A DNA stretch of 64,000 nucleotides from Haloarcula salinisoli. Its GTDB lineage: Archaea > Halobacteriota > Halobacteria > Halobacteriales > Haloarculaceae. Position 1 is the stretch's first letter, and each line of letters starts with the position of its first letter. A program made the translations under genes and the position numbers. Of this stretch, positions 1-64,000 are shown piece by piece. The stretch is from assembly GCF_019599405.1 (NCBI RefSeq), contig NZ_RKLQ01000002.1, positions 620,001-684,000 on the forward strand, given 5' to 3'. The notes below the pieces were generated by a model. The model was not told the DNA's origin. It searched no databases and saw only the letters and a list, made by a program, of their open reading frames with translations.

Positions 1-233
1 ACATGAGTGTTAGGGTATATACTAACAGTGTAGAAACGACGGCTCGCGGTCAAATCGCGATTTGGTCACTACAGTGCCTGTGTTTGACCGAGTCAAGTAG
101 TCCGAAATAGAGCGTCCTCGATTCTGCGTACCCCGTATAATCAGACGAGGTTGAACAGCCATATGACTAATTACGGGTTCCACAAACTCCGCTCCATCGT
201 CAATGGGGGCGACTACTCCCAAACCCTTCACCG
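1..233. other. no gene recognised; possible degenerate DNA
   Basis: I see no convincing gene here. Short open frames exist on both strands but none has a promoter, a recognisable domain or the acidic composition of the neighbours. The stretch is more AT-rich than the following genes and may be decayed accessory DNA upstream of the toxin-antitoxin module. Confidence 0.4.
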
Positions 234-287
234 ATCTATTAATAGAAACTGTGTCTCAGCAGGGGTAACATTTCGTCATCGCCACCA
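234..287 (+). repeat. 54-bp direct repeat, copy 1 (upstream of MNT/HEPN pair)
   Basis: This stretch begins with the palindrome CTATTAATAG preceded by AT and runs through TCGTCATCGCCACCA. It matches 1616..1669 with about five mismatches over 54 bases. The two copies bracket the nucleotidyltransferase/HEPN gene pair, so they may mark an insertion or duplicated promoter DNA. Weaker similarity continues about 30 bases further in both copies. Confidence 0.75.
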
Positions 288-400
288 CGCCAGTGTAGAG
301 TCCCCCCCGGGAAAAACTCGTTTGTTGACGGCCGTTCGAGGATTTGGATCGCCATGGGAGAGTTTTCAGAGGGGAGACGACTAACCACGGCCCAACTTAC

Positions 401-408
401 TTTATAAC
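401..408 (+). promoter_or_regulatory. TATA box of the MNT/HEPN operon
   Basis: TTTATAAC is centred about 25 bases before the GTG at 429. That spacing fits an archaeal promoter with transcription starting at or beside the start codon, so the mRNA is probably leaderless. This supports the GTG start of the antitoxin gene. Confidence 0.5.
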
Positions 409-428
409 TCGTTGCATATAATCGGACA

Positions 429-1112
429 GTGTCCGAGCTAACGAAACAAAAAGCGACAGTCTGTATCGATGTCAGCACCGGAGAGGATGTGTTTCGCCTC
501 AGTGCGGCCGACGAGATACTCGGCCTTCTGGTGGACGCTCACGAGACGGAGTTTTCGATTCCCGAACTCGTCGACGCGACAGGTGCCGCCCGCTCGACGG
601 TCTGGCGGGCCGTCGACCTGCTCAACAGCCTCGGCGTCGTTCGTGTGCGTGAGACGCCACAGCGTAACTACGTCTCAATCAACCCTGAGCGTCTGCAGAA
701 GGACGACCCGATACTGGCTATCGAACAGGCCGAGTTCCACGACCCGATTCGAGCGTTCGTCGAGCGCGTTTGGAACGAATTCGACGAGAGCGACGACATC
801 AAGGAACTCGTCGGCGTTGTCGTCTTCGGCAGCGTCGCCCGTGGCGAGGCCGACAGACGGAGCGACATCGACCTGTTCGTCGTCGTCGACGGCGACCGGA
901 CGAGTGCCCGCCGCCGCACAACCGACGTGGTGAGTGACCTCTCGGAAGAACGGTTTGACGGCGACCGGTTCGCGTTCGAACCGTACGTCGAGTCCGTCGA
1001 CAGCACCCGCCGAGCGGGGCCGAAGCTCCGTGAGATATTCGAAGAGGGTACCACCGTAGTCGGGAGCGAGCGGCTCCAGTCGATTCGTAAGGCGGTGTTC
1101 GCCGATGAGTAG
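429..1112 (+). CDS. HTH-nucleotidyltransferase (MNT) antitoxin
   Basis: This 227-residue protein has a winged-helix DNA-binding region at about residues 25-85 and a minimal nucleotidyltransferase domain at about 110-200. The catalytic signature GSVARGEADRRSDID (GS-x10-DxD) is intact. In characterised MntA/HepT systems the MNT protein neutralises the HEPN toxin by adding AMP to a tyrosine. The next gene overlaps by 8 bases and encodes a HEPN protein, as expected for such a pair. The GTG start is chosen because it lies about 25 bases after a TATA box. The fused HTH suggests that it represses its own operon. The role as antitoxin is inferred from family and context. Confidence 0.8.
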   Translation: MSELTKQKATVCIDVSTGEDVFRLSAADEILGLLVDAHETEFSIPELVDATGAARSTVWRAVDLLNSLGVVRVRETPQRNYVSINPERLQKDDPILAIEQAEFHDPIRAFVERVWNEFDESDDIKELVGVVVFGSVARGEADRRSDIDLFVVVDGDRTSARRRTTDVVSDLSEERFDGDRFAFEPYVESVDSTRRAGPKLREIFEEGTTVVGSERLQSIRKAVFADE

Positions 1113-1593
1113 CACGCGTATCGGGCAGCTTCTCGACGACGCACAGGCCGCTTTCGACCGACGGCCCAGCGACATCGAAACGGGGCTCGATGTGTCCGAC
1201 GCCGCTTTGCTTCAGCTTCGGAAAGCGTGCCGACTGCTCGCCGGTGCGGAAGCACTGCAAGAACAGGGCTACTACACGCTCGTCATTGAGGCGTCGTTCG
1301 TCGCGATAGAACGAACGGTTGAGTTTCGGCTTCTCGAACGGGGGACGATGGAGCCGACAGATTTGCCCGGGACGCATCCAGGTGTGTATCGGGAGGCGGC
1401 ATCGGCCGGTATCTTCGACGCATCGATGGCGAACGACCTCGCCGACCTGTGGCGGGACCACCGAGCGAAGACGTACTATCAGGACGGACTCGCGGCGGCG
1501 GAGCGCGCTGATACGATGTATGCGCTTGCGAAGGAAGTTCACGCCTTCGTAGTGGGGCGGTCTTCGCAGGGCCACGAGTGTCTCTATGAGTAG
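1105..1593 (+). CDS. HEPN-domain protein, probable toxin partner
   Basis: This 162-residue, mostly helical protein overlaps the MNT gene by 8 bases and resembles HEPN toxins of MNT/HEPN modules, which are RNases. The conserved HEPN motif R-x4-6-H should fall near residues 114-123, where I read WRDHRAKTYY. The arginine is present, but the position expected for histidine is tyrosine. The copy may be catalytically altered, inactive, or a variant subfamily. Tyrosines are present that could receive AMP as in HepT. A direct repeat follows 22 bases after the stop codon. Confidence 0.75.
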   Translation: MSSTRIGQLLDDAQAAFDRRPSDIETGLDVSDAALLQLRKACRLLAGAEALQEQGYYTLVIEASFVAIERTVEFRLLERGTMEPTDLPGTHPGVYREAASAGIFDASMANDLADLWRDHRAKTYYQDGLAAAERADTMYALAKEVHAFVVGRSSQGHECLYE

Positions 1594-1615
1594 ACCAGCC
1601 GCTGTCTATTGAGTC

Positions 1616-1669
1616 ATCTATTAATAGAAACTGGGTCTCAGCGGGGGTAACTGCTCGTCATCGCCACCA
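1616..1669 (+). repeat. 54-bp direct repeat, copy 2 (downstream of MNT/HEPN pair)
   Basis: This is the partner of 234..287 at about 90% identity, including the palindrome CTATTAATAG. It lies between the HEPN gene and the zinc importer operon. It could be the original upstream region of that operon, with copy 1 carried in with, or created by, insertion of the toxin-antitoxin module. Confidence 0.75.
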
Positions 1670-1857
1670 TCGATACATAGTCGACCGGGGCTGAAAACGG
1701 TCCGTTCCCGGGCCGGTGATAGCGCTCCGTTTCTGTCCCGTTGATTCAGTCGAACGTCGGTGGGACATCGCATCCAGGGGGGAGACCGCCAGCCAGTATT
1801 AATAATAGTAAACTCAGAATAAGAGCATTTAATAGAACTGAGCCCAGTGTTAATAAC

Positions 1858-2886
1858 ATGGGGTACACCCGACGCCGTATGCTGGCCGCCACCGCGGGTA
1901 TCGCCGGTCTCGGCGCCATCGCCGGCTGTTCTGGCGGGTCCGGACAGTCGAACGCCGCCGCAGTCCAGTCATCGTTTTTCGTCTTCGACGACATCGCCGA
2001 GAACGTCGCCGGGGACAGCACGACCACCGACCTCCTCGTCCCCATCGGGCAGCACGGTCACGGCTGGGAGCCCGGCCCCCGCGTCCGCGAGGACATCTAC
2101 GACGCGTCGGTGTTCGTCCACGGCATGGAGGGGTTCCAGCCGTGGGCCGACGACATCCTCGAGGACCTCGAGGCCGACGGGGCCGGGGTGACGCCGGTCG
2201 ACGTGAGCGCCGACGTCTCGCTGCTCGAATTCGGGGTGTCACACGACGAGCACGACGACGAACACGGAACCGAGAGTCACGAGGGCGAACACCACGACGA
2301 ACACGAGACTGACACCCACGAGCGCGAGGACGACAACCACGACCACGGGTCGATGGACCCGCACTTCTGGATGGACCCCACCCGCGTCGCGACCGCCGCC
2401 GACACCGTCCGGGCGGCGGTAGCCGATTTCGACGCGGACAACGCCGACAGCTACGCCGACAACGCCGAGGCCTACCAGGCCAGGCTGGCCGACCTCGACG
2501 AGCGCATGGAGTCACGGCTCGCCGACGCCTCGAAGGGGACGCTTCTGGTCGCCGGCCACAACGCCTTTGGCTACCTGAGCGAGCGCTACGGCATCACCGT
2601 CGAGGCACTGACCGACGCATCGCCGGACGACGAGCCGACGCTTTCCGACCGGGAGCGGGCCCGGGCGGTCATCCAGGAGCACGGGCTGACCTACATCTGT
2701 GCCGACCCGCTCGAATCACAGACGATGGCCGAGGAACTCGTCGCGGAGACCGACGCCGAGGAGGTTCTGCCCCTGACGGCGATGCCCGGGCTGAACGAGT
2801 CCTGGCGGGAATCGGACTGGGGGTACGTCGACGTGATGGAGCAGGTGAACCTCCCGACGCTGGCCAAAGCGCTCGGGGCCAGATGA
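1858..2886 (+). CDS. znuA: zinc-type ABC transporter substrate-binding lipoprotein
   Basis: This 342-residue protein is the extracellular metal-binding component of a cluster A-I importer (ZnuA/TroA family). The ATG at 1858 is chosen because it begins a Tat lipoprotein signal (TRRRM, then lipobox GAIAGC at about residue 24). An in-frame TTG 117 bases upstream would bury that signal. A His/Asp/Glu-rich loop at about residues 128-163 precedes MDPHFWMDP; such loops are typical of zinc rather than manganese binders. The next two genes encode ATPase and permease with 4-base overlap and 2-base spacing. A low-GC stretch with possible TATA elements precedes the gene. Confidence 0.88.
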   Translation: MGYTRRRMLAATAGIAGLGAIAGCSGGSGQSNAAAVQSSFFVFDDIAENVAGDSTTTDLLVPIGQHGHGWEPGPRVREDIYDASVFVHGMEGFQPWADDILEDLEADGAGVTPVDVSADVSLLEFGVSHDEHDDEHGTESHEGEHHDEHETDTHEREDDNHDHGSMDPHFWMDPTRVATAADTVRAAVADFDADNADSYADNAEAYQARLADLDERMESRLADASKGTLLVAGHNAFGYLSERYGITVEALTDASPDDEPTLSDRERARAVIQEHGLTYICADPLESQTMAEELVAETDAEEVLPLTAMPGLNESWRESDWGYVDVMEQVNLPTLAKALGAR

Positions 2887-3620
2887 GCGTCGCCGAACTC
2901 ACCGACGTAACCTTCGCCTACGGCGACCGGCCGGTCGTCGAGGACGTCTCCATGGACGTGCCCGAGGGGGCCTTTCTCGGACTCGTCGGACCCAACGGCT
3001 CGGGGAAGACGACGCTCCTGGAGCTGCTGGTCGGCCTCCGCCGGCCCGACAGCGGCTCGGTGACTCTGTTCGACGAGCCGGCCCACCGCGTCGCGGACGG
3101 CGAGCGGCTCGGCTACGTCGCCCAGAACGCCGCTGCCGGCGCCGGCGAGATGCCGGTGACGGTGCGCGAAGCGGTCCGGATGGGTCGGTATCCCCGTCGG
3201 CTCTTTCGCCGTTTCCGAGACGCGGACCGGGCGGCGATAGATTCGGCGCTCGACCGGGTCGGCATCCGAGACCTCGCCGACCGCCGGGTCGGGCGGCTCT
3301 CCGGTGGCCAGCGCCAGCGGGTGTTCATCGCCCGCGCGCTGGCGGCCGAGGCGGACCTGCTCGCGCTCGACGAGCCGACAGTCGGCGTCGACGCCGACTC
3401 CCGCGAGGCCTTCTACGACCTGCTCCACGAGCTCAACGACGAGGGGATGACTATCGTGCTCATCGAGCACGACATCGGCGTCGTCACGACTCACGCCACC
3501 GAAATCGCCTGTCTCAACCGAACACTGTTCTTCCACGGGGACCCCGAGACGTTCGTCGAGACCGACGCGCTTGCCGACGCCTACGGCGCGAACCAGGGTG
3601 TCCTCCACCACGGGCACTGA
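2883..3620 (+). CDS. znuC: metal ABC transporter ATPase
   Basis: This 245-residue ATPase powers the zinc-type importer encoded around it. Walker A GPNGSGKTT, signature LSGGQRQR and Walker B LLALDEPT are intact, and the switch histidine is in LIEHD. It overlaps the substrate-binding gene by ATGA, implying translational coupling, and is followed 2 bases later by the permease. The second such ATPase in the window (18849..19601) is clearly paralogous. Confidence 0.9.
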   Translation: MSVAELTDVTFAYGDRPVVEDVSMDVPEGAFLGLVGPNGSGKTTLLELLVGLRRPDSGSVTLFDEPAHRVADGERLGYVAQNAAAGAGEMPVTVREAVRMGRYPRRLFRRFRDADRAAIDSALDRVGIRDLADRRVGRLSGGQRQRVFIARALAAEADLLALDEPTVGVDADSREAFYDLLHELNDEGMTIVLIEHDIGVVTTHATEIACLNRTLFFHGDPETFVETDALADAYGANQGVLHHGH

Positions 3621-3622
3621 CG

Positions 3623-4543
3623 ATGCAGGCACTCACGCTGCTGTGGCTCGTCGCTCCGCTCGAGTGGTTCCTCGACGACGTGTGGGGGACCCTGCTCGAC
3701 GTCGTCGCCGGTGCGACCGGCCTCCGGTTGCTCGACTTTCCGTTCATGCAGCGGGCCTACCTCGCCGCCGTCTGTATCGCTATCATCGGCCCGCTGGTCG
3801 GGAGCTTTCTCGTCCACCGGGAGATGGCGATGATAGGCGACACGCTGGCCCACTCGGCGTTTGCCGGCGTCGCCATCGGTCTGTTCGTCAACGCGACGCT
3901 GTCGCTGTCGGTACCGCCGCTGGCGACGGCGCTTGTCGTCGCCGTCCTCGCGGCGCTGCTCGTCCAGGCGCTGGTCGACTACGCCGGCGCCTACACCGAC
4001 ACGTCGCTGGCCATCGTCCTGACCGGCGCCTTCGCCGTCGGGAGCGTGCTGGTCACCGCGACCGACGGGGGTATCGCCGTCGGCATCAACGCCTACCTCT
4101 TTGGCTCGCTGGCGACGGTCTCGCGGGCGAGCACCGGCCTCTTGCTGGCGATGAGCCTGCTCGTCGTCGCAGTGGTGACGGTCGCCTACCGTCCCCTGGC
4201 GTACGTCACCTTCGACGAGGTCGGCGCCCGCGCCGCCGGCCTCGACGTCGGGCGGTACAACCGACTGCTCGTCGTCCTGACCGCCGTCGTCGTGGTCGGT
4301 TCGATGCAGATAATGGGGGTCATCCTCGTCGCCGCGATGCTCGTGATTCCGGTGGCCGCGGCGACCGCCGTGGGCGGGTTCAAGCGCTCTGTCGTGGCGG
4401 CCGTCGTGGTCGGCCAGGCCGCGACGCTCACCGGGACGACGCTGTCGTACACCTACGACGTCGCCGCCGGGGGCGCCATCGTTCTCGTCGCTATCGGTAT
4501 CTTCGCGGTCGTCCGGGTCGGGATGGCGCTTCGAACGGGGTGA
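3623..4543 (+). CDS. znuB: metal ABC transporter permease (ABC-3 family)
   Basis: This 306-residue integral membrane protein has about eight hydrophobic segments and is the channel of the zinc-type importer. The family landmarks are a segment reading MAMIGDTLAHSAFAG (coupling to the ATPase) and the later MQIMGVILVAAMLVIPVA. It closes the three-gene operon. The metal is inferred to be zinc from the His-rich loop of the binding protein; manganese cannot be excluded. Confidence 0.88.
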   Translation: MQALTLLWLVAPLEWFLDDVWGTLLDVVAGATGLRLLDFPFMQRAYLAAVCIAIIGPLVGSFLVHREMAMIGDTLAHSAFAGVAIGLFVNATLSLSVPPLATALVVAVLAALLVQALVDYAGAYTDTSLAIVLTGAFAVGSVLVTATDGGIAVGINAYLFGSLATVSRASTGLLLAMSLLVVAVVTVAYRPLAYVTFDEVGARAAGLDVGRYNRLLVVLTAVVVVGSMQIMGVILVAAMLVIPVAAATAVGGFKRSVVAAVVVGQAATLTGTTLSYTYDVAAGGAIVLVAIGIFAVVRVGMALRTG

Positions 4544-4670
4544 GTTCGGGAACGACTCGACTGGTCGCAGATGCCGTCCACGTCGGGACCGCCCAATAGC
4601 TCTATATACGGAACTGTATCGGTATTTCTACTCACTATCTAGCCTGATTGCTCATACCCGGCTATACCCC

Positions 4671-4690
4671 TATTATAAACGAGTTTAATA
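4671..4690 (+). promoter_or_regulatory. probable TATA region of the pst operon
   Basis: TATTATAAAC and the following TTTAATA form an AT-rich element about 25-40 bases before the ATG at 4713. It is the likely basal promoter of the phosphate importer operon. I did not identify a separate phosphate-response box. Confidence 0.45.
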
Positions 4691-4712
4691 CTCCTTGTGC
4701 CTGTTTCTGGTG

Positions 4713-5780
4713 ATGACGCAGGACCCACAGCGGCTCTCTGACAGCATTTCACGACGAAAGTTCATCGCGGCGGCCGGCGTCGCTGGCGCGGGTGCGGTCG
4801 CCGGGTGTTCCAGCAGCGAGGGCCAGTCTGCAACCACGGAGGGGAAACCGCTGACCGCAGACGGCTCCTCGACGGTGTACCCAATCACGAGCCAGGCGGG
4901 GTCGCTCTGGAACGGGAACGCGCCCGCCTCGGACGAGGAGTACTGGGGTCCGGGCCAGTACGGCATCGACACCGACAAGAACATGGCCGATTACTGGGCC
5001 GGCCTCTACGGCTTCGAACCCAGCGGTGAGGAGGGGACGCCGCCGTTCTACACCAGCATCGGGCTGAACCACACGGGTGTCGGCCTGGAGAAGCTGGAGA
5101 AGGGTCAGGTCGACATCGGCGACGCGAGCGCGCCGGTCAGCGCCGAGTTCCCGGACCGCAGCGAGGCGGAACTCTCCGAGTTCACCGACCACGTCGTCGC
5201 CGTCGATGCCCAGCCCATCATCGTCAGCCAGGAGATATACGACGCGGGCGTGACCCAGCTCACGCTCTCCGATATCCAGGACATCTATCGGGGTAACGTG
5301 GAAAACTGGTCAGAACTCGGCGGGCCGGACAAGGAAATCCAGGCTATCGGCCGCGCGGAAGGCTCCGGGACAGACACCTCCTTCCGCGCCAACGTCCTGG
5401 GTGACCCCGACGCCTCGATGGGCGGTGTCGACAGCCGTAACGGACAGAACCAGCAGGTCAAGACCGTCGTCCAGGAGACCGACAACGCGGTCGCGTACAT
5501 CGCACTCGCGTTCGTCGACGACTCGACGCCCGCGATCGACCTCGAAATCGAGGGCGAGCTGTTCGAGTACCCCGACGACTTCGGCTCACTCGACTACCCG
5601 CTCTCCCGCGCGCTCCACACGTACACGTGGGACGGCACCTCGAAGAAGGAAGCGGCGTTCATCCGCATGATACTCCATGAGTACGGCCAGACCATGTTCG
5701 TCGAGTCGAACGACTACCTCCCGCTCACCGAGGAGCGACGCAAGGAGGAGCTCGGCAAACTGCCGGAACCGACCAACTGA
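4713..5780 (+). CDS. pstS: phosphate ABC transporter substrate-binding lipoprotein
   Basis: This 355-residue secreted protein binds phosphate outside the cell for the PstCAB importer. The ATG at 4713 begins a Tat lipoprotein signal (SRRKF, lipobox GAVAGC). The phosphate-loop motif DGSSTVYPIT follows, and GRAEGSGTDTSF supplies further ligand contacts typical of PstS. It is the first gene of a five-gene operon with pstC 53 bases downstream. Upstream in-frame TTG codons would extend the N-terminus past the Tat motif and are unlikely starts. Confidence 0.93.
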   Translation: MTQDPQRLSDSISRRKFIAAAGVAGAGAVAGCSSSEGQSATTEGKPLTADGSSTVYPITSQAGSLWNGNAPASDEEYWGPGQYGIDTDKNMADYWAGLYGFEPSGEEGTPPFYTSIGLNHTGVGLEKLEKGQVDIGDASAPVSAEFPDRSEAELSEFTDHVVAVDAQPIIVSQEIYDAGVTQLTLSDIQDIYRGNVENWSELGGPDKEIQAIGRAEGSGTDTSFRANVLGDPDASMGGVDSRNGQNQQVKTVVQETDNAVAYIALAFVDDSTPAIDLEIEGELFEYPDDFGSLDYPLSRALHTYTWDGTSKKEAAFIRMILHEYGQTMFVESNDYLPLTEERRKEELGKLPEPTN

Positions 5781-5833
5781 GCGGAGTCCGACCGAACCAC
5801 CACTATCTGTGTCAAAATGAAACCACGTAATTC

Positions 5834-6946
5834 ATGAGCGACTCATCTGTTTTCGACAGCGGACACCGGATTCGCCGGGCTATCCAGTCGGAGGGGCGGG
5901 TGACCGCCCTGTTTGCCGTCGGGGGTCTCTGTCTCGTCGCCGCGTTCGCGCTGTTCCTGCTGAACTCGACGGCGGCGGTGTTTCCGGTCGCCGGCTTCGT
6001 GGCGGTGTCCGGCTACGGCTGGTACGCCCACCAGGCCGAGACTGCGCGGGCGCTGACCTTCCTCTCGACGGCCTCGACCATCATCATCCTGGGACTCATC
6101 ACGGTGTTCGTGTTCCTCGAAGCGGTTCCCGTGTTCCAGCTCATGGGCGTCCGTCTGTTCGGGTACACCGACCCCATTCGTGTCTTCGGTATCACGGTGT
6201 TGCCCGCCGTCGAGTCGTACTGGAGTACGAGCCAGCACGTCTACTCGCTCGTCCCGATGATATGGGGCACGTTCGTCACGACGGCTATCGCGACACTCAT
6301 CGCCGCGCCACTCGGTATCGCCGCGGCGGTGTTCCTCGCGGAGATTGCGCCCCCGACCGTTCGGGAGACGGTCAAGCCCGGCGTGGAAATTCTCGCCGGG
6401 GTCCCCTCCATCGTCTACGGCTATCTCGGATTCGTGACGCTCAATTCGTTCCTGTTCGAGAACCTGGAGATGGCAAACCTCGGGAGCCTGTTCCTCGTCG
6501 GCCTCGTCATCGGCGTGATGGCGCTCCCGACCGTGGTTTCGGTGGCAGACGACGCGCTGACGAGCGTCCCGGCGAGTATGCGCGACGGGGCCATCGCCAT
6601 GGGCTCGACCGAGTGGCAGACGGTAAAGAGCATCACGCTCCCCGCGGCGCTCTCGGGCGTCTCCGCGGCCGTGCTGCTCGGTCTCGGTCGAGCTGTCGGC
6701 GAGACGATGGCAGCGACGGTCATCCTCGGCCACAGTCAGCAGCTTCCGGACCCGCTCCAGGACGTCTTCGACAACACCGAGACGCTCACGAGCCTCATCG
6801 CGAGCCAGTACGGGAACGCCGACGGACTGCACATGAACGCGCTGTTCACCGCGGGTGTCGTGCTGTTCGTGACCGTCATGTTTCTCAGTCTCGTCGCCAG
6901 ACGAATCGAGCTTCGAATGCAGCGAAAGCTCGGAGGTGGCAAATGA
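5834..6946 (+). CDS. pstC: phosphate ABC transporter permease
   Basis: This 370-residue permease forms one half of the phosphate channel. About eight hydrophobic segments are visible, and the binding-protein-dependent permease loop reads GAIAMGSTEWQTVKSITLP (EAA-type, contacts the ATPase). The N-terminus has two hydrophobic segments before the first conserved block. Its stop overlaps the pstA start by ATGA. The order S-C-A-B-PhoU is the common arrangement of this pathway. Confidence 0.92.
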   Translation: MSDSSVFDSGHRIRRAIQSEGRVTALFAVGGLCLVAAFALFLLNSTAAVFPVAGFVAVSGYGWYAHQAETARALTFLSTASTIIILGLITVFVFLEAVPVFQLMGVRLFGYTDPIRVFGITVLPAVESYWSTSQHVYSLVPMIWGTFVTTAIATLIAAPLGIAAAVFLAEIAPPTVRETVKPGVEILAGVPSIVYGYLGFVTLNSFLFENLEMANLGSLFLVGLVIGVMALPTVVSVADDALTSVPASMRDGAIAMGSTEWQTVKSITLPAALSGVSAAVLLGLGRAVGETMAATVILGHSQQLPDPLQDVFDNTETLTSLIASQYGNADGLHMNALFTAGVVLFVTVMFLSLVARRIELRMQRKLGGGK

Positions 6947-8493
6947 GTCACTCCGAGGCGTCCGCACTGGTCGCGGAGCGAACGAGCGCCGTCGAACGTC
7001 TGGCGGCCGGTGTCGTGGGCGTCGGCCTCGCGACGATCCTGTTCTCGGTTCTGAGTGTCACCCGAATCCTCACCGAGGAGACGTCGGTGCTCGGCATCGG
7101 ACTGTACGACTTTCTCGCCGTCGGCGTCGCACTGATGGGCGTCGGCGTCGTCGCGCTCGGGGCCGGCTCGCGCGCCGGTGTCTTCGAGTCGACGCCCGAC
7201 GAGACACCGGGGCTCGTCACTGCGGCGCTGTTCGGCGGCGGCGCGTTCGTCGTCGCCGGGCTGACCGCGTCCCAGACGCTCGGATTCGGGACGGTCGGCT
7301 GGCTCCTGCTGGCGCTGCTTTCCGGCGGTTTCACCCTCTTCGCCGTCGCTCTCGCCCCCGAAGACGTCGGGTCGACACTCCCGGCTGGGGTGGCCGCCGT
7401 CGGTGTGGCCGCCCTCGTCGTCGGTGACGTCGTCGGGCCGTCGTTCGCCTGGCAGCCGGATGGGTTCTCCGCGACGTTCACGGGCGCGATGTCCGTGCCG
7501 GTCCTTCTCGCCGTGATCGCCCTCGTCGCCGCCTGGGCGGCGGCGAAAGCCTACGAGGGCTACGGCAGCCAGGGCCGCCAGACGGCGGCGTACCTGCTCG
7601 TCGGCGTCAACGCCGTCGGTATCATCGCCGTGCTCGGGACGCTGCTGCTGTTTATCGCGATGAAAGGGGCCGGGCCGGCGTTCCGTGGCTTCTCGCTCGT
7701 CCCCTTCGAGTGGCCGTTCGTCCAGAACGGCTACTCGTTCCGGCCGGACGTGATAAACGGCGTGTTCCCGGCTATCATGGGCACTATCTGGCTCGTCATC
7801 GGCGCCGTCGTCACCGGCGTTCCCCTGGCCGTCGCCGCGGCGGTGTTCCTCACGGAGTACGCCGAGCAGGGCCGGTTCGTCGGCGCGGTCGAGATCGCGA
7901 CGAACGGTCTCTGGAGCACGCCGAGCGTGGTCTACGGACTCTTTGGCTACGCGTTCCTCGTGCCCCGTCTCGGCGGGACGACGTCGCTGCTCTCGGGGAT
8001 GCTCGTGCTGGGGTTCATGCTGTTGCCGCTCTGTCTCATCACGTCCCGGGAGGCGCTCAAGTCAGTTCCCGACGAGTACCGGGACGCGAGCGCCGCCCTC
8101 GGGGTGAGCAAGTGGCAGACGATTCGCAGTGTGGTCATCCCGGCGGCGGTGCCGGGAATCCTCACGGGCGTCATCCTCGGTGTCGGCCGCATCGCCGGTG
8201 AGACGGCGCCCATCCTCCTCGTGATGTCCGGCGGGCTCCGGGACCCCGCACCGAACGTCCTCGGTGCCTTCGAGTTCACGACCACGCCGCCGTTCGTGGC
8301 CAACGAGGCGCTGTTGCAGAGCGCCCCGGCGCTGCCCTACCAGCTCTACGCGACCATCACCGCGGGCGTCTCCGCGGAGAACGCCGCCGAGTACGGCTGG
8401 GGAACGGCGTTCGTCCTGCTTGCCGTGGTGCTGTCGTTCTACGCTATCGGTATCGCCTCGCGAATCTACTTCAGACGGAAACTGAACGCATGA
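6943..8493 (+). CDS. pstA: phosphate ABC transporter permease, long form
   Basis: This 516-residue protein is the second half of the phosphate channel. The start is the ATG overlapping the pstC stop. The C-terminal half carries the standard permease core, including the loop [19 protein letters not shown]. The first 230 residues add several hydrophobic segments not found in the roughly 280-300-residue bacterial PstA. The length is therefore unusual against bacterial homologues. It overlaps pstB by ATGA. Confidence 0.9.
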
Positions 8494-9392
8494 CTAACCA
8501 ACAGCCAGTCACCAAAGACGCGACGGAGCAACGCCAGACGACGACCGGAGAGAGCCAGGAGGAAACCCGCCCCGAGTGGACCGACTACGACTTCCAGAGC
8601 GACGCGAAGCTCTCGGTGCGGGACCTCAGCGTCTCCTACGGGGACGAAACGGCGCTCGATGGCATCTCGATGGATATCCCCGAACAGAGCGTCACTGCGC
8701 TCATCGGGCCGTCAGGCTGTGGGAAGTCCACGTTCCTGCGCTGTCTCAACCGGATGAACGACCGGATTCGGGCCGCTCGCGTCGACGGCTCGGTGACCTT
8801 CGAGGGCGACGACATCTACGACGACGGTATCAACCTCGTCGAACTCCGGAAACGCGTCGGGATGGTGTTCCAGTCGCCCAATCCCTTCCCGAAGTCGATA
8901 CGTGACAACGTCTCGTATGGCCCCCGAAAGCACGGCACCGTGCGGACGGACCTGCTCGCGAAACTGACTGGTCGGGCAGATACCGACGAGGAGGCCGCCC
9001 TCGTCGAGCGCTCGCTCAAGCAGGCGGCGCTGTGGGACGAGGTCAAGGACCGCCTGGACGACAACGCGCTCGGGCTCTCGGGCGGCCAGCAACAGCGACT
9101 GTGTATCGCCCGCTGTCTGGCCGTCGACCCCGAGGTCATCCTGATGGACGAGCCCGCATCCGCGCTGGACCCCATCGCCACCTCGAAGATAGAGGACCTC
9201 GTCGAGACCCTCGCGGAGGAGTACACGGTCGTCATCGTCACCCACAACATGCAACAGGCCGCCCGCATCTCCGACCAGACCGCCGTCTTCCTCACGGGCG
9301 GTGAACTCGTGGAGTTCGACGACACCGACAAAATCTTCGAGAACCCTGAGAGCCAGCGCGTCGAGGACTACATCACCGGGAAGTTCGGATGA
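8490..9392 (+). CDS. pstB: phosphate ABC transporter ATPase
   Basis: This 300-residue ATPase drives phosphate uptake. Walker [10 protein letters not shown], signature LSGGQQQR and Walker [14 protein letters not shown] are all intact, and [18 protein letters not shown] is characteristic of PstB. The first 45 residues form a polar, low-complexity N-terminal tail before the ABC domain. It overlaps both neighbours by 4 bases, so the whole operon appears translationally coupled. Confidence 0.94.
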
Positions 9393-10423
9393 GCGCGATG
9401 GAGACACGCAAGATACAGCAGGTCGGCGGCGGCACCTACACCGTCTCCCTGCCCAAGGAGTGGGCCACGGCGGCCGACATCGAACCGGGTGCGGTCGTCG
9501 CCCTGCACAGCCACATCGACGGCACGCTGGTCGTCCAGACCGACGTCGAGGACGACGACGACCCGCTGTTGGGGCTGTCAGTCGCTGACGCCGATACGCG
9601 CTCGCTCACACGGGTGCTCCGGTCGGCCTACGCCGCCGGTATCGACCGTATCGAACTCGATGCCCCCGACGGCGTCACCGAGGAAACCCACCGCCGGGTC
9701 GAGCGAGTCACCCGGACCCTGACCGGCGTCACCGTCACCGACTCCAGCGACGACGCCATCCAGGTCCGGTCGCTGCTTGACGTCGAGGAGGTGTCGATAC
9801 CGCAGTCGGTCCGACAGCTCCAGTTCGCGGCGCTGTCGACCCACCGCGAGGCCACGGCCGCCCTGACGGCCACGACCCCCGAACCCCCGAGCGGACAGGG
9901 CGACGGCACCGACCGCATCGCCGCGATGGTCGACCACTACGTCCGGCGCGGGCTGGACTCGCTGTCGGTGATGGACGCGCTGGGACTGACCCGCCCGGCC
10001 CTGTTCGACCGCTGGGTCACCGCCCGCGAACTCGCCCGCGTCGCCGACCACGCCGACCGGATAGCGACGACTGCCGACCGGCTCGACGACCCCGTCGACG
10101 CCGCAGTCGCCGCCCAGATCGACGACCTGGCCGACCGCAGCCGTGACCTCGTTCGCGAGTCGGTCGGCGTCGTCCTCGACGAGGCCGGGGACACGGCCGC
10201 CGCTCGTCGCTGTCTGGACGACTGCGACGAACTGGCCGCGGACATCCGTGCCTTCGACCGCCGCCTGTTCGAGACCGACGGCGCCGACTACCGACTCATC
10301 CACGCTGTCGACGCGCTCCGGCGAACGACCGAGGCGGCCGGGGAGATAGCCGAGGTCGGTCTGCAGGCGCTCCTGCGCGAGCGGTGTTCGTCGGGGTCGG
10401 CAGACGTCGGGCAGGCACCCTGA
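9389..10423 (+). CDS. PhoU-like phosphate regulator with AbrB/SpoVT DNA-binding domain
   Basis: This 344-residue protein begins with a swapped-hairpin AbrB/SpoVT-like domain at about residues 5-50 ([19 protein letters not shown]) and continues into helical PhoU-type repeats at about 120-335. Bacterial PhoU lacks the DNA-binding part and signals through PhoR. The fusion suggests that this archaeal version links Pst transporter status directly to transcription; that link is inference. It closes the pst operon with a 4-base overlap. An in-frame ATG three codons later is an equally possible start. Confidence 0.85.
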
Positions 10424-10493
10424 CTACCGTCGTCGTGGTTCTTCTCGCTACCAGCGGTAGTAACAGCCAGAAAGCCGTTCTCCTGGCTCTACC

Positions 10494-11309
10494 CTACTGT
10501 TTCTCGCGGTCCTCCTCGGGCATCTCGCCCTCGAGGACGCCCAGCAGCCAGTTCAGGAGCCGCGACACCTCACACTGGGCCGGGACGCGGTAGTCGGCGG
10601 CGGTCGAGCGCTCGCCGACGAGCACGCCGAAATCGCCCTCCCCGAGCACCTTGAACGCGTCCTCGTCGGTCGTGTCGTCGCCGACGTACACCGTCCGCCA
10701 GGTGTCGGGTACCTCGTCGGCCAGCCACTCGACGATGGCGCCCTTGTGCCAGTCGACCGTCGGTTTGACCTCGACTATCATCTTGCCGCTGCCGGTTTTG
10801 AGTCCCTCGACGGGGTCGACTACCTCGTTCACGATGGCCGTGACCGCCTCGGCGGAGGCGTCTTTCGCCCGCCGGTAGTGGACGGTGAGGGTGACCGCCT
10901 TGTCCTCGACGTGGACGCCCGCCATGTCCGCGAGGCGCGTTTCGATCTCCTCGCGGACGCGCTGGAGGTCCGCCATCCGCGCCTCGGCCTCCGGGTGGAC
11001 CTCCCGCTCGCCGTCGACGGTGTACTCCAGTCCGTGGTTACCGACGTAGCGGATGCCCTCGATGCCGACCCGCGGGCGGAGGTCGGCCAGCTGGCGGCCG
11101 GAGACGACGGCCACCATCGTATCGGGATGGTCCTGGAGCTGTTCGACCGCCCGCCGGTTGGCCGGCGTTATCTCGGGGGCGTCCGGGTCGTCCTCGATAG
11201 GTGCGAGCGTCCCGTCGAAGTCCAGCGCGACCAACAGTCCCTCGGCCTCCCCGAGCTGCCGGTCGATGCTGTAGACGTTCGCGACCGGCGTCTGTTGCTG
11301 GGCCGTCAT
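10494..11309 (-). CDS. otsB: trehalose-6-phosphate phosphatase
   Basis: This 271-residue HAD-superfamily phosphatase removes phosphate from trehalose 6-phosphate. The motifs are DFDGTLAP (nucleophile and acid/base aspartates), VVSGR, and GDDTTDEDAF near the C-terminus (metal-binding acids). The ATG at 11309 overlaps the otsA stop by 4 bases, so this is the downstream gene of a two-gene operon. A much longer open frame continues upstream through otsA but is an artefact of high GC. Confidence 0.92.
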   Translation of the reverse strand: MTAQQQTPVANVYSIDRQLGEAEGLLVALDFDGTLAPIEDDPDAPEITPANRRAVEQLQDHPDTMVAVVSGRQLADLRPRVGIEGIRYVGNHGLEYTVDGEREVHPEAEARMADLQRVREEIETRLADMAGVHVEDKAVTLTVHYRRAKDASAEAVTAIVNEVVDPVEGLKTGSGKMIVEVKPTVDWHKGAIVEWLADEVPDTWRTVYVGDDTTDEDAFKVLGEGDFGVLVGERSTAADYRVPAQCEVSRLLNWLLGVLEGEMPEEDREKQ

Positions 11310-12853
11310 GGCTGGCCCCCCGTCGGGAGCTCCGGCTCCCTCACCGAGCCTTCCCCGTCGCGCAGCGCCATGGCCGCCCGCAGGTTCAGCCCCGTCCACG
11401 TCGCGAGATCGTTCTCGGCCACCTGCTCGCGCAGGCGTTGCATCCGGGCGCGCTTCTCGGCGTCGCGCATCGACAGCGCCTCCTCGATGGCGTCGGTGAA
11501 GGCGCCGGTGTTCTGGGGTTTCACCATGAGAGCGGCGTCGAGCATCCGGCCCGCGCCCGCCTGGTCGCTGAGGATGAGCACGCCGTCCTCGTCTATCTGG
11601 GCCGCGACGTACTCCTGGGCGACGAGGTTCATCCCGTCCCGAATCGGGCTGATGAGCGCCAGGTCGCTGTGGCGATACAGGCTCGCCAGCGCCTCCTTCG
11701 AGATGTACTCCTCGAAGGAGAGGACCGGTGTCCAGTCGTCGGTACCGAAGCGGTCGTTGACGCGCTCGACGGCGTCTTCGATGCGTTGCTGGATGGCCTG
11801 GTAGGCGGGTATCTGGGAGCGGGTTTCGCTGCCCTTCTCGACGTACGTGAGCTGCCCCCGCCACTCTGGGTTTCGCTCCCAGAACTGCTCTAAGGCCCGG
11901 AGTCGCTCGGGGATGCCCTTGCTGTAGTCGAGCCGGTCGACGCCGACGGCGACGGTGTCGGCGACGTTGTATTTCTCGGTAAAGTCGGCCCAGAACTCCT
12001 CGGCCTCGTCGGTGGCCGCCCGCTGGGCGATTTCGTCGACCTGAACCCCCATCGGGAACTCCGTGACCTGTGTCTCGTAGCCGTCGTAGGTCACCGTCCC
12101 CGCCTCGTGGTCCACTTCGGCCTCGTCCAGCGCCGTCTCGACGCAGTGTAAGAAGTTCTCGCGGTATCTGGGGACGTGAAAGACGAGCAGGTCGTTGCCG
12201 AGCAGCCCCTCCAGTATCGCCTCGCCGTGGGGACAGCCCCGGAAGGTGTCCCAGGCCGGCCAGGGGATGTGCCAGAACTGCATCAACACGGTGTCGTCGG
12301 CGACCCGCTCGCGGGCGATGGCGGGCGAGAGCGCGAAGTGGTAGTCCTGGAACCAGACGATGTCGCCGGGGTCTGTGTGGGCCTCGACGGCGTCGACGAA
12401 CCGCTCGTTGACCGACTGGTACTGTTCCCAGTAGCGCTCCCACTCCGTGACGTTGGTCAGCGCCGAGTGACAGATGGGCCAGAGGACCTGGTTGCTGAAC
12501 CCGTAGTAGTAGTCGTCGACCTCCTCGTCGTCGAGCCAGACGCGACGCAGCGTGTAGCCGGGGTCCTCGGGCGGGGCCGGGACGCAGTCGTCCTCGTCGA
12601 CGACCTCCCGGTCGGCGTCGCCGTCGCCCCACGCCACCCACGTCCCGCCGACCGACTGCATCACCGGGTCCAGCCCGGCCGTCAGGCCGCCGGCCTGGAC
12701 CTCGACGGCGATGTCGTCGCCGTCGTAGGTGTGGCTGTAGGGCTGCCGGTTCGACACCACCACGAGCCCGCCCGACCCGATGGCGTCCGCCCAGTCGGTC
12801 GACTGGGCCCCGTCCGGGTCGGCGTCGTCCGTACCGGTCGTATTGTTACTCAT
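11306..12853 (-). CDS. otsA: trehalose-6-phosphate synthase (GT20)
   Basis: This 515-residue glycosyltransferase makes trehalose 6-phosphate from a nucleotide-activated glucose and glucose 6-phosphate. Visible motifs include VVVSNRQPY near the N-terminus, WFQDYHFALSP (canonical enzymes have HDYHL), and the GT20 motif RLDYSKGIPERL. The ATG at 12853 gives an acidic, disordered N-tail (MSNNTTGTDDADPDG), normal for haloarchaea; further in-frame starts lie upstream. Trehalose is a compatible solute, so with otsB this operon provides osmotic or stress protection. Confidence 0.92.
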   Translation of the reverse strand: MSNNTTGTDDADPDGAQSTDWADAIGSGGLVVVSNRQPYSHTYDGDDIAVEVQAGGLTAGLDPVMQSVGGTWVAWGDGDADREVVDEDDCVPAPPEDPGYTLRRVWLDDEEVDDYYYGFSNQVLWPICHSALTNVTEWERYWEQYQSVNERFVDAVEAHTDPGDIVWFQDYHFALSPAIARERVADDTVLMQFWHIPWPAWDTFRGCPHGEAILEGLLGNDLLVFHVPRYRENFLHCVETALDEAEVDHEAGTVTYDGYETQVTEFPMGVQVDEIAQRAATDEAEEFWADFTEKYNVADTVAVGVDRLDYSKGIPERLRALEQFWERNPEWRGQLTYVEKGSETRSQIPAYQAIQQRIEDAVERVNDRFGTDDWTPVLSFEEYISKEALASLYRHSDLALISPIRDGMNLVAQEYVAAQIDEDGVLILSDQAGAGRMLDAALMVKPQNTGAFTDAIEEALSMRDAEKRARMQRLREQVAENDLATWTGLNLRAAMALRDGEGSVREPELPTGGQP

Positions 12854-13050
12854 CTGACGTAAGATGTCGAACCGAACTGACATATACGAACGGCTTGCAG
12901 CTGCAACCACAGGGGACAAACCGGACAGAGAAGTCACGAAACGGCCACACAGCGGGGTGGAATCTGTCGTCGTTTCGTCGCCCCTCGCAATACCTGCGAC
13001 CCCGCGTGAAAACCACCGGTTTATGCCAGTGGCCCCACGAATCCCCGCCA

Positions 13051-13797
13051 ATGACCGTCCGCCACGAGGGCCTGACCATCGACTGGCTGGGCTACGCCAC
13101 GATACGCATCGCCAGTGAGGACTGCGTGGTGTACACCGACCCCGGCCGCTACGGCGTTCTCACGGGGGAGTGGGAGCCACACAGCGACGGCATCGGCCAC
13201 CCGCCCACGTCCGACTACCGCGCCGAGGACGCCGACATCGTCTGTGTCACCCACGTTCACCACTACGACCCCGACGGCATCGAGCGGGTCGCGAACGAGG
13301 ACACCACTATCGTCGCCTTCGAAGGTATCGACGGCCGCGACGTCGAGCGGGACCTCCCCTCTATCGTCGACCTCCCCTACGAGGTCCGTGAGGTCGGGAA
13401 CAAGGAACACATCGAGGTCGACGGCGTCCCCATCTGGACCTCGCCGGCCCACAACGAACCCGACGGCAAGCACACGCTGCCGGACGGGACGCCGTACCAC
13501 CCGGAGGGCTTTGGCTGTGGGTTCATGGTCGCGGTCGACGGCACGCGGGTGTACTACCCCGGTGACAGCGACGTGTTGCCGGGTCACCGCACGCTGGAGA
13601 CCTCGGTCTTCTGTCCGCCCATCGGTCCACGGGCGACGATGGACCGCCACGAGGCTGCCGCGCTCGCGACCACTATCGAGCCCCGTCTGGTCATGCCGGT
13701 CCACTACAACACCTTCTCGAATCTGGAAGCCGACTCCCGCGAGTTCGCCGCCGACGTCGCCGAGGCGGGGATTCCCGTCGTGCTCGACGAGCACTGA
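13051..13797 (+). CDS. metallo-beta-lactamase-fold hydrolase (UlaG-like)
   Basis: This 248-residue protein has the metal-dependent hydrolase pattern of the UlaG/UPF0173 group: WLGYATIRI at the start, THVHHYDPDG as the metal motif (usually HxHxDH; the last histidine is replaced by proline), GDSDVLPG, and a late MPVHYNTF. The ATG at 13051 is preferred over upstream in-frame codons because it starts exactly at the conserved fold. The substrate is not predictable. The cyclase-family gene follows 37 bases downstream on the same strand. Confidence 0.8.
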   Translation: MTVRHEGLTIDWLGYATIRIASEDCVVYTDPGRYGVLTGEWEPHSDGIGHPPTSDYRAEDADIVCVTHVHHYDPDGIERVANEDTTIVAFEGIDGRDVERDLPSIVDLPYEVREVGNKEHIEVDGVPIWTSPAHNEPDGKHTLPDGTPYHPEGFGCGFMVAVDGTRVYYPGDSDVLPGHRTLETSVFCPPIGPRATMDRHEAAALATTIEPRLVMPVHYNTFSNLEADSREFAADVAEAGIPVVLDEH

Positions 13798-13834
13798 CCG
13801 CCACAGCTACCTGTCCACCCCGTTTCTTCCCGAT

Positions 13835-14539
13835 ATGCCCGCTGCCGACCTCTCCCACCCCGTCGAGTCGGGGATGCCGGTGTACCCCGGCGACCCCGCC
13901 GTCACTGTCGACCCCCACGCGACGATGGTGGCCGACGGCTACCGCGTCTCGGCGCTCTCGTGTGGGAGCCACACCGGGACGCATATCGACGCACCGAGTC
14001 ACACCGAACCCGACGGCCGTGCTATCGACGAGTTTCCCGTCTCGCGGTTCGTCCGCGACGCGGTCCGCGTGGACCTCCGGGACCACTCGCCCCGGGAGCC
14101 CATTCGGCCCGCCGACCTGCCGTCGGTCGACGCCGAGGCCGTCGTCCTGTGGACCGGCTGGGACCGCCACTGGGGCGACGCCGACTACCTCGACCACCCC
14201 TATCTGACGCCAGCCGCGGCCCGGCACTGCGCCGAGCAGGGGTACGACGTGGCCGTCGACGCGCTCAACGTCGACCCGACGCCGGCTACAGGTGCGGGCG
14301 GCAGTAACGAGCCGCACGCGACCGATGGGGCGGGCGGGAGTGGTGACCCGCACGCGACCGACGACGACGCCGTCGAGGGGGTGCCTGCCCATCACGAACT
14401 GCTCGGGAACGACCGGCTCGTCGTGGAGAACCTGACGAACCTCGGCGGCGTTCCGGAGCGGTTCGAACTCGCCGCCGTCCCGCTCGCACTCGCCGACGGC
14501 GATGGCGCCCCGGTGCGAGCCGTCGCGCGCTGGGACTGA
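13835..14539 (+). CDS. cyclase-family metal hydrolase (kynurenine formamidase-like)
   Basis: This 234-residue protein has the family signature HTGTHIDAPSH at about residues 50-60, which binds the metal, and LSHPVESGMPVYPGDP at its start. Relatives hydrolyse N-formylkynurenine or other amides; the substrate here is unknown. At about residues 153-176 it carries two in-frame 12-residue units (GAGGSNEPHATD, GAGGSGDPHATD), which interrupt the conserved fold region. The same unit occurs in the CCA-adding enzyme at 41054..41089, pointing to a repeated DNA insert rather than functional sequence. Confidence 0.8.
   Translation: MPAADLSHPVESGMPVYPGDPAVTVDPHATMVADGYRVSALSCGSHTGTHIDAPSHTEPDGRAIDEFPVSRFVRDAVRVDLRDHSPREPIRPADLPSVDAEAVVLWTGWDRHWGDADYLDHPYLTPAAARHCAEQGYDVAVDALNVDPTPATGAGGSNEPHATDGAGGSGDPHATDDDAVEGVPAHHELLGNDRLVVENLTNLGGVPERFELAAVPLALADGDGAPVRAVARWD
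14291..14362 (+). repeat. two 36-bp units encoding GAGGSxxPHATD
   Basis: Two in-frame tandem 36-base units differ at a few positions (14291..14326 and 14327..14362). A third closely similar unit lies on the minus strand in the CCA-adding enzyme gene at 41054..41089. The unit length is a multiple of three, so reading frames survive insertion. Confidence 0.7.
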
Positions 14540-14751
14540 CCGTCCCCTTGCGTGGGGCACCGAGTGGGCGTCGACCGCGCCGATATCTCTCACCTCGCGC
14601 ATTTTTCTAGCCGTAATAGGGGCAATACCCAGCCGCTCATTGGTTAATTTAAGCTAAAGATTTAAGATAAATCCTCTGCTGGGTACGGATTGACGGCTGT
14701 ACACGCACATCGGGGAGTGGCTACCGGTGCGGGGTCGTCTACAGACTACCG

Positions 14752-14844
14752 ATGATGAACCACGACAACACTGCGGACACAAGTACCGAAGCCGCAAGTG
14801 ACGCGCGGAGCAACGGCGGGCCCGCCGGGGGTGGGGCCGCGTGA
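14752..14844 (+). CDS. possible 30-residue coupled small ORF
   Basis: A 30-codon frame (MMNHDNTADTSTE..., ending GGPAGGGAA) stops with TGA overlapping the GTG start of the PGF-CTERM gene as GTGA. The overlap is the coupling arrangement used by real operons in this window. No domain is recognisable and the peptide is low-complexity, so it may be chance or a short translated leader. Confidence 0.3.
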   Translation: MMNHDNTADTSTEAASDARSNGGPAGGGAA

Positions 14845-15158
14845 ACCGTCTCGTGTGCCTCGTCGCGGCCGTCGTCTGCGTCGGCGTGCTGGCGTCGCCG
14901 GTGGCGGCACAGCAGACGACCGACACCCCGACACCCGACGAGACCGACACCCCGACACCCGACGAGACCGACACCCCGACACCCGACGAGACGGCCGACC
15001 AGGGGCCGTCCGACCTGCCGGTCACGTCGCCCAGTGGCTCGCCGGTGAGCTATAACTCGTCGACGCCGACGTCGGGTGACGGCCCCGGCTTCGGAGTACT
15101 CGGGGCGCTCGTCGCGTTCGTCGTCGGTTCGGCGTACGTCGCCCGCCGGCGGACGTAA
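14841..15158 (+). CDS. small PGF-CTERM surface protein with TPTPDETD repeats
   Basis: This 105-residue secreted protein has an N-terminal signal segment (VCLVAAVVCVGVLASPVAA) and a Thr/Pro/Asp-rich spacer made of three exact 24-base repeats. A C-terminal PGF-CTERM tail follows: DGPGFGVLG, a hydrophobic stretch and a final basic RRR. PGF-CTERM proteins are cleaved and lipid-anchored by archaeosortase A in haloarchaea. The start is GTG at 14841. The repeat spacer is probably O-glycosylated, by analogy with other Thr-rich haloarchaeal surface proteins. No larger domain is present, so its role is unknown. Confidence 0.8.
   Translation: MNRLVCLVAAVVCVGVLASPVAAQQTTDTPTPDETDTPTPDETDTPTPDETADQGPSDLPVTSPSGSPVSYNSSTPTSGDGPGFGVLGALVAFVVGSAYVARRRT
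14921..14992 (+). repeat. three exact 24-bp tandem repeats inside the PGF-CTERM gene
   Basis: Three identical 24-base copies, each starting CGACACCCCGACACCC, encode repeats of TDTPTPDE. The exact identity suggests recent slippage and likely length variation between strains. Confidence 0.9.
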
Positions 15159-15201
15159 CCGCGTCGGTGGCGGGGTGACACGACGCCGTTCCGTCGCCCC
15201 G

Positions 15202-16542
15202 CTAGGTCTCCCAATCTGCCCACTCCCGGTGAGCGGCTGCCACGGCGCCGACTTCCGCCGTCGAGAGCCGGCCTTGCTCGGTCAGGACCGCCGTGACGGC
15301 GTCGGCCGGCGTCACGTCGAAGGTCGGGTTCGCCACGCGAACGTCGGCGTCGCCGTCGTACAGCTCGCCGGGGTCGCGGGCTTCGAGGTCGTAGCGCCCG
15401 TCGGCGGCGACCTTGTCGCTGGCCGCGACGACGAGGCAGTCGATGCCCGCCGCGGCCGCCGCCAGGGCGGCCCCGCGGGTGCCCACCTTGTTGACGACGC
15501 TGCCGTCGGGCAACACCCGGTCTGCACCGACGAGCACCGCTTTGGCGTCCCAGTCGTCGAGTTCGAACGGCAGCGCCGCGTCCGTCGTCAGCGTCACGCC
15601 CGTCGACTCGGCGAGCGACTCGGCCACGCCGACCCCCTCGCCGCCGGGTCGGGACTCCGCGACCAGCACCGCCTCGGGGTCGCCCTGCCGGAGCGCCGCC
15701 GCGACGGTTCCCGACCGCGAGAGCGTCGCCACCCGCGCTGGTAGTTCCGACGCGGCCAGCCGCGCGGCCTCGCGGTCCGCGCCGACGGACTGCTCGATGG
15801 CGCCGCGAGCGGCCCGCTCGATAGCCGCTGGCGTCCGCTCGTCGCTCGCTGCCGTCATCACGCGGTTGATGCGGTTTTCCAGCACTGCCATCGAGGGCCG
15901 GGCGTCCCGCAAGCGCCGAGCGAGAGCCGCCAGCGCTGCCCAGTCGTCGCCCGCCCGCTCGCTCGTCTCGCCAGCGTCGTCGCGCCTCTCGACTGCGAGG
16001 GCTGTCTCGTCCCGCAGCGTTTCGAGTGCGCACAGGGAGAGCCAGGCCGACCCATGGGTTCGGTCGGAAAGCGTCGCGACGCGGGGCCGGACCCGGTCGT
16101 AGCTGGTCCACAGTCGCGGGACCGTCTCCCGGCGCAGGATTTCGGGTGCGTGGACCCACTCGTGGTCGGTGGTCTCCTCGTTCGTCTCGACCGCTCGGGA
16201 GTCACAGTCGAAGAGGTAGGGGTGGACCAGCCAGCGGCGCTCGCCGTCCTCGACGGTGATGGGGTCGCCCGACCGGACGAGCGCCACGGCGTCGGCCAGC
16301 CCGGTCTCCTCGGCGATTTCGGCCCGCGCGGCCGTCTCGGGGTCGCGCTCGGTGTCGTCTCCTGCTTGCTCACGGCGGTGCCGTTCGCTCCTTCCGGAGC
16401 CCTCACGTTGCTCGGGCTCCCCGACGTGCCCGGCGACACCGCCCCACTGCCCCTGATAGCTCCCGACGGCGCCGCTCCGGCGCAGGAGCAGCAGCTCGCC
16501 GTCGTTGCGGATAAAGCAGGTGACGACCGGCCGTTCGTCCAT
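15202..16542 (-). CDS. NUDIX hydrolase fused to eIF2B-alpha-like domain
   Basis: This 446-residue protein joins an N-terminal NUDIX domain (about 1-150) to an eIF2B-alpha/ribose-1,5-bisphosphate isomerase-like domain (about 205-440; motifs GADRVLPDGSVVNKVGT and ASDKVAADGRYDLE). The NUDIX box reads GGVAGHVG, then after an insert ETAARAEIAEETGL; the insert at residues 42-65 (rich in E, R, G, S) separates the first glycine block from the REUXEEXGU part. The C-terminal domain resembles enzymes of archaeal nucleoside monophosphate degradation, but the fused substrate is unknown. A class V aminotransferase gene lies 25 bases upstream on the same strand. Confidence 0.8.
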   Translation of the reverse strand: MDERPVVTCFIRNDGELLLLRRSGAVGSYQGQWGGVAGHVGEPEQREGSGRSERHRREQAGDDTERDPETAARAEIAEETGLADAVALVRSGDPITVEDGERRWLVHPYLFDCDSRAVETNEETTDHEWVHAPEILRRETVPRLWTSYDRVRPRVATLSDRTHGSAWLSLCALETLRDETALAVERRDDAGETSERAGDDWAALAALARRLRDARPSMAVLENRINRVMTAASDERTPAAIERAARGAIEQSVGADREAARLAASELPARVATLSRSGTVAAALRQGDPEAVLVAESRPGGEGVGVAESLAESTGVTLTTDAALPFELDDWDAKAVLVGADRVLPDGSVVNKVGTRGAALAAAAAGIDCLVVAASDKVAADGRYDLEARDPGELYDGDADVRVANPTFDVTPADAVTAVLTEQGRLSTAEVGAVAAAHREWADWET

Positions 16543-16567
16543 ACGGGTGCGAGGGGTGGCGCGGCAA

Positions 16568-17674
16568 TCAAGCTAGGGCGTCGAGCAACTGGTCGATTTC
16601 CCCGGGTGTGTTGAACACGTGAATCGACGCCCGCACGGCCTCAGGGTGGGGAAGCGACCGCACGACGATGCCCTGCTCGCCGAGTCGCTCGACGGTCGCC
16701 TCGGGGTCGTCGGCCTCGAAGGTCACGAGCCCAGATTCGTAGTGCTCGGGGCTCAACAGTCGGTCGTCGAGCCCCGCTTTGAGCCGGTCGGTCAGGCCCG
16801 CGACGCGGGACTGGACGGTATCGAGCCCCACCGACTCCATCGTCTCGATGGCCTCCGCGAGGGCGACGTAGGGCGCCGGCGAGGTGGTGCCGACCTCGAA
16901 GCGGCGGGCACCCTCGTGGTAGGCGTACTCGTCGGCGCCCATGTCCTGGACGCTGCGGTAGCCGATGCGGGTCTGCTGGAGGCGAGCGAGCGCGTCGGGG
17001 TCGACGTACAGCATCCCGCTGCCCCACACCCCGAGCAGCCACTTGTGGCCCGCCGTCGCGACGAAGTCGGCGCCCCACTCCCGGACGTCGACGGGGTGTT
17101 GCCCGACGGACTGGACGGCGTCGACGAGCACCTGTGCCCCGGCGTCGTGGGCGATGTCGACCATCTCGCCGACCGGCAACTGGGTCCCGTGGCTCCAGGT
17201 CAGCGAGCTGGTGAGAAGCAGCCTGGAGCCGTCTACGGCGTCTTTCAGGTCGTCCATGTCCACCCGCCCGGCCTCGGTTTCCACCACCCTGACCTCGATG
17301 TCGTGGGTGTCTTCCAGCCGGTCCCAGGGAAGGGTCCCGGCGGGGTGTTCGAGGTCGGTCCGGACGACCACGTCGCCGGGCTGCCAGTCGATAGCGTTCG
17401 CGACGAGGTTGATGCCGTCGGCCGTGCTCCGCGTGAGCGCGACGTCTTCGGGCCGAGCGCCGAGATGGCCGGCGGCGACCTCGCGGGCCGCTTCGAGGGC
17501 GTCGAACGCGACGGTGTAGGGCCCCTCGTCGGCGGGGGCCTCGAAGGCGTGGTGCTCTAGAAAATCGGTCGCCGCTCTGACGACGTTGCGCGGGCTGGGC
17601 CCGCTCGCGCCCGTGTTGCAGTACGTACAGCGGTCGAGTGCGGGTATCGCCGCGCGAAGCTCCGCAGGGTCCAT
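16568..17674 (-). CDS. class V aminotransferase / cysteine desulfurase-like
   Basis: This 368-residue PLP enzyme of fold type I carries the Schiff-base lysine in TAGHKWLLG and a conserved N-terminal block YCNTGASGPSP. DAVQSVGQHP holds the cofactor-binding aspartate. Relatives include cysteine desulfurases and isopenicillin-N-epimerase-like enzymes; none of these activities is proven here. No Fe-S assembly gene is adjacent, which weakens a desulfurase role. It is likely co-transcribed with the NUDIX fusion gene that follows. Confidence 0.82.
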   Translation of the reverse strand: MDPAELRAAIPALDRCTYCNTGASGPSPRNVVRAATDFLEHHAFEAPADEGPYTVAFDALEAAREVAAGHLGARPEDVALTRSTADGINLVANAIDWQPGDVVVRTDLEHPAGTLPWDRLEDTHDIEVRVVETEAGRVDMDDLKDAVDGSRLLLTSSLTWSHGTQLPVGEMVDIAHDAGAQVLVDAVQSVGQHPVDVREWGADFVATAGHKWLLGVWGSGMLYVDPDALARLQQTRIGYRSVQDMGADEYAYHEGARRFEVGTTSPAPYVALAEAIETMESVGLDTVQSRVAGLTDRLKAGLDDRLLSPEHYESGLVTFEADDPEATVERLGEQGIVVRSLPHPEAVRASIHVFNTPGEIDQLLDALA

Positions 17675-17736
17675 ACGTAGTCGTCGCGGACCGGACTTTT
17701 CAGCCCTGTGCCCGCGGGGGCGGGACGGACAGTTGA

Positions 17737-17750
17737 TTAGACTAGTCTAA
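17737..17750 (+). promoter_or_regulatory. 14-bp perfect palindrome, probable metal-repressor operator
   Basis: TTAGACTAGTCTAA is a perfect palindrome 52 bases before the second zinc-type importer. DtxR-family metalloregulators use palindromes that start TTAG and end CTAA, and archaeal members regulate such importers. The site lies just ahead of an AT-rich element (ATTAATAAG, about 17772) that could be the TATA box. The assignment to a metal repressor is inference. Confidence 0.55.
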
Positions 17751-17802
17751 ACAAATAATTCGATAGCAACGATTAATAAGTTGGGTAACTCTACTACACA
17801 CA

Positions 17803-18852
17803 ATGACAAACGTTACGCGACAGACGACGGACAGACGGGGCCGGTCCCGTCGCCAGGTGCTCGCCGCCAGCGGCGGGCTCCTCGCGAGCGGACTCGCGGG
17901 CTGTCTCGGGGGGAGCGCGGCCTCGAGCGGGCCGACCGCGGTGGCCTCCTTCTTCAGTTTCTACGACTTCGGCCGCGAGATAGCGCGCGAGACGCCCCTG
18001 ACCGTAGAGAACCTCGTCCCGACGGGACTGCACGGCCACGGGTGGGAACCGAACGCCAGCGTCACGCGGGACATCATCGAGGCCGACGCCTTCGTCCACG
18101 TCGGCCCGGGGTTCCAGCCGTGGGCCGACCGCGCCATCCAGACGCTGCAAGACGACGACGTCGACACGGCGCTTATCAACGTCCGGGAGGGCGTCGAGCT
18201 CGTCGACCTGGCGGCGTCGCTGGACCCCGACGAGGAGGGCGTCGGCGAGGGGAAGGGGAAGGACCCGCACTTCTGGCTCGACCCACAACGGGCCGCGCAG
18301 TCGGTCGACAACATCACCGAGGGCTTTGTCGACCTGCTGCCCGACCACGAGGACACCTTCCGCGAGAACGCCGAGACGTACAAGACGGACGTGCTCGGGC
18401 GCATCGACGACGACTACCGCGCTATCTTCGACGCAGCCGAGCGGGACGTGGTGCAACTGGCCGCCCACAACGCCTTCCAGTACATCGGCGTCGCCTACGG
18501 CGTCGAGATGCGCCCCATCGTGACGAACCTGGCCGCCAGTGACGACGTGACGCCAGCCGATATGCGGGACGCCCAGGCGTTCATCAGGGAAAACGACATC
18601 CGCTACATCGCCAACGGCGTCTTCGAGTCCCGTCGGCCGGCCAGGCAACTGCTGGCCGAGACTCGCGTCGAGGCGTACTTCCCCGTGACGCCCTACGCCG
18701 GTGTCCGCGAGGACTGGGTCGCCAAAGAGTGGGGGTACGAGGAGATAGCGGACAACATCAACATGCCCACTTTCGAGGTCGTCCTCGGCAACAAGGCGCC
18801 CGAAGACGCCGGTCCCGACGGGTGGGCCGAGGAGTGGCGGAACTTCGAATGA
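17803..18852 (+). CDS. second zinc-type ABC substrate-binding lipoprotein
   Basis: This 349-residue binding protein is paralogous to the one at 1858..2886. It has a Tat lipoprotein signal (SRRQVLAAS, lipobox GLAGC) and shares HGHGWEPNASV and FQPWAD. The long His-rich loop is missing, replaced by a short stretch DEEGVGEGKGKDPHFW. It may therefore prefer manganese or have a different zinc affinity. The ATPase gene overlaps by 4 bases. A palindrome upstream suggests metal-responsive control. Confidence 0.87.
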   Translation: MTNVTRQTTDRRGRSRRQVLAASGGLLASGLAGCLGGSAASSGPTAVASFFSFYDFGREIARETPLTVENLVPTGLHGHGWEPNASVTRDIIEADAFVHVGPGFQPWADRAIQTLQDDDVDTALINVREGVELVDLAASLDPDEEGVGEGKGKDPHFWLDPQRAAQSVDNITEGFVDLLPDHEDTFRENAETYKTDVLGRIDDDYRAIFDAAERDVVQLAAHNAFQYIGVAYGVEMRPIVTNLAASDDVTPADMRDAQAFIRENDIRYIANGVFESRRPARQLLAETRVEAYFPVTPYAGVREDWVAKEWGYEEIADNINMPTFEVVLGNKAPEDAGPDGWAEEWRNFE

Positions 18853-19601
18853 CTGGGTCCGACACGGAGCCCGTGGTCGCCCTCGATTCGGTTACTTTCG
18901 GCTACACGGCCACGCCAGTCGTCGAAGATATCACACTGGAAATCGACGCGGGCGAGTACGTCGCCGTCGTCGGCCCGAACGGTTCGGGCAAGTCCACGCT
19001 CATGCGACTCGCGCTCGGCCTGCTCCAGCCCGACACCGGGACCGCCCGACTGTTCGGCGAATCCGCCAGCACGTTCGACGACGGCGACCGACTGGGCTAC
19101 GTCGCCCAGCACGCAAGCGCCGCGAAGTCGATGCCCATCACGGTCCGTGAGGTCGTCAAGATGGGCCGATTCCCCCACGTCGGTTTCGGCCGGCTCTCCG
19201 AGTCGGACTGGGCCATCGTCGACGATGCTATCGAGACAGTCGGGATGACGGCCTTGCGCGACCGGCGGGTGACACAGCTCTCGGGCGGGCAGCGCCAGCG
19301 GGCCTTCATCGCCCGGGCGCTGGCCGGCGAGGCCGACCTGCTGGTGCTGGACGAACCGACCGTCGGCGTCGACGTCGAGTCCGTTGCGGACTTCTACGAG
19401 CTGCTCTCGTCGTTGCACGCCGAGGGAATCACCGTCCTGCTCATAGAGCACGATCTCGGCGCCGTCACCGAACACGCCGAACGGGTCGTCTGTCTCAACC
19501 GCGAGGTCTACTTCGACGGCCCGACCGACGAGTTCGTCGCAGGCGATGCCCTGGGCCGTGCGTTCGGAACCGCGGCGAGCCTCATGGGAGACGACGGATG
19601 A
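18849..19601 (+). CDS. second metal ABC transporter ATPase
   Basis: This 250-residue ATPase has Walker A GPNGSGKST, signature LSGGQRQR and Walker B LLVLDEPT intact. It is closely related to the ATPase at 2883..3620. The ATG at 18849 overlaps the binding-protein stop by 4 bases, and the stop overlaps the permease start by ATGA. It drives the second metal importer. Confidence 0.9.
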   Translation: MTGSDTEPVVALDSVTFGYTATPVVEDITLEIDAGEYVAVVGPNGSGKSTLMRLALGLLQPDTGTARLFGESASTFDDGDRLGYVAQHASAAKSMPITVREVVKMGRFPHVGFGRLSESDWAIVDDAIETVGMTALRDRRVTQLSGGQRQRAFIARALAGEADLLVLDEPTVGVDVESVADFYELLSSLHAEGITVLLIEHDLGAVTEHAERVVCLNREVYFDGPTDEFVAGDALGRAFGTAASLMGDDG

Positions 19602-20629
19602 GCGCTACTGTGCTCGCGTTCGGGGCCGGCCTGCTCCAGCCGGGGCCGCTCCAGACCGGCCCGCTCGACCTCCTCTTTGCGCCCTTCTACTGGGTGCTCG
19701 CGCTCTGGTCCGGACTGATGGACTGGCTCGCCGCCGCGACCGGGCTGGGACTGCTCCAGTACGGGTTCATGCACCGGGCGATACTGGTGGGTATCTGCAT
19801 CGGTGTGATGGCCCCCCTCATCGGCACGTTCCTGGTCCATCGTCAGCTCGCGCTCATCGGCGACGCGCTCGCCCACACCGCCTTCGCCGGGGTCGCCATC
19901 GGCCTCTTTCTCAACGCGGTCCTCGATCTGGGCGTCTCGCCGTATCTGACGGCGGTCGTCGTCGCGATGCTCGCCGCGCTGTGTATCGAACTCATCACGG
20001 AGGCGACCGACGCCGACAACGACGTCTCGATGGCCATCGTCCTCTCGACGGGCTTTGCCCTGGGGACGACGCTCATCAGCCTCAACGCTGGGGGGCTCTC
20101 CGTCGGGGTCAACCAGTTCCTCTTCGGGAACCTCTCGACGGTCTCGGCCGAGAACGCGGCCATCCTGCTCGCGCTGTTTACCGTCATCGTCGGCGTGGTC
20201 GCCCTGACGCGCAACCAGCTGCTCTATGTCACCTTCGACGAGACGGCCGCCGCCGTCTCCGGGCTCCCGGTCCGCTGGTACAACCGTGTGACGGTGATGC
20301 TGACGGCGATGGTCGTCGTCGGCGCGATGCAGATTATGGGCGTCATTCTGGTCGCCGCGATGCTCGTCGTCCCCGTCGCCGGCGCGACGCAGGTCTCCCG
20401 GAGCTTCAGCGAGTCCATCCTCGTCTCGGTCGTGCTGGCCGAGCTGGCGGTGCTTTTGGGTATCGGTGTCGCCTACTACGCGGAGGCGACTGCCGGCGGT
20501 GTCATCGTCCTCGTGGCCGTCGCCATCTACGTCACCGCCGTCGGTCTCGGCAAACTCCAGGGCCGCCTCGGCGCAACTGCGGCGCCGGTGGCGGGCCCGG
20601 CCGGTGCCGAGGAGACGGAGTCGGACTGA
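19598..20629 (+). CDS. second metal ABC transporter permease (ABC-3 family)
   Basis: This 343-residue membrane protein has the family segment ALIGDALAHTAFAGVAIG and the late motif MQIMGVILVAAMLVVPVA. It differs from the first permease by an N-terminal extension and a short Ala/Gly/Glu-rich tail. It completes the second cluster A-I importer. Confidence 0.88.
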   Translation: MSATVLAFGAGLLQPGPLQTGPLDLLFAPFYWVLALWSGLMDWLAAATGLGLLQYGFMHRAILVGICIGVMAPLIGTFLVHRQLALIGDALAHTAFAGVAIGLFLNAVLDLGVSPYLTAVVVAMLAALCIELITEATDADNDVSMAIVLSTGFALGTTLISLNAGGLSVGVNQFLFGNLSTVSAENAAILLALFTVIVGVVALTRNQLLYVTFDETAAAVSGLPVRWYNRVTVMLTAMVVVGAMQIMGVILVAAMLVVPVAGATQVSRSFSESILVSVVLAELAVLLGIGVAYYAEATAGGVIVLVAVAIYVTAVGLGKLQGRLGATAAPVAGPAGAEETESD

Positions 20630-20686
20630 CGAACCGACAGCTTTCGCAACCGATATACACGGACTCACGGAATCCCGTGACAAGAC

Positions 20687-20745
20687 GGGCGATGGAGTCC
20701 GCCTGACCCAACCGCCCGGCCCCCCGTCGGGCTGATGACTCCTGT
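20687..20745 (+). ncRNA. fluoride riboswitch (crcB motif)
   Basis: The conserved parts of the fluoride aptamer are present in order: GGGCGATGGAGTCCGCC, then a hairpin GCCC...GGGC, then CTGATGACTCCT. GGAGTC pairs perfectly with the later GACTCC, as expected for the long-range helix. It ends about 11 bases before the ATG of the first CrcB gene, so fluoride binding probably opens or sequesters translation initiation or affects elongation. A possible TATA (GATATAC, about 20652) sits 30-35 bases before the aptamer, so transcription likely begins at its 5' edge. Confidence 0.88.
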
Positions 20746-20756
20746 CCACGTTCGCC

Positions 20757-21146
20757 ATGACAGAGTCACATCCACTGCTGACGGTCGAAACGGTCGTGTT
20801 GATAGGTATCGGCGGCTTCGCCGGCTCGAACCTGCGGTACTTCGTCGGATCGCTGCTTCCGGGGCTGGAGGGGACACTCCTGGTCAACGCCCTGGGCAGC
20901 TTCGCGCTTGGCTTCCTGCTGTACGAGGCGATGCATCTGGGGGTGCTCTCCGGGGAGACCAAGGTCGCCGCGGCCACCGGCTTCCTCTCCTCGTTTACCA
21001 CCTACAGCACGTTCGCCGTCGAGACCGCCCTGACGCCCGAATGGGCCGTGGCGAACGTCCTCGCCAGCTACGCGCTGGGCTTTAGCGGTGTGCTCTTGGC
21101 CCGCCAGGTCGTCGCCGTCTTCGAAGGCGGTGACCCGACGTGGTGA
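20757..21146 (+). CDS. crcB: fluoride exporter subunit CrcB/Fluc, first of two
   Basis: This 129-residue membrane protein has four predicted membrane segments and the family motifs GGFAGSNLRY, NALGSFALGF and GFLSSFTTYSTF. Fluc proteins form dimeric fluoride channels. The two genes here overlap and likely encode a heterodimer, as is common when crcB is duplicated in tandem. A fluoride riboswitch lies immediately upstream. Confidence 0.93.
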   Translation: MTESHPLLTVETVVLIGIGGFAGSNLRYFVGSLLPGLEGTLLVNALGSFALGFLLYEAMHLGVLSGETKVAAATGFLSSFTTYSTFAVETALTPEWAVANVLASYALGFSGVLLARQVVAVFEGGDPTW

Positions 21147-21505
21147 CTATCGAACCCGCCCACCTCGTGGGAACCGGCGGCGCCATCGGCGCCCTCTGCC
21201 GGCACTACCTCGGCTCGGCGGTCGACGTCGAGGGGTTCCCGCTGGGGACGCTCACGGTCAACATCGTCGGGAGCTTCGTCCTCGGGCTGGTCACGTTCGC
21301 GGGTCTCGGGAGCGACCTCCTGCTGTTCGTCGGCACCGGGGCCTGTGGTTCCTTTACGACGTTCTCCTCGTTCTCCTTTGACACCGTCCACCTGTGGGAG
21401 TCGGGTGACCGGCTGAAGGCGGGGCTCAACGCGACCGGAAATCTGGCCGGTGCGCTGGCGGCCATCGGGCTGGCGTGGGGCGTCGTCGCCGTGGCTGGCC
21501 TGTAG
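21140..21505 (+). CDS. crcB: fluoride exporter subunit CrcB/Fluc, second of two
   Basis: This 121-residue protein has four membrane segments. The motifs GGAIGALCRHYLG, NIVGSFVLGL and GACGSFTTFSSFSFD are typical of Fluc channels. The GTG at 21140, or the GTG one codon later, overlaps the end of the first crcB. It is co-regulated with its partner through the shared riboswitch. Confidence 0.93.
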   Translation: MVTIEPAHLVGTGGAIGALCRHYLGSAVDVEGFPLGTLTVNIVGSFVLGLVTFAGLGSDLLLFVGTGACGSFTTFSSFSFDTVHLWESGDRLKAGLNATGNLAGALAAIGLAWGVVAVAGL

Positions 21506-21596
21506 GCTGTGGGGCGCTGCCCCGTTCGCTGGTCCTGTCCTCGGCCTTTGCTTTTCGCCCGACGGTTCAAATACCAGCACACGACCAGCCCGGCCT

Positions 21597-22043
21597 ATGT
21601 CGCACTCACTGTGGCGTGACGAACGGGCGATAGAGGGACTCCCCATCAGGCTGGTCGTCGCGCTGGTCGTCGGCGTGGCCTGTCTCGGGGTGATGATGAG
21701 CACTATATCGGGGTTGGGAACGCTCCAGGTGACCGAGGTCGACGTCGAACCCGACCCCGAGGTGACTGGGCCGGGCGACACGGACGTGACCGTCACCGTC
21801 GTCGACCCGAAAGGGTCGCCGGTCGCCGGCGCGACGGTGGTCGCCAAGAGCGGCACGGCAACGCTTGACAGCGTCACGACGGCGGAAGTCGGCGACGACG
21901 GCGAAGCGGAGCTGTCACTGGACCCGTCGCTGGGGCCGAACCAGCAGGAGGGGACGGTTACGTTCACGGTGAAACCGCCGTCGAGTGGGAACTACCAGGA
22001 CGAACAGTCGAACACGGAGCTTCTGGTGGTGAGAAACGACTAG
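21597..22043 (+). CDS. pilin-like secreted protein with regulatory-type beta domain
   Basis: This 148-residue protein has a polar N-terminus (DERAIEGLP), one hydrophobic helix at about residues 18-40 and an extracellular beta domain resembling carboxypeptidase-regulatory-like folds (DTDVTVTVVDPKGSPVAGATV). The pattern fits haloarchaeal pilin-like proteins, but I do not see a certain prepilin cleavage site. The ATG at 21597 is chosen because it gives the standard N-terminus. It converges with the methyltransferase gene, sharing bases at the stop codons. Confidence 0.65.
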   Translation: MSHSLWRDERAIEGLPIRLVVALVVGVACLGVMMSTISGLGTLQVTEVDVEPDPEVTGPGDTDVTVTVVDPKGSPVAGATVVAKSGTATLDSVTTAEVGDDGEAELSLDPSLGPNQQEGTVTFTVKPPSSGNYQDEQSNTELLVVRND

Positions 22044-22768
22044 TCCCAGTCGATCCAGTCTTGCTCCCAGCCGGCCCGGGACTGGGCCGACCGCTGGGCG
22101 TGTTCGCGGTCCTCGCGGCGGGTCCGGTTGCGCTCGACCGTGTCGGCCTGCTCGCCCTCGACGAGCATCGGCTGGAAGGCGACGCTGCCCAGGCGCTCGG
22201 CCCGGCCGTCGGCGTCGACGATAGCCAACGTCTGCTCGTTCGCGCCCAGTGGCATCACCAGTCGCCCGTCGTCGGCCAGCTGGTCGAGCAGGGCCCGGGG
22301 CGGCTCGACGGCCGCCGCCTCCAGCAGAATCCGGTCGTAGGGGGCGTACTCGGGCAGCCCCTCGGCGCCGTCGCGGCGGTCCACGAGGACGGCCTCGTGG
22401 CCCGCCTCGGCGAGATTCGAGCGCGCCTCGTAGACGAGCCGCCGGGTGATGTCGATGGCCTGCACGCGGGCGGGGCCGACCCGCTCGGCCAGCACGGCGG
22501 CCGTGTAGCCGACGCCGGCGCCGACGACGAGCACCTCGTCGTCCGCCTCGGGAGCGAGCGCCTCCAGCAGCCGAGCGGCCGTGCTCGGCGAGAGGACGCG
22601 GGTCCCCAGTCGCTCGAAGGGCCGGTCCGAGTAGGCCTGCTGCTCGCCGACGAAGGCCTCGCGCGGGACCGACCGCATCGCTGCCGAGAGCCACTCGCTC
22701 TGGACGACGCCCTTGCTCTCGTGTTGGAGGCTGTCGACCATATCGCCCCGCAGCACCGCTGGGTCCAT
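22040..22768 (-). CDS. protein-L-isoaspartate O-methyltransferase-like
   Basis: This 242-residue SAM-dependent methyltransferase repairs isoaspartate in damaged proteins. Features seen are VPREAFV and the region SDRPFERLGTRVLSPSTAA before the fold, then VLVVGAGVGYTAAVLAE (SAM motif I) and GLPEYAPYDRILLEAA. Canonical Pcm has a TISQP-type sequence where this has VLSPSTA, so the activity could be diverged. The ATG at 22768 follows a short AT-rich stretch that may hold the promoter. Confidence 0.8.
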   Translation of the reverse strand: MDPAVLRGDMVDSLQHESKGVVQSEWLSAAMRSVPREAFVGEQQAYSDRPFERLGTRVLSPSTAARLLEALAPEADDEVLVVGAGVGYTAAVLAERVGPARVQAIDITRRLVYEARSNLAEAGHEAVLVDRRDGAEGLPEYAPYDRILLEAAAVEPPRALLDQLADDGRLVMPLGANEQTLAIVDADGRAERLGSVAFQPMLVEGEQADTVERNRTRREDREHAQRSAQSRAGWEQDWIDWD

Positions 22769-22844
22769 AATCGAGATTCCCACCGGAACTATAAGAATGG
22801 CCCGACGCCGGTCCCGGCCCGTCGCTGTCGGGCGGTCAGTCCGG

Positions 22845-23498
22845 CTACCAGGCCGACCAGGCCGTCGAGGACTCGTCGCGGACGTAGAGGCGGTTGATGT
22901 CCTTCGCAAACACCATATCGCCGTCGAAATCCAGCTTCTCGTGCTGGTAGCCTTCGGCGTCGTCACGGACGTGGATGCCCTCGACAGTGAACTCCTCGTC
23001 GCCGAACTGCTCGGTCTCGCCGACGGTGAACTCGTAGTCACCGGGGACCTGCAGCTTGAAGCTCTCGGTCATATCGTGGCGGCCGTCCTTCGGGTGCATC
23101 GTGACGTTGACCGCGACGTTCCCGACCGCGCGCGACCAGATGGTCCCGACGTCCTCTACCGGGGCCTCTTCGACCCGTCCGTCGTCGGTCTCCAGGCTGG
23201 TGATGCGGGCGGAGACGACCGCCTCGTCGGTCTCCAGCAGGAACTCCTCGCCGACGGCCAGCTGTTCGTCCTCGGGCACGTCGACCTGTGCTTTGAACGA
23301 TTCGCCGTCCTGCGAGACGACGACGTCGCGCTGGAGGGTGGTGTCTTCGGGCAGGGTCTCCTTGTGGACGTGGTCACACTCCGTACAGCGGACCGTGACG
23401 TGGCCGCCGGGCTTCAGTACCTCGTGAACCGTCTCGATGTCCGGCGAACAGGCCGGACAGGGGAGCCCGATGCGCTCCCCGGGTGTCGCGTCGCTCAT
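22845..23498 (-). CDS. HVO_0476-family zinc-finger protein
   Basis: This 217-residue haloarchaeal protein has an N-terminal zinc ribbon, CPAC at residues 14-17 and CTEC at about 38-41. A beta-rich, acidic remainder follows. It matches the conserved family named after a Haloferax locus and has no established function. The ATG at 23498 places the first cysteine pair close to the N-terminus, as in the family. Confidence 0.78.
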   Translation of the reverse strand: MSDATPGERIGLPCPACSPDIETVHEVLKPGGHVTVRCTECDHVHKETLPEDTTLQRDVVVSQDGESFKAQVDVPEDEQLAVGEEFLLETDEAVVSARITSLETDDGRVEEAPVEDVGTIWSRAVGNVAVNVTMHPKDGRHDMTESFKLQVPGDYEFTVGETEQFGDEEFTVEGIHVRDDAEGYQHEKLDFDGDMVFAKDINRLYVRDESSTAWSAW

Positions 23499-23612
23499 AC
23501 GGCTCTCTTCACCGTGGGGCCGTAAATGGTCGTCGCACCGGCGCTGCGCGTGGTTCGCTGTCCCAAGCTGCCGTGACAAGACACTTAATTGAGGGGTTCG
23601 AAGTCGCCTCAT

Positions 23613-24032
23613 ATGCCGCCCTCCTGGGCCCGCAGCGATGGCCTCGCCGCCGGTATCGTGGCCCTTGCCGCACTGGCCGGTATCGCGCTCTGGCCACAGC
23701 TACCTGCTGAGGTCGCCATCCACGTCTCGGCGTCGGGCACGCCGGACACCTACGTCCCGAAAGCCGTCGGTGTGCTTCTGGTACCGGCCATCATGATCGC
23801 GACGCTCCTGGTCCTCCGCGTCGCACTGTACGTCGACCCGCCCTCGAATCCGCGTACCGGCCCCGTCGCTGTCCTCGCGACTATGGGATTCCTGGCCGCC
23901 GTTCACCTCCTCGTGCTCGTCTGGAACGCCGGCTACCCGGTCCCTCTCGACGGTTTACTGGTCGGCTCGATCGTCTTCGGTGCGTTGCTTTGTGGGTACG
24001 CTATCTGGCGCGAGAGGCTCTCTCCGAGGTAA
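23613..24032 (+). CDS. DUF1648-type membrane protein
   Basis: This 139-residue protein has four hydrophobic segments. The region LPAEVAIHVSASGTPDTYVPKAVGVLLVPA matches the DUF1648 pattern (short loop with H, G and a following proline) found in small membrane proteins next to transport or regulatory genes. The ATG at 23613 removes a basic leader encoded upstream. Function unknown. Confidence 0.7.
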   Translation: MPPSWARSDGLAAGIVALAALAGIALWPQLPAEVAIHVSASGTPDTYVPKAVGVLLVPAIMIATLLVLRVALYVDPPSNPRTGPVAVLATMGFLAAVHLLVLVWNAGYPVPLDGLLVGSIVFGALLCGYAIWRERLSPR

Positions 24033-24139
24033 AGCTCTGTCGCAATGTCTCACAGAACTCGAAGCCCTCAGGCCGCTCGCGGCCCTCGCCTTTCATCCGC
24101 CAGCAGCGGCGGCTGTGTCGGTCGCAGTGATGTGGCGGC

Positions 24140-25093
24140 TCACTCCCCACGCGGAAGTTCTATTTCCTCCCCATCGGCGTACACGGTCGGTTCAGTCAGG
24201 ATACCGTCGAGGTGAATCGGCGCGTGGGTGTCGCCACCGATGGCGTGGTCGTCGCCGATAGCGATGTGGACGGTCCCTCCCGCTTTCTCGTCGAGCAGCA
24301 CGGAGCCGACGAGCTCCGTGACGGCGACGTTGGTGCCGATACCGAGTTCGGCGAGGTTGTAGGCGTCCTGGCCGACCTCTTCGGCGGCGGTCTCGACCTG
24401 CTCGCGGATGTCCGGGTCGGAGATATCGGTGACGGTGCCGTCCTCGACCTCGAAGCTCAGCAACTCCCCGTCGAGTTTCCCGTGGGGGCGCATCGTCCCG
24501 TCGACGACGAAGGTCCCGTCGGCCGTCTCGGGCGCGATGAACACCTCGCCGGCGGGGAGGTTCGACATCTCGCCGGCGTCGTGGACGATGCCGGTGTCGA
24601 GATACCACTCGCGGGACCCGACCGTGAAGGTGATGTCGGTACCCTGTGGCGTGGTGACGCGAATCTCCTCGGCGTCGCCGACCTGTGCGAGTACGTCCTC
24701 GCAGTGCTGTTCGATGGCCTCGTAGTCGGCGTCTAGGCCCATCAGGAAGACGCCCTCGGTGATGCCCGGCAGCGTGGCGACGCGGGCACCGGCGGCGTTG
24801 GCGTCGCTACGGGCCTCCGTGTGGGTCAGGCTCTTGGTGGTGGGGGCCAGCACCACGTCGGCGGTCCGCATCGCGCCGGCCACGGGACGGGGCGGTTCCT
24901 CACCGTGCTGGTTCCCCGGCGGGTAGCGCACGAAGACGGTGTCGTCGGTGATTTCGCTGGCGACCCGATAGAGGGCTTCGCCGATGGCCTTGCGCTTGTC
25001 GTCGGTGACGACCGCACACGACTCGCCTGGCTGGAGGTCCATACACTGCTTGATGGCTGTTTCGGCGGGGACGCGGAGCGAAGAGTTGTCCAT
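24140..25093 (-). CDS. aminopeptidase, M29/leucyl-aminopeptidase-like
   Basis: This 317-residue protein resembles archaeal aminopeptidases with an M29-like fold. Conserved blocks are AELGIGTNVAVTELVGSVLLDEKAGGTVHIAIGD near the C-terminus, with GGDTHAPIHLDGIL completing the metal site, and TPQGTDITFTVGSREWYLDTG in the middle. It should release N-terminal residues from peptides in a metal-dependent way. It is shorter than the roughly 370-400-residue bacterial AmpS, lacking part of the N-terminal region. No operon partner is apparent. Confidence 0.75.
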   Translation of the reverse strand: MDNSSLRVPAETAIKQCMDLQPGESCAVVTDDKRKAIGEALYRVASEITDDTVFVRYPPGNQHGEEPPRPVAGAMRTADVVLAPTTKSLTHTEARSDANAAGARVATLPGITEGVFLMGLDADYEAIEQHCEDVLAQVGDAEEIRVTTPQGTDITFTVGSREWYLDTGIVHDAGEMSNLPAGEVFIAPETADGTFVVDGTMRPHGKLDGELLSFEVEDGTVTDISDPDIREQVETAAEEVGQDAYNLAELGIGTNVAVTELVGSVLLDEKAGGTVHIAIGDDHAIGGDTHAPIHLDGILTEPTVYADGEEIELPRGE

Positions 25094-25249
25094 ACCCGGG
25101 CCAGGGTCCCTGACAAATTAACTCTTGGTGGGTCGCCGCGCCGTCCCCCAATCTGTCCCCTGCTAGCACGTGACGGGTACTACGATCCGAGTACAAATCT
25201 TTAATTATTAATCACAAAGAATATAACCGATGGCAGGGAATCCACTTCC

Positions 25250-26320
25250 ATGCTCCATGTGGGCATCAACGGCTTCGGCACGATCGGCAAGCGGGTCGCC
25301 GACGCGGTGCGTGTCCAGCCGGATATGACGGTCGCTGGCGTCGCCAAACGCTCGCCGAACTTCGAGGCAACCATCGCCGTAGACCGCGGCTACGACCTCT
25401 TCGCCGCCGGTCAGGACGGGGACGAACCGTTCCACGCGGCGGGCATCACCACCGCCGGGACGGTCGGTGATATGGTCGAGGCCAGCGACGTAGTCGTCGA
25501 CACCACGCCGGGCGGGGTCGGCGAGACCAACGCCGACCTCTACGCCGACCGGGACACGCCGGCCATCTTCCAGGGCGGCGAGTCGGCCGACGTCGCCGAG
25601 GTCAGCTTCAACGCGCGGGCCAACTACGACACCGCCGTCGGTGCCGACACCGCCCGCGTGGTCTCCTGTAACACGACCGGCCTCTCACGGCTGTTCGCGC
25701 CGCTCCAGGAGTCCTACGGCATCGAGAAAGCCCGTGTGACGCTGGTCCGTCGCGGCGGCGACCCCGGCCAGACGGGCCGTGGCCCCATCAACGACACCTT
25801 GCCCGACCCGGTCGAGATTCCCTCCCACCACGGCCCGGACGTCAAGACGGTGTTCCCGGACCTCGCCATCGACACGATGGGGATGAAGGTGCCGACGACC
25901 CAGATGCACACCCACTCGGTCAACGTCACGCTGGAATCGGAACCCACGGCTGCGGAAGTCAGGGACCTGCTGGGCGCCGAATCCAGACTGTTCCTCATCC
26001 CCGAGACGCTGGGCATCGACGGCGCTGGCAAGCTCAAGGAGTACACCCGCGATGCGGGCCGCCCGCGCGGTGACGTCTGGGAGAACTGTATCTGGGCCGA
26101 ATCAGTGACGGTGGAGGGCCGGGACCTCTATCTGTTCCAGGCCATCCACCAGGAGGCCGACGTGGTACCCGAGAACATCGACGCCGTTCGGGCGCTCTCC
26201 GAGCGGACCGCCAGCGCCGAGCAGAGCATCCAGCGCACGGACGAGGCGATGGGTGTCGGGCAGGGACTCGTCCAGCACGAGTCCGAACCGGCCCGCGCCG
26301 AGGGGACTGCCGACGACTAG
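25250..26320 (+). CDS. gap: type II (archaeal) glyceraldehyde-3-phosphate dehydrogenase
   Basis: This 356-residue enzyme has the N-terminal NAD(P)-binding motif [17 protein letters not shown] and the catalytic cysteine in [10 protein letters not shown], typical of archaeal type II GAPDH. The acidic tail after [12 protein letters not shown] is a haloarchaeal extension. Type II enzymes work mainly in gluconeogenesis. An AT-rich region at about 25198-25222 (TTTAATTATTAAT) is the likely promoter. Confidence 0.93.
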
Positions 26321-26393
26321 GCATTTCGACAGGACTGTCTGGCACTTTCAGCACCGCTTCCAACATCGTCTCTGTCAGAAATAGGTACGATTA

Positions 26394-27005
26394 CTAGTCG
26401 AACAGCCCGGCGACGTCGTCGTCCTTCTGGCGTTCGCGCTCGACGTGGTTCGAGAGGTGGGCGTAGACGAATCCGCGGTTGTCCGGCTCCTGGACGAACG
26501 CGAACAGCTGGCCGACGAAGCGGCCTTCGCCCTTCTCGGCCAGTTCTTTCCGCGCGTAGTCGACGGCGTCTTCGACCACTGCCTCGTCGTAGCCGTCGGC
26601 CTCGGCCAGTACCTCGGCAGCGACCGCCGCCGACTCGAAGTCGAGGTCCGCGTAGCCCACTGGCTCCCCCTCGTGGGTGAGCCTCGGAGGAGTGTCCCAG
26701 TCGACACTCTCGGGGTCGTCGGCAACTCGCGCGAGGAAGGGTCCCAGGTCGTCGAGGTTCACGCCGCGGTAGTCGGCTGGCAGGTCCCCAAGATACTCCC
26801 CGGCGCTCTCGGCCAGTCCCTGCGCCCCCGACCAGTTCCCGTCGGTGCCATGGTGGACGACGGCCGTGAACTGGATGAGCCCGTGCAAGAACCGCTCGTC
26901 GTCGCCGTCGTCGAGGTCGAGCCAGTAGTCCTCCCAGGCGTCGTGGGCGGCGTGGAACCGGCCGGCGTTGTAGACGGCGAGACCGGCCCGGAGGTGGGCG
27001 TCCAT
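26394..27005 (-). CDS. DUF309 protein
   Basis: This 203-residue protein carries the DUF309 pattern at its N-terminus: AGRFHAAHDAWEDYW and FLHGLIQFTAVVHH, with conserved His and Trp-Glu residues on two helices. The family has no established function. A damaged second copy of its first 60 bases lies at 27883..27942, fused to a fragment of a phosphatase gene. It is divergent to the vapBC operon, with 92 bases between the starts. Confidence 0.82.
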   Translation of the reverse strand: MDAHLRAGLAVYNAGRFHAAHDAWEDYWLDLDDGDDERFLHGLIQFTAVVHHGTDGNWSGAQGLAESAGEYLGDLPADYRGVNLDDLGPFLARVADDPESVDWDTPPRLTHEGEPVGYADLDFESAAVAAEVLAEADGYDEAVVEDAVDYARKELAEKGEGRFVGQLFAFVQEPDNRGFVYAHLSNHVERERQKDDDVAGLFD

Positions 27006-27078
27006 GCGTCTGTCTACTCACTCGGCGGGGAAAAACTGTCTTGACCTGTTCGTCGCCTGCCCCAACATTCAAACGGTC

Positions 27079-27096
27079 TGTATACGACTGTATACA
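27079..27096 (+). promoter_or_regulatory. inverted-repeat operator of vapBC
   Basis: TGTATAC-GACT-GTATACA is a perfect 7-base inverted repeat with a 4-base spacer, ending one base before the ATG of vapB. VapB-type antitoxins repress their own promoter through such palindromes. The position next to the start codon means a bound repressor would block the transcription start itself. Confidence 0.7.
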
Positions 27097-27097
27097 T

Positions 27098-27331
27098 ATG
27101 GGGACGAAATCGATACGGCTCGAGGACGACGTCTACGAGCGTATCAAGGCCCACAAGCGGGCGGACGAGACGTTTTCCGAGGCTATCGACCGTCTCACGA
27201 GTGACTACTCGCTGCTGGATTTCGCCGGTGGATACGACGAGGACGATGCCCAGCGCCACCGCGAACTGCTCGACGAGTCGGAAGCGCAGGCCATTGCGGA
27301 GCGGCGTGAGCGACTGGAGCGCTCGGAATGA
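27098..27331 (+). CDS. vapB: VapB-type antitoxin
   Basis: This 77-residue protein has an N-terminal ribbon-helix-helix/AbrB-like segment MGTKSIRLEDDVYERIKAHK and FSEAIDRL typical of archaeal VapB antitoxins. The acidic C-terminal helix would wrap the toxin. The ATG at 27098 is preferred because the operator inverted repeat ends immediately before it. The toxin gene overlaps by 4 bases. Confidence 0.85.
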   Translation: MGTKSIRLEDDVYERIKAHKRADETFSEAIDRLTSDYSLLDFAGGYDEDDAQRHRELLDESEAQAIAERRERLERSE

Positions 27332-27723
27332 TTCTAGACACGGAGTTTCTCATTTCACTGCGGGCCGAGGAGTCCGCCGCGCTCGAACTCGCTGCGGAAC
27401 TCGAAGCAAGCGGTGTCCCGACCCGTATTCCGACGGTCGTCATCGAGGAGCTGTACGTCGGCGTCGGAGCCGGAGATGACGCGAACGACAATGCGCGTGC
27501 CTACGAGGCACTCGTCGCGAACAAGCCGGTCGTCGAACTCGACGAGAACGTCTCGCGACGGGCTGGCGTCCTCGAAGGGGAACATCTCGCGAGCGACTCG
27601 AAGCCGACACTCGGTCCCAACGACGCGGTGGTCGCGGCGACCGGACTCGTCTACAACGAGCCGGTCGTCACCAGCGATAACGACTTCCAGACCGTCGACG
27701 GGCTCGACGTCGAACTGTACTGA
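27328..27723 (+). CDS. vapC: VapC-type PIN-domain ribonuclease toxin
   Basis: This 131-residue PIN-domain nuclease has D4 in MILDTEFLI, E41 in VVIEELY, D98 in GPNDAVVAATG and D115 in VTSDNDF, together forming the acidic Mg2+-binding cluster. VapC enzymes cleave tRNA or rRNA. The gene overlaps vapB by ATGA. Just downstream the homology switches to pseudogene fragments, so the module may have inserted next to a recombination scar. Confidence 0.87.
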   Translation: MILDTEFLISLRAEESAALELAAELEASGVPTRIPTVVIEELYVGVGAGDDANDNARAYEALVANKPVVELDENVSRRAGVLEGEHLASDSKPTLGPNDAVVAATGLVYNEPVVTSDNDFQTVDGLDVELY

Positions 27724-27727
27724 CTGA

Positions 27728-27942
27728 TCTCCATGTAGCCCAGCTGCTGGAGCCGGTCGGCCACTTCCTCGCTGGTCCCCTCGCCTCGCGCGCCGATATC
27801 TATCGGCTCGTGCTCGCCGACGTTCGGCCCCGTGGGGTGAATCGGCAGCATATCGCCAGGTCGGTGGGGATGGCGACGCCGTGGCGGCGTGATACCGGCC
27901 GGCGTTGGAGACGGCGAGACCGGCCCGGAGGTGGGCGTCCAT
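27728..27942 (-). pseudogene. chimeric scar: DUF309 start joined to phosphatase end
   Basis: Read on the minus strand, 27942 to about 27883 matches the first 20 codons of the DUF309 gene (start MDAHLRAGLAV). From about 27888 to 27728 the sequence matches the last 50 codons of the phosphatase gene at 28470..30008 (GEGTSEEVADRLQQLGYME). The two parts are in different frames. The junction lies in the motif GTGGCGGC; both parental genes contain CGTGGGCGGC, so joining at shared microhomology is likely. No product is expected. Confidence 0.8.
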
Positions 27943-28016
27943 GCGTCCATCTACCGGTCCGTCGTACAAAAACCGTCCCGGCCCACACCCCGAGTGTAAC
28001 GAGCTTCCAGTCTGGG

Positions 28017-28202
28017 TCACTTTCCGGCGGCGACTCCGCCCCCGATTGCCGCCTCGCAGTTCGTGCAGGCGGCGAGATACATTATCTTCGGTGCTTTGAA
28101 GCTCAAAGCGTCGATGTCGGCCGTCTCCCACTCGACGAACTCGACGTCGGCCGTCGATGCGATTCTCGCGTCACACTCCGAAAAGCGCTGTGTAGTTGAC
28201 AT
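28017..28202 (-). CDS. small CxxC protein
   Basis: This 61-residue protein has a C-terminal knuckle CTNCEAAIGGGVA and a single N-terminal cysteine (FSEC), where the neighbouring paralogue has CPEC. Small proteins of this kind are common in haloarchaea and lack assigned roles. With only three of four cysteines it may not hold zinc. Start and function are uncertain. Confidence 0.45.
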   Translation of the reverse strand: MSTTQRFSECDARIASTADVEFVEWETADIDALSFKAPKIMYLAACTNCEAAIGGGVAAGK

Positions 28203-28203
28203 C

Positions 28204-28441
28204 CCTGAATCCTCCTACCGCCGGACGCGCCAGCGACGCCGCTTCCGATGACGTGGTCGCAGTTCCGGCAGCTAATCACGTAGAATCGCTTCGCCATCAT
28301 CGACATACTGAACAACTCCTGATCCTCCGAACCCATCTCTGCGAAGGCGAGATTTTGGGGGGTTCGCGAGGGTCCGCTCACACTCCGGACAGTGTACCCT
28401 GGTAGTGGCTCACAGGCGACGCCCACATATCTTTTTTGCAT
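28204..28441 (-). pseudogene. frameshifted small zinc-ribbon gene
   Basis: In one minus-strand frame I read VHCPECERTLANPP, and in another QNLAFAEMGSEDQELF with SCRNCDHVIGSGVAG. Together these make one zinc-ribbon protein related to the gene at 28017..28202, broken near a run CCCCCCAAAA at about 28354-28363. Either the gene is decayed or the run holds an assembly error. Confidence 0.5.
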
Positions 28442-28469
28442 ATGAGACTCAAGACAAGAAATTCCGTTC

Positions 28470-30008
28470 CTACTCCATATATCCGAGCTGCTGCAATCGG
28501 TCCGCGACCTCCTCGCTGGTCCCCTCGCCTCGCGCGCCGATGTCGATGGGGTCGCGCTCGCCGACGGACCGCTCCTCGCTGTGAATCGGCAACACCTCGC
28601 CGACCATGTCGGTGGGGATGTCGACGCCGTGGGCGGCCAGGATGGTCGGCGCCATATCCGTAATCGAAATCTGGTCGATTTCGCCCTCGCTGGCGAAGTC
28701 GGGCCCGCTTGCGAGGAAGATGCCGTTGCGGGTGTTCTCGGCGGCCCAGCGGTCCGGCGCGGTCGTCACCTCGCCGCCGCCGATGCCGTCGTTGACGTGG
28801 ACGCCGTCGCGCATATCCACGACGACTTCGGGACCCTCGTCGACGTACTCGCCGCTGTAGACCTCTTCGCCGCGGTAGACGCCGTCGAACATCTTCCCCT
28901 CGCTGTCCTCGACGGCCCGGAGGTCTTCGACGAGCTGGTCACGCACGGACTCGGGCGTGCCGGGCATCAGGTAGATGGGCCCCTGGCCGCTGGCGACGGC
29001 CTGGGTCCCGGAGAGGTCGATAGCTTCGAGCTTGCGGGCGCGTTTGGCGCCCGCGCTCTGGGGGACCAGCTGCTGGATGGACTCCGGCACGGTCTTCGCG
29101 AGCAGGTCGACGACGCCGGCCTTCTTCGCGACGCCCAGCACGTTCTCGCGGGTCAGCCCGAGCGGTCGGAAGAAGTCCTCGACGGTCCGCTCGTGGGCCT
29201 GATAGCCGTTCTGTTCGAGCCACTCGTTGATGTAGAACTCCGTCGTGGTGGGACCACAGCCGTGGTCGGACATCAGGACGAGGTTGAGGTCGTCCATCGC
29301 GGCCAGTTCGCCCAGCTGTTCGTCGACCATCTCCCAGGCGCGCTTGGTCGGCTCGTCGTTCCAGAAGAAGTGCTGGAGGACGTTCAGATAGAACAGCGTC
29401 ACGTGGACGAAGTCGAGCTCTTTCTCCTCGAGCAGATGCAGCGCCACCTCGAAGCGCCGTTCCATCACGTCGAGGATGGCGTCGACTTCAGCGCCTCGTT
29501 CCTCGTTGCTCGAGAGCAGCGGGTCGGGATGGACGCGATAGTCGAACAGCTCCTCCAGTTCCGCTTCCAGCCCCTCGGGCGCGGCGTAGCCGCTGTCGAT
29601 GCTTCGGTATTCGCCCTGGACGGCGTCGGGGCCGCCGGCGACGACGGGCCCGCCGATGTCACGGGGCGGGTACATCGTCGGCATGTTGACGACGCCGGGG
29701 GTCTGGCCGTCTTCGGCCAGATAGTCCCACAGTTCGGCCGTCTTGAAATCGCCGCCCTTGGCGACGTCGATGCGCTCCTCGGCGAGGTCGATGTGCTCGA
29801 ACCAGAACACGCCCAGGCCGCCGGGGTCCTTCCCCGCGGAGTAACACTTCCAGTTCGGGAAGGTCACGGGCGGGAGACAGCTCTCGGTCTCTGCCCAGGT
29901 GTGGTCGTCCCGGAGCGCGGCCAGGTTCGGCAGGTCGCCGGCCTCGAGCCACGGGTCGAGCAGCCGCCAGCTCGCGCCGTCGAGCCCGACGACGAACGTC
30001 CGCGTCAT
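28470..30008 (-). CDS. alkaline-phosphatase-superfamily hydrolase
   Basis: This 512-residue enzyme is of the nucleotide pyrophosphatase/phosphodiesterase type. VVGLDGASWRLLDP starts the fold; PPVTFPNWKCY supplies the nucleophile threonine region, LMSDHGCGP the metal-binding Asp-His pair, and DMAPTILAAHGV the C-terminal conserved block. In haloarchaea such genes often lie with glycosyltransferases, as here (GT2 gene divergent 97 bases away), suggesting work on phosphorylated glycans or lipids. That role is inference. The ATG at 30008 is the first codon of the fold. Confidence 0.85.
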   Translation of the reverse strand: MTRTFVVGLDGASWRLLDPWLEAGDLPNLAALRDDHTWAETESCLPPVTFPNWKCYSAGKDPGGLGVFWFEHIDLAEERIDVAKGGDFKTAELWDYLAEDGQTPGVVNMPTMYPPRDIGGPVVAGGPDAVQGEYRSIDSGYAAPEGLEAELEELFDYRVHPDPLLSSNEERGAEVDAILDVMERRFEVALHLLEEKELDFVHVTLFYLNVLQHFFWNDEPTKRAWEMVDEQLGELAAMDDLNLVLMSDHGCGPTTTEFYINEWLEQNGYQAHERTVEDFFRPLGLTRENVLGVAKKAGVVDLLAKTVPESIQQLVPQSAGAKRARKLEAIDLSGTQAVASGQGPIYLMPGTPESVRDQLVEDLRAVEDSEGKMFDGVYRGEEVYSGEYVDEGPEVVVDMRDGVHVNDGIGGGEVTTAPDRWAAENTRNGIFLASGPDFASEGEIDQISITDMAPTILAAHGVDIPTDMVGEVLPIHSEERSVGERDPIDIGARGEGTSEEVADRLQQLGYME

Positions 30009-30070
30009 ACCCCAACTCCCCGCGAGCGCGCCAATAGGTCTTTCCGTCTCGTCGCGGCGGTATGACACAA

Positions 30071-30079
30071 CGCATATAT
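30071..30079 (+). promoter_or_regulatory. TATA box of the glycan operon
   Basis: GCATATATA lies about 28 bases before the GTG at 30105, a spacing that places the transcription start at that codon. It decides the start of the GT2 gene in favour of GTG 30105 over the upstream TTG at 30084. Confidence 0.6.
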
Positions 30080-30104
30080 ACGGTTGCTGAATACCGGGCA
30101 AACA

Positions 30105-30782
30105 GTGCGTACCGTCGCCGTCATTCCCGCGTACAACGAATCCGAGACCATCGGGCCGGTCATCGAGGAGACCGGAGAGTACGTCGATCAGGTCGTCGTC
30201 GTCGACGACGGTTCCAGCGACGACACTGCCGCAATCGCCCGCGACCACGGCGCCGTGGTCGTAGAGCACGTCTTCAACACGGGCGTCGGCGGCGCAGTCA
30301 GGACCGGCTACCAGTACGCGATCAAACACGACTACGACTGGGTCGTCCAGGTCGACGCGGACGGCCAGCACGACCCGGCGAAGATTCCCGAACTCCTGGA
30401 CGTCGCGACCGACGGCCACGACATGGTCATCGCCAGTCGCTATCTCAACGAGAGCTACCAGGACTACTCGGCGACGCGCAACGTCGGTATCCAGTTTTTC
30501 ACCCGGCTGGTCAACGCGCTCGGTGACATCGAGATTACGGACGTGACCAGCGGGTTCCGTGTTTACCGGGTGTCGATGCTCGAATCGATACTCCACCGCG
30601 GGGACAAACACTGGGCCATCGAACAGACCCTGGAGGCCGCCAAGGGCGGCTACTCCATTACAGAGGTGTCCACGAAGATGCCCACCCGGGAGGAGGGCGA
30701 GTCACAGTTCACCATCGACACCTTCGCGCTGTACCCGATTCGGATGACCGATACTATCCTCCGTGTCCTGCTCTTTCGATAA
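30105..30782 (+). CDS. GT2 family glycosyltransferase (dolichyl-phosphate sugar type)
   Basis: This 225-residue GT-A enzyme starts VAVIPAYNESETIG, has the sugar-nucleotide motif VVVDDGSSDDT and the metal-binding VQVDADGQHDP. No membrane segment follows, so it acts at the cytoplasmic face. Relatives transfer sugars from a nucleotide donor to dolichyl phosphate. It is the first gene of a tight four-gene operon with a DUF2304 protein, a polysaccharide deacetylase and a flippase-like membrane protein. A leaderless GTG start is supported by the TATA box. Confidence 0.87.
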   Translation: MRTVAVIPAYNESETIGPVIEETGEYVDQVVVVDDGSSDDTAAIARDHGAVVVEHVFNTGVGGAVRTGYQYAIKHDYDWVVQVDADGQHDPAKIPELLDVATDGHDMVIASRYLNESYQDYSATRNVGIQFFTRLVNALGDIEITDVTSGFRVYRVSMLESILHRGDKHWAIEQTLEAAKGGYSITEVSTKMPTREEGESQFTIDTFALYPIRMTDTILRVLLFR

Positions 30783-30784
30783 CT

Positions 30785-31141
30785 ATGGTCGAGTACACCC
30801 TCGTCAACCTCATCTCGCTGGTCGTCGGTATCGCCTTCCTCGTCAACGGCTACATGCTGGTCAAGCAGGGTCGGGAGGCCATCGCCCTCTTTGTCGTCTC
30901 GCTGGCCATCGGCGGCGGGCTCATCTTCGTCGCCGTCTTCCCCAACGTCTTCCAGGTCTTCGCGACGGTGCTGGGCCTGGAGCTGAAGGCCCGCGCCATC
31001 CTGGTCATCTCCAATCTGACGCTTTTCGTCGTCGCGACCTACCTGTTCAACCGCATCGGGAAGCTGTACGACCGCCTCTCGCGGCTCAACGAGGAGGTCA
31101 GCCTGCTGCGCAGCGAGGTCGAGGAACTCCGCGATGAGTGA
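30785..31141 (+). CDS. DUF2304 small membrane protein
   Basis: This 118-residue protein has three hydrophobic segments and a C-terminal coiled coil (LYDRLSRLNEEVSLLRSEVEEL). DUF2304 proteins are regularly encoded beside GT2 glycosyltransferases, and may anchor or regulate them at the membrane. It follows the GT2 gene by 2 bases and overlaps the next gene by 8. Confidence 0.82.
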   Translation: MVEYTLVNLISLVVGIAFLVNGYMLVKQGREAIALFVVSLAIGGGLIFVAVFPNVFQVFATVLGLELKARAILVISNLTLFVVATYLFNRIGKLYDRLSRLNEEVSLLRSEVEELRDE

Positions 31142-32012
31142 CACCGTCGGCCGCGCAGTACTTTCCATCGACGTCGAGCTGTTCGACCAGACGCCCGCCT
31201 ACCGGTCGGCCTCGGGCATCACGGACCAGCAGGGTATCGGCCTGAATGGACTGGCGTGGTTCAGGGAGACGCTGGGCGACCGCGGCGCGAGTACCACGTG
31301 TTTCGTCGTCTCCTCGCTGGTCGACCGCTACCCCGAGGCCATCGAGGCGCTGGCCGACGCGGGCTTCGAGATTGCCTCCCATACCCACTCCCACGAACTG
31401 CTTTCGGACCGCTCCGCCGACGAGCGCCGCGAGGAACTGGCGACGTCGAAAGAACGGCTCGAATCGCTCACGGGGCAATCCGTCACCGGCTTTCGGGCCC
31501 CCGCCTTCGACATCACCGACGACCACTTCGACCTGCTCGCCGAGACGGGCTATGAGTACGACTCCAGTGTCGTCGCGAGCCGCGCCATCCCGGGCTGGTA
31601 CGGCGGCGAGTACGACCTCGAAACCCCCGCACTGGCGACGGCCGTCGACCCCGACGCACCCGCCGGTCTCGCCGAACTGCCCGCCAGCGTGATGCCCGGA
31701 CTGCGCCTCCCCCTGACCGGGACGTGGCTGCGCTTTTTCGGCCCGCGCTACACCGCGCTGGGTATGCGCCTGCTCGCCCGGCGGGGAATTACGCCGGTGC
31801 TCTACGTCCACCCGTGGGAACTGGTCGGGCTGCCACAGGTCGAGGGGGTCCCCGCGCGGGTCTACTACCACACCGGCGAGTGGATGCGCGAGGCGCTGAC
31901 CTACATCCTCGACCAGCCGTTCGACTTCGTCACTGCCCGGTCCGTGCTGGAGGACGCCGTTCCCGGCTGGACCGACCAGAACCGGCCCGCGGACGGGCCA
32001 CAGGAGGAGTGA
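31134..32012 (+). CDS. polysaccharide deacetylase (NodB-type)
   Basis: This 292-residue enzyme has the carbohydrate esterase 4 landmarks: SIDVELFDQTPAYR, the zinc motif SHTHSHELL and TGFRAPAFDI. The family removes N-acetyl groups from glycans. There is no signal peptide, so it likely acts on cytoplasmic lipid-linked precursors. It sits third in the glycan operon. Confidence 0.86.
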   Translation: MSDTVGRAVLSIDVELFDQTPAYRSASGITDQQGIGLNGLAWFRETLGDRGASTTCFVVSSLVDRYPEAIEALADAGFEIASHTHSHELLSDRSADERREELATSKERLESLTGQSVTGFRAPAFDITDDHFDLLAETGYEYDSSVVASRAIPGWYGGEYDLETPALATAVDPDAPAGLAELPASVMPGLRLPLTGTWLRFFGPRYTALGMRLLARRGITPVLYVHPWELVGLPQVEGVPARVYYHTGEWMREALTYILDQPFDFVTARSVLEDAVPGWTDQNRPADGPQEE

Positions 32013-32013
32013 C

Positions 32014-33024
32014 GTGACGGCGAGCCGCCGCGATATCGCGATTTCCGTCCTGCAGTACGGCGTCGGTATCGCCGCGCTCGCGTACCTCCTCTCGCAGGTC
32101 GATATCGCCGCCGTCAGCACGCGACTCCGGGCGACCGAGCCCAGCGTCCTCGTCGCGCTCGTGCTCGTCACCGTCGGCGGCGTCGTCGCCCGCTTCGACA
32201 CGTGGCGAGCGGTTCTGGCGCCCTTCGCCAGTGTGCCGTTGCTGACCGCCGGTCGCGTCGACCTGGCGGTGAACTTCGTCAACCAGCTTCTCCCCTCGCG
32301 GCTCTCCGGTCGGCTCGCCGCCCCCTTCATCCTGAGAGCCGAGACCGGTATCGACTACGGCGACGCGACCGCCGCCGCGGGCGCCCACACCGGCATCTAC
32401 GCCGTCTTCTACGGTCTCGTCTCGGCTGTCGGTCTGGTCGCTATCGTCGGCCGCGTCTCTACCGGCATCCTGCTCCTGCTGGCACTGTCGACGGCGCTGT
32501 ATCTCGTCGCCGGCGTCGTCGTCCTGCTGGCCGGCATGAACCTCACCGTGCTGGACCGGCTGGTCGGATTGCTGGCTTCGCTGGCCGAACGTGTGCCCCG
32601 AATCGGGAGCGCGCTCGCCGACCGCATCCTCGCTATCCCCGATATCACCGAGAGCTCCGCCGACGCCTTCGGGGAGATATCCACGGACCCGCGTATCTGG
32701 CTGCGCTACGGTGCCGGGTGGGCCCTCGCGCTGGTCGTCGCCCCTGGTATCCGGGTCTGGCTACTCTTTCTCTCCTTCGGCGCGGCGGTCGACCCACTGT
32801 TGCTCCCGCTCTATCTGGTGACAGCTTACAGCATCACGCTGCTCCCGCTCACGCCAGGCGGCATCGGGGTCACGGAGGCGACCGCCACCGCCGTATTCGT
32901 CGGTCTCGGCGTCCCCGAGGCCGTGGTCATCCCCGTCATCTTCCTCGACCGGTTCCTCGGCGTCTACATCCCCGCCGTCGTCGGCTGGTACCCCACGCTC
33001 GACATGGACCTGTCCGTGCTGTAG
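32014..33024 (+). CDS. flippase-like integral membrane protein (LPG synthase TM family)
   Basis: This 336-residue protein has about eight hydrophobic segments and resembles the lysylphosphatidylglycerol synthase membrane family (UPF0104). Conserved features are VNFVNQLLPSRLSGR and PLTPGGIGVTEATATAVF. Archaeal relatives include AglD-neighbour proteins suspected of moving lipid-linked sugars. The GTG start at 32014 is one base after the deacetylase stop. It ends the operon. Confidence 0.8.
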   Translation: MTASRRDIAISVLQYGVGIAALAYLLSQVDIAAVSTRLRATEPSVLVALVLVTVGGVVARFDTWRAVLAPFASVPLLTAGRVDLAVNFVNQLLPSRLSGRLAAPFILRAETGIDYGDATAAAGAHTGIYAVFYGLVSAVGLVAIVGRVSTGILLLLALSTALYLVAGVVVLLAGMNLTVLDRLVGLLASLAERVPRIGSALADRILAIPDITESSADAFGEISTDPRIWLRYGAGWALALVVAPGIRVWLLFLSFGAAVDPLLLPLYLVTAYSITLLPLTPGGIGVTEATATAVFVGLGVPEAVVIPVIFLDRFLGVYIPAVVGWYPTLDMDLSVL

Positions 33025-33121
33025 TCTGACACGTCTGGGGGCTGTTGGCATCGGTGTGCACGCCGACAGCCACCAGAGATGTTGGGCAAAGACCTAACGA
33101 CCAGGGCTTTCACAACCCGAT

Positions 33122-33496
33122 ATGGTCGAGGACGAAGACGAAGACCTCGAAATTGTCGTCGCCGCCAGGGTCACGACGCTCACCCTCGCCGTCGCCTTCG
33201 TGCTCATGTTCGCGGGCGTCCCCTGGTTCTGGGTGGCCTTCCCCGTCGGCTTCGGCGGGGTGCTCCCGACGGCGCTGGGCGCGACGCGGCTCTACCAGCG
33301 CCGACACCCCGCCGACAGCCGGCCAACGACCGACGAGGACGACGCGCTGGCGACGCTTCGGGAGCGCTACGCCCGTGGCGAGCTCACCGAGGCGGAGTTC
33401 GAGCGACAGGTCGAGCGGTTACTGGAGACGGAGGACGTCCGGACGGCTCGCGAGCGACCGTCTGGGGAAACTCAGCGGGAACGCGAGACGGAGTAG
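33122..33496 (+). CDS. SHOCT-domain membrane protein
   Basis: This 124-residue protein has two hydrophobic segments near residues 15-60 and a C-terminal SHOCT motif (LRERYARGELTEAEFERQVE). SHOCT segments are short oligomerisation helices attached to many proteins. Only 4 bases lie between its stop and a MITE insertion, beyond which a convergent gene ends. Confidence 0.78.
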   Translation: MVEDEDEDLEIVVAARVTTLTLAVAFVLMFAGVPWFWVAFPVGFGGVLPTALGATRLYQRRHPADSRPTTDEDDALATLRERYARGELTEAEFERQVERLLETEDVRTARERPSGETQRERETE

Positions 33497-33500
33497 CTCA

Positions 33501-33570
33501 TACTGGTGGCTGTAAGTTCGTAAAGATATTCGCGGTGGCGAATTACTTCAGTTTGTTACAGCCACCAGTA
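33501..33570. mobile_element. 70-bp MITE with TCA target duplication
   Basis: The element has 15-base perfect terminal inverted repeats TACTGGTGGCTGTAA...TTACAGCCACCAGTA and is flanked by TCA on both sides (33498..33500, 33571..33573). A second copy in opposite orientation lies at 47428..47506. No transposase is encoded, so it would need an enzyme supplied in trans. The right TCA doubles as the stop codon of the glycosyltransferase gene, so the insertion left that protein intact. Confidence 0.85.
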
Positions 33571-35352
33571 TCAGAACCCGCTCTCGTGGGGGGTCCTACA
33601 GGGCTCGCTGCGCTGCAGGACGAGCGTGTACTGGTTGGCCCGCAGCTCCTGCTCGTCGGCGAACTGGTCGGTCTGTGGGACGACGCCGTAGCGCAGCAGG
33701 TCCGTGTAGTCCCCGGGCGTCGCCCGCTGGGGGACGAACTCCGGCGGCCGCTCGCCGAACTCGGCGACGATTTCGTAGTCGGTCTCCTCCTCGACCAGCG
33801 CGCGGACGTACCGCTGCTGGCGCTCCCCGTTGCGGTAGTAGGTCCCGTTCTTCAGATAGAGGAGATCCCGATAGCCCAGCTGGATGTACTCGGGACACGG
33901 GTCCTGTGCCGTACGGTCCTGGAACCGGTGGTTGACGTTCATCCCGTGGGGTATCGCAGTGTCCTGTATGTTCACGCGGTACACCTCGACGGTGTCGTTC
34001 TCGTCGGCGTTTGCCGCCAGCCACGCCTCGGCGTCGTCCCGGGGCATCGAGGCGAACCCGACGGTCCCCATGCCGGCGTATATCGCCGTCGTCACCAGCA
34101 AGAGTGCCACTATCGGGCGGGCGACGGACGGATTCCACTCGCGCAGGTCCGAAAGCGCGTTCGCCAGCAACAGCGCCAGCAGCGGGAAGGTCGGCAGCAG
34201 GTGGTGGACCCGGAAGTCGTGCCACTGGGTGAACATCCCCACGTAGAGGACGAGCATGACGAGCACGAGGGCGATACCGGACCCACTCTCGCGCTGTTTC
34301 CGCAGTCCCGCGACGGACCCGACGACGCCGGCGACAGACGCGAAAAACAGCGGCAGCCCCATCCCGCTGAAGTAACCCCGGAGGAACCACCACGAAATGG
34401 GAGCGTCCGGCCCCGTCGGCCAGCTCACTCGTGAGGCCGACCCGCCGAAGAAACGTGTCACGATCTGGTCGAACCCGCCCACCATGAACGTCGGGAAGCC
34501 GACCAGTATCGTCACCAGACCGACCGCCGCGCCGGTGACGAGCAGTCGCGGCGCGAGCAATGTCCGCAGGGTATCTTCGTCGGTTTGCAGCGCCCGGAGG
34601 AGGTGTGCGACGCCGACCCCGAGGATGACCGGCGCGGCGGTGAGCTTGAACGCGATGGCGGCCCCGCCACAGGCCGCACCGACGTAGAAGGGGAGCCGCT
34701 CGCCGGTGCGGATGTAGACGTACAGGAAGTTGAGCGCCAGCAGGACGAAAAACAGCGCCGGCATATCCTCGCCACCCTCGTGGGCGATGGTGAGAAAGCC
34801 AAAGGTCAGCGTGAGAAGGGTCGCGGCCAGCCGGCCGGTCGCCCGGTCGACGACGGCGGTGCCCAGGCGGTAGGTCAGGTAGACCGAGCCGATGGCGAAG
34901 GCGACGTTGAAAAGCCGGACAAAGGCCAGGCTCCAGGTCCACACCCACTCGGGCGTGCTCGCCCACAGACCGTAGTAGCCAAACGCCGAGCTCGGGTAGC
35001 CAACCGACGTGAAGATATCCCCGCGGCCGGTCACCAGTGCGACGACGACGACCGGCAGCAGCGCCAGCGCGAACAGGTACAGCGTCGCGCCGAAGGGGAC
35101 ACGGCTCCACTGCACACCCGCCTGCAGCGATTCGATGCTCGGGTCGGCGAGCACCCGGCCGTAGGGGACCATCGCGTCTATCAGGCGGTCCTTCTCGTCC
35201 CGCGTCGCGAAGTTCGGGATGCGGTGGAAGAACCAGAAACTGGCCAGCAAGGTCGCAGCGACCATGATGTAGGGGAGGAACGGGTCGGCGCGGAAGTCCT
35301 CGCGGACCTGCGACCGCACCCGGTCGAACAGCGCTCGCCCGGGACCAAACAT
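33571..35352 (-). CDS. GT39/ArnT-like membrane glycosyltransferase
   Basis: This 593-residue protein has about eleven hydrophobic segments and an early loop IPNFATRDEKDR with paired acidic residues, as in the catalytic loop of GT-C enzymes (PMT/ArnT family). The C-terminal 130 residues form a soluble domain. Such enzymes transfer sugars from dolichyl phosphate donors outside the membrane and fit the glycan gene set next door. The ATG at 35352 gives a normal N-terminus. Its stop codon coincides with the MITE target duplication. Confidence 0.8.
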   Translation of the reverse strand: MFGPGRALFDRVRSQVREDFRADPFLPYIMVAATLLASFWFFHRIPNFATRDEKDRLIDAMVPYGRVLADPSIESLQAGVQWSRVPFGATLYLFALALLPVVVVALVTGRGDIFTSVGYPSSAFGYYGLWASTPEWVWTWSLAFVRLFNVAFAIGSVYLTYRLGTAVVDRATGRLAATLLTLTFGFLTIAHEGGEDMPALFFVLLALNFLYVYIRTGERLPFYVGAACGGAAIAFKLTAAPVILGVGVAHLLRALQTDEDTLRTLLAPRLLVTGAAVGLVTILVGFPTFMVGGFDQIVTRFFGGSASRVSWPTGPDAPISWWFLRGYFSGMGLPLFFASVAGVVGSVAGLRKQRESGSGIALVLVMLVLYVGMFTQWHDFRVHHLLPTFPLLALLLANALSDLREWNPSVARPIVALLLVTTAIYAGMGTVGFASMPRDDAEAWLAANADENDTVEVYRVNIQDTAIPHGMNVNHRFQDRTAQDPCPEYIQLGYRDLLYLKNGTYYRNGERQQRYVRALVEEETDYEIVAEFGERPPEFVPQRATPGDYTDLLRYGVVPQTDQFADEQELRANQYTLVLQRSEPCRTPHESGF

Positions 35353-35565
35353 ACCCCCACAAACCCCCAGGGACGACAAAAGTCGTCTGGTCTCGCGCGG
35401 GCGAGACCAGTGGCCGTCGCTGTGGTCGGTCCGTCCCACTCTGCTGCTTTCGGGTGCCTTACCACCGGGCTGCTCGGTTCGCTCTGTGGTCGTGTCTGTC
35501 TTCGACCAGTGGTTTATCTCAGACACAATCGGTAGTAATTTGTGGACAGTTCTTCACCATCTGAT

Positions 35566-36510
35566 ATGCATCAACTGACGCTACGACGCGGAGTGCTCGT
35601 CGTTGCAGTGGCACTGCTCATCGCAGTGGCCGGCTGTAGCGGCCCCTCCGGCGGCGCCACGCCGACAGCCAACGGAACCGAGAACGCCACAACGACGCCG
35701 GCCGCGAGTATGGATACGCCGACGCCGGCCGCGAGTACGGATACGCCGACCGACCAGCAGACGCCGACGGACGGCCCGGATACGGAGCCGGACAGTGATG
35801 TCGAAGCCAACGGCACCGGTGCCGACCTGGACGGCGAGGAACTGAACAACGCGACGAGAGCTGCCATCGAGGACGCTGGCTCTTACACGTACCAGACGAC
35901 CTTCCGCACAGCCAGCCAGTCACGGCGTGGCCAGTCGAGAAGCCGTACGAACACGACGACGCAGGTTGACCTCGAAGCCGAGGAGGGGCTTCGCGTCTCG
36001 AATTATTCGAGCACCGGCCAGCAGTCCAGTCAGACCTTCTCGTCGACAGTTTATACCGACGGCAACACGTCCTACCAGCAGCGAATCACGAGCGAGGGGA
36101 CGAACTACTCCACGCAGGAGGGCGCTTCCACCGGATTCGGTGGTATCACCCCCGTAAACACCAGTAATTTCTCACAGAACCTGACGTTCGTCACTGACGG
36201 ACTGGTCTGGGAAACGAACGGGACGACCACCCTCGACGGTGACACGGTGACGGAGTACACACTCGCCGGCGTCGAGGACGAGGACGCCTTCATCCAGAGG
36301 TTGAGGTTGAGAGGCACACTGACCGACATCAGCGGGACGCTATACGTCGACGACGACGACGTCGTTCGGCAGACCTCGCTCGCTTACACGGTAGAGAGCC
36401 AGTCAGGGAGCTTGTCGGCACAGTCCCGACTCACGCTGAGCGACATCGGTTCGACCACCGTCGAGGAGCCCGAGTGGACCTCGGAGGCCGAGGACGCCGA
36501 CTCGTCCTGA
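35566..36510 (+). CDS. secreted lipoprotein, DUF7537-like
   Basis: This 314-residue protein has a Sec-type lipoprotein signal (VAVALLIAVAGCSG), a Thr/Pro/Asp-rich spacer and a beta-rich domain with many N-x-S/T sequons, suggesting glycosylation. Haloarchaeal relatives in the DUF7537 group have no known function. The ATG at 35566 is chosen because it starts just before the signal peptide. Confidence 0.72.
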   Translation: MHQLTLRRGVLVVAVALLIAVAGCSGPSGGATPTANGTENATTTPAASMDTPTPAASTDTPTDQQTPTDGPDTEPDSDVEANGTGADLDGEELNNATRAAIEDAGSYTYQTTFRTASQSRRGQSRSRTNTTTQVDLEAEEGLRVSNYSSTGQQSSQTFSSTVYTDGNTSYQQRITSEGTNYSTQEGASTGFGGITPVNTSNFSQNLTFVTDGLVWETNGTTTLDGDTVTEYTLAGVEDEDAFIQRLRLRGTLTDISGTLYVDDDDVVRQTSLAYTVESQSGSLSAQSRLTLSDIGSTTVEEPEWTSEAEDADSS

Positions 36511-36926
36511 CACGGCCGTTCGCCGACTGTTTTCTCGACCCGACGCCGCTTGCTCACTGATCTTCCTTTTGTGTTGTAGTAGCCCGCCAGTCAGCGGTGC
36601 GCTCGTCACGGCGTCCCTGTCGCTCGCGGTGTTGTGAAATGGAAAACGTCCGGACGGAGTTCCACGCGAGCGAAGCGAGCGTGGAGCACGTCCGTACTGA
36701 ACGAAGTGAACGTCCGGACGGAGATTTGAACTCGTGAAGACGTTCCGGGTCGCTCACTACGTTCGCTCCCGGGCGTGCGACTTCTCTGCTCAAATCTCCG
36801 CGCGGAGTTTCCTGCAGCACGTACCGCTCGCTGTCGCTCGCGGTGTTGTGCTGCAGAGGAACGTCCGGACGGAGTTCCACGCGAGCGGTAGCGAGCGTGG
36901 AGCACGTCCGTACTGAACGAAGTGAA
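36511..36926. other. repeat-rich stretch downstream of tRNA-Arg
   Basis: No gene is seen. It holds two 120-base direct repeats (entered separately), several hairpins of the haloarchaeal GCGAGCGAAGCGAGCG type and inverted pieces of the tRNA 3' end. The tRNA-Arg gene lies beyond it on the minus strand. Confidence 0.6.
36615..36734. repeat. 120-bp direct repeat A containing a tRNA-Arg 3' end
   Basis: This copy includes TCGCTCGCGGTGTTGTG, a hairpin GAGCGAAGCGAGC and, at its end (36713..36734), 22 bases identical to the 3' end and T-arm of the tRNA-Arg gene. It matches 36829..36949 nearly base for base, except for short differences around 36637-36645 and the hairpin loop. Confidence 0.85.
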
Positions 36927-36949
36927 CGTCCGGACGGAGATTTGAACTC
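36829..36949. repeat. 121-bp direct repeat B overlapping tRNA-Arg
   Basis: This is the partner of 36615..36734 and runs into the real tRNA gene (36927..36999). The 94 bases between the two copies contain an inverted, degraded piece of the same tRNA end. This looks like a tandem duplication that includes the last 22 bases of the tRNA. Confidence 0.85.
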
Positions 36950-36999
36950 CGGTCCCTGGCTCCGCAAGCCAAGAGGATAGTCCACTACCCTACCCGGAC
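36927..36999 (-). tRNA. tRNA-Arg (anticodon GCG)
   Basis: Read on the minus strand, GTCCGGG at the 5' end pairs with TCCGGAC at the 3' end. The anticodon arm is TTGGC-TTGCGGA-GCCAG, with anticodon GCG reading CGC codons. The T-arm is CGGAG-TTCAAAT-CTCCG. CCA is not encoded. Its last 22 bases also appear in repeat A, 214 bases downstream in the tRNA direction. Confidence 0.92.
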
Positions 37000-37134
37000 T
37001 CATGTTGGAGGAGGGTGGTCGGTATGAAAAGGGTGACGGTTCGACCCCCACTACGCGAGGGGTGCCCACACCACGGTCAAAGCCGCGTTTGACCCACCGA
37101 AAAGCCCTTTCTTTCAGGGGGTCCATCACCGTGT

Positions 37135-37632
37135 ATGAAACGACGAACCCTCCTCGGAACCATCGGGACGACTGGTATCGCCGCGCTCACCGGCTGTCTC
37201 GCCGACGGTGGCGGCGACGGGACGCCAACCGACACTGGCACACCCAGCGACACGCCCACACCGATGCCGACACCGACCCCGTCGCTGACCGGCTCCGGGT
37301 TCGAGGTCGACTCCATACAGGGCGGCACAGAGACCGACAGTGCGACCGTCAGCGTCGACGGGACGGATATCGTCGTCGAGGGGACCATCTGGGGGTCCAA
37401 CGGCTGTCAGACCGCCGAACTCGGCAGCGTCAACTACAACAGCGACGCCGGCGAGCTGACGGTCCCCGTCAGGACGGTCGAGGATTCGGAAGCTGGTGAC
37501 GCTTGTACCACGGGAATCGTCGAGATCGAGTACACGGCGACGGTCAAGTTCGAGAACGGGACACCGGAGACTGTCGTCGTCACGCACGACCGCGGCGACG
37601 GGCCGGAGACGGTCGTGACCACCTCGCCGTAA
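37135..37632 (+). CDS. small secreted lipoprotein
   Basis: This 165-residue protein has a Tat-type lipoprotein signal (KRRTLLGTI, lipobox ALTGC), a low-complexity spacer rich in TPTP and a compact beta domain with two cysteines (NGCQTAE, GDACTTG) that could form a disulfide. No known domain is recognised. Similar lipoproteins are numerous in haloarchaea. Confidence 0.7.
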   Translation: MKRRTLLGTIGTTGIAALTGCLADGGGDGTPTDTGTPSDTPTPMPTPTPSLTGSGFEVDSIQGGTETDSATVSVDGTDIVVEGTIWGSNGCQTAELGSVNYNSDAGELTVPVRTVEDSEAGDACTTGIVEIEYTATVKFENGTPETVVVTHDRGDGPETVVTTSP

Positions 37633-37673
37633 CGACCGGACGTTTATATCCGATAGCGGGGCCACCCCGTCGT

Positions 37674-37763
37674 ATGGCGAGTTCGAGGACAGAATCGACA
37701 GACGGTAGCGGGTCGCTGTGGCAACGACAACGCTTAAGCGCGCCCCAGACCTGGCTCCCATAG
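37674..37763 (+). CDS. possible 29-residue leaderless ORF before the RPA gene
   Basis: An ATG lies about 28 bases after a good TATA element (GTTTATATCC, 37642..37651), and 29 codons follow to a stop 3 bases before the RPA gene. The promoter spacing fits leaderless expression. The peptide (MASSRTESTDGSG...) has no known domain, and this could simply be the start of the RPA transcript. Confidence 0.25.
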   Translation: MASSRTESTDGSGSLWQRQRLSAPQTWLP

Positions 37764-37766
37764 ATA

Positions 37767-39215
37767 ATGGGCGAGATAGCAGACATCTACGCGGACCTGG
37801 AGACCGACGTCTCCGAGGAGGAGTTCCGCGAGGCCGTCGAAGAGAAGGTCGAACAGATGGGTGGCCTCGCTGACGAGGAGACCGCGGCGATGTTGCTGGC
37901 CCACGAACTCAACGAGGGGGAAGTCGAGACCATCGCGGACATCGAACCGGGGATGGACGAGGTGAAGTTCATCGCGAAGGTGATGGCCATCGGCGACCTG
38001 AAGACCTTCGAACGCGAGGGCGAGGACGAGGACGGCCGCGTCATCAACGTCGAGGCCGCCGACGAGACCGCCAGCGTCCGGCTGGCCTTCTGGGACGGCC
38101 AGGCCGTCGACATCGACGACGGCATGCTCTCCGTGGGTGACGTGCTCCGCGTGAAAGGCCGGCCCAAGGACGGGTACAACGGCCTCGAAGTCTCCGTCGA
38201 CAAGGCCGAAGTAGACGACGACGCCTCCGTCGACGTGGAACCGGGCGACGGCTCGACCGTCGAGGCGCTGACGATGGGCCAGTCCGACGTGACCCTGCGC
38301 GGGCTGGTGCTGGACACCGACAGCGTCCGCACCTTCGACCGCGACGACGGCAGCGAGGGGAAGGTGTCGAATCTCACCCTGGGCGATGAGACCGGTCGCG
38401 TGCGCGTGACGATGTGGGACGACCGGGCCGACCGGGCGACCGAAATCGAGCCCGGCACCGCCGTCGAGGTGGTCGACGGCTACGTCCGCGAACGCGAGGG
38501 TTCGCTGGAGCTGCACGTCGGCGACGACGGGGCCGTCGACGAGATAGACGAGGCCGTCGACTTCCAGCCCGACGCCGACCCCATCGACGGCGTCGAGATA
38601 GAGCAGACCGTCGACATCGCCGGCGTCGTCCGCTCGGCCGACCCGGTCCGCACGTTCGACCGCGACGACGGCAGCGAGGGGCAGGTCCGGAACATCCGCA
38701 TCCAGGACGCCACCGGCGACATCCGCGTGGCGCTGTGGGGCGATAAGGCCGACAAGGACATCCAGCCCGGCGACGAGGTGCTGGCCGCCGACGTGGAGAT
38801 ACAGGACGGCTGGCAGGACGACCTCGAAGCCTCCGCGAGCTGGAACTCCACTATCGTCGTGCTGGACGACGGTGCAAGCCCCGCGCCCACGCCCGAGGAA
38901 CAGGCCGACGACCAGCACGCCGGACTGTCGTCGTTCGGTGACGGCGAGGACAGCGAGGCGAGCGCCACCGGTGGTGGCGAGTCGACGGCCACGGCCGACA
39001 CCGACGGCGGGGCGACGGCTGCGGGCGGTGGCGCCCAGACCGCCGAACAGGTCGAATTCACCGGGACTGTCGTCCAGACTGGCGACCCGGTCGTGCTGGA
39101 CGACGGCGAGCAGACGATGAGCGTCGAGACGGGCGAACGCGTCCAGTTAGGCCAGGAAGTCACCGTCCGCGGGGCCCTCGAGGACGGCCGACTGGACGCC
39201 GACGACGTTTTCTAA
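37767..39215 (+). CDS. RPA-like single-stranded DNA-binding protein
   Basis: This 482-residue protein has an N-terminal helical region, then three clear OB folds at about residues 65-145, 165-255 and 275-360, each with the pattern TF(D/E)R and VR(L/V)(A/T)(F/M)WD. A Gly/Ala/Ser linker and a fourth, shorter OB-like region end the protein. It should coat single-stranded DNA in replication and repair. OB folds 2 and 3 share a 36-base stretch with one mismatch (38325..38360, 38646..38681). No zinc finger is seen. Confidence 0.87.
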   Translation: MGEIADIYADLETDVSEEEFREAVEEKVEQMGGLADEETAAMLLAHELNEGEVETIADIEPGMDEVKFIAKVMAIGDLKTFEREGEDEDGRVINVEAADETASVRLAFWDGQAVDIDDGMLSVGDVLRVKGRPKDGYNGLEVSVDKAEVDDDASVDVEPGDGSTVEALTMGQSDVTLRGLVLDTDSVRTFDRDDGSEGKVSNLTLGDETGRVRVTMWDDRADRATEIEPGTAVEVVDGYVREREGSLELHVGDDGAVDEIDEAVDFQPDADPIDGVEIEQTVDIAGVVRSADPVRTFDRDDGSEGQVRNIRIQDATGDIRVALWGDKADKDIQPGDEVLAADVEIQDGWQDDLEASASWNSTIVVLDDGASPAPTPEEQADDQHAGLSSFGDGEDSEASATGGGESTATADTDGGATAAGGGAQTAEQVEFTGTVVQTGDPVVLDDGEQTMSVETGERVQLGQEVTVRGALEDGRLDADDVF

Positions 39216-39269
39216 CGACGAAACGACGCTACGGAAACTCTTAAGACCGCAACACTCCCGATTGTGGGT

Positions 39270-39707
39270 ATGAGCGTCGAGCTTCCGTTCGCGCCCGTCG
39301 ATGCGGTCATCCGACGGAACGCGGACGGGTTGCGGGTGAGCGCCGGCGCGGCAGAGGAACTGGCACGCCGCATCCAGGAACGGGGGGCTGAACTCGCCAC
39401 GACGGCCGCCGAGGAAGCGACGAGAGACGGCCGCAAGACGCTGATGCCGTCTGACTTCGGCGTCGAGACCATCCCCGACAAGGACGGTCTCGAGCTCCCG
39501 GTCGCGCCGGTCGACCGCATTGCCCGCCTCGACATCGACGACGACTACCGCGTCGCGATGGACGCGCGCGTGGCGCTGGCCACCATCCTCGAATCGTTCG
39601 CAGACGACGTCGCTGCCGCCGCCGCCGACCTCGCCCGCCACGCCGACCGGCGGACGGTCAAGGCAGCAGACGTCGAGACGTACTTCGAACTGGCCAAGTA
39701 CTACTGA
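39270..39707 (+). CDS. archaeal doublet histone
   Basis: This 145-residue protein consists of two histone folds in tandem: ELPFAPVDAVIRRNADG starts the first and ELPVAPVDRIARLDIDDDY the second, each with the expected RxTxxxxD-type end (DGRKTLMPSDF; DRRTVKAADV). Haloarchaeal histones are fused this way and are acidic. The deacetylase-like gene starts directly after its stop (TGAATG), so the two are co-transcribed. The ATG at 39270 is chosen over the GTG two codons earlier. Confidence 0.92.
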   Translation: MSVELPFAPVDAVIRRNADGLRVSAGAAEELARRIQERGAELATTAAEEATRDGRKTLMPSDFGVETIPDKDGLELPVAPVDRIARLDIDDDYRVAMDARVALATILESFADDVAAAAADLARHADRRTVKAADVETYFELAKYY

Positions 39708-40715
39708 ATGAACTTCGGCTACCGCGAGGTCTGTCTCGACCACGACACCGGCGAGCGCCACCCCGAGAGTCCCGACCGGCTCCGGGCGGTCCGACGCGCC
39801 CTGAAGGAGTGCCACGGCGTCGATTACGTCGCCGCCGACGATGCCGACCTCGATGTCGTCCGCGAGGTCCACGACGCCGATTACATCGAGGAGTTCCGCG
39901 AGTACTGCGACGACGGCGGCGGCCACTGGGACGCCGACACGGTCGCTGTCGAGGCGACCTGGGACGCCGCGCTAGCCTCGGCGGGGCTGGCCGTCTGGGC
40001 CGCCGAAGCGGCCGGTCCCGACGTTCGAGCCCGCCAGACTCCATTCGCGCTCGGTCGACCGCCGGGCCACCACGCCGTCGGCGACGACGCGATGGGCTTC
40101 TGTTTCATCAACAACGCCGGCGTCGCCGCCCAGGCCGCCCTGAACCAGGGGGCCGACAGCGTCGCCATCTTCGACTGGGACGTCCACCACGGCAACGGAA
40201 CACAGGACATCTTCTACGACCGGTCGGACGTCTTCTACGCCTCCATCCACGAGGACGGCCTCTTCCCCGGCACCGGCGATATCGACGAGACGGGCGTCGG
40301 GGCGGGCGAGGGCGCAAACGTCAACGTCGTCTACCAGCCCGGCGCCGACACCGCCGACTATCTGGCCGCCATCGACGAGGTCATCGCGCCCGAAATCGCC
40401 GACTACGACCCGGACCTCCTGCTGGTCAGTGCCGGCTTCGACGCCCACGAACACGACCCCATCTCGCGGATGCAGGTGAGTACGGAGGGATACGGCGTGA
40501 TGACCGAGCGGATGGTCGACCTGGCCGACGACTGCGACGCCGGCCTGGGCTTCGTGCTGGAGGGGGGCTATGGACTCGACACCCTCTCGGATTCCATCAA
40601 GATGGTCCACGAAGTATTCGACGGCTACCAGCCGGTCGCCCCCGACGATGACGTGAGCGAGGCGGCTCGCGAGGTACTCGACGAGGTCGTCGCTCAGGGA
40701 TTCGGCTCGAAGTAG
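39708..40715 (+). CDS. histone-deacetylase-family hydrolase
   Basis: This 335-residue arginase/deacetylase-fold enzyme carries the class II HDAC motifs RPPGHHA, GFCFINNAGVAAQ, FDWDVHHGNGTQ (zinc ligands Asp and His) and VSAGFDAHEHDP, with GGYGLD at the end. It could remove acetyl groups from lysines or from small amides such as acetylpolyamines. Being in an operon with a histone gene makes a protein target attractive, but this is inference. Its end overlaps the CCA-adding enzyme gene by 22 bases on the other strand. Confidence 0.9.
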   Translation: MNFGYREVCLDHDTGERHPESPDRLRAVRRALKECHGVDYVAADDADLDVVREVHDADYIEEFREYCDDGGGHWDADTVAVEATWDAALASAGLAVWAAEAAGPDVRARQTPFALGRPPGHHAVGDDAMGFCFINNAGVAAQAALNQGADSVAIFDWDVHHGNGTQDIFYDRSDVFYASIHEDGLFPGTGDIDETGVGAGEGANVNVVYQPGADTADYLAAIDEVIAPEIADYDPDLLLVSAGFDAHEHDPISRMQVSTEGYGVMTERMVDLADDCDAGLGFVLEGGYGLDTLSDSIKMVHEVFDGYQPVAPDDDVSEAAREVLDEVVAQGFGSK

Positions 40716-42091
40716 GTCGCCAGGTCGACGCCGAACGTGCCCGCGAGTGCTGCGATATCCGTCCCGACAAGTACCTCGTACCCCTCCTCCAGTGCCGATT
40801 CGACGTGTGGGCCCAGGCGCACGGACAGCAGCGCGTCGCTGTTCAGGAACGCCTCGGCCGTTCGGAACTCGCGGGGCCGCTCGACCACGTAGCGGTCGCC
40901 GTCGATATAGGGGCCCGCGACGTCGGGGTCGTCGGCGTAGGTTTCGTAGAATCCGGTGGCGTGCTCGCGCACGTGGACCGGCGGCCCCTCGTGGCGCTCG
41001 ACGGCCGGCCGCTCGGCGACGCTCAGTTCGACCAGCAGGACGGCTGTGTCGTCGTCGGTGGCGTGCGGGTCGCCGCTCCCGCCCGCACCATCTGTCGAAA
41101 GAGCCGTCGACCGGAACACCTCGAATCCGCGCCGGTCGAGTTCATCGGTCAGCCCCGACAGGGATTTCCGGAGCTGGGGCCAGAGCTGGTCCTCGACCAC
41201 GTCGGGCCTGGCAAAGCGCACGGCCACCGGCGTGGTCCCGCGGCGCTCGACGGCGGCGGTGACGGCCTCGGCGTCGTCGGCCGCGGGCTCGCTTGGCTCG
41301 AACAGCGACTCGCGCGGGTCGGCCAGGAGCGCCCGTGCGTAGTGTTGCAGGCGAGCGACGTTCGCGGCCGAACACACCGCCGCGACGTTGCGGTCGGGGT
41401 CCGTCGGGTCCACCACGACGAGGGGGTCGTCGAACTCGGTGGTGCCGTGGGCTTCGGGGTCGAACGTCACCGGTGGGTGCCAGTCGGCCGCCGCCGCGAC
41501 GAACTCGCGGAACCCGCCGAACTCCACCGTGAGCAGCTCCGTCAGATACCCCGAAAAGCCCCGCGTCCGGAGGTCGCTCCCGTAGACACCGATGCCCTTC
41601 AGGAACTGCTTGGTGACCCGCACCTCGCCCGCGAGGTCGTCGCCCAGCCGGGTGGCCAGATAGCGCGTGTGAAAGGGCGTCCGGTCGACAGCCGACTGGA
41701 TGGCCGTCGCGTCTTCGACGGCATAACACGGGACCAGGTCGACAGCGTAGCCGTCCACCTCCCCGACGACGTACGGGTGCTCGGCGTACTCCTCGTGGCC
41801 CTCGGGGAGGACGGCGTGACCCACCGCCAGTCCGTACCGCTCCAGCTCCGACCGGTCCAGGTCGGGCGGGAAGGCGACGAAGACGTCCACGTCGCGGTCC
41901 CCCGCGGTCCACGTCCCACGCGCTGTGGACCCGACCTGGAGCACCTCCGCGTCGACCGGGAGGTCCGCGACCGCCTCGCCGGCCCGCTCCATCACCGTCG
42001 CCGCGGCCCGCTGTAACCGCTCGCGCTCCGCCTCACCCGGCGAGACCCGCTTGCGGACCCGGGCAACGACGGCGTCGAACTCGTCACTCAT
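40694..42091 (-). CDS. cca: CCA tRNA nucleotidyltransferase (archaeal class I)
   Basis: This 465-residue enzyme adds or repairs the 3' CCA of tRNAs, needed here because the tRNA genes do not encode CCA. The head domain has GSTARGTW and RDVDVF as catalytic motifs. Middle regions PFHTRYL and VRVTKQFLKGIGVYGSDLRTRGFSG are typical of archaeal class I enzymes. Residues 335-346 hold a GAGGSGDPHATD insert also seen in the cyclase gene at 14291..14362. Confidence 0.92.
   Translation of the reverse strand: MSDEFDAVVARVRKRVSPGEAERERLQRAAATVMERAGEAVADLPVDAEVLQVGSTARGTWTAGDRDVDVFVAFPPDLDRSELERYGLAVGHAVLPEGHEEYAEHPYVVGEVDGYAVDLVPCYAVEDATAIQSAVDRTPFHTRYLATRLGDDLAGEVRVTKQFLKGIGVYGSDLRTRGFSGYLTELLTVEFGGFREFVAAAADWHPPVTFDPEAHGTTEFDDPLVVVDPTDPDRNVAAVCSAANVARLQHYARALLADPRESLFEPSEPAADDAEAVTAAVERRGTTPVAVRFARPDVVEDQLWPQLRKSLSGLTDELDRRGFEVFRSTALSTDGAGGSGDPHATDDDTAVLLVELSVAERPAVERHEGPPVHVREHATGFYETYADDPDVAGPYIDGDRYVVERPREFRTAEAFLNSDALLSVRLGPHVESALEEGYEVLVGTDIAALAGTFGVDLATYFEPNP
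41054..41089 (-). repeat. 36-bp GAGGSGDPHATD unit inside cca
   Basis: The unit shares its encoded 12 residues exactly with 14327..14362 and most of its bases. It sits in a surface region of the CCA-adding enzyme where no conserved motif occurs. The two host genes are otherwise unrelated. Confidence 0.7.
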
Positions 42092-42184
42092 TGCCCCAGG
42101 CTTCTTCGAGAGTGCGTGAAAGCGTGTCGATGGACGACCGAAGCGAAAGCCCTAATTACCAACTCGGATTACTGGCGAGTGCGA

Positions 42185-42257
42185 GCCGCCGTAGCTCAGT
42201 TGGTAGAGCACCTGGTTGTTACCCAGGTTGTCCCAGGTTCGAGCCCTGGCGGTGGCG
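42185..42257 (+). tRNA. tRNA-Asn (anticodon GTT)
   Basis: The acceptor stem is GCCGCCG paired with CGGTGGC. The anticodon arm is CCTGG-TTGTTAC-CCAGG with anticodon GTT, and the T-arm is CCAGG-TTCGAGC-CCTGG. CCA is not encoded. The 227 bases to the next tRNA contain GAGCGCAGCGAGTCG-type repeats and no gene. Confidence 0.93.
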
Positions 42258-42484
42258 TCTCTCCTCGTTCGCTATCCGACGAGCGCAGCGAGTCGGCAGC
42301 GAACGCTGTAGACGCGTTCAGAAGGGCTCGCGCCGACGAGTCACAGCCCGAACGTGGCGCGGCGCGACCAGCGGGAAGCGCCTCGATAGCGAGCGGTGTA
42401 ACCGCGAGCAGTCAGCGACCGTCTCGGCTCGCGGCGACACTGACCCGACAAGCTAAAGAGTCAGACCCAAGAATTGACGACTGA

Positions 42485-42590
42485 GGGCCCTTAGCTTAGT
42501 CTGGTTAAAGCGATCGGCTCATATCGCCTGTGGTGTCCGCCGTCGGCGTGGGACACCGATTGAGCGCTGGTTCAAATCCGGCAGGGCCCA
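42485..42590 (+). tRNA. elongator tRNA-Met (anticodon CAT) with intron
   Basis: The acceptor GGGCCCT pairs with AGGGCCC, and the anticodon arm reads ATCGG-CTCATA, then after an intron A-CCGAT. The intron at about 42524..42554 is at the canonical position after base 37 and would be cut by the archaeal splicing endonuclease. Haloarchaeal elongator tRNA-Met genes commonly have an intron. It is the left border of the accessory segment; its last 13 bases plus T recur at 49651..49664. Confidence 0.9.
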
Positions 42591-43034
42591 TGGGTACTCA
42601 TCCAAAATCTGCAGGGTTCTTAGCTAACTATTTATCGTATTTCTGCGGTTCTATACTCTGTTTTAGTATCTACTGGCACTGATACTGTCTACAGAGTCTG
42701 GGCTTGATGACCGCGAAACATTATCGTCGTGTTTTCGCTAGTCCGTACGCCTCACGTCACTTCGAATCTCGTCTGCATAGGATCGAGCGATGTGTGAGCG
42801 CTGCAATCAAACAATACAGACGTTGAAGTCGGCCGAAACGCTGCCCGTTCTCCAAATCGTGATTATGGCTTTGTGTAACACATCTTGCTGGCCAACCACA
42901 CGGACTCACAGTGTCCATCATATATCCGTTTCAGACCGTGTTACATCCCGGACCGAGCGGGTATACTGTTGGTCCAGGGAAAGCTGACACCCCAGTCAAC
43001 CGTAATCGGAGTATCTTGGTATAGCAGTACCAAC
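42591..43034. other. no gene recognised, AT-richer stretch after tRNA-Met
   Basis: The base composition drops relative to the core genes upstream, and no protein with a domain or promoter is visible. One short plus-strand frame (42790..42987) is rich in Cys, Thr and Ser, unlike local proteins, and is not believed. The stretch looks like the proximal end of acquired DNA. Confidence 0.5.
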
Positions 43035-43835
43035 TCAATCGCCTTCGGTTAGTGAGTCAACGTACTCTTTGAGCGTATCGTAGACGGTGTCGAACTCGGG
43101 GAGGTCGGCGACCAGGTCGGGAAGCGTATTCTGCCACCCATCCTGAATCTCCCCCCGTTTCTCTATAGGGAGCCCGTTCCGAATATCGATGTCCAGACCG
43201 TCGTGTTCACACTTTCGCGTGAACGCCGATGGAATACCAGTTCTGTCGACGTTTGTCTCAGTTAGCATCCGATAGATGTCGTAGTAGTCACGTGCCTGTG
43301 ATCGCTGGTAGAGTGCTCGCAACTTCTCTGCAAAAATCTCCTCAGGACTGTACGCGGTCAGTTCGAACTCCGTAACGTCCTCGTACTGGTGAGAGTGGCG
43401 AACTGAGTCAAACGCCACGTATTCGTCTATCATGATATCCAAACTCGTCGTGTTCTTGTGGGCAAGCACCGCGCTGTACTGGATGTCGATGTCGACGTAG
43501 TGCGTTGGATACCCCTCCGTCTGTAGCGCTCTGTGCTGAGTCACATCGAAATCGATACCAGAGATTCTACCGGCATCGTCCAGTGCGATCTCCAGTTCTT
43601 CCTCGCTCCCGTTGTACTCGCCATCGACACCGAAATCGAGATCTTCCGAGTAACGCCACGTCTCCGGGAAGTACAGTTTACTGAGTGCTGTGCCACCCTT
43701 GAACAGCAGATTATCACCGTACGGACTCGTGTAAATCGCCCACAGAATCCAGGAGTTGACGTAGTTCTTTTCGGCGTAGCCGAGGCGAACGTCCAGTTCC
43801 CTGGCCAGCTGTCGCAAGCGGGCTTCAGAAATCAT
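43035..43835 (-). CDS. AbiEii-type nucleotidyltransferase toxin
   Basis: This 266-residue protein matches the AbiEii/AbiGii toxin family. The active-site region reads FKGGTALSKLYFPETWRYSEDLDFG, with the GG-S motif and the SxDLDF acids. Family members transfer nucleotides, one known group to tRNA. It overlaps the antitoxin gene by 4 bases. Codon and GC use is less biased than in the core genes, consistent with acquisition. The pair may act as abortive phage defence, but that is not shown here. Confidence 0.85.
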   Translation of the reverse strand: MISEARLRQLARELDVRLGYAEKNYVNSWILWAIYTSPYGDNLLFKGGTALSKLYFPETWRYSEDLDFGVDGEYNGSEEELEIALDDAGRISGIDFDVTQHRALQTEGYPTHYVDIDIQYSAVLAHKNTTSLDIMIDEYVAFDSVRHSHQYEDVTEFELTAYSPEEIFAEKLRALYQRSQARDYYDIYRMLTETNVDRTGIPSAFTRKCEHDGLDIDIRNGLPIEKRGEIQDGWQNTLPDLVADLPEFDTVYDTLKEYVDSLTEGD

Positions 43836-44665
43836 GAGAGTTCGCTCGGCGTGATCGATTCGCGATCGACGTTCAGGCGAAGCTGATACTTGTTATCACG
43901 GGTTCCCGTTGCTTCCCTCGTCGGATCCAGCAGCGGATAGCCGGTCGTGAAACTCTCGACGAGGTCATCGTACTCCGGTAGCGCTATATCCAACTGATCG
44001 GCCAGATAGACGATCCGTTTCGTCGCAGCACCGTTTCCGAGCCGCCGCATGTAGTCGACGACTCGGTCCCACGAACATCGGGTGTCCACGGCGCTCTGCA
44101 TTGCTGTCGCGAGCTCGCTGATACCGCCACAGAACTCCGGATGGTCGGCACAGTCGACCAGCGTCTTTTCGATGCTCGCAACGTTCACCCGAGTCGAACC
44201 GGCTGCGGTCGGCTGGTAGCCGAAGAACTTCTGCTCGGTGACCGACACGGGCCGATACGTCACCCCGTGGATTTCCCGCTCTCGGGCGCGTTCTGTCGTC
44301 ACGATGTACACCGTCTGCGACAGTTGCTCTGTCAGGCCGTGGTGATTCATCGCACTCCAGTATCCGATGTACGCAGGCTCCACGAGGGCGGACGCGATCA
44401 CGAACTCGTGTGTCGTGTACACGGCGTCTTCGCCGGCAGCGAGCGGCACGATGAGATATTTCCCCTGTGCCAGCCGCTCGAGCCACCCCTTCTCCGAGAG
44501 TGCAAACGCCATATCCTTGGCTGCTGTCCGCGGGCTGTCGAGAACTGCCTCGATGTCACTGATGGTGATAATCTGTCGATTCTCGCTCGCCAGGCGTGAG
44601 AGCGCTCGAGATTCACGTGTCGACAGACTCTTTCTTTGAGTCCTATCGTCGTTTGTTGAGCCCAT
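43832..44665 (-). CDS. AbiEi-type antitoxin/repressor
   Basis: This 277-residue protein has an N-terminal winged helix (about residues 15-75, including IITISDIEAVL and GWLERLAQGKYLIVPL), followed by the AbiEi domain with YIGYWSAMNHHGLTEQ. In characterised AbiE systems this protein both represses the operon and neutralises the nucleotidyltransferase. Two direct repeats start directly upstream of its ATG and are likely operators. Confidence 0.82.
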   Translation of the reverse strand: MGSTNDDRTQRKSLSTRESRALSRLASENRQIITISDIEAVLDSPRTAAKDMAFALSEKGWLERLAQGKYLIVPLAAGEDAVYTTHEFVIASALVEPAYIGYWSAMNHHGLTEQLSQTVYIVTTERAREREIHGVTYRPVSVTEQKFFGYQPTAAGSTRVNVASIEKTLVDCADHPEFCGGISELATAMQSAVDTRCSWDRVVDYMRRLGNGAATKRIVYLADQLDIALPEYDDLVESFTTGYPLLDPTREATGTRDNKYQLRLNVDRESITPSELS

Positions 44666-44708
44666 AGCCGCTCAGCGTACATAGACTCTAAACCCAGTCG
44701 GAAATAAA
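44666..44708 (-). promoter_or_regulatory. AbiE operator, repeat 1
   Basis: This 43-base sequence directly abuts the abiEi start codon and matches 44749..44790 (both contain CATAGACTCTAAA and AGTCGGAAA). Each copy holds GACT-N8-AGTC, an inverted repeat. AbiEi proteins bind repeated operators of this kind. Confidence 0.55.
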
Positions 44709-44748
44709 GGTGTTTGTTGAGATCTCGATTGAAGAAAGTTGACTCCAA

Positions 44749-44790
44749 AGCCGCTCACACTACATAGACTCTAAATCTAGTCGGAAAGAG
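44749..44790 (-). promoter_or_regulatory. AbiE operator, repeat 2
   Basis: This is the second copy, 83 bases upstream of the first, with the same GACT-N8-AGTC core. Cooperative binding of the antitoxin to the two copies would fit the published mode of AbiEi. Confidence 0.5.
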
Positions 44791-44894
44791 TATGATTTGG
44801 CTCGAGGGTCACGAACGAGACTTCGAGTACGCTCTGAGCAGCGTCAAGACAACACTTTATAAGATATTACTGTTCCACATACAGTACACGCTAT

Positions 44895-47114
44895 ATGTCA
44901 CTGCTGTTCGAACACGCCGTGAGTCAGTTTTCACCGGACAGCGCGTCGCTCGTGGTGACGGACGCGAGCGCCCTCGACCCGACAGATAGCACGATTCCTG
45001 TCCGGCCCATCGCGGCGTTTGCCGGGCATCACGACTCGCTTTCCCATCCTGATCGGGACTGGGTCTGTATCCCCCTGCACGAACCCGATAGCGCAGTCCC
45101 GACCGACGCGTACGTCGCCTACACCGACCACGAAGTGCGCGGGGAGATTTTCCTGGTCGAACGGGACGGCGAGTACGAACCGGTCCCCGCTAAGGAGTTC
45201 GGCCGGACGGAACTGGCGACGCGTATTCGGTTCTGGCACTCCGATTACCTCCCGGACACGTACCCGCCCGGGTACGACTCCCCGCTCGACGACAAGGAAG
45301 ACCCACGGAACCCGGCCGACCCCGAGGGACTACTGGACGAGTTCGAGGCCTACGTGCGGGCGGAACGGGACGCGACGCGAGACGGGAACCGGGAACTCGC
45401 ACGGAACACGTCGGCCCGTGCGCTGTGTGCCCGGGGCGAGGCGGCGATTCCCTCGCTCTCGTGTCGCGGCCAGGACGACGGTATGTACAAATTCCGCGTC
45501 GACCTCGCCCAGTCACGTCAGGACAAGCGAAACGGACAGTGGGCGTACTTCGTCGAAAACGAGTTCGGTATCTACCAGGGCAACGAGGTGCTCCTGCACG
45601 GACACGAGGACGCGACGAATGACGCGTTTCCCATCCCTGCGACCGTCGACCGAATCCGCGGACTCACGCTGTGGCTCACCGTCGACTGGAGCAGCGTCGC
45701 CGAGTCAGCGGCCGTCGGAAGTACACTCAAAAACGGCGGCGAGTTCGGATTGTCGGCACTGTTGAACCCAGTTCCGTTCGACCGCGAACTGCACGCGATC
45801 GAGGCGCTCAGAACGGACTCGGCCAGGGAAATCCTCGCCGGCGAGCGCCCGGTGACGTTCTCGAACGAGGCGACCGCCCAGAGCGATCCCTTCGATACCG
45901 AGCTGAACCAGGAACAGCAACTCGCCGTCGACTACGCGCTACTTGCCGACGACCTGTTCTGTATCCACGGGCCGCCCGGAACCGGAAAGACCCGGACCCT
46001 CGTCGAGATCGTTCGCCGTGCCGTCGACGCCGGCGAAGACGTGCTCGTCTGTGCCGACTCGAACCAGGCCCTCGACAATCTCCTGCTCGGCGCCTCCACG
46101 TCGAACGACCTCGACGCGCAGTCACTGCACGCCCACGGCCAACACGGCGACGGCGAGTTCGTCCTCGACCGCGTCAACGCGAATCGGTCCCGGTCGTCGC
46201 TCGTCCGCCGGGGGTACGCCGATGTCGAGGACCGCGCCGACGTCGTGGCCGCGACGAACAGCAGCGCAGCCACCATCCCGCGTGACTTCGACCTCCTCGT
46301 CCTCGACGAGGCCACGCAGTCGACGTGTACAGCGTCGACCGTCCCGCTGGTTCGTGCCGACCGCGTCGTCCTGGCCGGCGACCACCGCCAGCTCCCGCCG
46401 TTCAGCGCCACCGAGGACCCACCCGAATCGAGTTACGGGCTCTCCCTGTTCGAGCACCTCTACGCCACTGGTGGTGTTTACGAGGGTGTCGGCCTCCAGC
46501 TCAAGACGCAGTACCGTATGCACCGTGACATCGCGTACTTCTGTAACCGCGAGTTCTACGACCGAACGCTCCGCAACGGGAGAACCGTCGACCCGCTTCC
46601 CGAGCGACCGGCCGTCGAGGGGTACAACGTCGGCGGGTCGGTCGACGTCGACGATCACTCCCGGGCCAACGAGACGGAGGCACGGCTCGTCGTTCACCTC
46701 GTCCAGGAGCTGCTCGATGAGGTTCCCGCAAGCGAGATCGGTGTCATCACACCGTACACTGCCCACGTACGCCTCGTCTCAGACCTGCTCGACGACCACG
46801 TCGCGGCGGCCGACGACATCACCGTCGACACCATCGATTCCTTCCAGGGCAGCGAGAAGACCGCGATACTCCTCTCGCTGGTCCGAAGCAACAGCGACGG
46901 CGAGATCGGCTTTCTCGGCCGGGATGTCGATGGTCCGCGACGACTCAACGTCGCACTCACACGGGCACAGCGATACTGCGCCGTCGTCGGTGACTTCCAT
47001 ACGCTCCGCTACGATGCGTCGGGTAAGTGTACCGAGCTGTACCAGGATTTCCACGACTACTTCGACACGACCGGTCGACTGAACCACGTCGACCCCGAGT
47101 TCATTCCCGTGTAA
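44895..47114 (+). CDS. UPF1/DNA2-like superfamily 1 helicase with novel N-terminus
   Basis: This 739-residue protein has SF1 helicase motifs: I, IHGPPGTGKTRT; II, LVLDEATQ; III, VVLAGDHRQLPP; IV/V, TQYRMHRDI and TIDSFQGSEK; VI, VALTRAQRY. The first 340 residues contain no domain I recognise and are the likely specificity module. The gene sits in the accessory segment between an AbiE pair and a TumE-like pair, so a defence role is possible. A TATA box (TTTATAAG, 44856) precedes the ATG by about 35 bases. Confidence 0.85.
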   Translation: MSLLFEHAVSQFSPDSASLVVTDASALDPTDSTIPVRPIAAFAGHHDSLSHPDRDWVCIPLHEPDSAVPTDAYVAYTDHEVRGEIFLVERDGEYEPVPAKEFGRTELATRIRFWHSDYLPDTYPPGYDSPLDDKEDPRNPADPEGLLDEFEAYVRAERDATRDGNRELARNTSARALCARGEAAIPSLSCRGQDDGMYKFRVDLAQSRQDKRNGQWAYFVENEFGIYQGNEVLLHGHEDATNDAFPIPATVDRIRGLTLWLTVDWSSVAESAAVGSTLKNGGEFGLSALLNPVPFDRELHAIEALRTDSAREILAGERPVTFSNEATAQSDPFDTELNQEQQLAVDYALLADDLFCIHGPPGTGKTRTLVEIVRRAVDAGEDVLVCADSNQALDNLLLGASTSNDLDAQSLHAHGQHGDGEFVLDRVNANRSRSSLVRRGYADVEDRADVVAATNSSAATIPRDFDLLVLDEATQSTCTASTVPLVRADRVVLAGDHRQLPPFSATEDPPESSYGLSLFEHLYATGGVYEGVGLQLKTQYRMHRDIAYFCNREFYDRTLRNGRTVDPLPERPAVEGYNVGGSVDVDDHSRANETEARLVVHLVQELLDEVPASEIGVITPYTAHVRLVSDLLDDHVAAADDITVDTIDSFQGSEKTAILLSLVRSNSDGEIGFLGRDVDGPRRLNVALTRAQRYCAVVGDFHTLRYDASGKCTELYQDFHDYFDTTGRLNHVDPEFIPV

Positions 47115-47147
47115 AAACGGAAGTTGTCCGCACCGAATATATTATTC

Positions 47148-47399
47148 ATGACGAAAGACGCACCGAAATCACCTGCCGAACCGCGAGACGGCGAACCGTA
47201 CTATATCGACGGTGAGTGCCCGGACTGTGGTACAGCTCTGGAGCTGTACGACTCGCTCAGTGTAGAGCAGATCGATGAATCCGCGGAACTCGGAGTCCCG
47301 GCCACCGATAGCGACGATGGGATCTGGCACGACGAGTGGGTCTGCCCCCGTTGCTTGGATGGTATCCATCTGGACGTGCCTGAAAACGCACTTGAATGA
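47148..47399 (+). CDS. small zinc-ribbon protein
   Basis: This 83-residue acidic protein has CPDCGTAL at about residues 24-31 and CPRCLDGI near residue 66, which together make a four-cysteine zinc site. It follows the helicase by 33 bases on the same strand and may be its partner. No family is recognised. The ATG at 47148 is preferred over the in-frame TTG upstream. Confidence 0.6.
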   Translation: MTKDAPKSPAEPRDGEPYYIDGECPDCGTALELYDSLSVEQIDESAELGVPATDSDDGIWHDEWVCPRCLDGIHLDVPENALE

Positions 47400-47427
47400 A
47401 CGCCTGATCACGTCGAACAACGGCTAA

Positions 47428-47506
47428 TACTGGTGGCTGTAACAAACTGAAGTAATTCGCCACCCCCGGAGTGGCGAATATCTTTACGAACTTACAGCCA
47501 CCAGTA
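47428..47506. mobile_element. 79-bp MITE with TAA target duplication
   Basis: The ends are the same 15-base inverted repeats TACTGGTGGCTGTAA as at 33501..33570, in opposite overall orientation, and TAA flanks it on both sides (47425..47427, 47507..47509). It has 9 more bases in the centre than the other copy, which complete an internal hairpin GCCACCCCCGGAGTGGC. The short copy probably lost them. Confidence 0.88.
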
Positions 47507-47625
47507 TAAGACACTCCTCACCGTCAATTCCCGACTTCCCCGAACGGCCCCTGAGACGTCCGCCTACAGCCCTGATATTTGAACAGAGACAAATTATTTG
47601 ACACAGCAGTGCATTAGTCAGCACG

Positions 47626-48165
47626 ATGGCTGACTCGAGCCCGGAGTCGTGGACAGAGAACATGAGCGGGCGCGAGCGCGTCCGGCACGTCGTAGAGGTG
47701 CTCCAAGAGCCCACGCCAGTGCAAGAGATCGCGGACCGTGCGGCGGTCTCGCGAACGACGGCCGACGACGAGCTCCAGCGACTGCAGAGCGACGACTGGG
47801 TGATTGAGACGACCGTCGATGGGACGAAAGCATACGATCTGAATCCCGTGCGGATGCTCTTCGACGAAGTGACAGACCTGATCGAAGCGTACTCACGCGA
47901 CGAACTGGAGAGCCAGCTGACGGAGCTGAAGACCGAACAGGAAGAGCTGGCGACGGAGTACGATGTCCGGTCACTCGATGAGTTCCGCACCCAGCTCGCC
48001 GACGAGGAGCTCTCGGCAACTACCCTTCGTGAGCGCCGAAACGTGATCGCCACGTGGGAGGCGATCAATACCGAGCTCGGGCTCGTGAAGCACGCCCTCC
48101 AACTGTACGATGACGTTATCGAACTCTCGTCACCACGGACTGATTCCCCCTCGACATTCGCCTGA
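47626..48165 (+). CDS. winged-helix protein, probable antitoxin of a TumA/TumE-like pair
   Basis: This 179-residue protein has a winged-helix region at about residues 15-75 (PTPVQEIADRAAVSRTTADDELQRL) and an acidic helical C-terminal half with coiled-coil character. Its stop overlaps the start of the following gene (TGATG), which resembles the TumE (DUF6516) toxin family. HTH antitoxins partner that family. Such HTH proteins are common and poorly annotated in haloarchaea, so the pairing is partly inference. Confidence 0.65.
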   Translation: MADSSPESWTENMSGRERVRHVVEVLQEPTPVQEIADRAAVSRTTADDELQRLQSDDWVIETTVDGTKAYDLNPVRMLFDEVTDLIEAYSRDELESQLTELKTEQEELATEYDVRSLDEFRTQLADEELSATTLRERRNVIATWEAINTELGLVKHALQLYDDVIELSSPRTDSPSTFA

Positions 48166-48665
48166 TGGTCGTCTTTCTCGCAAATCGGGCAAACTTGCAG
48201 AGCAAGCGACTCCACGAGCGCATACAGCACCGGCTCGGAAACGAGTTCGACAGCGTTCGGCGACGGCGTGCTGAACCGCGCGAACCGGGTCCGTATCGCG
48301 TCGTCGGTGAGGTGAATCCACGGTGTTTTCTCGCTGACGAGGCGTACCCGGTCACGACTGCCCGGGTCGAGATTGGGTTCCAGCTCCGAACTGCCCATCC
48401 GTACGAATACTACTGGTTCAACTGGATCGAACCGGAACGCAGTCTTTTGATCGGGTGGCACCAGGACGATACCCACGATACGCTCGGACCAGTTCATCTG
48501 CAGGTCAACGACGGCGCAACGTCCGTCGATCACGAACGGGCACAGTTTATCGACACACACCCGCTCGATGTCGTAGAACAACGGCTCAGCTCACTTCGGG
48601 ATGTCGTCCTGGCCGTCGAGTGGAAGCAGGGGTGCCCTGTTGGACTCGATATGTCCAGTCTGTAA
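48165..48665 (+). CDS. TumE/DUF6516-like putative toxin
   Basis: This 166-residue protein has the core EYYWFNWIEPERSLLIGWHQD followed by a region around GPVHLQVNDG and LDVVEQRLSSL. This resembles the DUF6516/TumE pattern of a short beta-rich body with a YxWxW-type stretch. The ATG at 48165 is chosen by the TGATG overlap. The biochemical activity is unknown, and the assignment rests on pattern similarity and the paired HTH gene. Confidence 0.5.
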   Translation: MVVFLANRANLQSKRLHERIQHRLGNEFDSVRRRRAEPREPGPYRVVGEVNPRCFLADEAYPVTTARVEIGFQLRTAHPYEYYWFNWIEPERSLLIGWHQDDTHDTLGPVHLQVNDGATSVDHERAQFIDTHPLDVVEQRLSSLRDVVLAVEWKQGCPVGLDMSSL

Positions 48666-48759
48666 TCGTACAGTTCGCTGGTCTCAGATGGATCGCTGTA
48701 GTTTCTTCTACTGATGAACATCTCTGCAGGTATGACCGAGTGCTCAATCGGCACAGTGA

Positions 48760-49125
48760 ATTTTTGGGACGAGAAAACCGTCGACCCCCTATCGAGGCCG
48801 ACCTGACCTTGTTATCGTCGCCAGTGAACGTGGGCAAGAGGATAAGCTTCCACGGAAGATTGTGCTCGGTGAATTCAAATACTCGTCAACTCGAAGTGTT
48901 TTCTCTGATGCCGTGCAAGATTTATTTGAATATCTCGAATATGCCCGGCTCAGAGAGGAAGTATCTCGCCGAGGGGACGCTGAAGGATATGTGATCGATG
49001 ATGACTCGATTGAGGTCCATGGGCTGGTAATTACTGATGGGCCTCAGTCTGAGGGCCCAAGAGATGATGTTTTACATATGGAATACCGGTCGATCGCAGA
49101 ATCAGTCAACCGAGCATGTGCTTGA
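48760..49125 (+). pseudogene. C-terminal fragment of a PD-(D/E)XK-like nuclease
   Basis: One plus-strand frame reads YRGRPDLVIVASERG, then IVLGEFKYSS, a match to the nuclease core (D before a strand, E-x-K in the next), and continues to a normal stop at 49125. The frame has no start codon and a stop just upstream, so the 5' part is missing. It is probably a truncated restriction-type or mobile-element nuclease. Confidence 0.5.
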
Positions 49126-49158
49126 CCTGTAGCCATCCGTGATCTGTGATCGAACTCT

Positions 49159-49365
49159 TCATTCGGAGGGCTGAAGCCATATCTCTATATTGGATAGAAT
49201 GATTCCAAATAAAATGATGTAAGGAAACACTATCAGAAAATCTATTGAATACACACTATCAGTGAACTTGACAGCCTCGACCGTCATCCCTCCCACTAAT
49301 CCGCCTCCGATATAGGATACTGTTCTGGAAGATGCCTTCGCGAGGTTTTGTCTCAGACTCTTCAT
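49159..49365 (-). CDS. small membrane protein
   Basis: This 68-residue protein has two hydrophobic segments at about residues 18-32 and 42-58, a basic N-terminus and an AT-rich upstream region (many A/T runs at 49370-49430) that can serve as promoter. The composition is AT-rich compared with core genes, consistent with acquired DNA. Function unknown; a chance frame remains possible. Confidence 0.4.
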   Translation of the reverse strand: MKSLRQNLAKASSRTVSYIGGGLVGGMTVEAVKFTDSVYSIDFLIVFPYIILFGIILSNIEIWLQPSE

Positions 49366-49925
49366 ACAAAATTTAAATTACATAAATATTAAACATTTGC
49401 GCTCTATAATTTCAATTTAAAGCAAAATAGATTCATAGCGCTCTGTATTCACCACCTCTCTTCTATGGACCACAAATATTCACAGCTTAACCAGTAAAAC
49501 CCCAGCTAGTCAGCCTCTGGCGGGCATCCTATCCAAGTTATCAGCTGATAGAACCTTATCTCTGAACCTGTCACTACGCCAAATGCTCTTTATTTAAGTC
49601 AAAAGCCGCAAAATCGACTATCTGACGGCCCAGAACGTTCTGGAGTATCCCCGGCAGGGCCCATCTTTCTGCGAGGAGCGGACGCGACAAGCGAACGCTG
49701 CCGCCCGACGGTTTGAACCCCGGCAGACGAGCGAAGCGAGTCTGCAGTCGGTTCAAATGTGCATCATTCTATGCTGACCCAGCGAACGGGCCGAACATTC
49801 GAATCAACAGCTTGGCCGATAACACAGCCACGGAGTCGGTGGAATTTCCCGTTGCCGAAGAAAATTCTCGCGTCGCCGCGCCGTACTGTCAGAGATAATA
49901 TATATTCTGAAGCAAAAGTTTGGGT
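49366..49925. other. intergenic border of the accessory segment
   Basis: No convincing gene is seen. The left part is AT-rich. At 49651..49664 there is CCGGCAGGGCCCAT, identical to the 3' end of tRNA-Met plus one base. A degenerate repeat at about 49631..49670 resembles 51317..51358. A hairpin GCAGAC...GTCTGC follows at about 49725. A TATATATT element at about 49899 precedes the next gene. Confidence 0.45.
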
Positions 49926-51470
49926 ATGCGAGTCGTCGAAATCAGCGTCCCCGTGGGTGAACGAGCCGTCGTCGTCGACACGCTCGAAGCCGCGGATATC
50001 GACTACTATCTGACACCGGAGACGAGCGGGCGGAGCGGTGCGGACGACTACGCCGCTATCGTCACCTTTCCCGTGCCCAGGAACGCGGTCGAACCGGTCA
50101 TCGACGAGCTCCACGACGCCGGACTCAGCGACGACGCCCACGTCATCATCAGTAACGCCGAGGCCGACCTCTCGCGGCGGTTCAAGCAGTTACTGAACCG
50201 CTACAGCGCGGAGATGAGCTGGCAGATACGCATCTCCCGCGCGGAGCTTCGTATCCAGGCGCGGGAGCTCTCGCCCGGCAACAAGACGTTTCTCGTGCTG
50301 ACGGTGACGAGTTCGCTCGTCGCGACGGCGGGACTCCTGCTCGATTCGGCCGCGGTCGTCGTCGGGGCGATGGTCATCGCCCCGCTCGTGGGACCGGCGC
50401 TGTCGGCGAGCGTCGGGACGGCGCTCGACGAACCGGCGATGTTCCGCCGGGGTGTCCGCCTCCAGTTCGTCGGTGTGGCCCTCGCCGTCCTCACCGCCGG
50501 TGGCTTCGCCCTGGTCGTCCGGCTGATACCGCTGGTGCCGCCGGGGCGGGACATCACGCGCATCGCGGAAGTCAGCGCCCGTATCTCGCCGGATTTCCTC
50601 TCGCTGTTCATCGCGCTCGGCGCCGGGGTCGCCGGGATATTCAGCCTCTCCTCGGGTGCCTCGGCGACGCTGGTCGGCGTGATGATTGCCGTCGCGCTCG
50701 TCCCGCCCGCGGCGGCAGCGGGGATCGCCGTCGCCTGGGGGGAGCCATTCGCCGCACTGAGCGCCGGCGTCCTCCTTCTGGTCAACGTCCTCGCGATCAA
50801 TCTCTCCGCGCTCGTGACGCTGCGGTATCTCGGCTACCAGCCCCGGGCCGGGACCAAACGCGAGCACTCACGGAGCCAGACGCTCACGCGGGCCGCTGTC
50901 CTGCTCGTCCTCATCTCGGTGCTGTCGGTCTTTCTCGGCGGTATCACGCTCGCGTCGGTCCAGGACGCACAGTTCGAACGAACGGTCCGGACCTCGACGA
51001 ACGAAATTCTCACGCAGCCGGTCTACGACCAACTCGCCCTCATCGAGTTCAACGTCGTCTACGGCGGTCCGTCCTTTGCCCTCCCTCGGGACGTCCGGCC
51101 GGCAGCGGTCCCAGCACACGAACCGCGCCGGGTCGTCGTCACCGTCGGGACACCGTCGGAGCGACGGTATCCACGCCTCGCCGACCGTCTCCAGACGCGT
51201 CTCCGGGTGGAGACGGGCCAGGAGGTGACTGTCGAAATCCGATATACCGAAACGGATATTGTCGGCACCGCCCCGGACCGGGTCCACCGTCCGACGCCCG
51301 ACGGACGTAACAGCCAGTACGGTCTGTATATTCCCTGGCAACGCCCATTTTTCTCCCCCCCGCTCCGCGGCCGACACCGGTGGCTCCCTCGTCTAACTAT
51401 TGGAAAATCAATCAGCTTCAGATGTCGGTTCGGTCGAGGGACGCGATACCCCGTTCAGGGAATGTACTGA
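49926..51470 (+). CDS. TIGR00341-family (DUF389) membrane protein with abnormal tail
   Basis: This 514-residue protein has an N-terminal soluble domain of about 110 residues and then about nine hydrophobic segments with the family patterns GLLLDSAAVVVGAMVIAPLVGP and LPPAAAAG-type loops. Function is unknown. The last 55 residues from NSQYGLYIPW onward are basic and unlike haloarchaeal proteins. They start where a degenerate repeat begins (51317), so the original 3' end was probably lost and read-through now adds this tail. The ATG at 49926 follows a TATA element. Confidence 0.8.
   Translation: MRVVEISVPVGERAVVVDTLEAADIDYYLTPETSGRSGADDYAAIVTFPVPRNAVEPVIDELHDAGLSDDAHVIISNAEADLSRRFKQLLNRYSAEMSWQIRISRAELRIQARELSPGNKTFLVLTVTSSLVATAGLLLDSAAVVVGAMVIAPLVGPALSASVGTALDEPAMFRRGVRLQFVGVALAVLTAGGFALVVRLIPLVPPGRDITRIAEVSARISPDFLSLFIALGAGVAGIFSLSSGASATLVGVMIAVALVPPAAAAGIAVAWGEPFAALSAGVLLLVNVLAINLSALVTLRYLGYQPRAGTKREHSRSQTLTRAAVLLVLISVLSVFLGGITLASVQDAQFERTVRTSTNEILTQPVYDQLALIEFNVVYGGPSFALPRDVRPAAVPAHEPRRVVVTVGTPSERRYPRLADRLQTRLRVETGQEVTVEIRYTETDIVGTAPDRVHRPTPDGRNSQYGLYIPWQRPFFSPPLRGRHRWLPRLTIGKSISFRCRFGRGTRYPVQGMY
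51317..51358. repeat. degenerate repeat shared with 49631..49670
   Basis: CCAGTACGGTCTG and GGCAACGCCCATTTTTCT here resemble CCAGAACGTTCTG and GGCAGGGCCCATCTTTCT at 49631..49670, at roughly 75% identity over about 42 bases. The two copies lie on either side of the membrane protein gene. It may be the end of a decayed mobile element. Confidence 0.4.
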
Positions 51471-51788
51471 CAGGCTTCGTCGCGGCCGCTTTCGCACACT
51501 TGTTCGAGCGTCGCACACGCTCGGTCGTTCCCACCAGCGCATTCTTTCCGGAGTACTGCCATCTGTTTGTGTTTCATGGTACGGCGTACCATCACCAACG
51601 CCGGATTTCATCTTATCCGTTTGTTCGTTATGTATCGGTCGCACACTTGCGCTATCGACGCACTAGCTGTCCCATTCTGGCGCCAGCACCCATCTATCTC
51701 CTCGCCACGCGGTACGCTGCACACACTGTCTGTTCACCGGCCCTGGCCACCCTCAACGTTCATTAGCGCTAGTCCCGATGGTGGGTGC
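51471..51788. other. no gene recognised; contains a 17-bp palindrome
   Basis: The stretch between two plus-strand genes has lower GC and no believable frame. It contains ATGGTACG-G-CGTACCAT at 51576..51592, a perfect 8-base inverted repeat around one base, which could be an operator for the following gene or a relic. Confidence 0.45.
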
Positions 51789-53027
51789 ATGTCGAGCGCC
51801 CCGCTTTCGGAACCGCAGGTGCTCGCCCACGCGAAGCGGCGGCTGTTTCCCGAGGCCGACCAGTCGGGCACCTACGCCGTCGTCGATACGCAGTTCGCCG
51901 GTGGGGAGTGGCTGGCCGGGCAGGCCATCGAGGCGTCGGTCAGGGAGACGCTCGCGCCGTTCAACCACGTGCGCGTGGGGAGTGGCTATCCGGACCTCGT
52001 CGGCGTCCGGACGCTGGAGCCGGAGCTGCTCGCCGTCGACCGACTGGGTGAGGAGCCGCCGCTGGTCGCCGTCGAGGCCAAGGGCGTCACCGACCGCGGG
52101 GTCGATACGGAGCGGGGTATCGTCCAGGCGTACGACCGGCTGAACGAGGCCAACGCCGCCTACGTCGCCGTGCCGGCCGACGCGGTCTCGCAGACGGACC
52201 GCACGCTCGCCCGGGAGCTCAACGTCGGCGTCCTGGGCGTCGACGCCTCTGGACGCGTCGAGCCGGTCGAGCGGCCCCGCGTCGTCGGGAACCGGGCGAC
52301 CGACGAGGCGACTGCCATCCGATTCCAGGCGAGTGCACAGGGGGTGGCCGACAAATCGTTCGGCCTGAACCATCCCAAGAACTACCTGGGCTATCCGCTG
52401 GCCCACTACGCCGACGGGTCGACCGAGCAGCTGCTGGCGGATCACAAAGTCGTCCGGGCCTTCGACGACGCCCGCCGCGGGGCGGCGTTTCTCGGCCTCG
52501 TCGACGAGCGCCCGGACCGCGTCGAACTGACGCCGCTGGGCCGGGAGGTCGTTCGCTTCGCGATAGCCCGCTACGGGGACGTCGAGGGTGCACTGGCGGA
52601 GTTCGAGAACTGGTATCGCTCCTCGCAGTGTTTCTACGACCTCGCGCCGGAGTGGGCCGACCTCGCTCGGCGGGTCATCTTCGCCTATCCGGCGACGCAA
52701 CTGCTGGTCGAGGAGCTCCAGGCCCTGCACGACGACGGCTTCGACCGACCGACGCTGGTCGAGCTCGTTCGGTATCTCCACGAGGTGCATCCGACCTTCA
52801 CCGTCGAGCTGTTCCTGCGCGGTGACGACGACGTTCGGTCCCGTGCGCTCACGACCGAGGGCGACCTCCGTCCGGCGCCGCTCCGGGAGGGCCGGAGCTA
52901 CCACGCACCGACCGTCTTCCAGCTGAAGGCGATGCTGTACCACACCGGCATCCTGACCGAGCGCGGGGCCGAGCCGAGCAATCTCGACCCGACCGCGGAC
53001 GTGTGGGCGCTCCGCCAGCGGGTGTAG
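51789..53027 (+). CDS. uncharacterised protein with PD-(D/E)XK-like N-terminus
   Basis: This 412-residue protein has an N-terminal region that fits a nuclease core: SGYPDLVGV at about residues 60-68, then LVAVEAKGVTDRG at about 93-105 (D...ExK). A middle part (DERPDRVELTPLGREVV) looks like a winged helix, and the rest is helical. I know no named family; related haloarchaeal genes are usually called hypothetical. A DNA-binding nuclease-like role is inference. The ATG at 51789 gives a haloarchaea-like N-terminus. Confidence 0.65.
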   Translation: MSSAPLSEPQVLAHAKRRLFPEADQSGTYAVVDTQFAGGEWLAGQAIEASVRETLAPFNHVRVGSGYPDLVGVRTLEPELLAVDRLGEEPPLVAVEAKGVTDRGVDTERGIVQAYDRLNEANAAYVAVPADAVSQTDRTLARELNVGVLGVDASGRVEPVERPRVVGNRATDEATAIRFQASAQGVADKSFGLNHPKNYLGYPLAHYADGSTEQLLADHKVVRAFDDARRGAAFLGLVDERPDRVELTPLGREVVRFAIARYGDVEGALAEFENWYRSSQCFYDLAPEWADLARRVIFAYPATQLLVEELQALHDDGFDRPTLVELVRYLHEVHPTFTVELFLRGDDDVRSRALTTEGDLRPAPLREGRSYHAPTVFQLKAMLYHTGILTERGAEPSNLDPTADVWALRQRV

Positions 53028-53065
53028 CTGTCCCGGGACGGGTCCTCGGCCGTACCGGGACGGGG

Positions 53066-54241
53066 TCAGGCCGGGCGGAGCCGAACGAGGGGTGCGTCGG
53101 GGGAATCGACAATCACCAGCAGATGGCCGCTGTCGGGTTCGACGACGACGTCACGGATTCGCCACTCCCGTCCTTCGAGCAGCCCCGAGGCTTCCTCGAC
53201 TGCTTGGCCGTCGACGGTGAACCGGGCGAGATACTGCGAGGCGAGCCCGCCCACGAACAGGTCGCCCTGCCAGTCGGGGAAGGCATCGCCAGTGTAGAAC
53301 GTCGCGCCGCTGGGCGGGAACCCGCCCGAGCCACACGGCCACGAGTAGACTGGAGCCACGACGTCGTCGCGGTCCGCGTGGCTGACGCCGATGGGGTCGC
53401 CCTCGCCGTAGGTACAGCCCTCGTCGGCGATGGGCCAGCCGTAGTTCGCGCCCGCCTCGAGGATATTGATTTCGTCGCCGTCCTGCTCGCCGAACTCGGC
53501 CTGCCAGATAGCGCCCGTCTCGGGGTGGACCGTCATCCCCTGGGCGTTGCGGTGGCCGTAACTGAAAATCGAGTCGACGACGCTCTGCTCGTCGACGAAG
53601 GGGTTCGAGTCGGGCACCTCGCCCGTCCGCGTCAGTCTGAGCGTGGTCCCGAGCTCGTTGGTCGTGTCCTGGGCGACGTGGTCCGGGCCGAAGTCCTTGA
53701 ACTGTCTGTCGCCGACAGTCATGTACACCAATCCGTCGGGCCCGAACACGACGCGGGAGCCAAAGTGGCCGTCGTCGTCGACGAACGGCTCGGCGACGTG
53801 GAGCTGTTCGAACGTCTCGAAGCGGGCGGCCGCGACGTCGAGCCGACCCCGACCCAGGTGGGTGGCCGACTCGCCGCTGTCGTTGGCCCCGGAGTAGGTC
53901 AGGTACACCCAGGGTTCGTCCGGGTACTCGGGGTGGAGCGTCGAATCGAGCATCCCGCCCTGGCCTGACGCGTAGACGTCTGGCGTCCCGTCGACGGCCG
54001 TGACCGTGCCCGACTCCCGGTCGACCAGTGTCACGCGGCCGACCCGCTCGGTGACCAGAAGCTGTGACGAGTCGGGCAGCGGCGTGATACTCCACGGTGA
54101 TTCCAGCCCCTCGGCGACGGTTTCGACCGCGACGTCGCTGTCGGCAGTGTCAGTCCGTCGGCCGCCGTTGCCGAAACTACACCCCGCGAGTGTCCCGGCG
54201 AGTCCCAGCCCGCCAGTGGCGAGGAACGCACGTCTGTTCAT
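53066..54241 (-). CDS. PQQ-dependent sugar dehydrogenase-like lipoprotein
   Basis: This 391-residue secreted protein has a Tat lipoprotein signal (NRRAFLATG, lipobox LAGCS) and a six-bladed propeller pattern typical of soluble aldose dehydrogenases: ESPWSITPLPDSSQLLVTER, ASGQGGMLDSTLHPEY, PDGLVYMTVGDRQF and a late VVEPDSGHLLVIVD. It would oxidise sugars outside the cell with PQQ. I see no PQQ synthesis genes nearby. Confidence 0.88.
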   Translation of the reverse strand: MNRRAFLATGGLGLAGTLAGCSFGNGGRRTDTADSDVAVETVAEGLESPWSITPLPDSSQLLVTERVGRVTLVDRESGTVTAVDGTPDVYASGQGGMLDSTLHPEYPDEPWVYLTYSGANDSGESATHLGRGRLDVAAARFETFEQLHVAEPFVDDDGHFGSRVVFGPDGLVYMTVGDRQFKDFGPDHVAQDTTNELGTTLRLTRTGEVPDSNPFVDEQSVVDSIFSYGHRNAQGMTVHPETGAIWQAEFGEQDGDEINILEAGANYGWPIADEGCTYGEGDPIGVSHADRDDVVAPVYSWPCGSGGFPPSGATFYTGDAFPDWQGDLFVGGLASQYLARFTVDGQAVEEASGLLEGREWRIRDVVVEPDSGHLLVIVDSPDAPLVRLRPA

Positions 54242-54364
54242 TGTACCTACCTATGTGGCTTCGGTGTTGTTAACCTCGTTCACACTGGCTCGGTGGGGCT
54301 GCACGCCGACGGCGACCGCTGGGACCGTCCTTCGGGCGGGCCGGCGCTGGGCCAGCCACGCGGC

Positions 54365-55363
54365 TCACTCGTCGGCCACCGGCCACTCGCGGGCGTCGGC
54401 CTCGAGGAGCCCCCCTAACTGCTTGCGCCGGGCAGCCACGTCGTCTACGGACCGGCGGAACCGTCCGTCCTCGACAGTCGGGACACCGGCCTCGCGCAGG
54501 GTGGACAGGTCGGGCACGTCGGGTGCCGTGTCGGCGCTGTGGCCGAACGACGACCCGACCGTCTCGAGATAGGTCCCGATACTCCTGTGGGCGCTCTGGA
54601 CGACCGCGTCTGCGGGTCGGTGTGGGCCCGGGGTTCCGAACTGCAGGATGGTCAGCGCGTCGTCCAGCACCGCGATACTGCGGACCGTCGCGAACGTGGG
54701 GTCGTCGGTGTAGAAGTAGTGGAGTATCGGGTAGGCCTGGTGGTTCGTCGTGAGTTCGTTGATATCCGACGTTATCGAGGCAAGCGGCAGTTCGAGCGCC
54801 GCACAGTCCGCACCGTCCCACGCCGTCCGAACGATAGCCTCGCCGTGCTGTCCGAGACTGCTGACGGAACTGGCCAGCGCGCGCTTTTGCGTGACGGCGT
54901 CGAGTACCGAGATGACGTAGCTGACGATGAGCGTGATAAACAGCATCCCGCTGGCGGTCGTGAGAACGGTCAGCATCTGTGGGAGGCCGTCCCGGGGGGC
55001 GAAATCACCGTTCCCCAGGGTGAAAAGTGAGTAACCGACGAAGTAGAGCCGCTCGGTCCACGATATCGGGCCTGGACCGAGCGTGTCGGTGATAGCGTCC
55101 TCGAGGCCGGCGAAGACGAGCGTCCACCCGGCCCACAGCAGGCCGAGCCAGAGCGTGATGGAAAGCAGGAGGACGACCGGGCCGGCGACCGTCAGCAGGC
55201 TCCGACGGCGACGGCCGACCAGACGGACGCCGCGCCAGGTCCACCGCATCGCGCTGGCCGTAAGCGGCCCCGCGCCGCCCTCGACCCAGAGCGTCGTCCA
55301 GAGGAGGTCGGCAATCGCGAGACAGAGCAAGAACAGACCGACGATGAACGGCAGGGGGTTCAC
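54365..55363 (-). CDS. two-TM potassium-channel-type protein
   Basis: This 332-residue protein has four hydrophobic segments in its first 150 residues, with a pore loop FTLGNGDFAPRDG followed by an inner helix. The selectivity filter GNGD is close to the GYGD of K+ channels. The C-terminal 180 residues are soluble and helical. Its function as an ion channel is likely; selectivity is not certain. The start codon is the ATG that begins the first hydrophobic segment. Confidence 0.8.
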   Translation of the reverse strand: MNPLPFIVGLFLLCLAIADLLWTTLWVEGGAGPLTASAMRWTWRGVRLVGRRRRSLLTVAGPVVLLLSITLWLGLLWAGWTLVFAGLEDAITDTLGPGPISWTERLYFVGYSLFTLGNGDFAPRDGLPQMLTVLTTASGMLFITLIVSYVISVLDAVTQKRALASSVSSLGQHGEAIVRTAWDGADCAALELPLASITSDINELTTNHQAYPILHYFYTDDPTFATVRSIAVLDDALTILQFGTPGPHRPADAVVQSAHRSIGTYLETVGSSFGHSADTAPDVPDLSTLREAGVPTVEDGRFRRSVDDVAARRKQLGGLLEADAREWPVADE

Positions 55364-55400
55364 GGGTTTTCCTCCCGAACTGGGAGGGCAGCGTCTCGAA

Positions 55401-56264
55401 TCACTCGTACGTGTGGGTGTACCCGCCGTCGAACAGCAGGTCGCCGCCGTTGAGGTGGGTCGCGTGCGAGGAGAAGCCGAAGATGAAAAGGTTCGCGACC
55501 TCGGCCGGTGTCATCATCTCCTTCGTGCGAGCCTGGCCGAGCATCACGTCCTCGACGACCTCGCGTTTCGAGATGTCCCGCTCCTCGGCCGTGTCTTCTA
55601 TCTGGTCGACCATCAGCGGCGTCAGCACGTAGCCGACGCTGACCGAGAACCCCCGCAGCGTCCCGTTGCCTTCGGCGGCAATTGAGCGTGTGAGGCCGTT
55701 CAAACCGTGTTTCGACGTGATGTAGGCGGTCTTGTCTTTCGTCGCGTACTGGCCGTGGACCGAGGACATATTTGCGATGGCACCGACGCTGTCGTCGGTC
55801 GCCTCGATGTGGGGTATCGATTCCTGGGCCATCTTGAACGGCGCGCGGAGCATGATATCCAGCAACAGGTCGTACTTCGCCATCGGGAACTCGGCGATAC
55901 TGGCGATGTGTTGCATGCCGGCGATGTTGGCGACGTATCTGAGCGTCCCCTCGTCGGCCGCGGCCCCGACGACCGCTTCGACGTCGCCATCGTCGGTCAG
56001 GTCGGTCTCGACGCCGTGGAACGTCCCCGGGGCGTCGAAATCCTCGGCGATATCGGCCGTCTCGTCGAGCCCCTCGGCGTCGATATCGGCACCGACCACC
56101 GTCAGGCCGTTGGCCGCGAGCCCCACCGCCGTCGCTCGGCCGATGCCGGAGGCCGCCCCGGTGACTATGGCGACGGTTTCGGTATCGAAGTACGGGTCGT
56201 CGATTCGCAGGAAATCCCCCTCGCTCAGCTCCGGCGCCGAGAGCTCCATGTCTGAATCAGCCAT
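55401..56264 (-). CDS. SDR-family dehydrogenase, 3-hydroxybutyrate dehydrogenase-like
   Basis: This 287-residue oxidoreductase has the cofactor motif VTGAASGIGRATA and the active site NMSSVHGQYATKDKTAYITSKHG (Ser, Tyr and Lys). NIAGMQHI is the expected NAG-like strand motif. Resemblance around GGDLLFDGGYT and the loop before it suggests 3-hydroxybutyrate dehydrogenase, but substrate is not certain. Cofactor is probably NAD, from the Asp at the end of strand two (GADID). Confidence 0.83.
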   Translation of the reverse strand: MADSDMELSAPELSEGDFLRIDDPYFDTETVAIVTGAASGIGRATAVGLAANGLTVVGADIDAEGLDETADIAEDFDAPGTFHGVETDLTDDGDVEAVVGAAADEGTLRYVANIAGMQHIASIAEFPMAKYDLLLDIMLRAPFKMAQESIPHIEATDDSVGAIANMSSVHGQYATKDKTAYITSKHGLNGLTRSIAAEGNGTLRGFSVSVGYVLTPLMVDQIEDTAEERDISKREVVEDVMLGQARTKEMMTPAEVANLFIFGFSSHATHLNGGDLLFDGGYTHTYE

Positions 56265-56345
56265 TTCGTATCACTCAGACAACTATTCTCTCGCCGGCGT
56301 GTTAACTGCACCTCACGTGCGGGAAACAGGGTGTGAGCCCGCCGC

Positions 56346-56696
56346 TCAGTCACGCCCCAGCGCGGCCAGCGCCAGCACGCCGCCCCCAAAGAGGAGTGTC
56401 GCGTAGGTGATTGGCACGAAGAACCCGCCCGAGTGCGTGTCGACGAGGTGGAACAGCCCGATACCGACCGGGACGGCGCCCGTGAGCGCGACGCGGACGC
56501 GAGGTCGACGCGCGCAGTGCGCGAGGGCGAGTGCGTAGACGAAAAAGCCGGCCGCGAAGAGCCACGCCGGGAGTCCCAGCGCCGCCGGTTCGCCGCGCAT
56601 GAGGTCCTGCCCGCCGTGGAGGAAGGCGGCGGCGACGGCCAGCGCTTCCACGTAGCGGGTGCCCTCCTGAACGAGTCGCGTCGGTCCGGTGTCCAT
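56346..56696 (-). CDS. small membrane protein
   Basis: This 116-residue protein has four predicted membrane segments, with FLHGGQDLMRG near the start and HLVDTHSGGFFVPITYATLL near the end. No known family is recognised. The 50 bases before its start hold a stop of another frame that reads LPVVYGVVLGAAAAVLPL, a possible remnant of another membrane gene upstream (about 56745..56870). Confidence 0.6.
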   Translation of the reverse strand: MDTGPTRLVQEGTRYVEALAVAAAFLHGGQDLMRGEPAALGLPAWLFAAGFFVYALALAHCARRPRVRVALTGAVPVGIGLFHLVDTHSGGFFVPITYATLLFGGGVLALAALGRD

Positions 56697-56974
56697 CTTC
56701 CTGGTAGTCGGCTCGGAACGGCAAAAAGATGGGAGAGCCCCGAGTCAGAGCGGGAGGACGGCCGCCGCCGCGCCCAGCACCACGCCGTAGACGACGGGAA
56801 GACAGCGACCAGCTTCGGCACCGGCAGTGCTGCCCCGGCGACGATTAGCGCTGTTTGATATAGCGGAAAACAGTTTACTACCTGTTTCGTCCGAAACACA
56901 GATTCGACGGCGAACAGCGCCTTTCGCTAGCCAGACGCCGAAATCCTTCAGTGTGTGGGACAGATAGTATCAGT

Positions 56975-57817
56975 ATGGTAACAGACGGCGCTGTCACGAT
57001 CGACGGACCCCGAATCCACTATCGCGAGGCCGGTGACGGGCCGCCGGTCGTCCTGCTCCACGGCGGCATCATCGACGCCGCGACCGTCTCCTGGCCGCCG
57101 GTTATCGACCGGCTCGCGCCCGACTACCGGGTCCTCGCGCCGGACCTGCTGGGCTACGGCGAGAGCGACCTGCCGCCGGGTCCGTACTCCATACCGCGCC
57201 ACGCTGGCGTCGTCGCCGACGTGCTCGAGGCACTGGACCTGGGGCCGGTGACGCTCGTCGGGCTCTCGATGGGTGGGGGTGTCGCGATACAGGTCGCGCT
57301 CGACCGCCCCGATCTGGTCGACCGGCTGGTCCCCATCGACCCGTTCGGCCTCGGACGCGAGCTCCCGAACGGACTGCTCTCGTATGCCCTCGCACGGGTG
57401 CAACTGTTCAACAAACTCGCCATCGCCGCCTTCCGGCGGAGCCGCCGACTCACGCGCGCGAGTCTGGGCGGTATCGTCCACGACCTCGACAGCCTCCCCC
57501 CGGCGGCTGTCGAGGCGGTCTACCGGGAGGTCCAGCGGCCCACCGCGGGCGCGGCGTTCCGGCGGTTCCGGGACGCCGAGGTCACCCGCGATGGCTACCG
57601 GACGACCTTCACCGACAGATTCAGCGAGCTCTCGATGCCGACACAGTTCATCCACGGCGCCCACGACGAGGTGTTTCCCGTGGCGTGGGCTCGGCGGACT
57701 GCCGACCGGGTTCCCGGGGGCGAGCTGACGGTACTCGACGACTGTGCCCACTGGGCGCCCCGCGAGAACCCGGACGCCGTCGCTCAACTCATCAGGGGCG
57801 TGATTTCGGGGGTATGA
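56975..57817 (+). CDS. alpha/beta hydrolase
   Basis: This 280-residue hydrolase has the oxyanion region VVLLHGGIIDAATVSW, the nucleophile elbow VGLSMGGG (Ser), the acid in HGAHDEVFP and the catalytic histidine in DDCAHWAPREN. The substrate cannot be read from the sequence. The ATG at 56975 is chosen over an upstream start because it lies directly before the conserved strand. Confidence 0.85.
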   Translation: MVTDGAVTIDGPRIHYREAGDGPPVVLLHGGIIDAATVSWPPVIDRLAPDYRVLAPDLLGYGESDLPPGPYSIPRHAGVVADVLEALDLGPVTLVGLSMGGGVAIQVALDRPDLVDRLVPIDPFGLGRELPNGLLSYALARVQLFNKLAIAAFRRSRRLTRASLGGIVHDLDSLPPAAVEAVYREVQRPTAGAAFRRFRDAEVTRDGYRTTFTDRFSELSMPTQFIHGAHDEVFPVAWARRTADRVPGGELTVLDDCAHWAPRENPDAVAQLIRGVISGV

Positions 57818-58064
57818 GCCGTTCTCGACCGACGATATCGACGGCGGGGTCGTCTCTGCTGCCTGCGGAAATAAATCAAATACTGCTATATCGAATCGGT
57901 ACTGGCGTCGCGAGTACCCGCCCTCGTCGAACTGTGGATTGTACTCCATCTGAGCGTCTGTCGCCTGGAGTGTACCTGATAGACGTCCGGTCGCATCCGC
58001 TCAGCTTACTGCTCGGATAGTGAACGCCATACTAAGACGGATTGGGGCCCATATCTACGTGATC

Positions 58065-58463
58065 ATGAACATCAACTGGCGTGCAGTACTGACCGGATTC
58101 GTCGTCGCTATCGCTCTCGGAGTATTCGTCTCGTGGGCCGGTCCGCTCTCGGAGACGTCCGTCTACCTCCTGGCTCTGCCCGGGCTGGTCGGTGGTTTCG
58201 TCGCCGGCTACATGGTGTCTGGTGTCGGCAACGGGGCCGTCCACGGTGCGCTGGCGACGATAGTCGGCGCGCTCGCGCTGCTCGTCGCGCTCACCGTCGG
58301 CGCCGTCCTCTTCGTCGGCATCGTCCCCGCCGCCGCCGGCGCGTCGGTCGCGGTGCTCGCCCTGTTCGTGCAGGCGATTCCCGGCGGTGTGGCCGGGGCC
58401 ATCGGCGGCTACATGAAGCGCCGCCGCGCTCCCCGGCCCATGGAGGAACCGGCGCCCCGCTGA
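58065..58463 (+). CDS. DUF5518 membrane protein
   Basis: This 132-residue protein has four hydrophobic segments with glycine-rich turns (GLVGGFVAGYMVSG, AIPGGVAGAIGGYM) typical of DUF5518, a haloarchaeal membrane family of unknown function. The ATG at 58065 is preferred over the upstream GTG because the AT-rich region at 58050 (CATATCTACG) can serve as TATA. Confidence 0.72.
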   Translation: MNINWRAVLTGFVVAIALGVFVSWAGPLSETSVYLLALPGLVGGFVAGYMVSGVGNGAVHGALATIVGALALLVALTVGAVLFVGIVPAAAGASVAVLALFVQAIPGGVAGAIGGYMKRRRAPRPMEEPAPR

Positions 58464-58565
58464 GCACCGTTTCATATCCCATCTTTCGCAGGCAACAGTC
58501 CGCTAACCCCGTTTTACAGTCGCCTCTCGGCAGTGTTTTCAGCCCGACAGTCGAAGCTTGCGCAC

Positions 58566-59492
58566 ATGCAATCGGTCCCGACTCACTGTACGGTCGAGAC
58601 GGCAGTTCCCGCGGCGCTCGCGGATTACTTTTCACCCGAGCTGGCGGGCCTCGACGCGTACCTCGACCTGGTGCCTGCGACGCTCGATACGGCGGCCGGC
58701 GACCCCAGCCTCGGGCCAGTCGACGCCCTCCCGTGGCTGTACGTCGCCGACATGACCGGCTGGCGCGGGCTCGCACTGGCGCGCTCGCTGGCGGCCGAGC
58801 GCGACTGTCCCTGCTACCGGCTGTCGCCGCTCGCCCGGGACAGCGTCGACACCCTCTGGCGCGTCCTCGACCGCAGCGGCGAGGGGCCGGTCGTGCTTCA
58901 CGTCGAACTTCGGGGCGACACCGGCCCGGTACCGGGAACGCTCCGGGAGACGCTGTGGCGGGGGTACGACCAGCCCGCTGCGGGGAGTGAGGCCCCCGCC
59001 TCCGGCGACCCGACCAATCTCCACGTCGTCTTCACCGATACGCGGCCCTCGAAGCGGCTCACGTCGCCGTTGCCGGACGCGACGGCGCCGGTCAGCGGGG
59101 CCACGCTCTCGTATGCACCCAGAGAGAGCATGACCCCCGAACACCCCCACGGCACGACCACGCTGGCGGCCCCGCCCGCGCTCCCGGACCGGACCGACCG
59201 TCTCGAAACCCTGCTCTCGGCCGCCCTCGACGGGGTTGGGTCCGACGGCGAGCGAGCGGCCTTCGTCGACAGCGCTGTCGAAGCGCTGGCTATCACCCAC
59301 TCGACCATCGGCAAGCAGGACCTCCTGTTCGACGTCTCGCCACGCATCGCGCTGAAACACGGCCACCGACTGGGGGGCCTCGGCGTCGACGGGGCGCTTT
59401 CGGCGCTTCGCGAGGACCTGCTCGCGCAGGTCCCCCAGAGCCCGACGACCGGGGAGCTGCGCCGGACGCTGGCGTCGCTGCTCGACACCTAG
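58566..59492 (+). CDS. uncharacterised haloarchaeal protein
   Basis: This 308-residue, mostly soluble protein has no motif I can name. It includes a proline- and alanine-rich stretch near residues 140-150 and a conserved-looking C-terminal helical part (GKQDLLFDVSPRIALKHGHRL). It converges on the M48 protease gene, with the stop codons overlapping by 4 bases. The ATG at 58566 gives a haloarchaea-like N-terminus. Confidence 0.6.
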   Translation: MQSVPTHCTVETAVPAALADYFSPELAGLDAYLDLVPATLDTAAGDPSLGPVDALPWLYVADMTGWRGLALARSLAAERDCPCYRLSPLARDSVDTLWRVLDRSGEGPVVLHVELRGDTGPVPGTLRETLWRGYDQPAAGSEAPASGDPTNLHVVFTDTRPSKRLTSPLPDATAPVSGATLSYAPRESMTPEHPHGTTTLAAPPALPDRTDRLETLLSAALDGVGSDGERAAFVDSAVEALAITHSTIGKQDLLFDVSPRIALKHGHRLGGLGVDGALSALREDLLAQVPQSPTTGELRRTLASLLDT

Positions 59493-60409
59493 AGGCGCTG
59501 TCGGGCCCGCTCTCTGAGCCGCTCGATGCGAGCGTCCATCGGCGGGTGCGTCGACAGCAGCCGCGAGAGCGGATTCTCCTCGGTCCCGTGGACGTACAGC
59601 GGCGTCAGCGGGCCCAGGTCCGGCGTCGAGGCGCGTTCTATCTTCCCCAGCGCCCGCGCAAGCGCCAGTGGGTTGCCCGTCACCGTCGCGGCACGGTCGT
59701 CCGCGGCCCACTCGCGCCGTCTGGAGTACGACAGGACCAGCAGCGTGACGGCAAAGCCCACCAGCGCGATGACGCCCAGCGCGCCGCGGTGGGTCCGCCC
59801 GAGCCACGACCGGGACCACGATTCGGGGTCGCCACGCAGCAGGGCGACCCCTCGCGCGATGCCGCCGGTGAGCACGACGACCGGGAAGAGCAAGATGCCG
59901 ACGAGCCCGACGATGCTCTGGGTGAGGCTGTACCCCAGCGTCTGGACCAGGGCGTCACGGCGCTCGAAGTGTGCGAGTTCGTGGGCCAACAGCGTCTCCA
60001 TCTCGTCGAGCGACAGCAGTGCAAAGAGCCGCCGGTCGACGACGATAGCCCCGTTTGGCCCGCCGACGGCGAAGGCGTTGGGCACCGGCAGGCGCGCCAC
60101 CAGCAGCGACGGCTTGCCGGCCCGCATCCGGTCGGTCAGCCGGTCGTATCGCCGGTACAGCGCCGGCGCCCGCGAGCGTGGCACCACCACCGCCTCGAGG
60201 GACCGCTTGAGCCGTGCCGTTCCGGTCCAGTAGCTCAGGCCGCCAAAGAGCACCGCCGTGCCCAGCACGATGGCGACGACGACCGCCGGCGACGGTCGCT
60301 GGGCCCACAGCAGGCTCAGCAGCCGGTAGCCGACCACGCCGGCGACGAGGTAGACGACGAGCGTCCCCAGTCCCACCACCCCCAGTACGAGCCGTCGCCC
60401 GATTGCCAT
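59489..60409 (-). CDS. M48-family membrane metalloprotease (HtpX-like)
   Basis: This 306-residue protein has two N-terminal hydrophobic segments, the zinc motif LLAHELAHFERRD (HExxH) and two further hydrophobic segments after it. The third ligand is the Glu in REWAADDRAA. HtpX-like proteases degrade damaged membrane proteins at the cytoplasmic face. It is monocistronic in appearance. Confidence 0.88.
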   Translation of the reverse strand: MAIGRRLVLGVVGLGTLVVYLVAGVVGYRLLSLLWAQRPSPAVVVAIVLGTAVLFGGLSYWTGTARLKRSLEAVVVPRSRAPALYRRYDRLTDRMRAGKPSLLVARLPVPNAFAVGGPNGAIVVDRRLFALLSLDEMETLLAHELAHFERRDALVQTLGYSLTQSIVGLVGILLFPVVVLTGGIARGVALLRGDPESWSRSWLGRTHRGALGVIALVGFAVTLLVLSYSRRREWAADDRAATVTGNPLALARALGKIERASTPDLGPLTPLYVHGTEENPLSRLLSTHPPMDARIERLRERARQRL

Positions 60410-60486
60410 GCTGACACCTACGTGTGGCGCCGAAAAGTCGCTTGGGTCGGCTGGTCGCGTCTGGTTTCGCAGCGATTGCTACCGAG

Positions 60487-60586
60487 AGCCAGAAAGCCCC
60501 CGGTCGCTCGACTCCCAGGACTCGCTGCGCGCGCTACGCGTGCTTGCTTCGTCCGGGTTCGTCGAGCGACCGGCCCCTTTCTGGCT
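60487..60586. repeat. imperfect inverted repeat with 26-base arms
   Basis: The arms 60487..60512 and 60561..60586 match AGCCAGAAAG...CGGTCGCTCGAC with three mismatched bases, separated by 48 bases containing CGCTGCGCGCGCTACGCG. It lies between the M48 gene start and the next minus-strand gene end. Such hairpins can act as terminators or as repeated palindromic elements. Confidence 0.7.
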
Positions 60587-60635
60587 GTATGCAGTCCGAT
60601 ACGCATAACTAAATACTGCCATCAAAACAGCTAGC

Positions 60636-60848
60636 TCAGCTGTCCTCGTCGTCGAATCGTTTCGCCAGTTCGATGACGTTGACCTCCCAGTCGTGGGTCG
60701 AGCCGCGGGTCTGGAACTCCCAGGCCCCACGGACGTCGACGTCTGCTTCGATGGCCGTTTCGACGATGGCGGCGAGGGCGGCCTCGAACTGGTCGGGGCT
60801 GGTGACAGTGACTGCTGATTTATATTCGTCTTTCACGAGATGTGGCAT
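60636..60848 (-). CDS. small conserved-type hypothetical protein
   Basis: This 70-residue acidic protein (starts MPHLVKDEYKSAV, has FEAALAAIVETAIEADVDVRG) has one alpha/beta pattern but no recognised family. The ATG at 60848 gives a compact protein of usual haloarchaeal size; a longer frame upstream is unlikely. Function unknown. Confidence 0.55.
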   Translation of the reverse strand: MPHLVKDEYKSAVTVTSPDQFEAALAAIVETAIEADVDVRGAWEFQTRGSTHDWEVNVIELAKRFDDEDS

Positions 60849-60969
60849 CTGGCCGCGACCCGAAGGAGTGGTCCGACCCCTTGCCTGGCAAACGCTGTGG
60901 GGATGTTCTCCGCGAAGGGCGGTTATCCGTCTGAGGAGACGACTCCCACGCGTAAAGGCCCGCCGACAA

Positions 60970-60985
60970 GCATGGTGCACCATGC
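60970..60985 (+). promoter_or_regulatory. 16-bp palindrome, probable operator of the HTH gene
   Basis: GCATGGTGCACCATGC is a perfect palindrome 63 bases before the HTH regulator gene. A half-site AACCATGC lies 26 bases further on (61004..61011), directly before a TATA element (CTATATTTA, about 61014). A related half-site CACCATGC occurs at 62134..62141 ahead of the next regulator gene. Confidence 0.55.
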
Positions 60986-61048
60986 AAATTTCCTAGGTTG
61001 GTCAACCATGCCACCTATATTTACCCGTAAAAGGCAAAGCAATACGAA

Positions 61049-61732
61049 ATGAGCGTTATCGCGCATCTGCGTGTCCCCGCTATGTCATTTGAACTGGGGC
61101 AGATTCTAGATGTATCCGAGGGGCGAAGTATTGTCCTCGAGGACCTGGTCCCGCTCGGGGAACAGGCCGTGCCCTTCTTCACTATCCACGGCACCGAAGA
61201 GAGCGAGGCGTTCAGGGCGGCGGTCCAGAACCACCCCACCGTGAAAGACATCCAGGCGGTGAGCTCGCACGAAGACCGGACGCTGTTCGCGCTCGACTGG
61301 GACGTCTCTCAGGACCGCCTGTTCGAGGGCATCGAAGCCACGAACGCACACCTGCTGGGCGCCACCGGCGGCCCGAACACGTGGGAGTTCGAGCTCCGAT
61401 TCCGCTCTCACGGAGCCCTGAGCGATTTCAAGGAGTACTGTTCGGAGGCGGGCATCTCGCTGGAAGTCGCTCGCATCTACAACCCGACCCGACCCGAGAG
61501 CGGCCCGTTCTACGGGCTGACACAGCGCCAGCGGGACACGCTGGTTCGGGCGGTACGGAAGGGCTACTACTCGCTGCCCCGGGAGATATCCACGCAGGAC
61601 CTGGCCGACGAGTTCGACATCTCCGACCAGGCGGTGACCGAGCGCTTGCGGCGCGCTATCGTGGCTCTCGTGGATAACTCACTGGTGGCGGCGATGGAGG
61701 GCCAGGAGGAGCCCGGCTCGCCGGAACCGTGA
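61049..61732 (+). CDS. bacterio-opsin-activator-type HTH regulator
   Basis: This 227-residue protein ends with an HTH_10 domain typical of haloarchaeal Bat-like regulators: LTQRQRDTLVRAVRKGYY, then STQDLADEFDISDQAVTERLRRA. Residues 1-150 form the usual alpha/beta sensor part with no named ligand. The ATG at 61049 lies about 30 bases after a TATA element. A palindrome upstream suggests autoregulation. Confidence 0.85.
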   Translation: MSVIAHLRVPAMSFELGQILDVSEGRSIVLEDLVPLGEQAVPFFTIHGTEESEAFRAAVQNHPTVKDIQAVSSHEDRTLFALDWDVSQDRLFEGIEATNAHLLGATGGPNTWEFELRFRSHGALSDFKEYCSEAGISLEVARIYNPTRPESGPFYGLTQRQRDTLVRAVRKGYYSLPREISTQDLADEFDISDQAVTERLRRAIVALVDNSLVAAMEGQEEPGSPEP

Positions 61733-61748
61733 CCCCAGCAGTCGTCCG

Positions 61749-62090
61749 CTAGACCCAGCCGTCAGGCAGCTCGCCCCGATGGTTTGCGATGAGCTCGATG
61801 ACCGGTGCGATGTCCTCCCAGTTTGGACCCGTCGCTATCTGGCCGGTGTCCCGGTCCCACTCGATGTATCCCATCTGTTCAAGTTTCGGGAGGTGTTTGT
61901 GGAACAGTTCGGTTTCGAGTACCTCGGGTTCCTCGGGCGGGTCGATGATATCCAGCGGGTCGCGGTCGTCGTCGTCCTGTGGATTCTCGGCCAGGAGTGC
62001 CAGCAGCAACTCTCGCCGGTAGCGATCCGACAGCGCTTCGAGCGCCTGACCTAACTTCGTATCCCTCTCTGGTTTTGGCACGTTCAACAC
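61749..62090 (-). CDS. DUF7344-type winged-helix protein
   Basis: This 113-residue protein has the haloarchaeal DUF7344 layout: LGQALEALSDRYRRELLLALL (first helices), an acidic middle and LPKLEQMGYIEWDRDTGQI (wing). It is a probable DNA-binding regulator. The start is GTG at 62090, encoding MLNVPK. It converges on the HTH gene and has a CACCATGC half-site about 44 bases upstream. Confidence 0.75.
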   Translation of the reverse strand: MLNVPKPERDTKLGQALEALSDRYRRELLLALLAENPQDDDDRDPLDIIDPPEEPEVLETELFHKHLPKLEQMGYIEWDRDTGQIATGPNWEDIAPVIELIANHRGELPDGWV

Positions 62091-62373
62091 AGATGGACTT
62101 GCTCTGAAACGCCCCTAAGCGCTCCCAATGGCACACCATGCCGGTCTTGAGAAACTGGTGACAATATCGAATGCACATCTCGATTCCCGGGGCGCTGGCG
62201 CCGCCGATAGGGGCTACCGACCTCGAAACCACGCGACGGGAGCTTGCGGGGCCGGGGCGGCTGTCTGGGTCGCCGCCGAACCCGATTTGATATCGCGAGA
62301 TATGATTTATACCGCCCGTTAGCCGCCCCACAGCTATCCTATCGAATCAGCCGTCAAGAAGCCACTGTCCCCC

Positions 62374-64000
62374 TCAGAGCCGCGTCTGAATCGTCTCCGC
62401 CGTGGCCGCGCCGACGCCGTCGACTTCAGTCAGTTCCCCGCGGTCGGCCGCGCGGATGCGCTCGACGCTGCCAAAGCGACGGAGCAGCGCCTTGCGCGTC
62501 TCCGGCCCGATACCGGGGAGGTCGTCCAGCGGCGTCGACACCTCGTCGCGCAGCGTCTGGTGGTACTGGACGGCAAAGCGGTGGGCCTCGTCGCGCACCC
62601 GCTGGAGGAGATGCAGGTGCGGGGCGTCGTCGTCCCAGTCGTACACCCGTTCCGGCGTTATCACGAGTTCCTCGTCCTTTGCGAGTGCAATAGCGGGCAC
62701 GTCCCAGCCGGTCTCGGCCAGCGCGTCCCGGGCGGCCCCCAGCTGGCCGTCGCCGCCGTCGATGAGCAACAGGTCGGGGTCGGGCCTGTCGTCTCGCCCC
62801 TGGAGTGCGCGTTCGGCCCGCCAGCGAACGAGCTCGCGCATATTGGCGTAATCGTCGTTGCGCTCGGTGAGCTTCTTGCGCCGGTAGCCGCTTGTGTCCG
62901 GGTCACCACCGACGGCGAGGACGTTCGAGCCGACGGCACTCCGGCCCTGGGCGTGGCTCACGTCGAATCCCTCGATGCGTTCCGGTCGGGCGATGCCCAG
63001 CGCGTCGGCCAGCTCGCCGACGCCGTCCGCCCGCCCGCCGCGTTGCTGGGCGTTCTTCAGCGCCAGGTCGACCAGCGTCGCCTCCCGGCCGGCGCCAGGC
63101 ACCGCCAGCGTGACACCCTCCGCCTCGAGCCACCGCTCTATCTCCGGGTCGGCGGGGTCCTCGGAACAGAGAATTCTGCTCGGGAGCTCACGCTCGGCGT
63201 AGTACTGGGGGATGAAGGCCCGATAGACGCCCGCCGGCCCCTCGCCGTCCGGTGCGTCGAGGGTGTAGCGGTCGCGCTCGACCAGCTTCCCGCCCTCGGC
63301 GTGGAGCCGCGCGACGACGGCCCGGTCGCCCTCGATGACGGCCCCGAGGACGTCCGTCGTGGCCCCGCTCCCGGCGTCGCTGACGGCGGTGTCGCCCTCG
63401 CCGTGGAGCGCCTCGACGGCACCGAGCTTGTCCCGCAGGTTCGCGGCCCGCTCGAACTCCTGGTCCGACGAGGCCTGCTCCATCGCCCGACGGAGTGGGT
63501 CCGCGAGCACGCCGACCTCGCCCTCGAAAAAGCGCTTCGCGCTCTCGGCGTCGGCGGCGTACGCCGATTCCGTAATCTCCCCCGTACAGGGCGCGGTACA
63601 GATACCCATCTCGTAGTCGAGACAGGGCCGCTCGCGGTTCGAGTATTTGTGGTCCGAACAGCCCCGAAGCCCGTAGGTCTCCCGCAGGGCCTTCACGACC
63701 GTCTCGACCCGCCCCTTGTCGGTGAAGGGGCCATACACCGTCGCGCCGTCGTCGGGGTCGCGAGTCACCTCGATGCGCGGGACGGCGTGGTCGGTCAGCT
63801 GGACCAGCGGGTAGGACTTGTCGTCTTTCAGCCGGACGTTGTAGGGGGGCCGGTGGCGCTTGATGAGGTTGGCCTCCAGCAACAGCGCCTGGGTCTCCGT
63901 GTCGGTGACCGCGAAATCCACCACTGACGCCCGCTGGACCATCTTGGCGATGCGCCGGCTGCGAGGGTCGCCGTACGAGCGGACCCGCTCGCGCAGGGAG
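62374..64000 (-). CDS. uvrC: UvrC excinuclease subunit (N-terminus outside window)
   Basis: The visible 541 residues cover most of UvrC. Read N to C: the later part of the GIY-YIG endonuclease domain ([15 protein letters not shown]), the cysteine motif [13 protein letters not shown] (Fe-S/zinc), the UvrB-contact region, the RNase H-like core ([25 protein letters not shown]) and the C-terminal helix-hairpin-helix pair ([25 protein letters not shown]). It makes the two incisions of nucleotide excision repair. About 40-50 N-terminal residues are missing because the window ends. Confidence 0.93.

Follow-up and report, generated by a model that had tools for sequence, protein, structure and literature searches.

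The window, that is, the whole 64,000-nucleotide stretch of Haloarcula salinisoli DNA analysed here, contains two overlapping genes for fluoride exporter subunits, crcB1 and crcB2, preceded by a fluoride riboswitch aptamer. The sequence-only reading had placed this aptamer directly before two overlapping fluc genes, and both downstream open reading frames (ORFs) were found to encode CrcB (PF02537), with Pfam scores of 62.4 bits for crcB1 and 86.8 bits for crcB2 (cut-off 32.9). NCBIfam TIGR00494 also recognizes crcB2 (87.7 bits, above its cut-off of 80.45), whereas crcB1 falls short at 61.3 bits. The second gene overlaps the first and may start at GTG 21140 or at 21143. The adjoining upstream region (17803-20629) encodes a metal ABC transporter set that consists of a ZnuA-type binding protein, an ATPase and an ABC-3 permease; because this set ends at 20629, 127 bases remain for the promoter and leader. 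The features of the locus, in window coordinates, are:

20652-20659, + strand: putative TATA-like promoter element GATATACA (sequence and the AT-rich peak in 93 sites)
20679-20751, + strand: fluoride riboswitch aptamer, RF01734 (Rfam covariance match and covariation among relatives)
20681-20685, + strand: region in which transcription is predicted to start, some 5 nt ahead of P1 (TATA distance)
20688-20703, + strand: P1 hairpin, GGCG (20688-20691) paired with CGCC (20700-20703) (sequence, covariance model and pair counts)
20694-20699, + strand: pseudoknot 5' strand GGAGTC, inside the P1 loop
20714-20732, + strand: P3 stem-loop, GCCCG (20714-20718) paired with CGGGC (20728-20732) (sequence, covariance model and pair counts)
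20734-20771, + strand: candidate ligand-free hairpin (minimum free energy folds; weak, P = 0.34 relative to synonymous codons)
20737-20742, + strand: pseudoknot 3' strand GACTCC, with U48 next, at 20743
20743-20756, + strand: 14-nt spacer from the pseudoknot to the start codon, without a Shine-Dalgarno (SD) motif
20757-21146, + strand: crcB1, fluoride exporter subunit, 129 aa, ATG start (PF02537, E = 5.7e-17)
21140-21505, + strand: crcB2, fluoride exporter subunit, 121 aa if the start is GTG 21140 (PF02537, E = 1.4e-24)

The identification had been staked on a covariance score no lower than the threshold of the fluoride family; the aptamer matches the full RF01734 model (positions 1-64) with 50.8 bits (E = 3.8e-11), well over the gathering score of 34, and is the sole RF01734 match in the 4.03-Mb genome. 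All the parts of the crcB aptamer that the sequence-only reading listed, including the GGAGTC/GACTCC pairing, were read directly from the window sequence. The nucleotides A40 (20735), U41 (20736) and U48 (20743), numbered as in the bacterial examples and assigned to the window sequence in the present analysis, are all intact. The window is thereby confirmed to contain a genuine new member of the known fluoride aptamer class, and, judging from its sequence, this aptamer would be expected to bind fluoride. The earlier estimate put the end of the aptamer about 11 bases before the ATG; the pseudoknot strand ends 14 nt and the Rfam model (20751) 5 nt before it.

Among 391 haloarchaeal genomes of the class, 66 yielded RF01734 matches at an E-value of 0.001, 34 of them above the cut-off. 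Further RF01734 matches were added by three family searches, and 93 sites were brought into register. These sites came from 71 matches, of which the partial L067 and L068, without a 3' half, were dropped, and from 26 further matches, with 20 taken, four obtained via protein search and two weak ones left out. The set includes L004b and L070, which precede a short ORF rather than crcB, as well as L007 and L012, for which a CrcB blast found nothing and the start codon was placed by hand. In 58 haloarchaeal aptamers with a short P3 (56 distinct), 98.7% of the cells in P1, P3 and the pseudoknot were paired, and changes on both sides of a pair occurred in 50 cells of the 56 distinct aptamers compared to 13.2 in shuffles; when the structure was slid by 1-3 columns, the paired cells dropped to 32-56%. 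The pseudoknot is completely paired in 92 of the 93 sites, with one of its pairs showing four pair types; A40 is present in all 93 sites and U48 in 92, and the clade members in which P3 differs retain the aptamer core. The covariation and the conservation of the pseudoknot indicate that the haloarchaeal aptamer is a real RNA under selection.

Averaged over the 93 haloarchaeal sites, an AT-rich peak lies 35-30 nt ahead of P1. Given that the distance from TATA to the transcription start in archaea is usually about 27 nt, the predicted start falls some 5 nt ahead of P1; the leader would then be essentially the aptamer alone, in the window followed by the 14-nt spacer. In the relatives, too, the AUG follows the pseudoknot strand closely, at 9-21 nt in 88 of the 93 sites. 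An SD-like motif of at least four bases was detected in just 10 of the 93 haloarchaeal spacers, and an SD-based platform was ruled out for the window, the spacer of which carries no such motif. Downstream of the TATA-like element and ahead of the aptamer is a perfect inverted repeat, CACGG-AATC-CCGTG (20667-20680); it was considered as an operator and set aside, as it is not kept in the upstream sequences of the clade members.

Complementarity between the spacer and the strands of the aptamer was analyzed in 123 of 128 sites with spacers of 9-22 nt, from 44 genera. The spacers showed clear complementarity to the 3' strand of the aptamer (genus mean z = -1.79, p = 3.5e-11), and this holds also for the 20 genera outside Natrialbaceae (z = -1.24, p = 8.2e-5). 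The 5' strand, used as a control, showed no excess (z = 0.12, p = 0.38; outside Natrialbaceae, z = -0.31, p = 0.04). The spacer and the 3' strand can form a Watson-Crick stem of 6 bp or longer in 37 sites, compared to 2.7 in shuffled sequences, and one of 7 bp or longer in 21 sites, compared to 0.5. The motif CAGCC abuts the ATG in 38 of the 93 sites vs. 2 of 521 other ORF starts, a control set that was drawn from the relatives' loci and the window and includes shadow ORFs; among 35 additional Natrialbaceae sites, 16 likewise have it before the ATG. When the region from the 3' strand to the first codons was folded, many relatives paired GGCUGA(U/C)G with the sequence abutting the AUG, as in the hairpin of locus L060, GGCTGACGG-TCCCTGT-CCGTCAGCC-ATG. 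In family f8, the spacer of five of the eight sites instead contains GGAG, a possible pairing partner for the CUCC in the pseudoknot strand. Two sister species differ by a double change, GATGAC/GTCATC (L017) vs. GACGAC/GTCGTC (L043), that preserves the pairing of the off state. When spacers were swapped between families, the native one performed better in just 48 of 88 cases for the spacer alone and in 54 of 88 when codons were included, suggesting that the pairing is shared in kind and not finely matched pair by pair. Covariation between position 41 and its would-be off-state partner, spacer position -7, was not significant (p = 0.20).

We consider it probable that this fluoride riboswitch is a translational ON switch for the two-gene CrcB exporter. 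When fluoride is bound, the GGAGUC/GACUCC pseudoknot and the A40-U48 pair would lock and keep the 3' strand within the aptamer, leaving the start-codon region accessible. Without fluoride, the freed 3' strand (GGCUGAUGACUCC) would pair at the start codon and hamper initiation. Its partner in many relatives would be the spacer abutting the AUG (CAGCC and longer sequences) and, in the window, probably the first codons (GAGUCA). crcB2 would then follow by translational coupling, given its overlap with crcB1. The ON direction is suggested by the role of the exporter and by the mutually exclusive pairing. Control at translation initiation, which had already been put forward, draws support from the comparison with relatives, that is, from the spacing, the lack of U-runs, the predicted transcript start and the complementarity; the last point, however, fails for the window's own spacer. 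Translational control is thus the best reading, initiation being the stage at which these leaders leave the most obvious scope for regulation.

The start region of the window itself is unremarkable in these respects. Its spacer was no more complementary to the aptamer 3' strand than expected by chance (z = 0.38, rank 0.59). In the candidate ligand-free hairpin obtained from minimum free energy folds, TGACTC and CTGTC pair with GACAG and GAGTCA in codons 1-4, such that the start codon lies in the loop and at the edge of the stem, and the hairpin competes with the pseudoknot strand. A similar stem reaching into the coding region is predicted in six clade members including the window, none stronger than expected from synonymous codons for MTESHPL (P = 0.34 for the window; 0.07-0.40 across the six by fold energy), the hairpin being largely dictated by the Glu-Ser codons. 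Two further folding results count against the switch as proposed: the minimum free energy fold of the whole leader forms neither P1 nor P3, and the start region is predicted to stay partly paired even when the pseudoknot strands are kept single-stranded. As both the spacer and the hairpin of the window are unremarkable, its mode of action has to be argued from the relatives.

An alternative is that occlusion of the start codon involves no dedicated hairpin, with the access to the AUG set by the pseudoknot state alone or by a leader whose 5' half is misfolded, and with the hairpin of the window being a by-product of its Glu-Ser codons. Apart from the spacer and hairpin of the window falling within chance expectation, the minimum free energy fold has the 5' strands of P1 and P3 paired to each other, and GAGTCA also opens crcB genes without a riboswitch (L094 and L098). 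Considering that a specific competing hairpin is present in many relatives, we regard this explanation as possible but rather doubtful. Alternatively, the aptamer could act through mRNA stability, with the fluoride-locked fold shielding the transcript at its 5' end; the complementarity of the spacers would then be secondary. The predicted position of the aptamer at the extreme 5' end of the transcript would suit it to blocking 5' decay, and the window indeed lacks the spacer complementarity. This scenario leaves unexplained, however, both the spacer match to the 3' but not the 5' strand in 44 genera and the short distance to the AUG, and appears unlikely.

Control of transcription elongation or termination within the leader, as in Bacillus cereus, has its precedent in the best-studied fluoride riboswitches, which are transcriptional according to PMC8752731 and PMC11077080. 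Yet none of the 128 spacers contains a T5 run and only eight contain four T, so that there is no evident U-tract terminator, and the 9-21 nt to the AUG in 88 of the 93 sites cannot fit a terminator hairpin with a U-tract. With both U-runs and sufficient space before the AUG missing, termination was rejected, and we deem control of elongation or termination quite improbable.

Within the genus, crcB1 was found in 32 of the 32 genomes searched and the riboswitch in seven, showing that the switch is patchy in its distribution; in 15 loci (L078-L092), crcB1 directly follows another ORF, without a leader. That the aptamer is a functionless relict in this genome, as this patchiness and the degenerate copies seen in Natrialbaceae might suggest, is highly improbable because the core nucleotides, the pseudoknot, the promoter-like element and the spacing are all intact in the window, and the core is retained in clade members despite their different P3.

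A distinct variant of the aptamer was identified in Natrialbaceae (family f3: Natrinema, Natrialba, Natronorubrum and others). These riboswitches share the architecture and the gene pair with the window, but differ from it in having C41, a GGGGCC/GGUCCC pseudoknot with a G-U pair, and a P3 often expanded by tens of nucleotides. C41 replaces the conserved U41 in 76 of the 78 readable Natrialbaceae sites, namely, 41 of 43 in the initial set and all 35 further ones, the latter from 47 additional genomes in which 40 loci were taken, 35 with a readable 3' half. Outside Natrialbaceae, C41 was found in one of 50 sites. For comparison, PMC11077080 describes a U41A mutant of the B. cereus switch that does not respond to the ligand and was used as a control. 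The Natrialbaceae aptamers retain A40, P1 and the pseudoknot and mostly U48 (T is next in 31 of 35); the columns outside P3 are nearly invariant, and the P3 loops are often longer. RF01734 matched in 43 of the 125 Natrialbaceae genomes, with eight matches above the cut-off, whereas a model tailored on 22 Natrialbaceae aptamers matched in 90 of the 125; in the 47 newly found genomes, its matches were upstream of crcB1 in 40 of the 40 examined. The loci with C41 aptamers, often with an expanded P3 and mostly under the Rfam gathering score, are L032-L066, L101-L108 and L149-L188. From these sequences, we read the C41 aptamer as likely functional and under selection.

Like the RF01734 riboswitches of B. 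cereus and Thermotoga petrophila, the window aptamer combines P1, P3, a six-pair pseudoknot, the A40-U48 linchpin and U41, and precedes crcB. The two bacterial riboswitches, however, switch an intrinsic terminator, as reported in PMC11077080 and PMC13273304, whereas the window aptamer ends 14 nt before the AUG, without room for a terminator. High-throughput covariation analysis of fluoride expression platforms has been done for the terminator types, according to PMC13273304. An archaeal precedent is the fluoride riboswitch of Thermococcus kodakarensis (Speed et al. 2018, cited via PMC8241225 and PMC4247193), which is described in PMC8241225 as presumably translational, a property that the haloarchaeal switch would share. 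That riboswitch is reported to precede TK0513 and not the crcB gene TK0514, and the haloarchaeal leaders differ in being mostly devoid of SD-like motifs (83 of 93). In PMC8241225, the T. kodakarensis switch is called the only natural archaeal riboswitch determined experimentally. The same paper describes synthetic theophylline riboswitches in Haloferax volcanii, in which the start codon is masked without the ligand and freed with it, much as proposed here; those switches are engineered and also mask the SD motif, whereas the haloarchaeal fluoride switch is natural and SD-less. A start-site study of Haloferax volcanii (PMC4983044) took the view that structured leaders are not the rule in haloarchaea. 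Our open-access literature search, with subscription journals mostly outside its range, retrieved no report of natural fluoride riboswitches in haloarchaea, and neither their arrangement at the start codon nor the C41 group turned up in it. The aptamer class is already known; both this arrangement and the aptamer with C41 appear to be new variants.

The broader proposition is that haloarchaea possess a distinct, SD-independent fluoride riboswitch in which a strand before the AUG is complementary to the 3' strand of P3 and the pseudoknot, so that folding of the aptamer excludes masking of the start, and, in Natrialbaceae, a working C41 aptamer with an expanded P3 that falls largely below the Rfam threshold; we consider the case for this proposition evenly balanced. 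A compact riboswitch adjacent to the start codon in many haloarchaea would offer a tractable natural example of translational control without an SD motif, and the organisms concerned combine good genetics with high internal salt. The C41 aptamers of Natrialbaceae would provide a direct natural test of the role of U41 in fluoride recognition.

Several other fluoride riboswitches were noted in the course of the searches. At L004b (the second copy at L004) and L070, the riboswitch before crcB is preceded, at about 415 nt, by a second fluoride riboswitch; the short ORF that it precedes (start ATGGGACAACAGGATACA) has a clear SD-like AGGTGGAGGT. Two loci from archaea of the same phylum, L215 (G809 contig C3, 200500-216000) and L216 (G749 contig C16, 69000-83500), each contain seven over-threshold fluoride riboswitches within about 13 kb. 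In both, the genes nearby encode a prenyltransferase-toroid protein, glutamine synthetase and F420-0:glutamate ligase, along with MFS and ABC transporters in L215, and a CPA2 antiporter and a chaperonin in L216. Each of these regions looks like a fluoride-controlled gene island. In other archaea of the phylum (L122, L125, L126, L131, L132, L134, L135, L140 and L145), a riboswitch is located about 14-23 nt before a gene with a start of the GGFAFCKPL or GGYCFYRL type; these beginnings resemble the prenyltransferase-toroid proteins of L215 and L216, and, in several cases, an SD-like GGTGG or GAGGTG lies in between. Elsewhere in the window, an Rfam tRNA match (42485-42590) has 33 bases, probably an intron, at a place in the anticodon arm for which the model allows two; ARAGORN did not report this tRNA.

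Follow-up and report, generated by a model that had tools for sequence, protein, structure and literature searches.

What are the two short hairpin-forming sequences at this locus, and why does one of them lie exactly on the stop codon of a gene? The window, the whole 64,000-nucleotide stretch of Haloarcula salinisoli DNA analysed here, carries two MITE copies in opposite orientations. Copy 1 (33501..33570, minus strand) is a 70-bp, hairpin-deleted form whose left arm reads CAAACTGAAG in that orientation, with the triplet TCA duplicated on its left (33498..33500) and right (33571..33573). Copy 2 (47428..47506, plus strand) is 79 bp long, retains its central hairpin and is flanked by TAA at 47425..47427 and 47507..47509. 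A sequence-only reading of the window had proposed these coordinates and flanks, and both are correct; the 15-bp inverted ends that it described, TACTGGTGGCTGTAA, are exact in both copies. At no other site in the window does an exact 15-bp inverted pair span 50-120 bp, and 30 Markov resamples of the window contain no such pair. The shorter copy does lack 9 bp of the hairpin that is intact in the longer one, as was also claimed, yet it represents a recurrent variant rather than unique damage, the 70-bp form being found in 8 of 120 rows.

The two copies occupy different positions relative to genes. The right-hand TCA of copy 1 is the minus-strand TGA stop of a gene for a PMT_2 (mannosyltransferase-like) membrane protein (33571..35352, minus strand), which ends exactly at the insertion. 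A convergent SHOCT domain gene (33122..33496, plus strand) approaches from the other side: its TAG stop (33494-33496) is followed by a single base and then by TCA-element-TCA, and with copy 1 removed the stops of the two genes lie one base apart. In L296, from a Haloarcula relative (G034), a different, longer hairpin-forming insertion is located between the same two genes. Copy 2 lies off any called stop codon; upstream of it, a small zinc-ribbon-like ORF (47148..47399, plus strand), which the codon-model gene finder does not call, terminates 25 bp short of the left duplication.

Several other features of the window were recorded. A fluoride riboswitch (Rfam RF01734, 50.8 bits; 20679-20751, plus strand) stands just before two tandem CrcB fluoride-channel genes (20757-21146 and 21140-21505). 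An AbiEii/AbiEi-type toxin-antitoxin pair (43035-44665, minus strand) adjoins a large AAA_11/AAA_12 helicase gene (44895-47114) near tRNA genes, and the region is possibly an integrated defence island. One tRNA of 106 nt (42485-42590, plus strand), found by Rfam and missed by ARAGORN, probably contains an intron.

Both window copies are members of a widespread MITE family in haloarchaea. A genome-wide count, suggested by the sequence-only reading, places the element at 21 positions in its own Haloarcula genome by BLAST, and the same method shows that 48 of 146 Haloarculaceae genomes contain it. Across the order, a second query detects it in 70 of 392 genomes, representing 25 of 95 genera. Some genomes contain the exact end pattern dozens of times, compared with 0-1 times for the reversed control. 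The elements are short, non-coding, multicopy and dispersed, mostly 70 or 77-79 bp long, and their 15-bp terminal inverted repeats are maintained with paired changes across the family. Phage records hold no match to the element, and among 43 pattern matches in viral contigs there is no TNA-flanked pair. Other Halobacteriales (L364-L443; one named record is Halovenus rubra, L404) carry a 108-bp subfamily and a 128-bp form, both of which have the ends and the TNA duplications of the family. Solitary 15-bp ends, with no second end, directly follow TGA at four places in the window's own genome (L280, L283, L285 and L286); they are either copies that have decayed or remnants that were retained after stop codons.

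The claim of true transposition, made earlier from the two target duplications, holds across the family, on the evidence of TNA duplications at more than 120 sites, a nested insertion, identical copies elsewhere and empty sites. The 3-bp TNA duplication is present at 88 clean-flank sites (TCA 39, TGA 37, TTA 8, TAA 4) and at 41 new ones, and because the central base varies yet matches on both sides, the triplet must have been copied. The nested case, in genome G001, is decisive. L241 (411-490) contains an intact, related 79-bp element with TACGGTCGGTTGTAA ends, and in L250 (16787-16947) the same element is interrupted by a 78-bp copy and a second TAA, the parts adding up exactly (79+78+3=160 bp). 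Identical 78-bp copies are found at different sites in G001 and G006. Three relatives (G023, G015 and G028), inspected for the empty sites that the sequence-only reading had recommended seeking, align through the copy 1 site without the element; the triplet has diverged in all three, so that they demonstrate the absence of the element and not the exact target. Tandem elements sharing one duplicated triplet (element-TCA-element) are seen in L265 (10698-10857) and L267 (13153-13314), as if a second copy had entered the target duplication of the first, and 219-bp tandem units sharing one triplet occur in L379, L381 and L390.

Insertion sites share the consensus C-TNA-G, the C being preceded preferentially by A. 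Each TNA triplet reads TGA or TAA on one strand, so that insertion at a gene end re-creates the stop codon without altering the protein. The sequence-only reading was right about the duplications themselves and overlooked how often the duplicated triplet serves as the stop codon of a gene. The gene calls come from a simple codon model for which the window was the training sequence, and stop counts are therefore approximate for distant genomes. Of 87 non-genic insertions in the Haloarculaceae, 41 coincide exactly with a called gene's stop codon; among non-genic TNA triplets of those loci the share is 5.6% (Fisher p=7e-26). A single insertion of the 88 lies within a called gene. When each triplet is weighted by its fit to the motif, with 464 kb of the window's own genome as background, the expectation rises to 16.2% and the excess persists (p=2e-11). 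With shared ancestral sites removed, 38 of 83 insertions are on stops, compared with a motif-weighted expectation of 12.5% in the same loci. The proportion reaches 20 of 28 in the window's own genome and G023 together. New sites from 14 genomes replicate the result, with 19 of 40 on stops (p=2e-14 unweighted, p=4e-6 against 16.2%). Haloarculaceae insertions are thus strongly concentrated on real stop codons. For the 108-bp relative in other Halobacteriales, 10 of 47 insertions are at stops, which exceeds the unweighted null of 4.6% and does not exceed the motif null, so that the excess over the motif is demonstrated for the Haloarculaceae only. What is new here is that roughly half of the insertions in Haloarcula and its relatives lie exactly on a stop codon, with the duplication restoring it. 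In the literature searched, which took in few subscription journals, neither this MITE family nor the insertion of a MITE at stop codons is described. The C-TRA-G context at stop codons is itself rarer in G001 (3 of 221 stops, L250-L269) than in the window's genome (44 of 280).

A concentration of this kind could also arise by survivorship alone, if insertion were random over C-TNA-G sites and only those copies persisted that preserve the gene product. The age of a copy is represented here by its identity to its nearest neighbour, and it is through this proxy that target choice is distinguished from selection. Older copies (identity <92%) are at stops in 15 of 21 cases and young ones (identity >=97%) in 16 of 45; copies on stop codons have lower nearest-neighbour identity (p=0.012). 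The higher proportion among older copies speaks for the loss of insertions elsewhere, and the near-absence of insertions within called genes agrees with survivorship. Against it, young copies are still above the motif null (p=0.001), and G001, the genome richest in near-identical copies, has 6 of 21 at stops where 4-6% is expected. Harmless intergenic C-TNA-G sites are moreover about five times as numerous as stop sites, as the motif-weighted null of 16% implies, and 15 insertions between divergent genes show that such positions are tolerated. Survivorship as the sole cause is therefore a credible explanation that we do not favour; judged from the sequences, target choice and the loss of harmful insertions probably both act.

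All 57 distinct 78-bp elements share one fold plan: the ends (1-15) pair with 64-78, followed by a symmetric unpaired segment (16-20), a weak stem (21-26), an A-A mismatch (27/52) and a central stem (28-38). Paired changes are found in the ends, at (6,73), (7,72), (12,67) and (15,64), and in the central stem, at (30,49), (31,48), (33,46), (35,44) and (37,42); subfamilies share changes by descent, so the independent covariation events are fewer than these positions. Mirrored positions pair in 79% of cases, compared with 33-44% when the register is slid by 1-3. Folding of the two window copies yields -35 to -44 kcal/mol, with z of -6 to -9.

A hairpin spanning the whole element, with conserved mismatched internal loops, is also what would be presented by a REP/RAYT-like or IS200/IS605-derived palindrome that a tyrosine (Y1) transposase moves in single-stranded form. 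Multicopy extragenic palindromes near gene 3' ends are likewise a shared feature of REP/BIME sequences. Y1 elements and REPs are not known to duplicate their target, whereas a 3-bp duplication is demonstrated here, and this origin is very unlikely. The published description of IS605-type elements likewise reports no target duplication (PMC3119063).

Among described haloarchaeal elements, the MITEs of Haloquadratum walsbyi are similar in being short, non-coding and multicopy, with terminal inverted repeats and target duplications; their ends match known transposons, and one of them is also reported without an intact matching transposase (PMC3119063). The present family differs in that no matching transposon was found, in its constant length of near 78 bp, and in its C-TNA-G target with a preference for stop codons in the Haloarculaceae. 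The A- and B-type SMRs of Haloquadratum resemble it in their prominent inverted ends, in a length of about 110 bp (SMR-A) and in having no known related transposon, but they are reported to make no target duplication, unlike the 3-bp TNA duplication seen here, and SMR-A are reported to attack other mobile elements (PMC3119063).

The Tourist-like MITEs (PIF/Harbinger) and the TNA-target subgroups of IS5 offer a further comparison. In these groups small, hairpin-forming elements are moved in trans and make a TNA-type 3-bp duplication, as here. Their ends are not known to begin with TACTG. PIF/Harbinger-like transposases (DDE_Tnp_4) were found in 0 of 10 genomes. For the IS1031-type members of IS5, DDE_Tnp_1 loci were read in the window's own genome and 12 MITE-rich genomes (up to 30 loci per search), and none carries these ends.

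The remaining alternative is that the copies are a conserved structural RNA or regulatory hairpin, such as a 3'-end element or terminator, as the strong hairpin, the covarying central stem and the frequent location just after stop codons could suggest; this is extremely unlikely, since the 3-bp duplications are direct and not inverted, one insertion is nested in another element, relatives have the copy 1 site empty, identical copies occupy unrelated loci, those at stops occur in both orientations relative to the genes (23 vs 16), and neither window copy matches an Rfam family, the comparison that the sequence-only reading had singled out. The element could be mobile and also useful to its host.

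Pfam scans of the window's called genes recognise no partner transposase, as had been stated from the sequence alone, yet the absence is wider than that statement implied and extends to all DNA searched. None of the samples contained an insertion sequence bearing these ends: besides the transposase domains above, a search for insertion-sequence-sized TIR pairs with TNA duplications yielded no partner in 1.7 Mb, and a MITE-excluding scan of genome contigs with the end pattern gave none among the matches listed. These searches cover incomplete collections and samples, in which absence is not proof. The apparent partners were separate MITEs, an insertion sequence inside a MITE, or chance pairs. 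In L157 an insertion sequence encoding a 458-aa transposase is itself inserted within a MITE; the L288 pair (18169-19488) is a chance pair without a transposase; the 1379-bp pair in L052 consists of two MITEs; and the half-element of L363 (G020) represents a decayed MITE.

Movement of the family can be envisaged as follows. A putative transposase, most likely of the DDE type, would use the matched inverted ends in trans to insert the element into C-TNA-G with a 3-bp stagger, which would produce the TNA duplication that is observed. At a gene end, the duplicated TNA would regenerate the stop codon and the protein would stay intact. The concentration on stop codons would most likely come from a target preference, visible in young copies, that is then enriched as copies in other places disappear sooner. 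From the complementarity along the element, end to end, and the covariation of its central hairpin, it seems that the folded strand or cruciform may have a role, either in transposition or in the mRNA tail. We consider this account as a whole, of MITEs mobilised in trans into C-TNA-G, with stops rebuilt and target preference followed by enrichment through loss, to be very probable.

Mobile elements must avoid killing their host, and the known safe-site strategies use a single site, as Tn7 does, or a loose avoidance of genes. A 3-bp TNA duplication on stop codons would be a simple and general solution to the same problem. Every affected gene acquires a strong hairpin immediately downstream of the stop codon, which provides a natural experiment for studying archaeal 3'-end effects, and the family points to a putative transposase recently active in several genera. 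That haloarchaea possess a transposition system with real specificity for gene ends, in which this putative transposase reads stop codons in their context, is a serious possibility that we advance tentatively. If it is true, the safe-site strategy would be open to nearly every gene and not confined to one attachment site.
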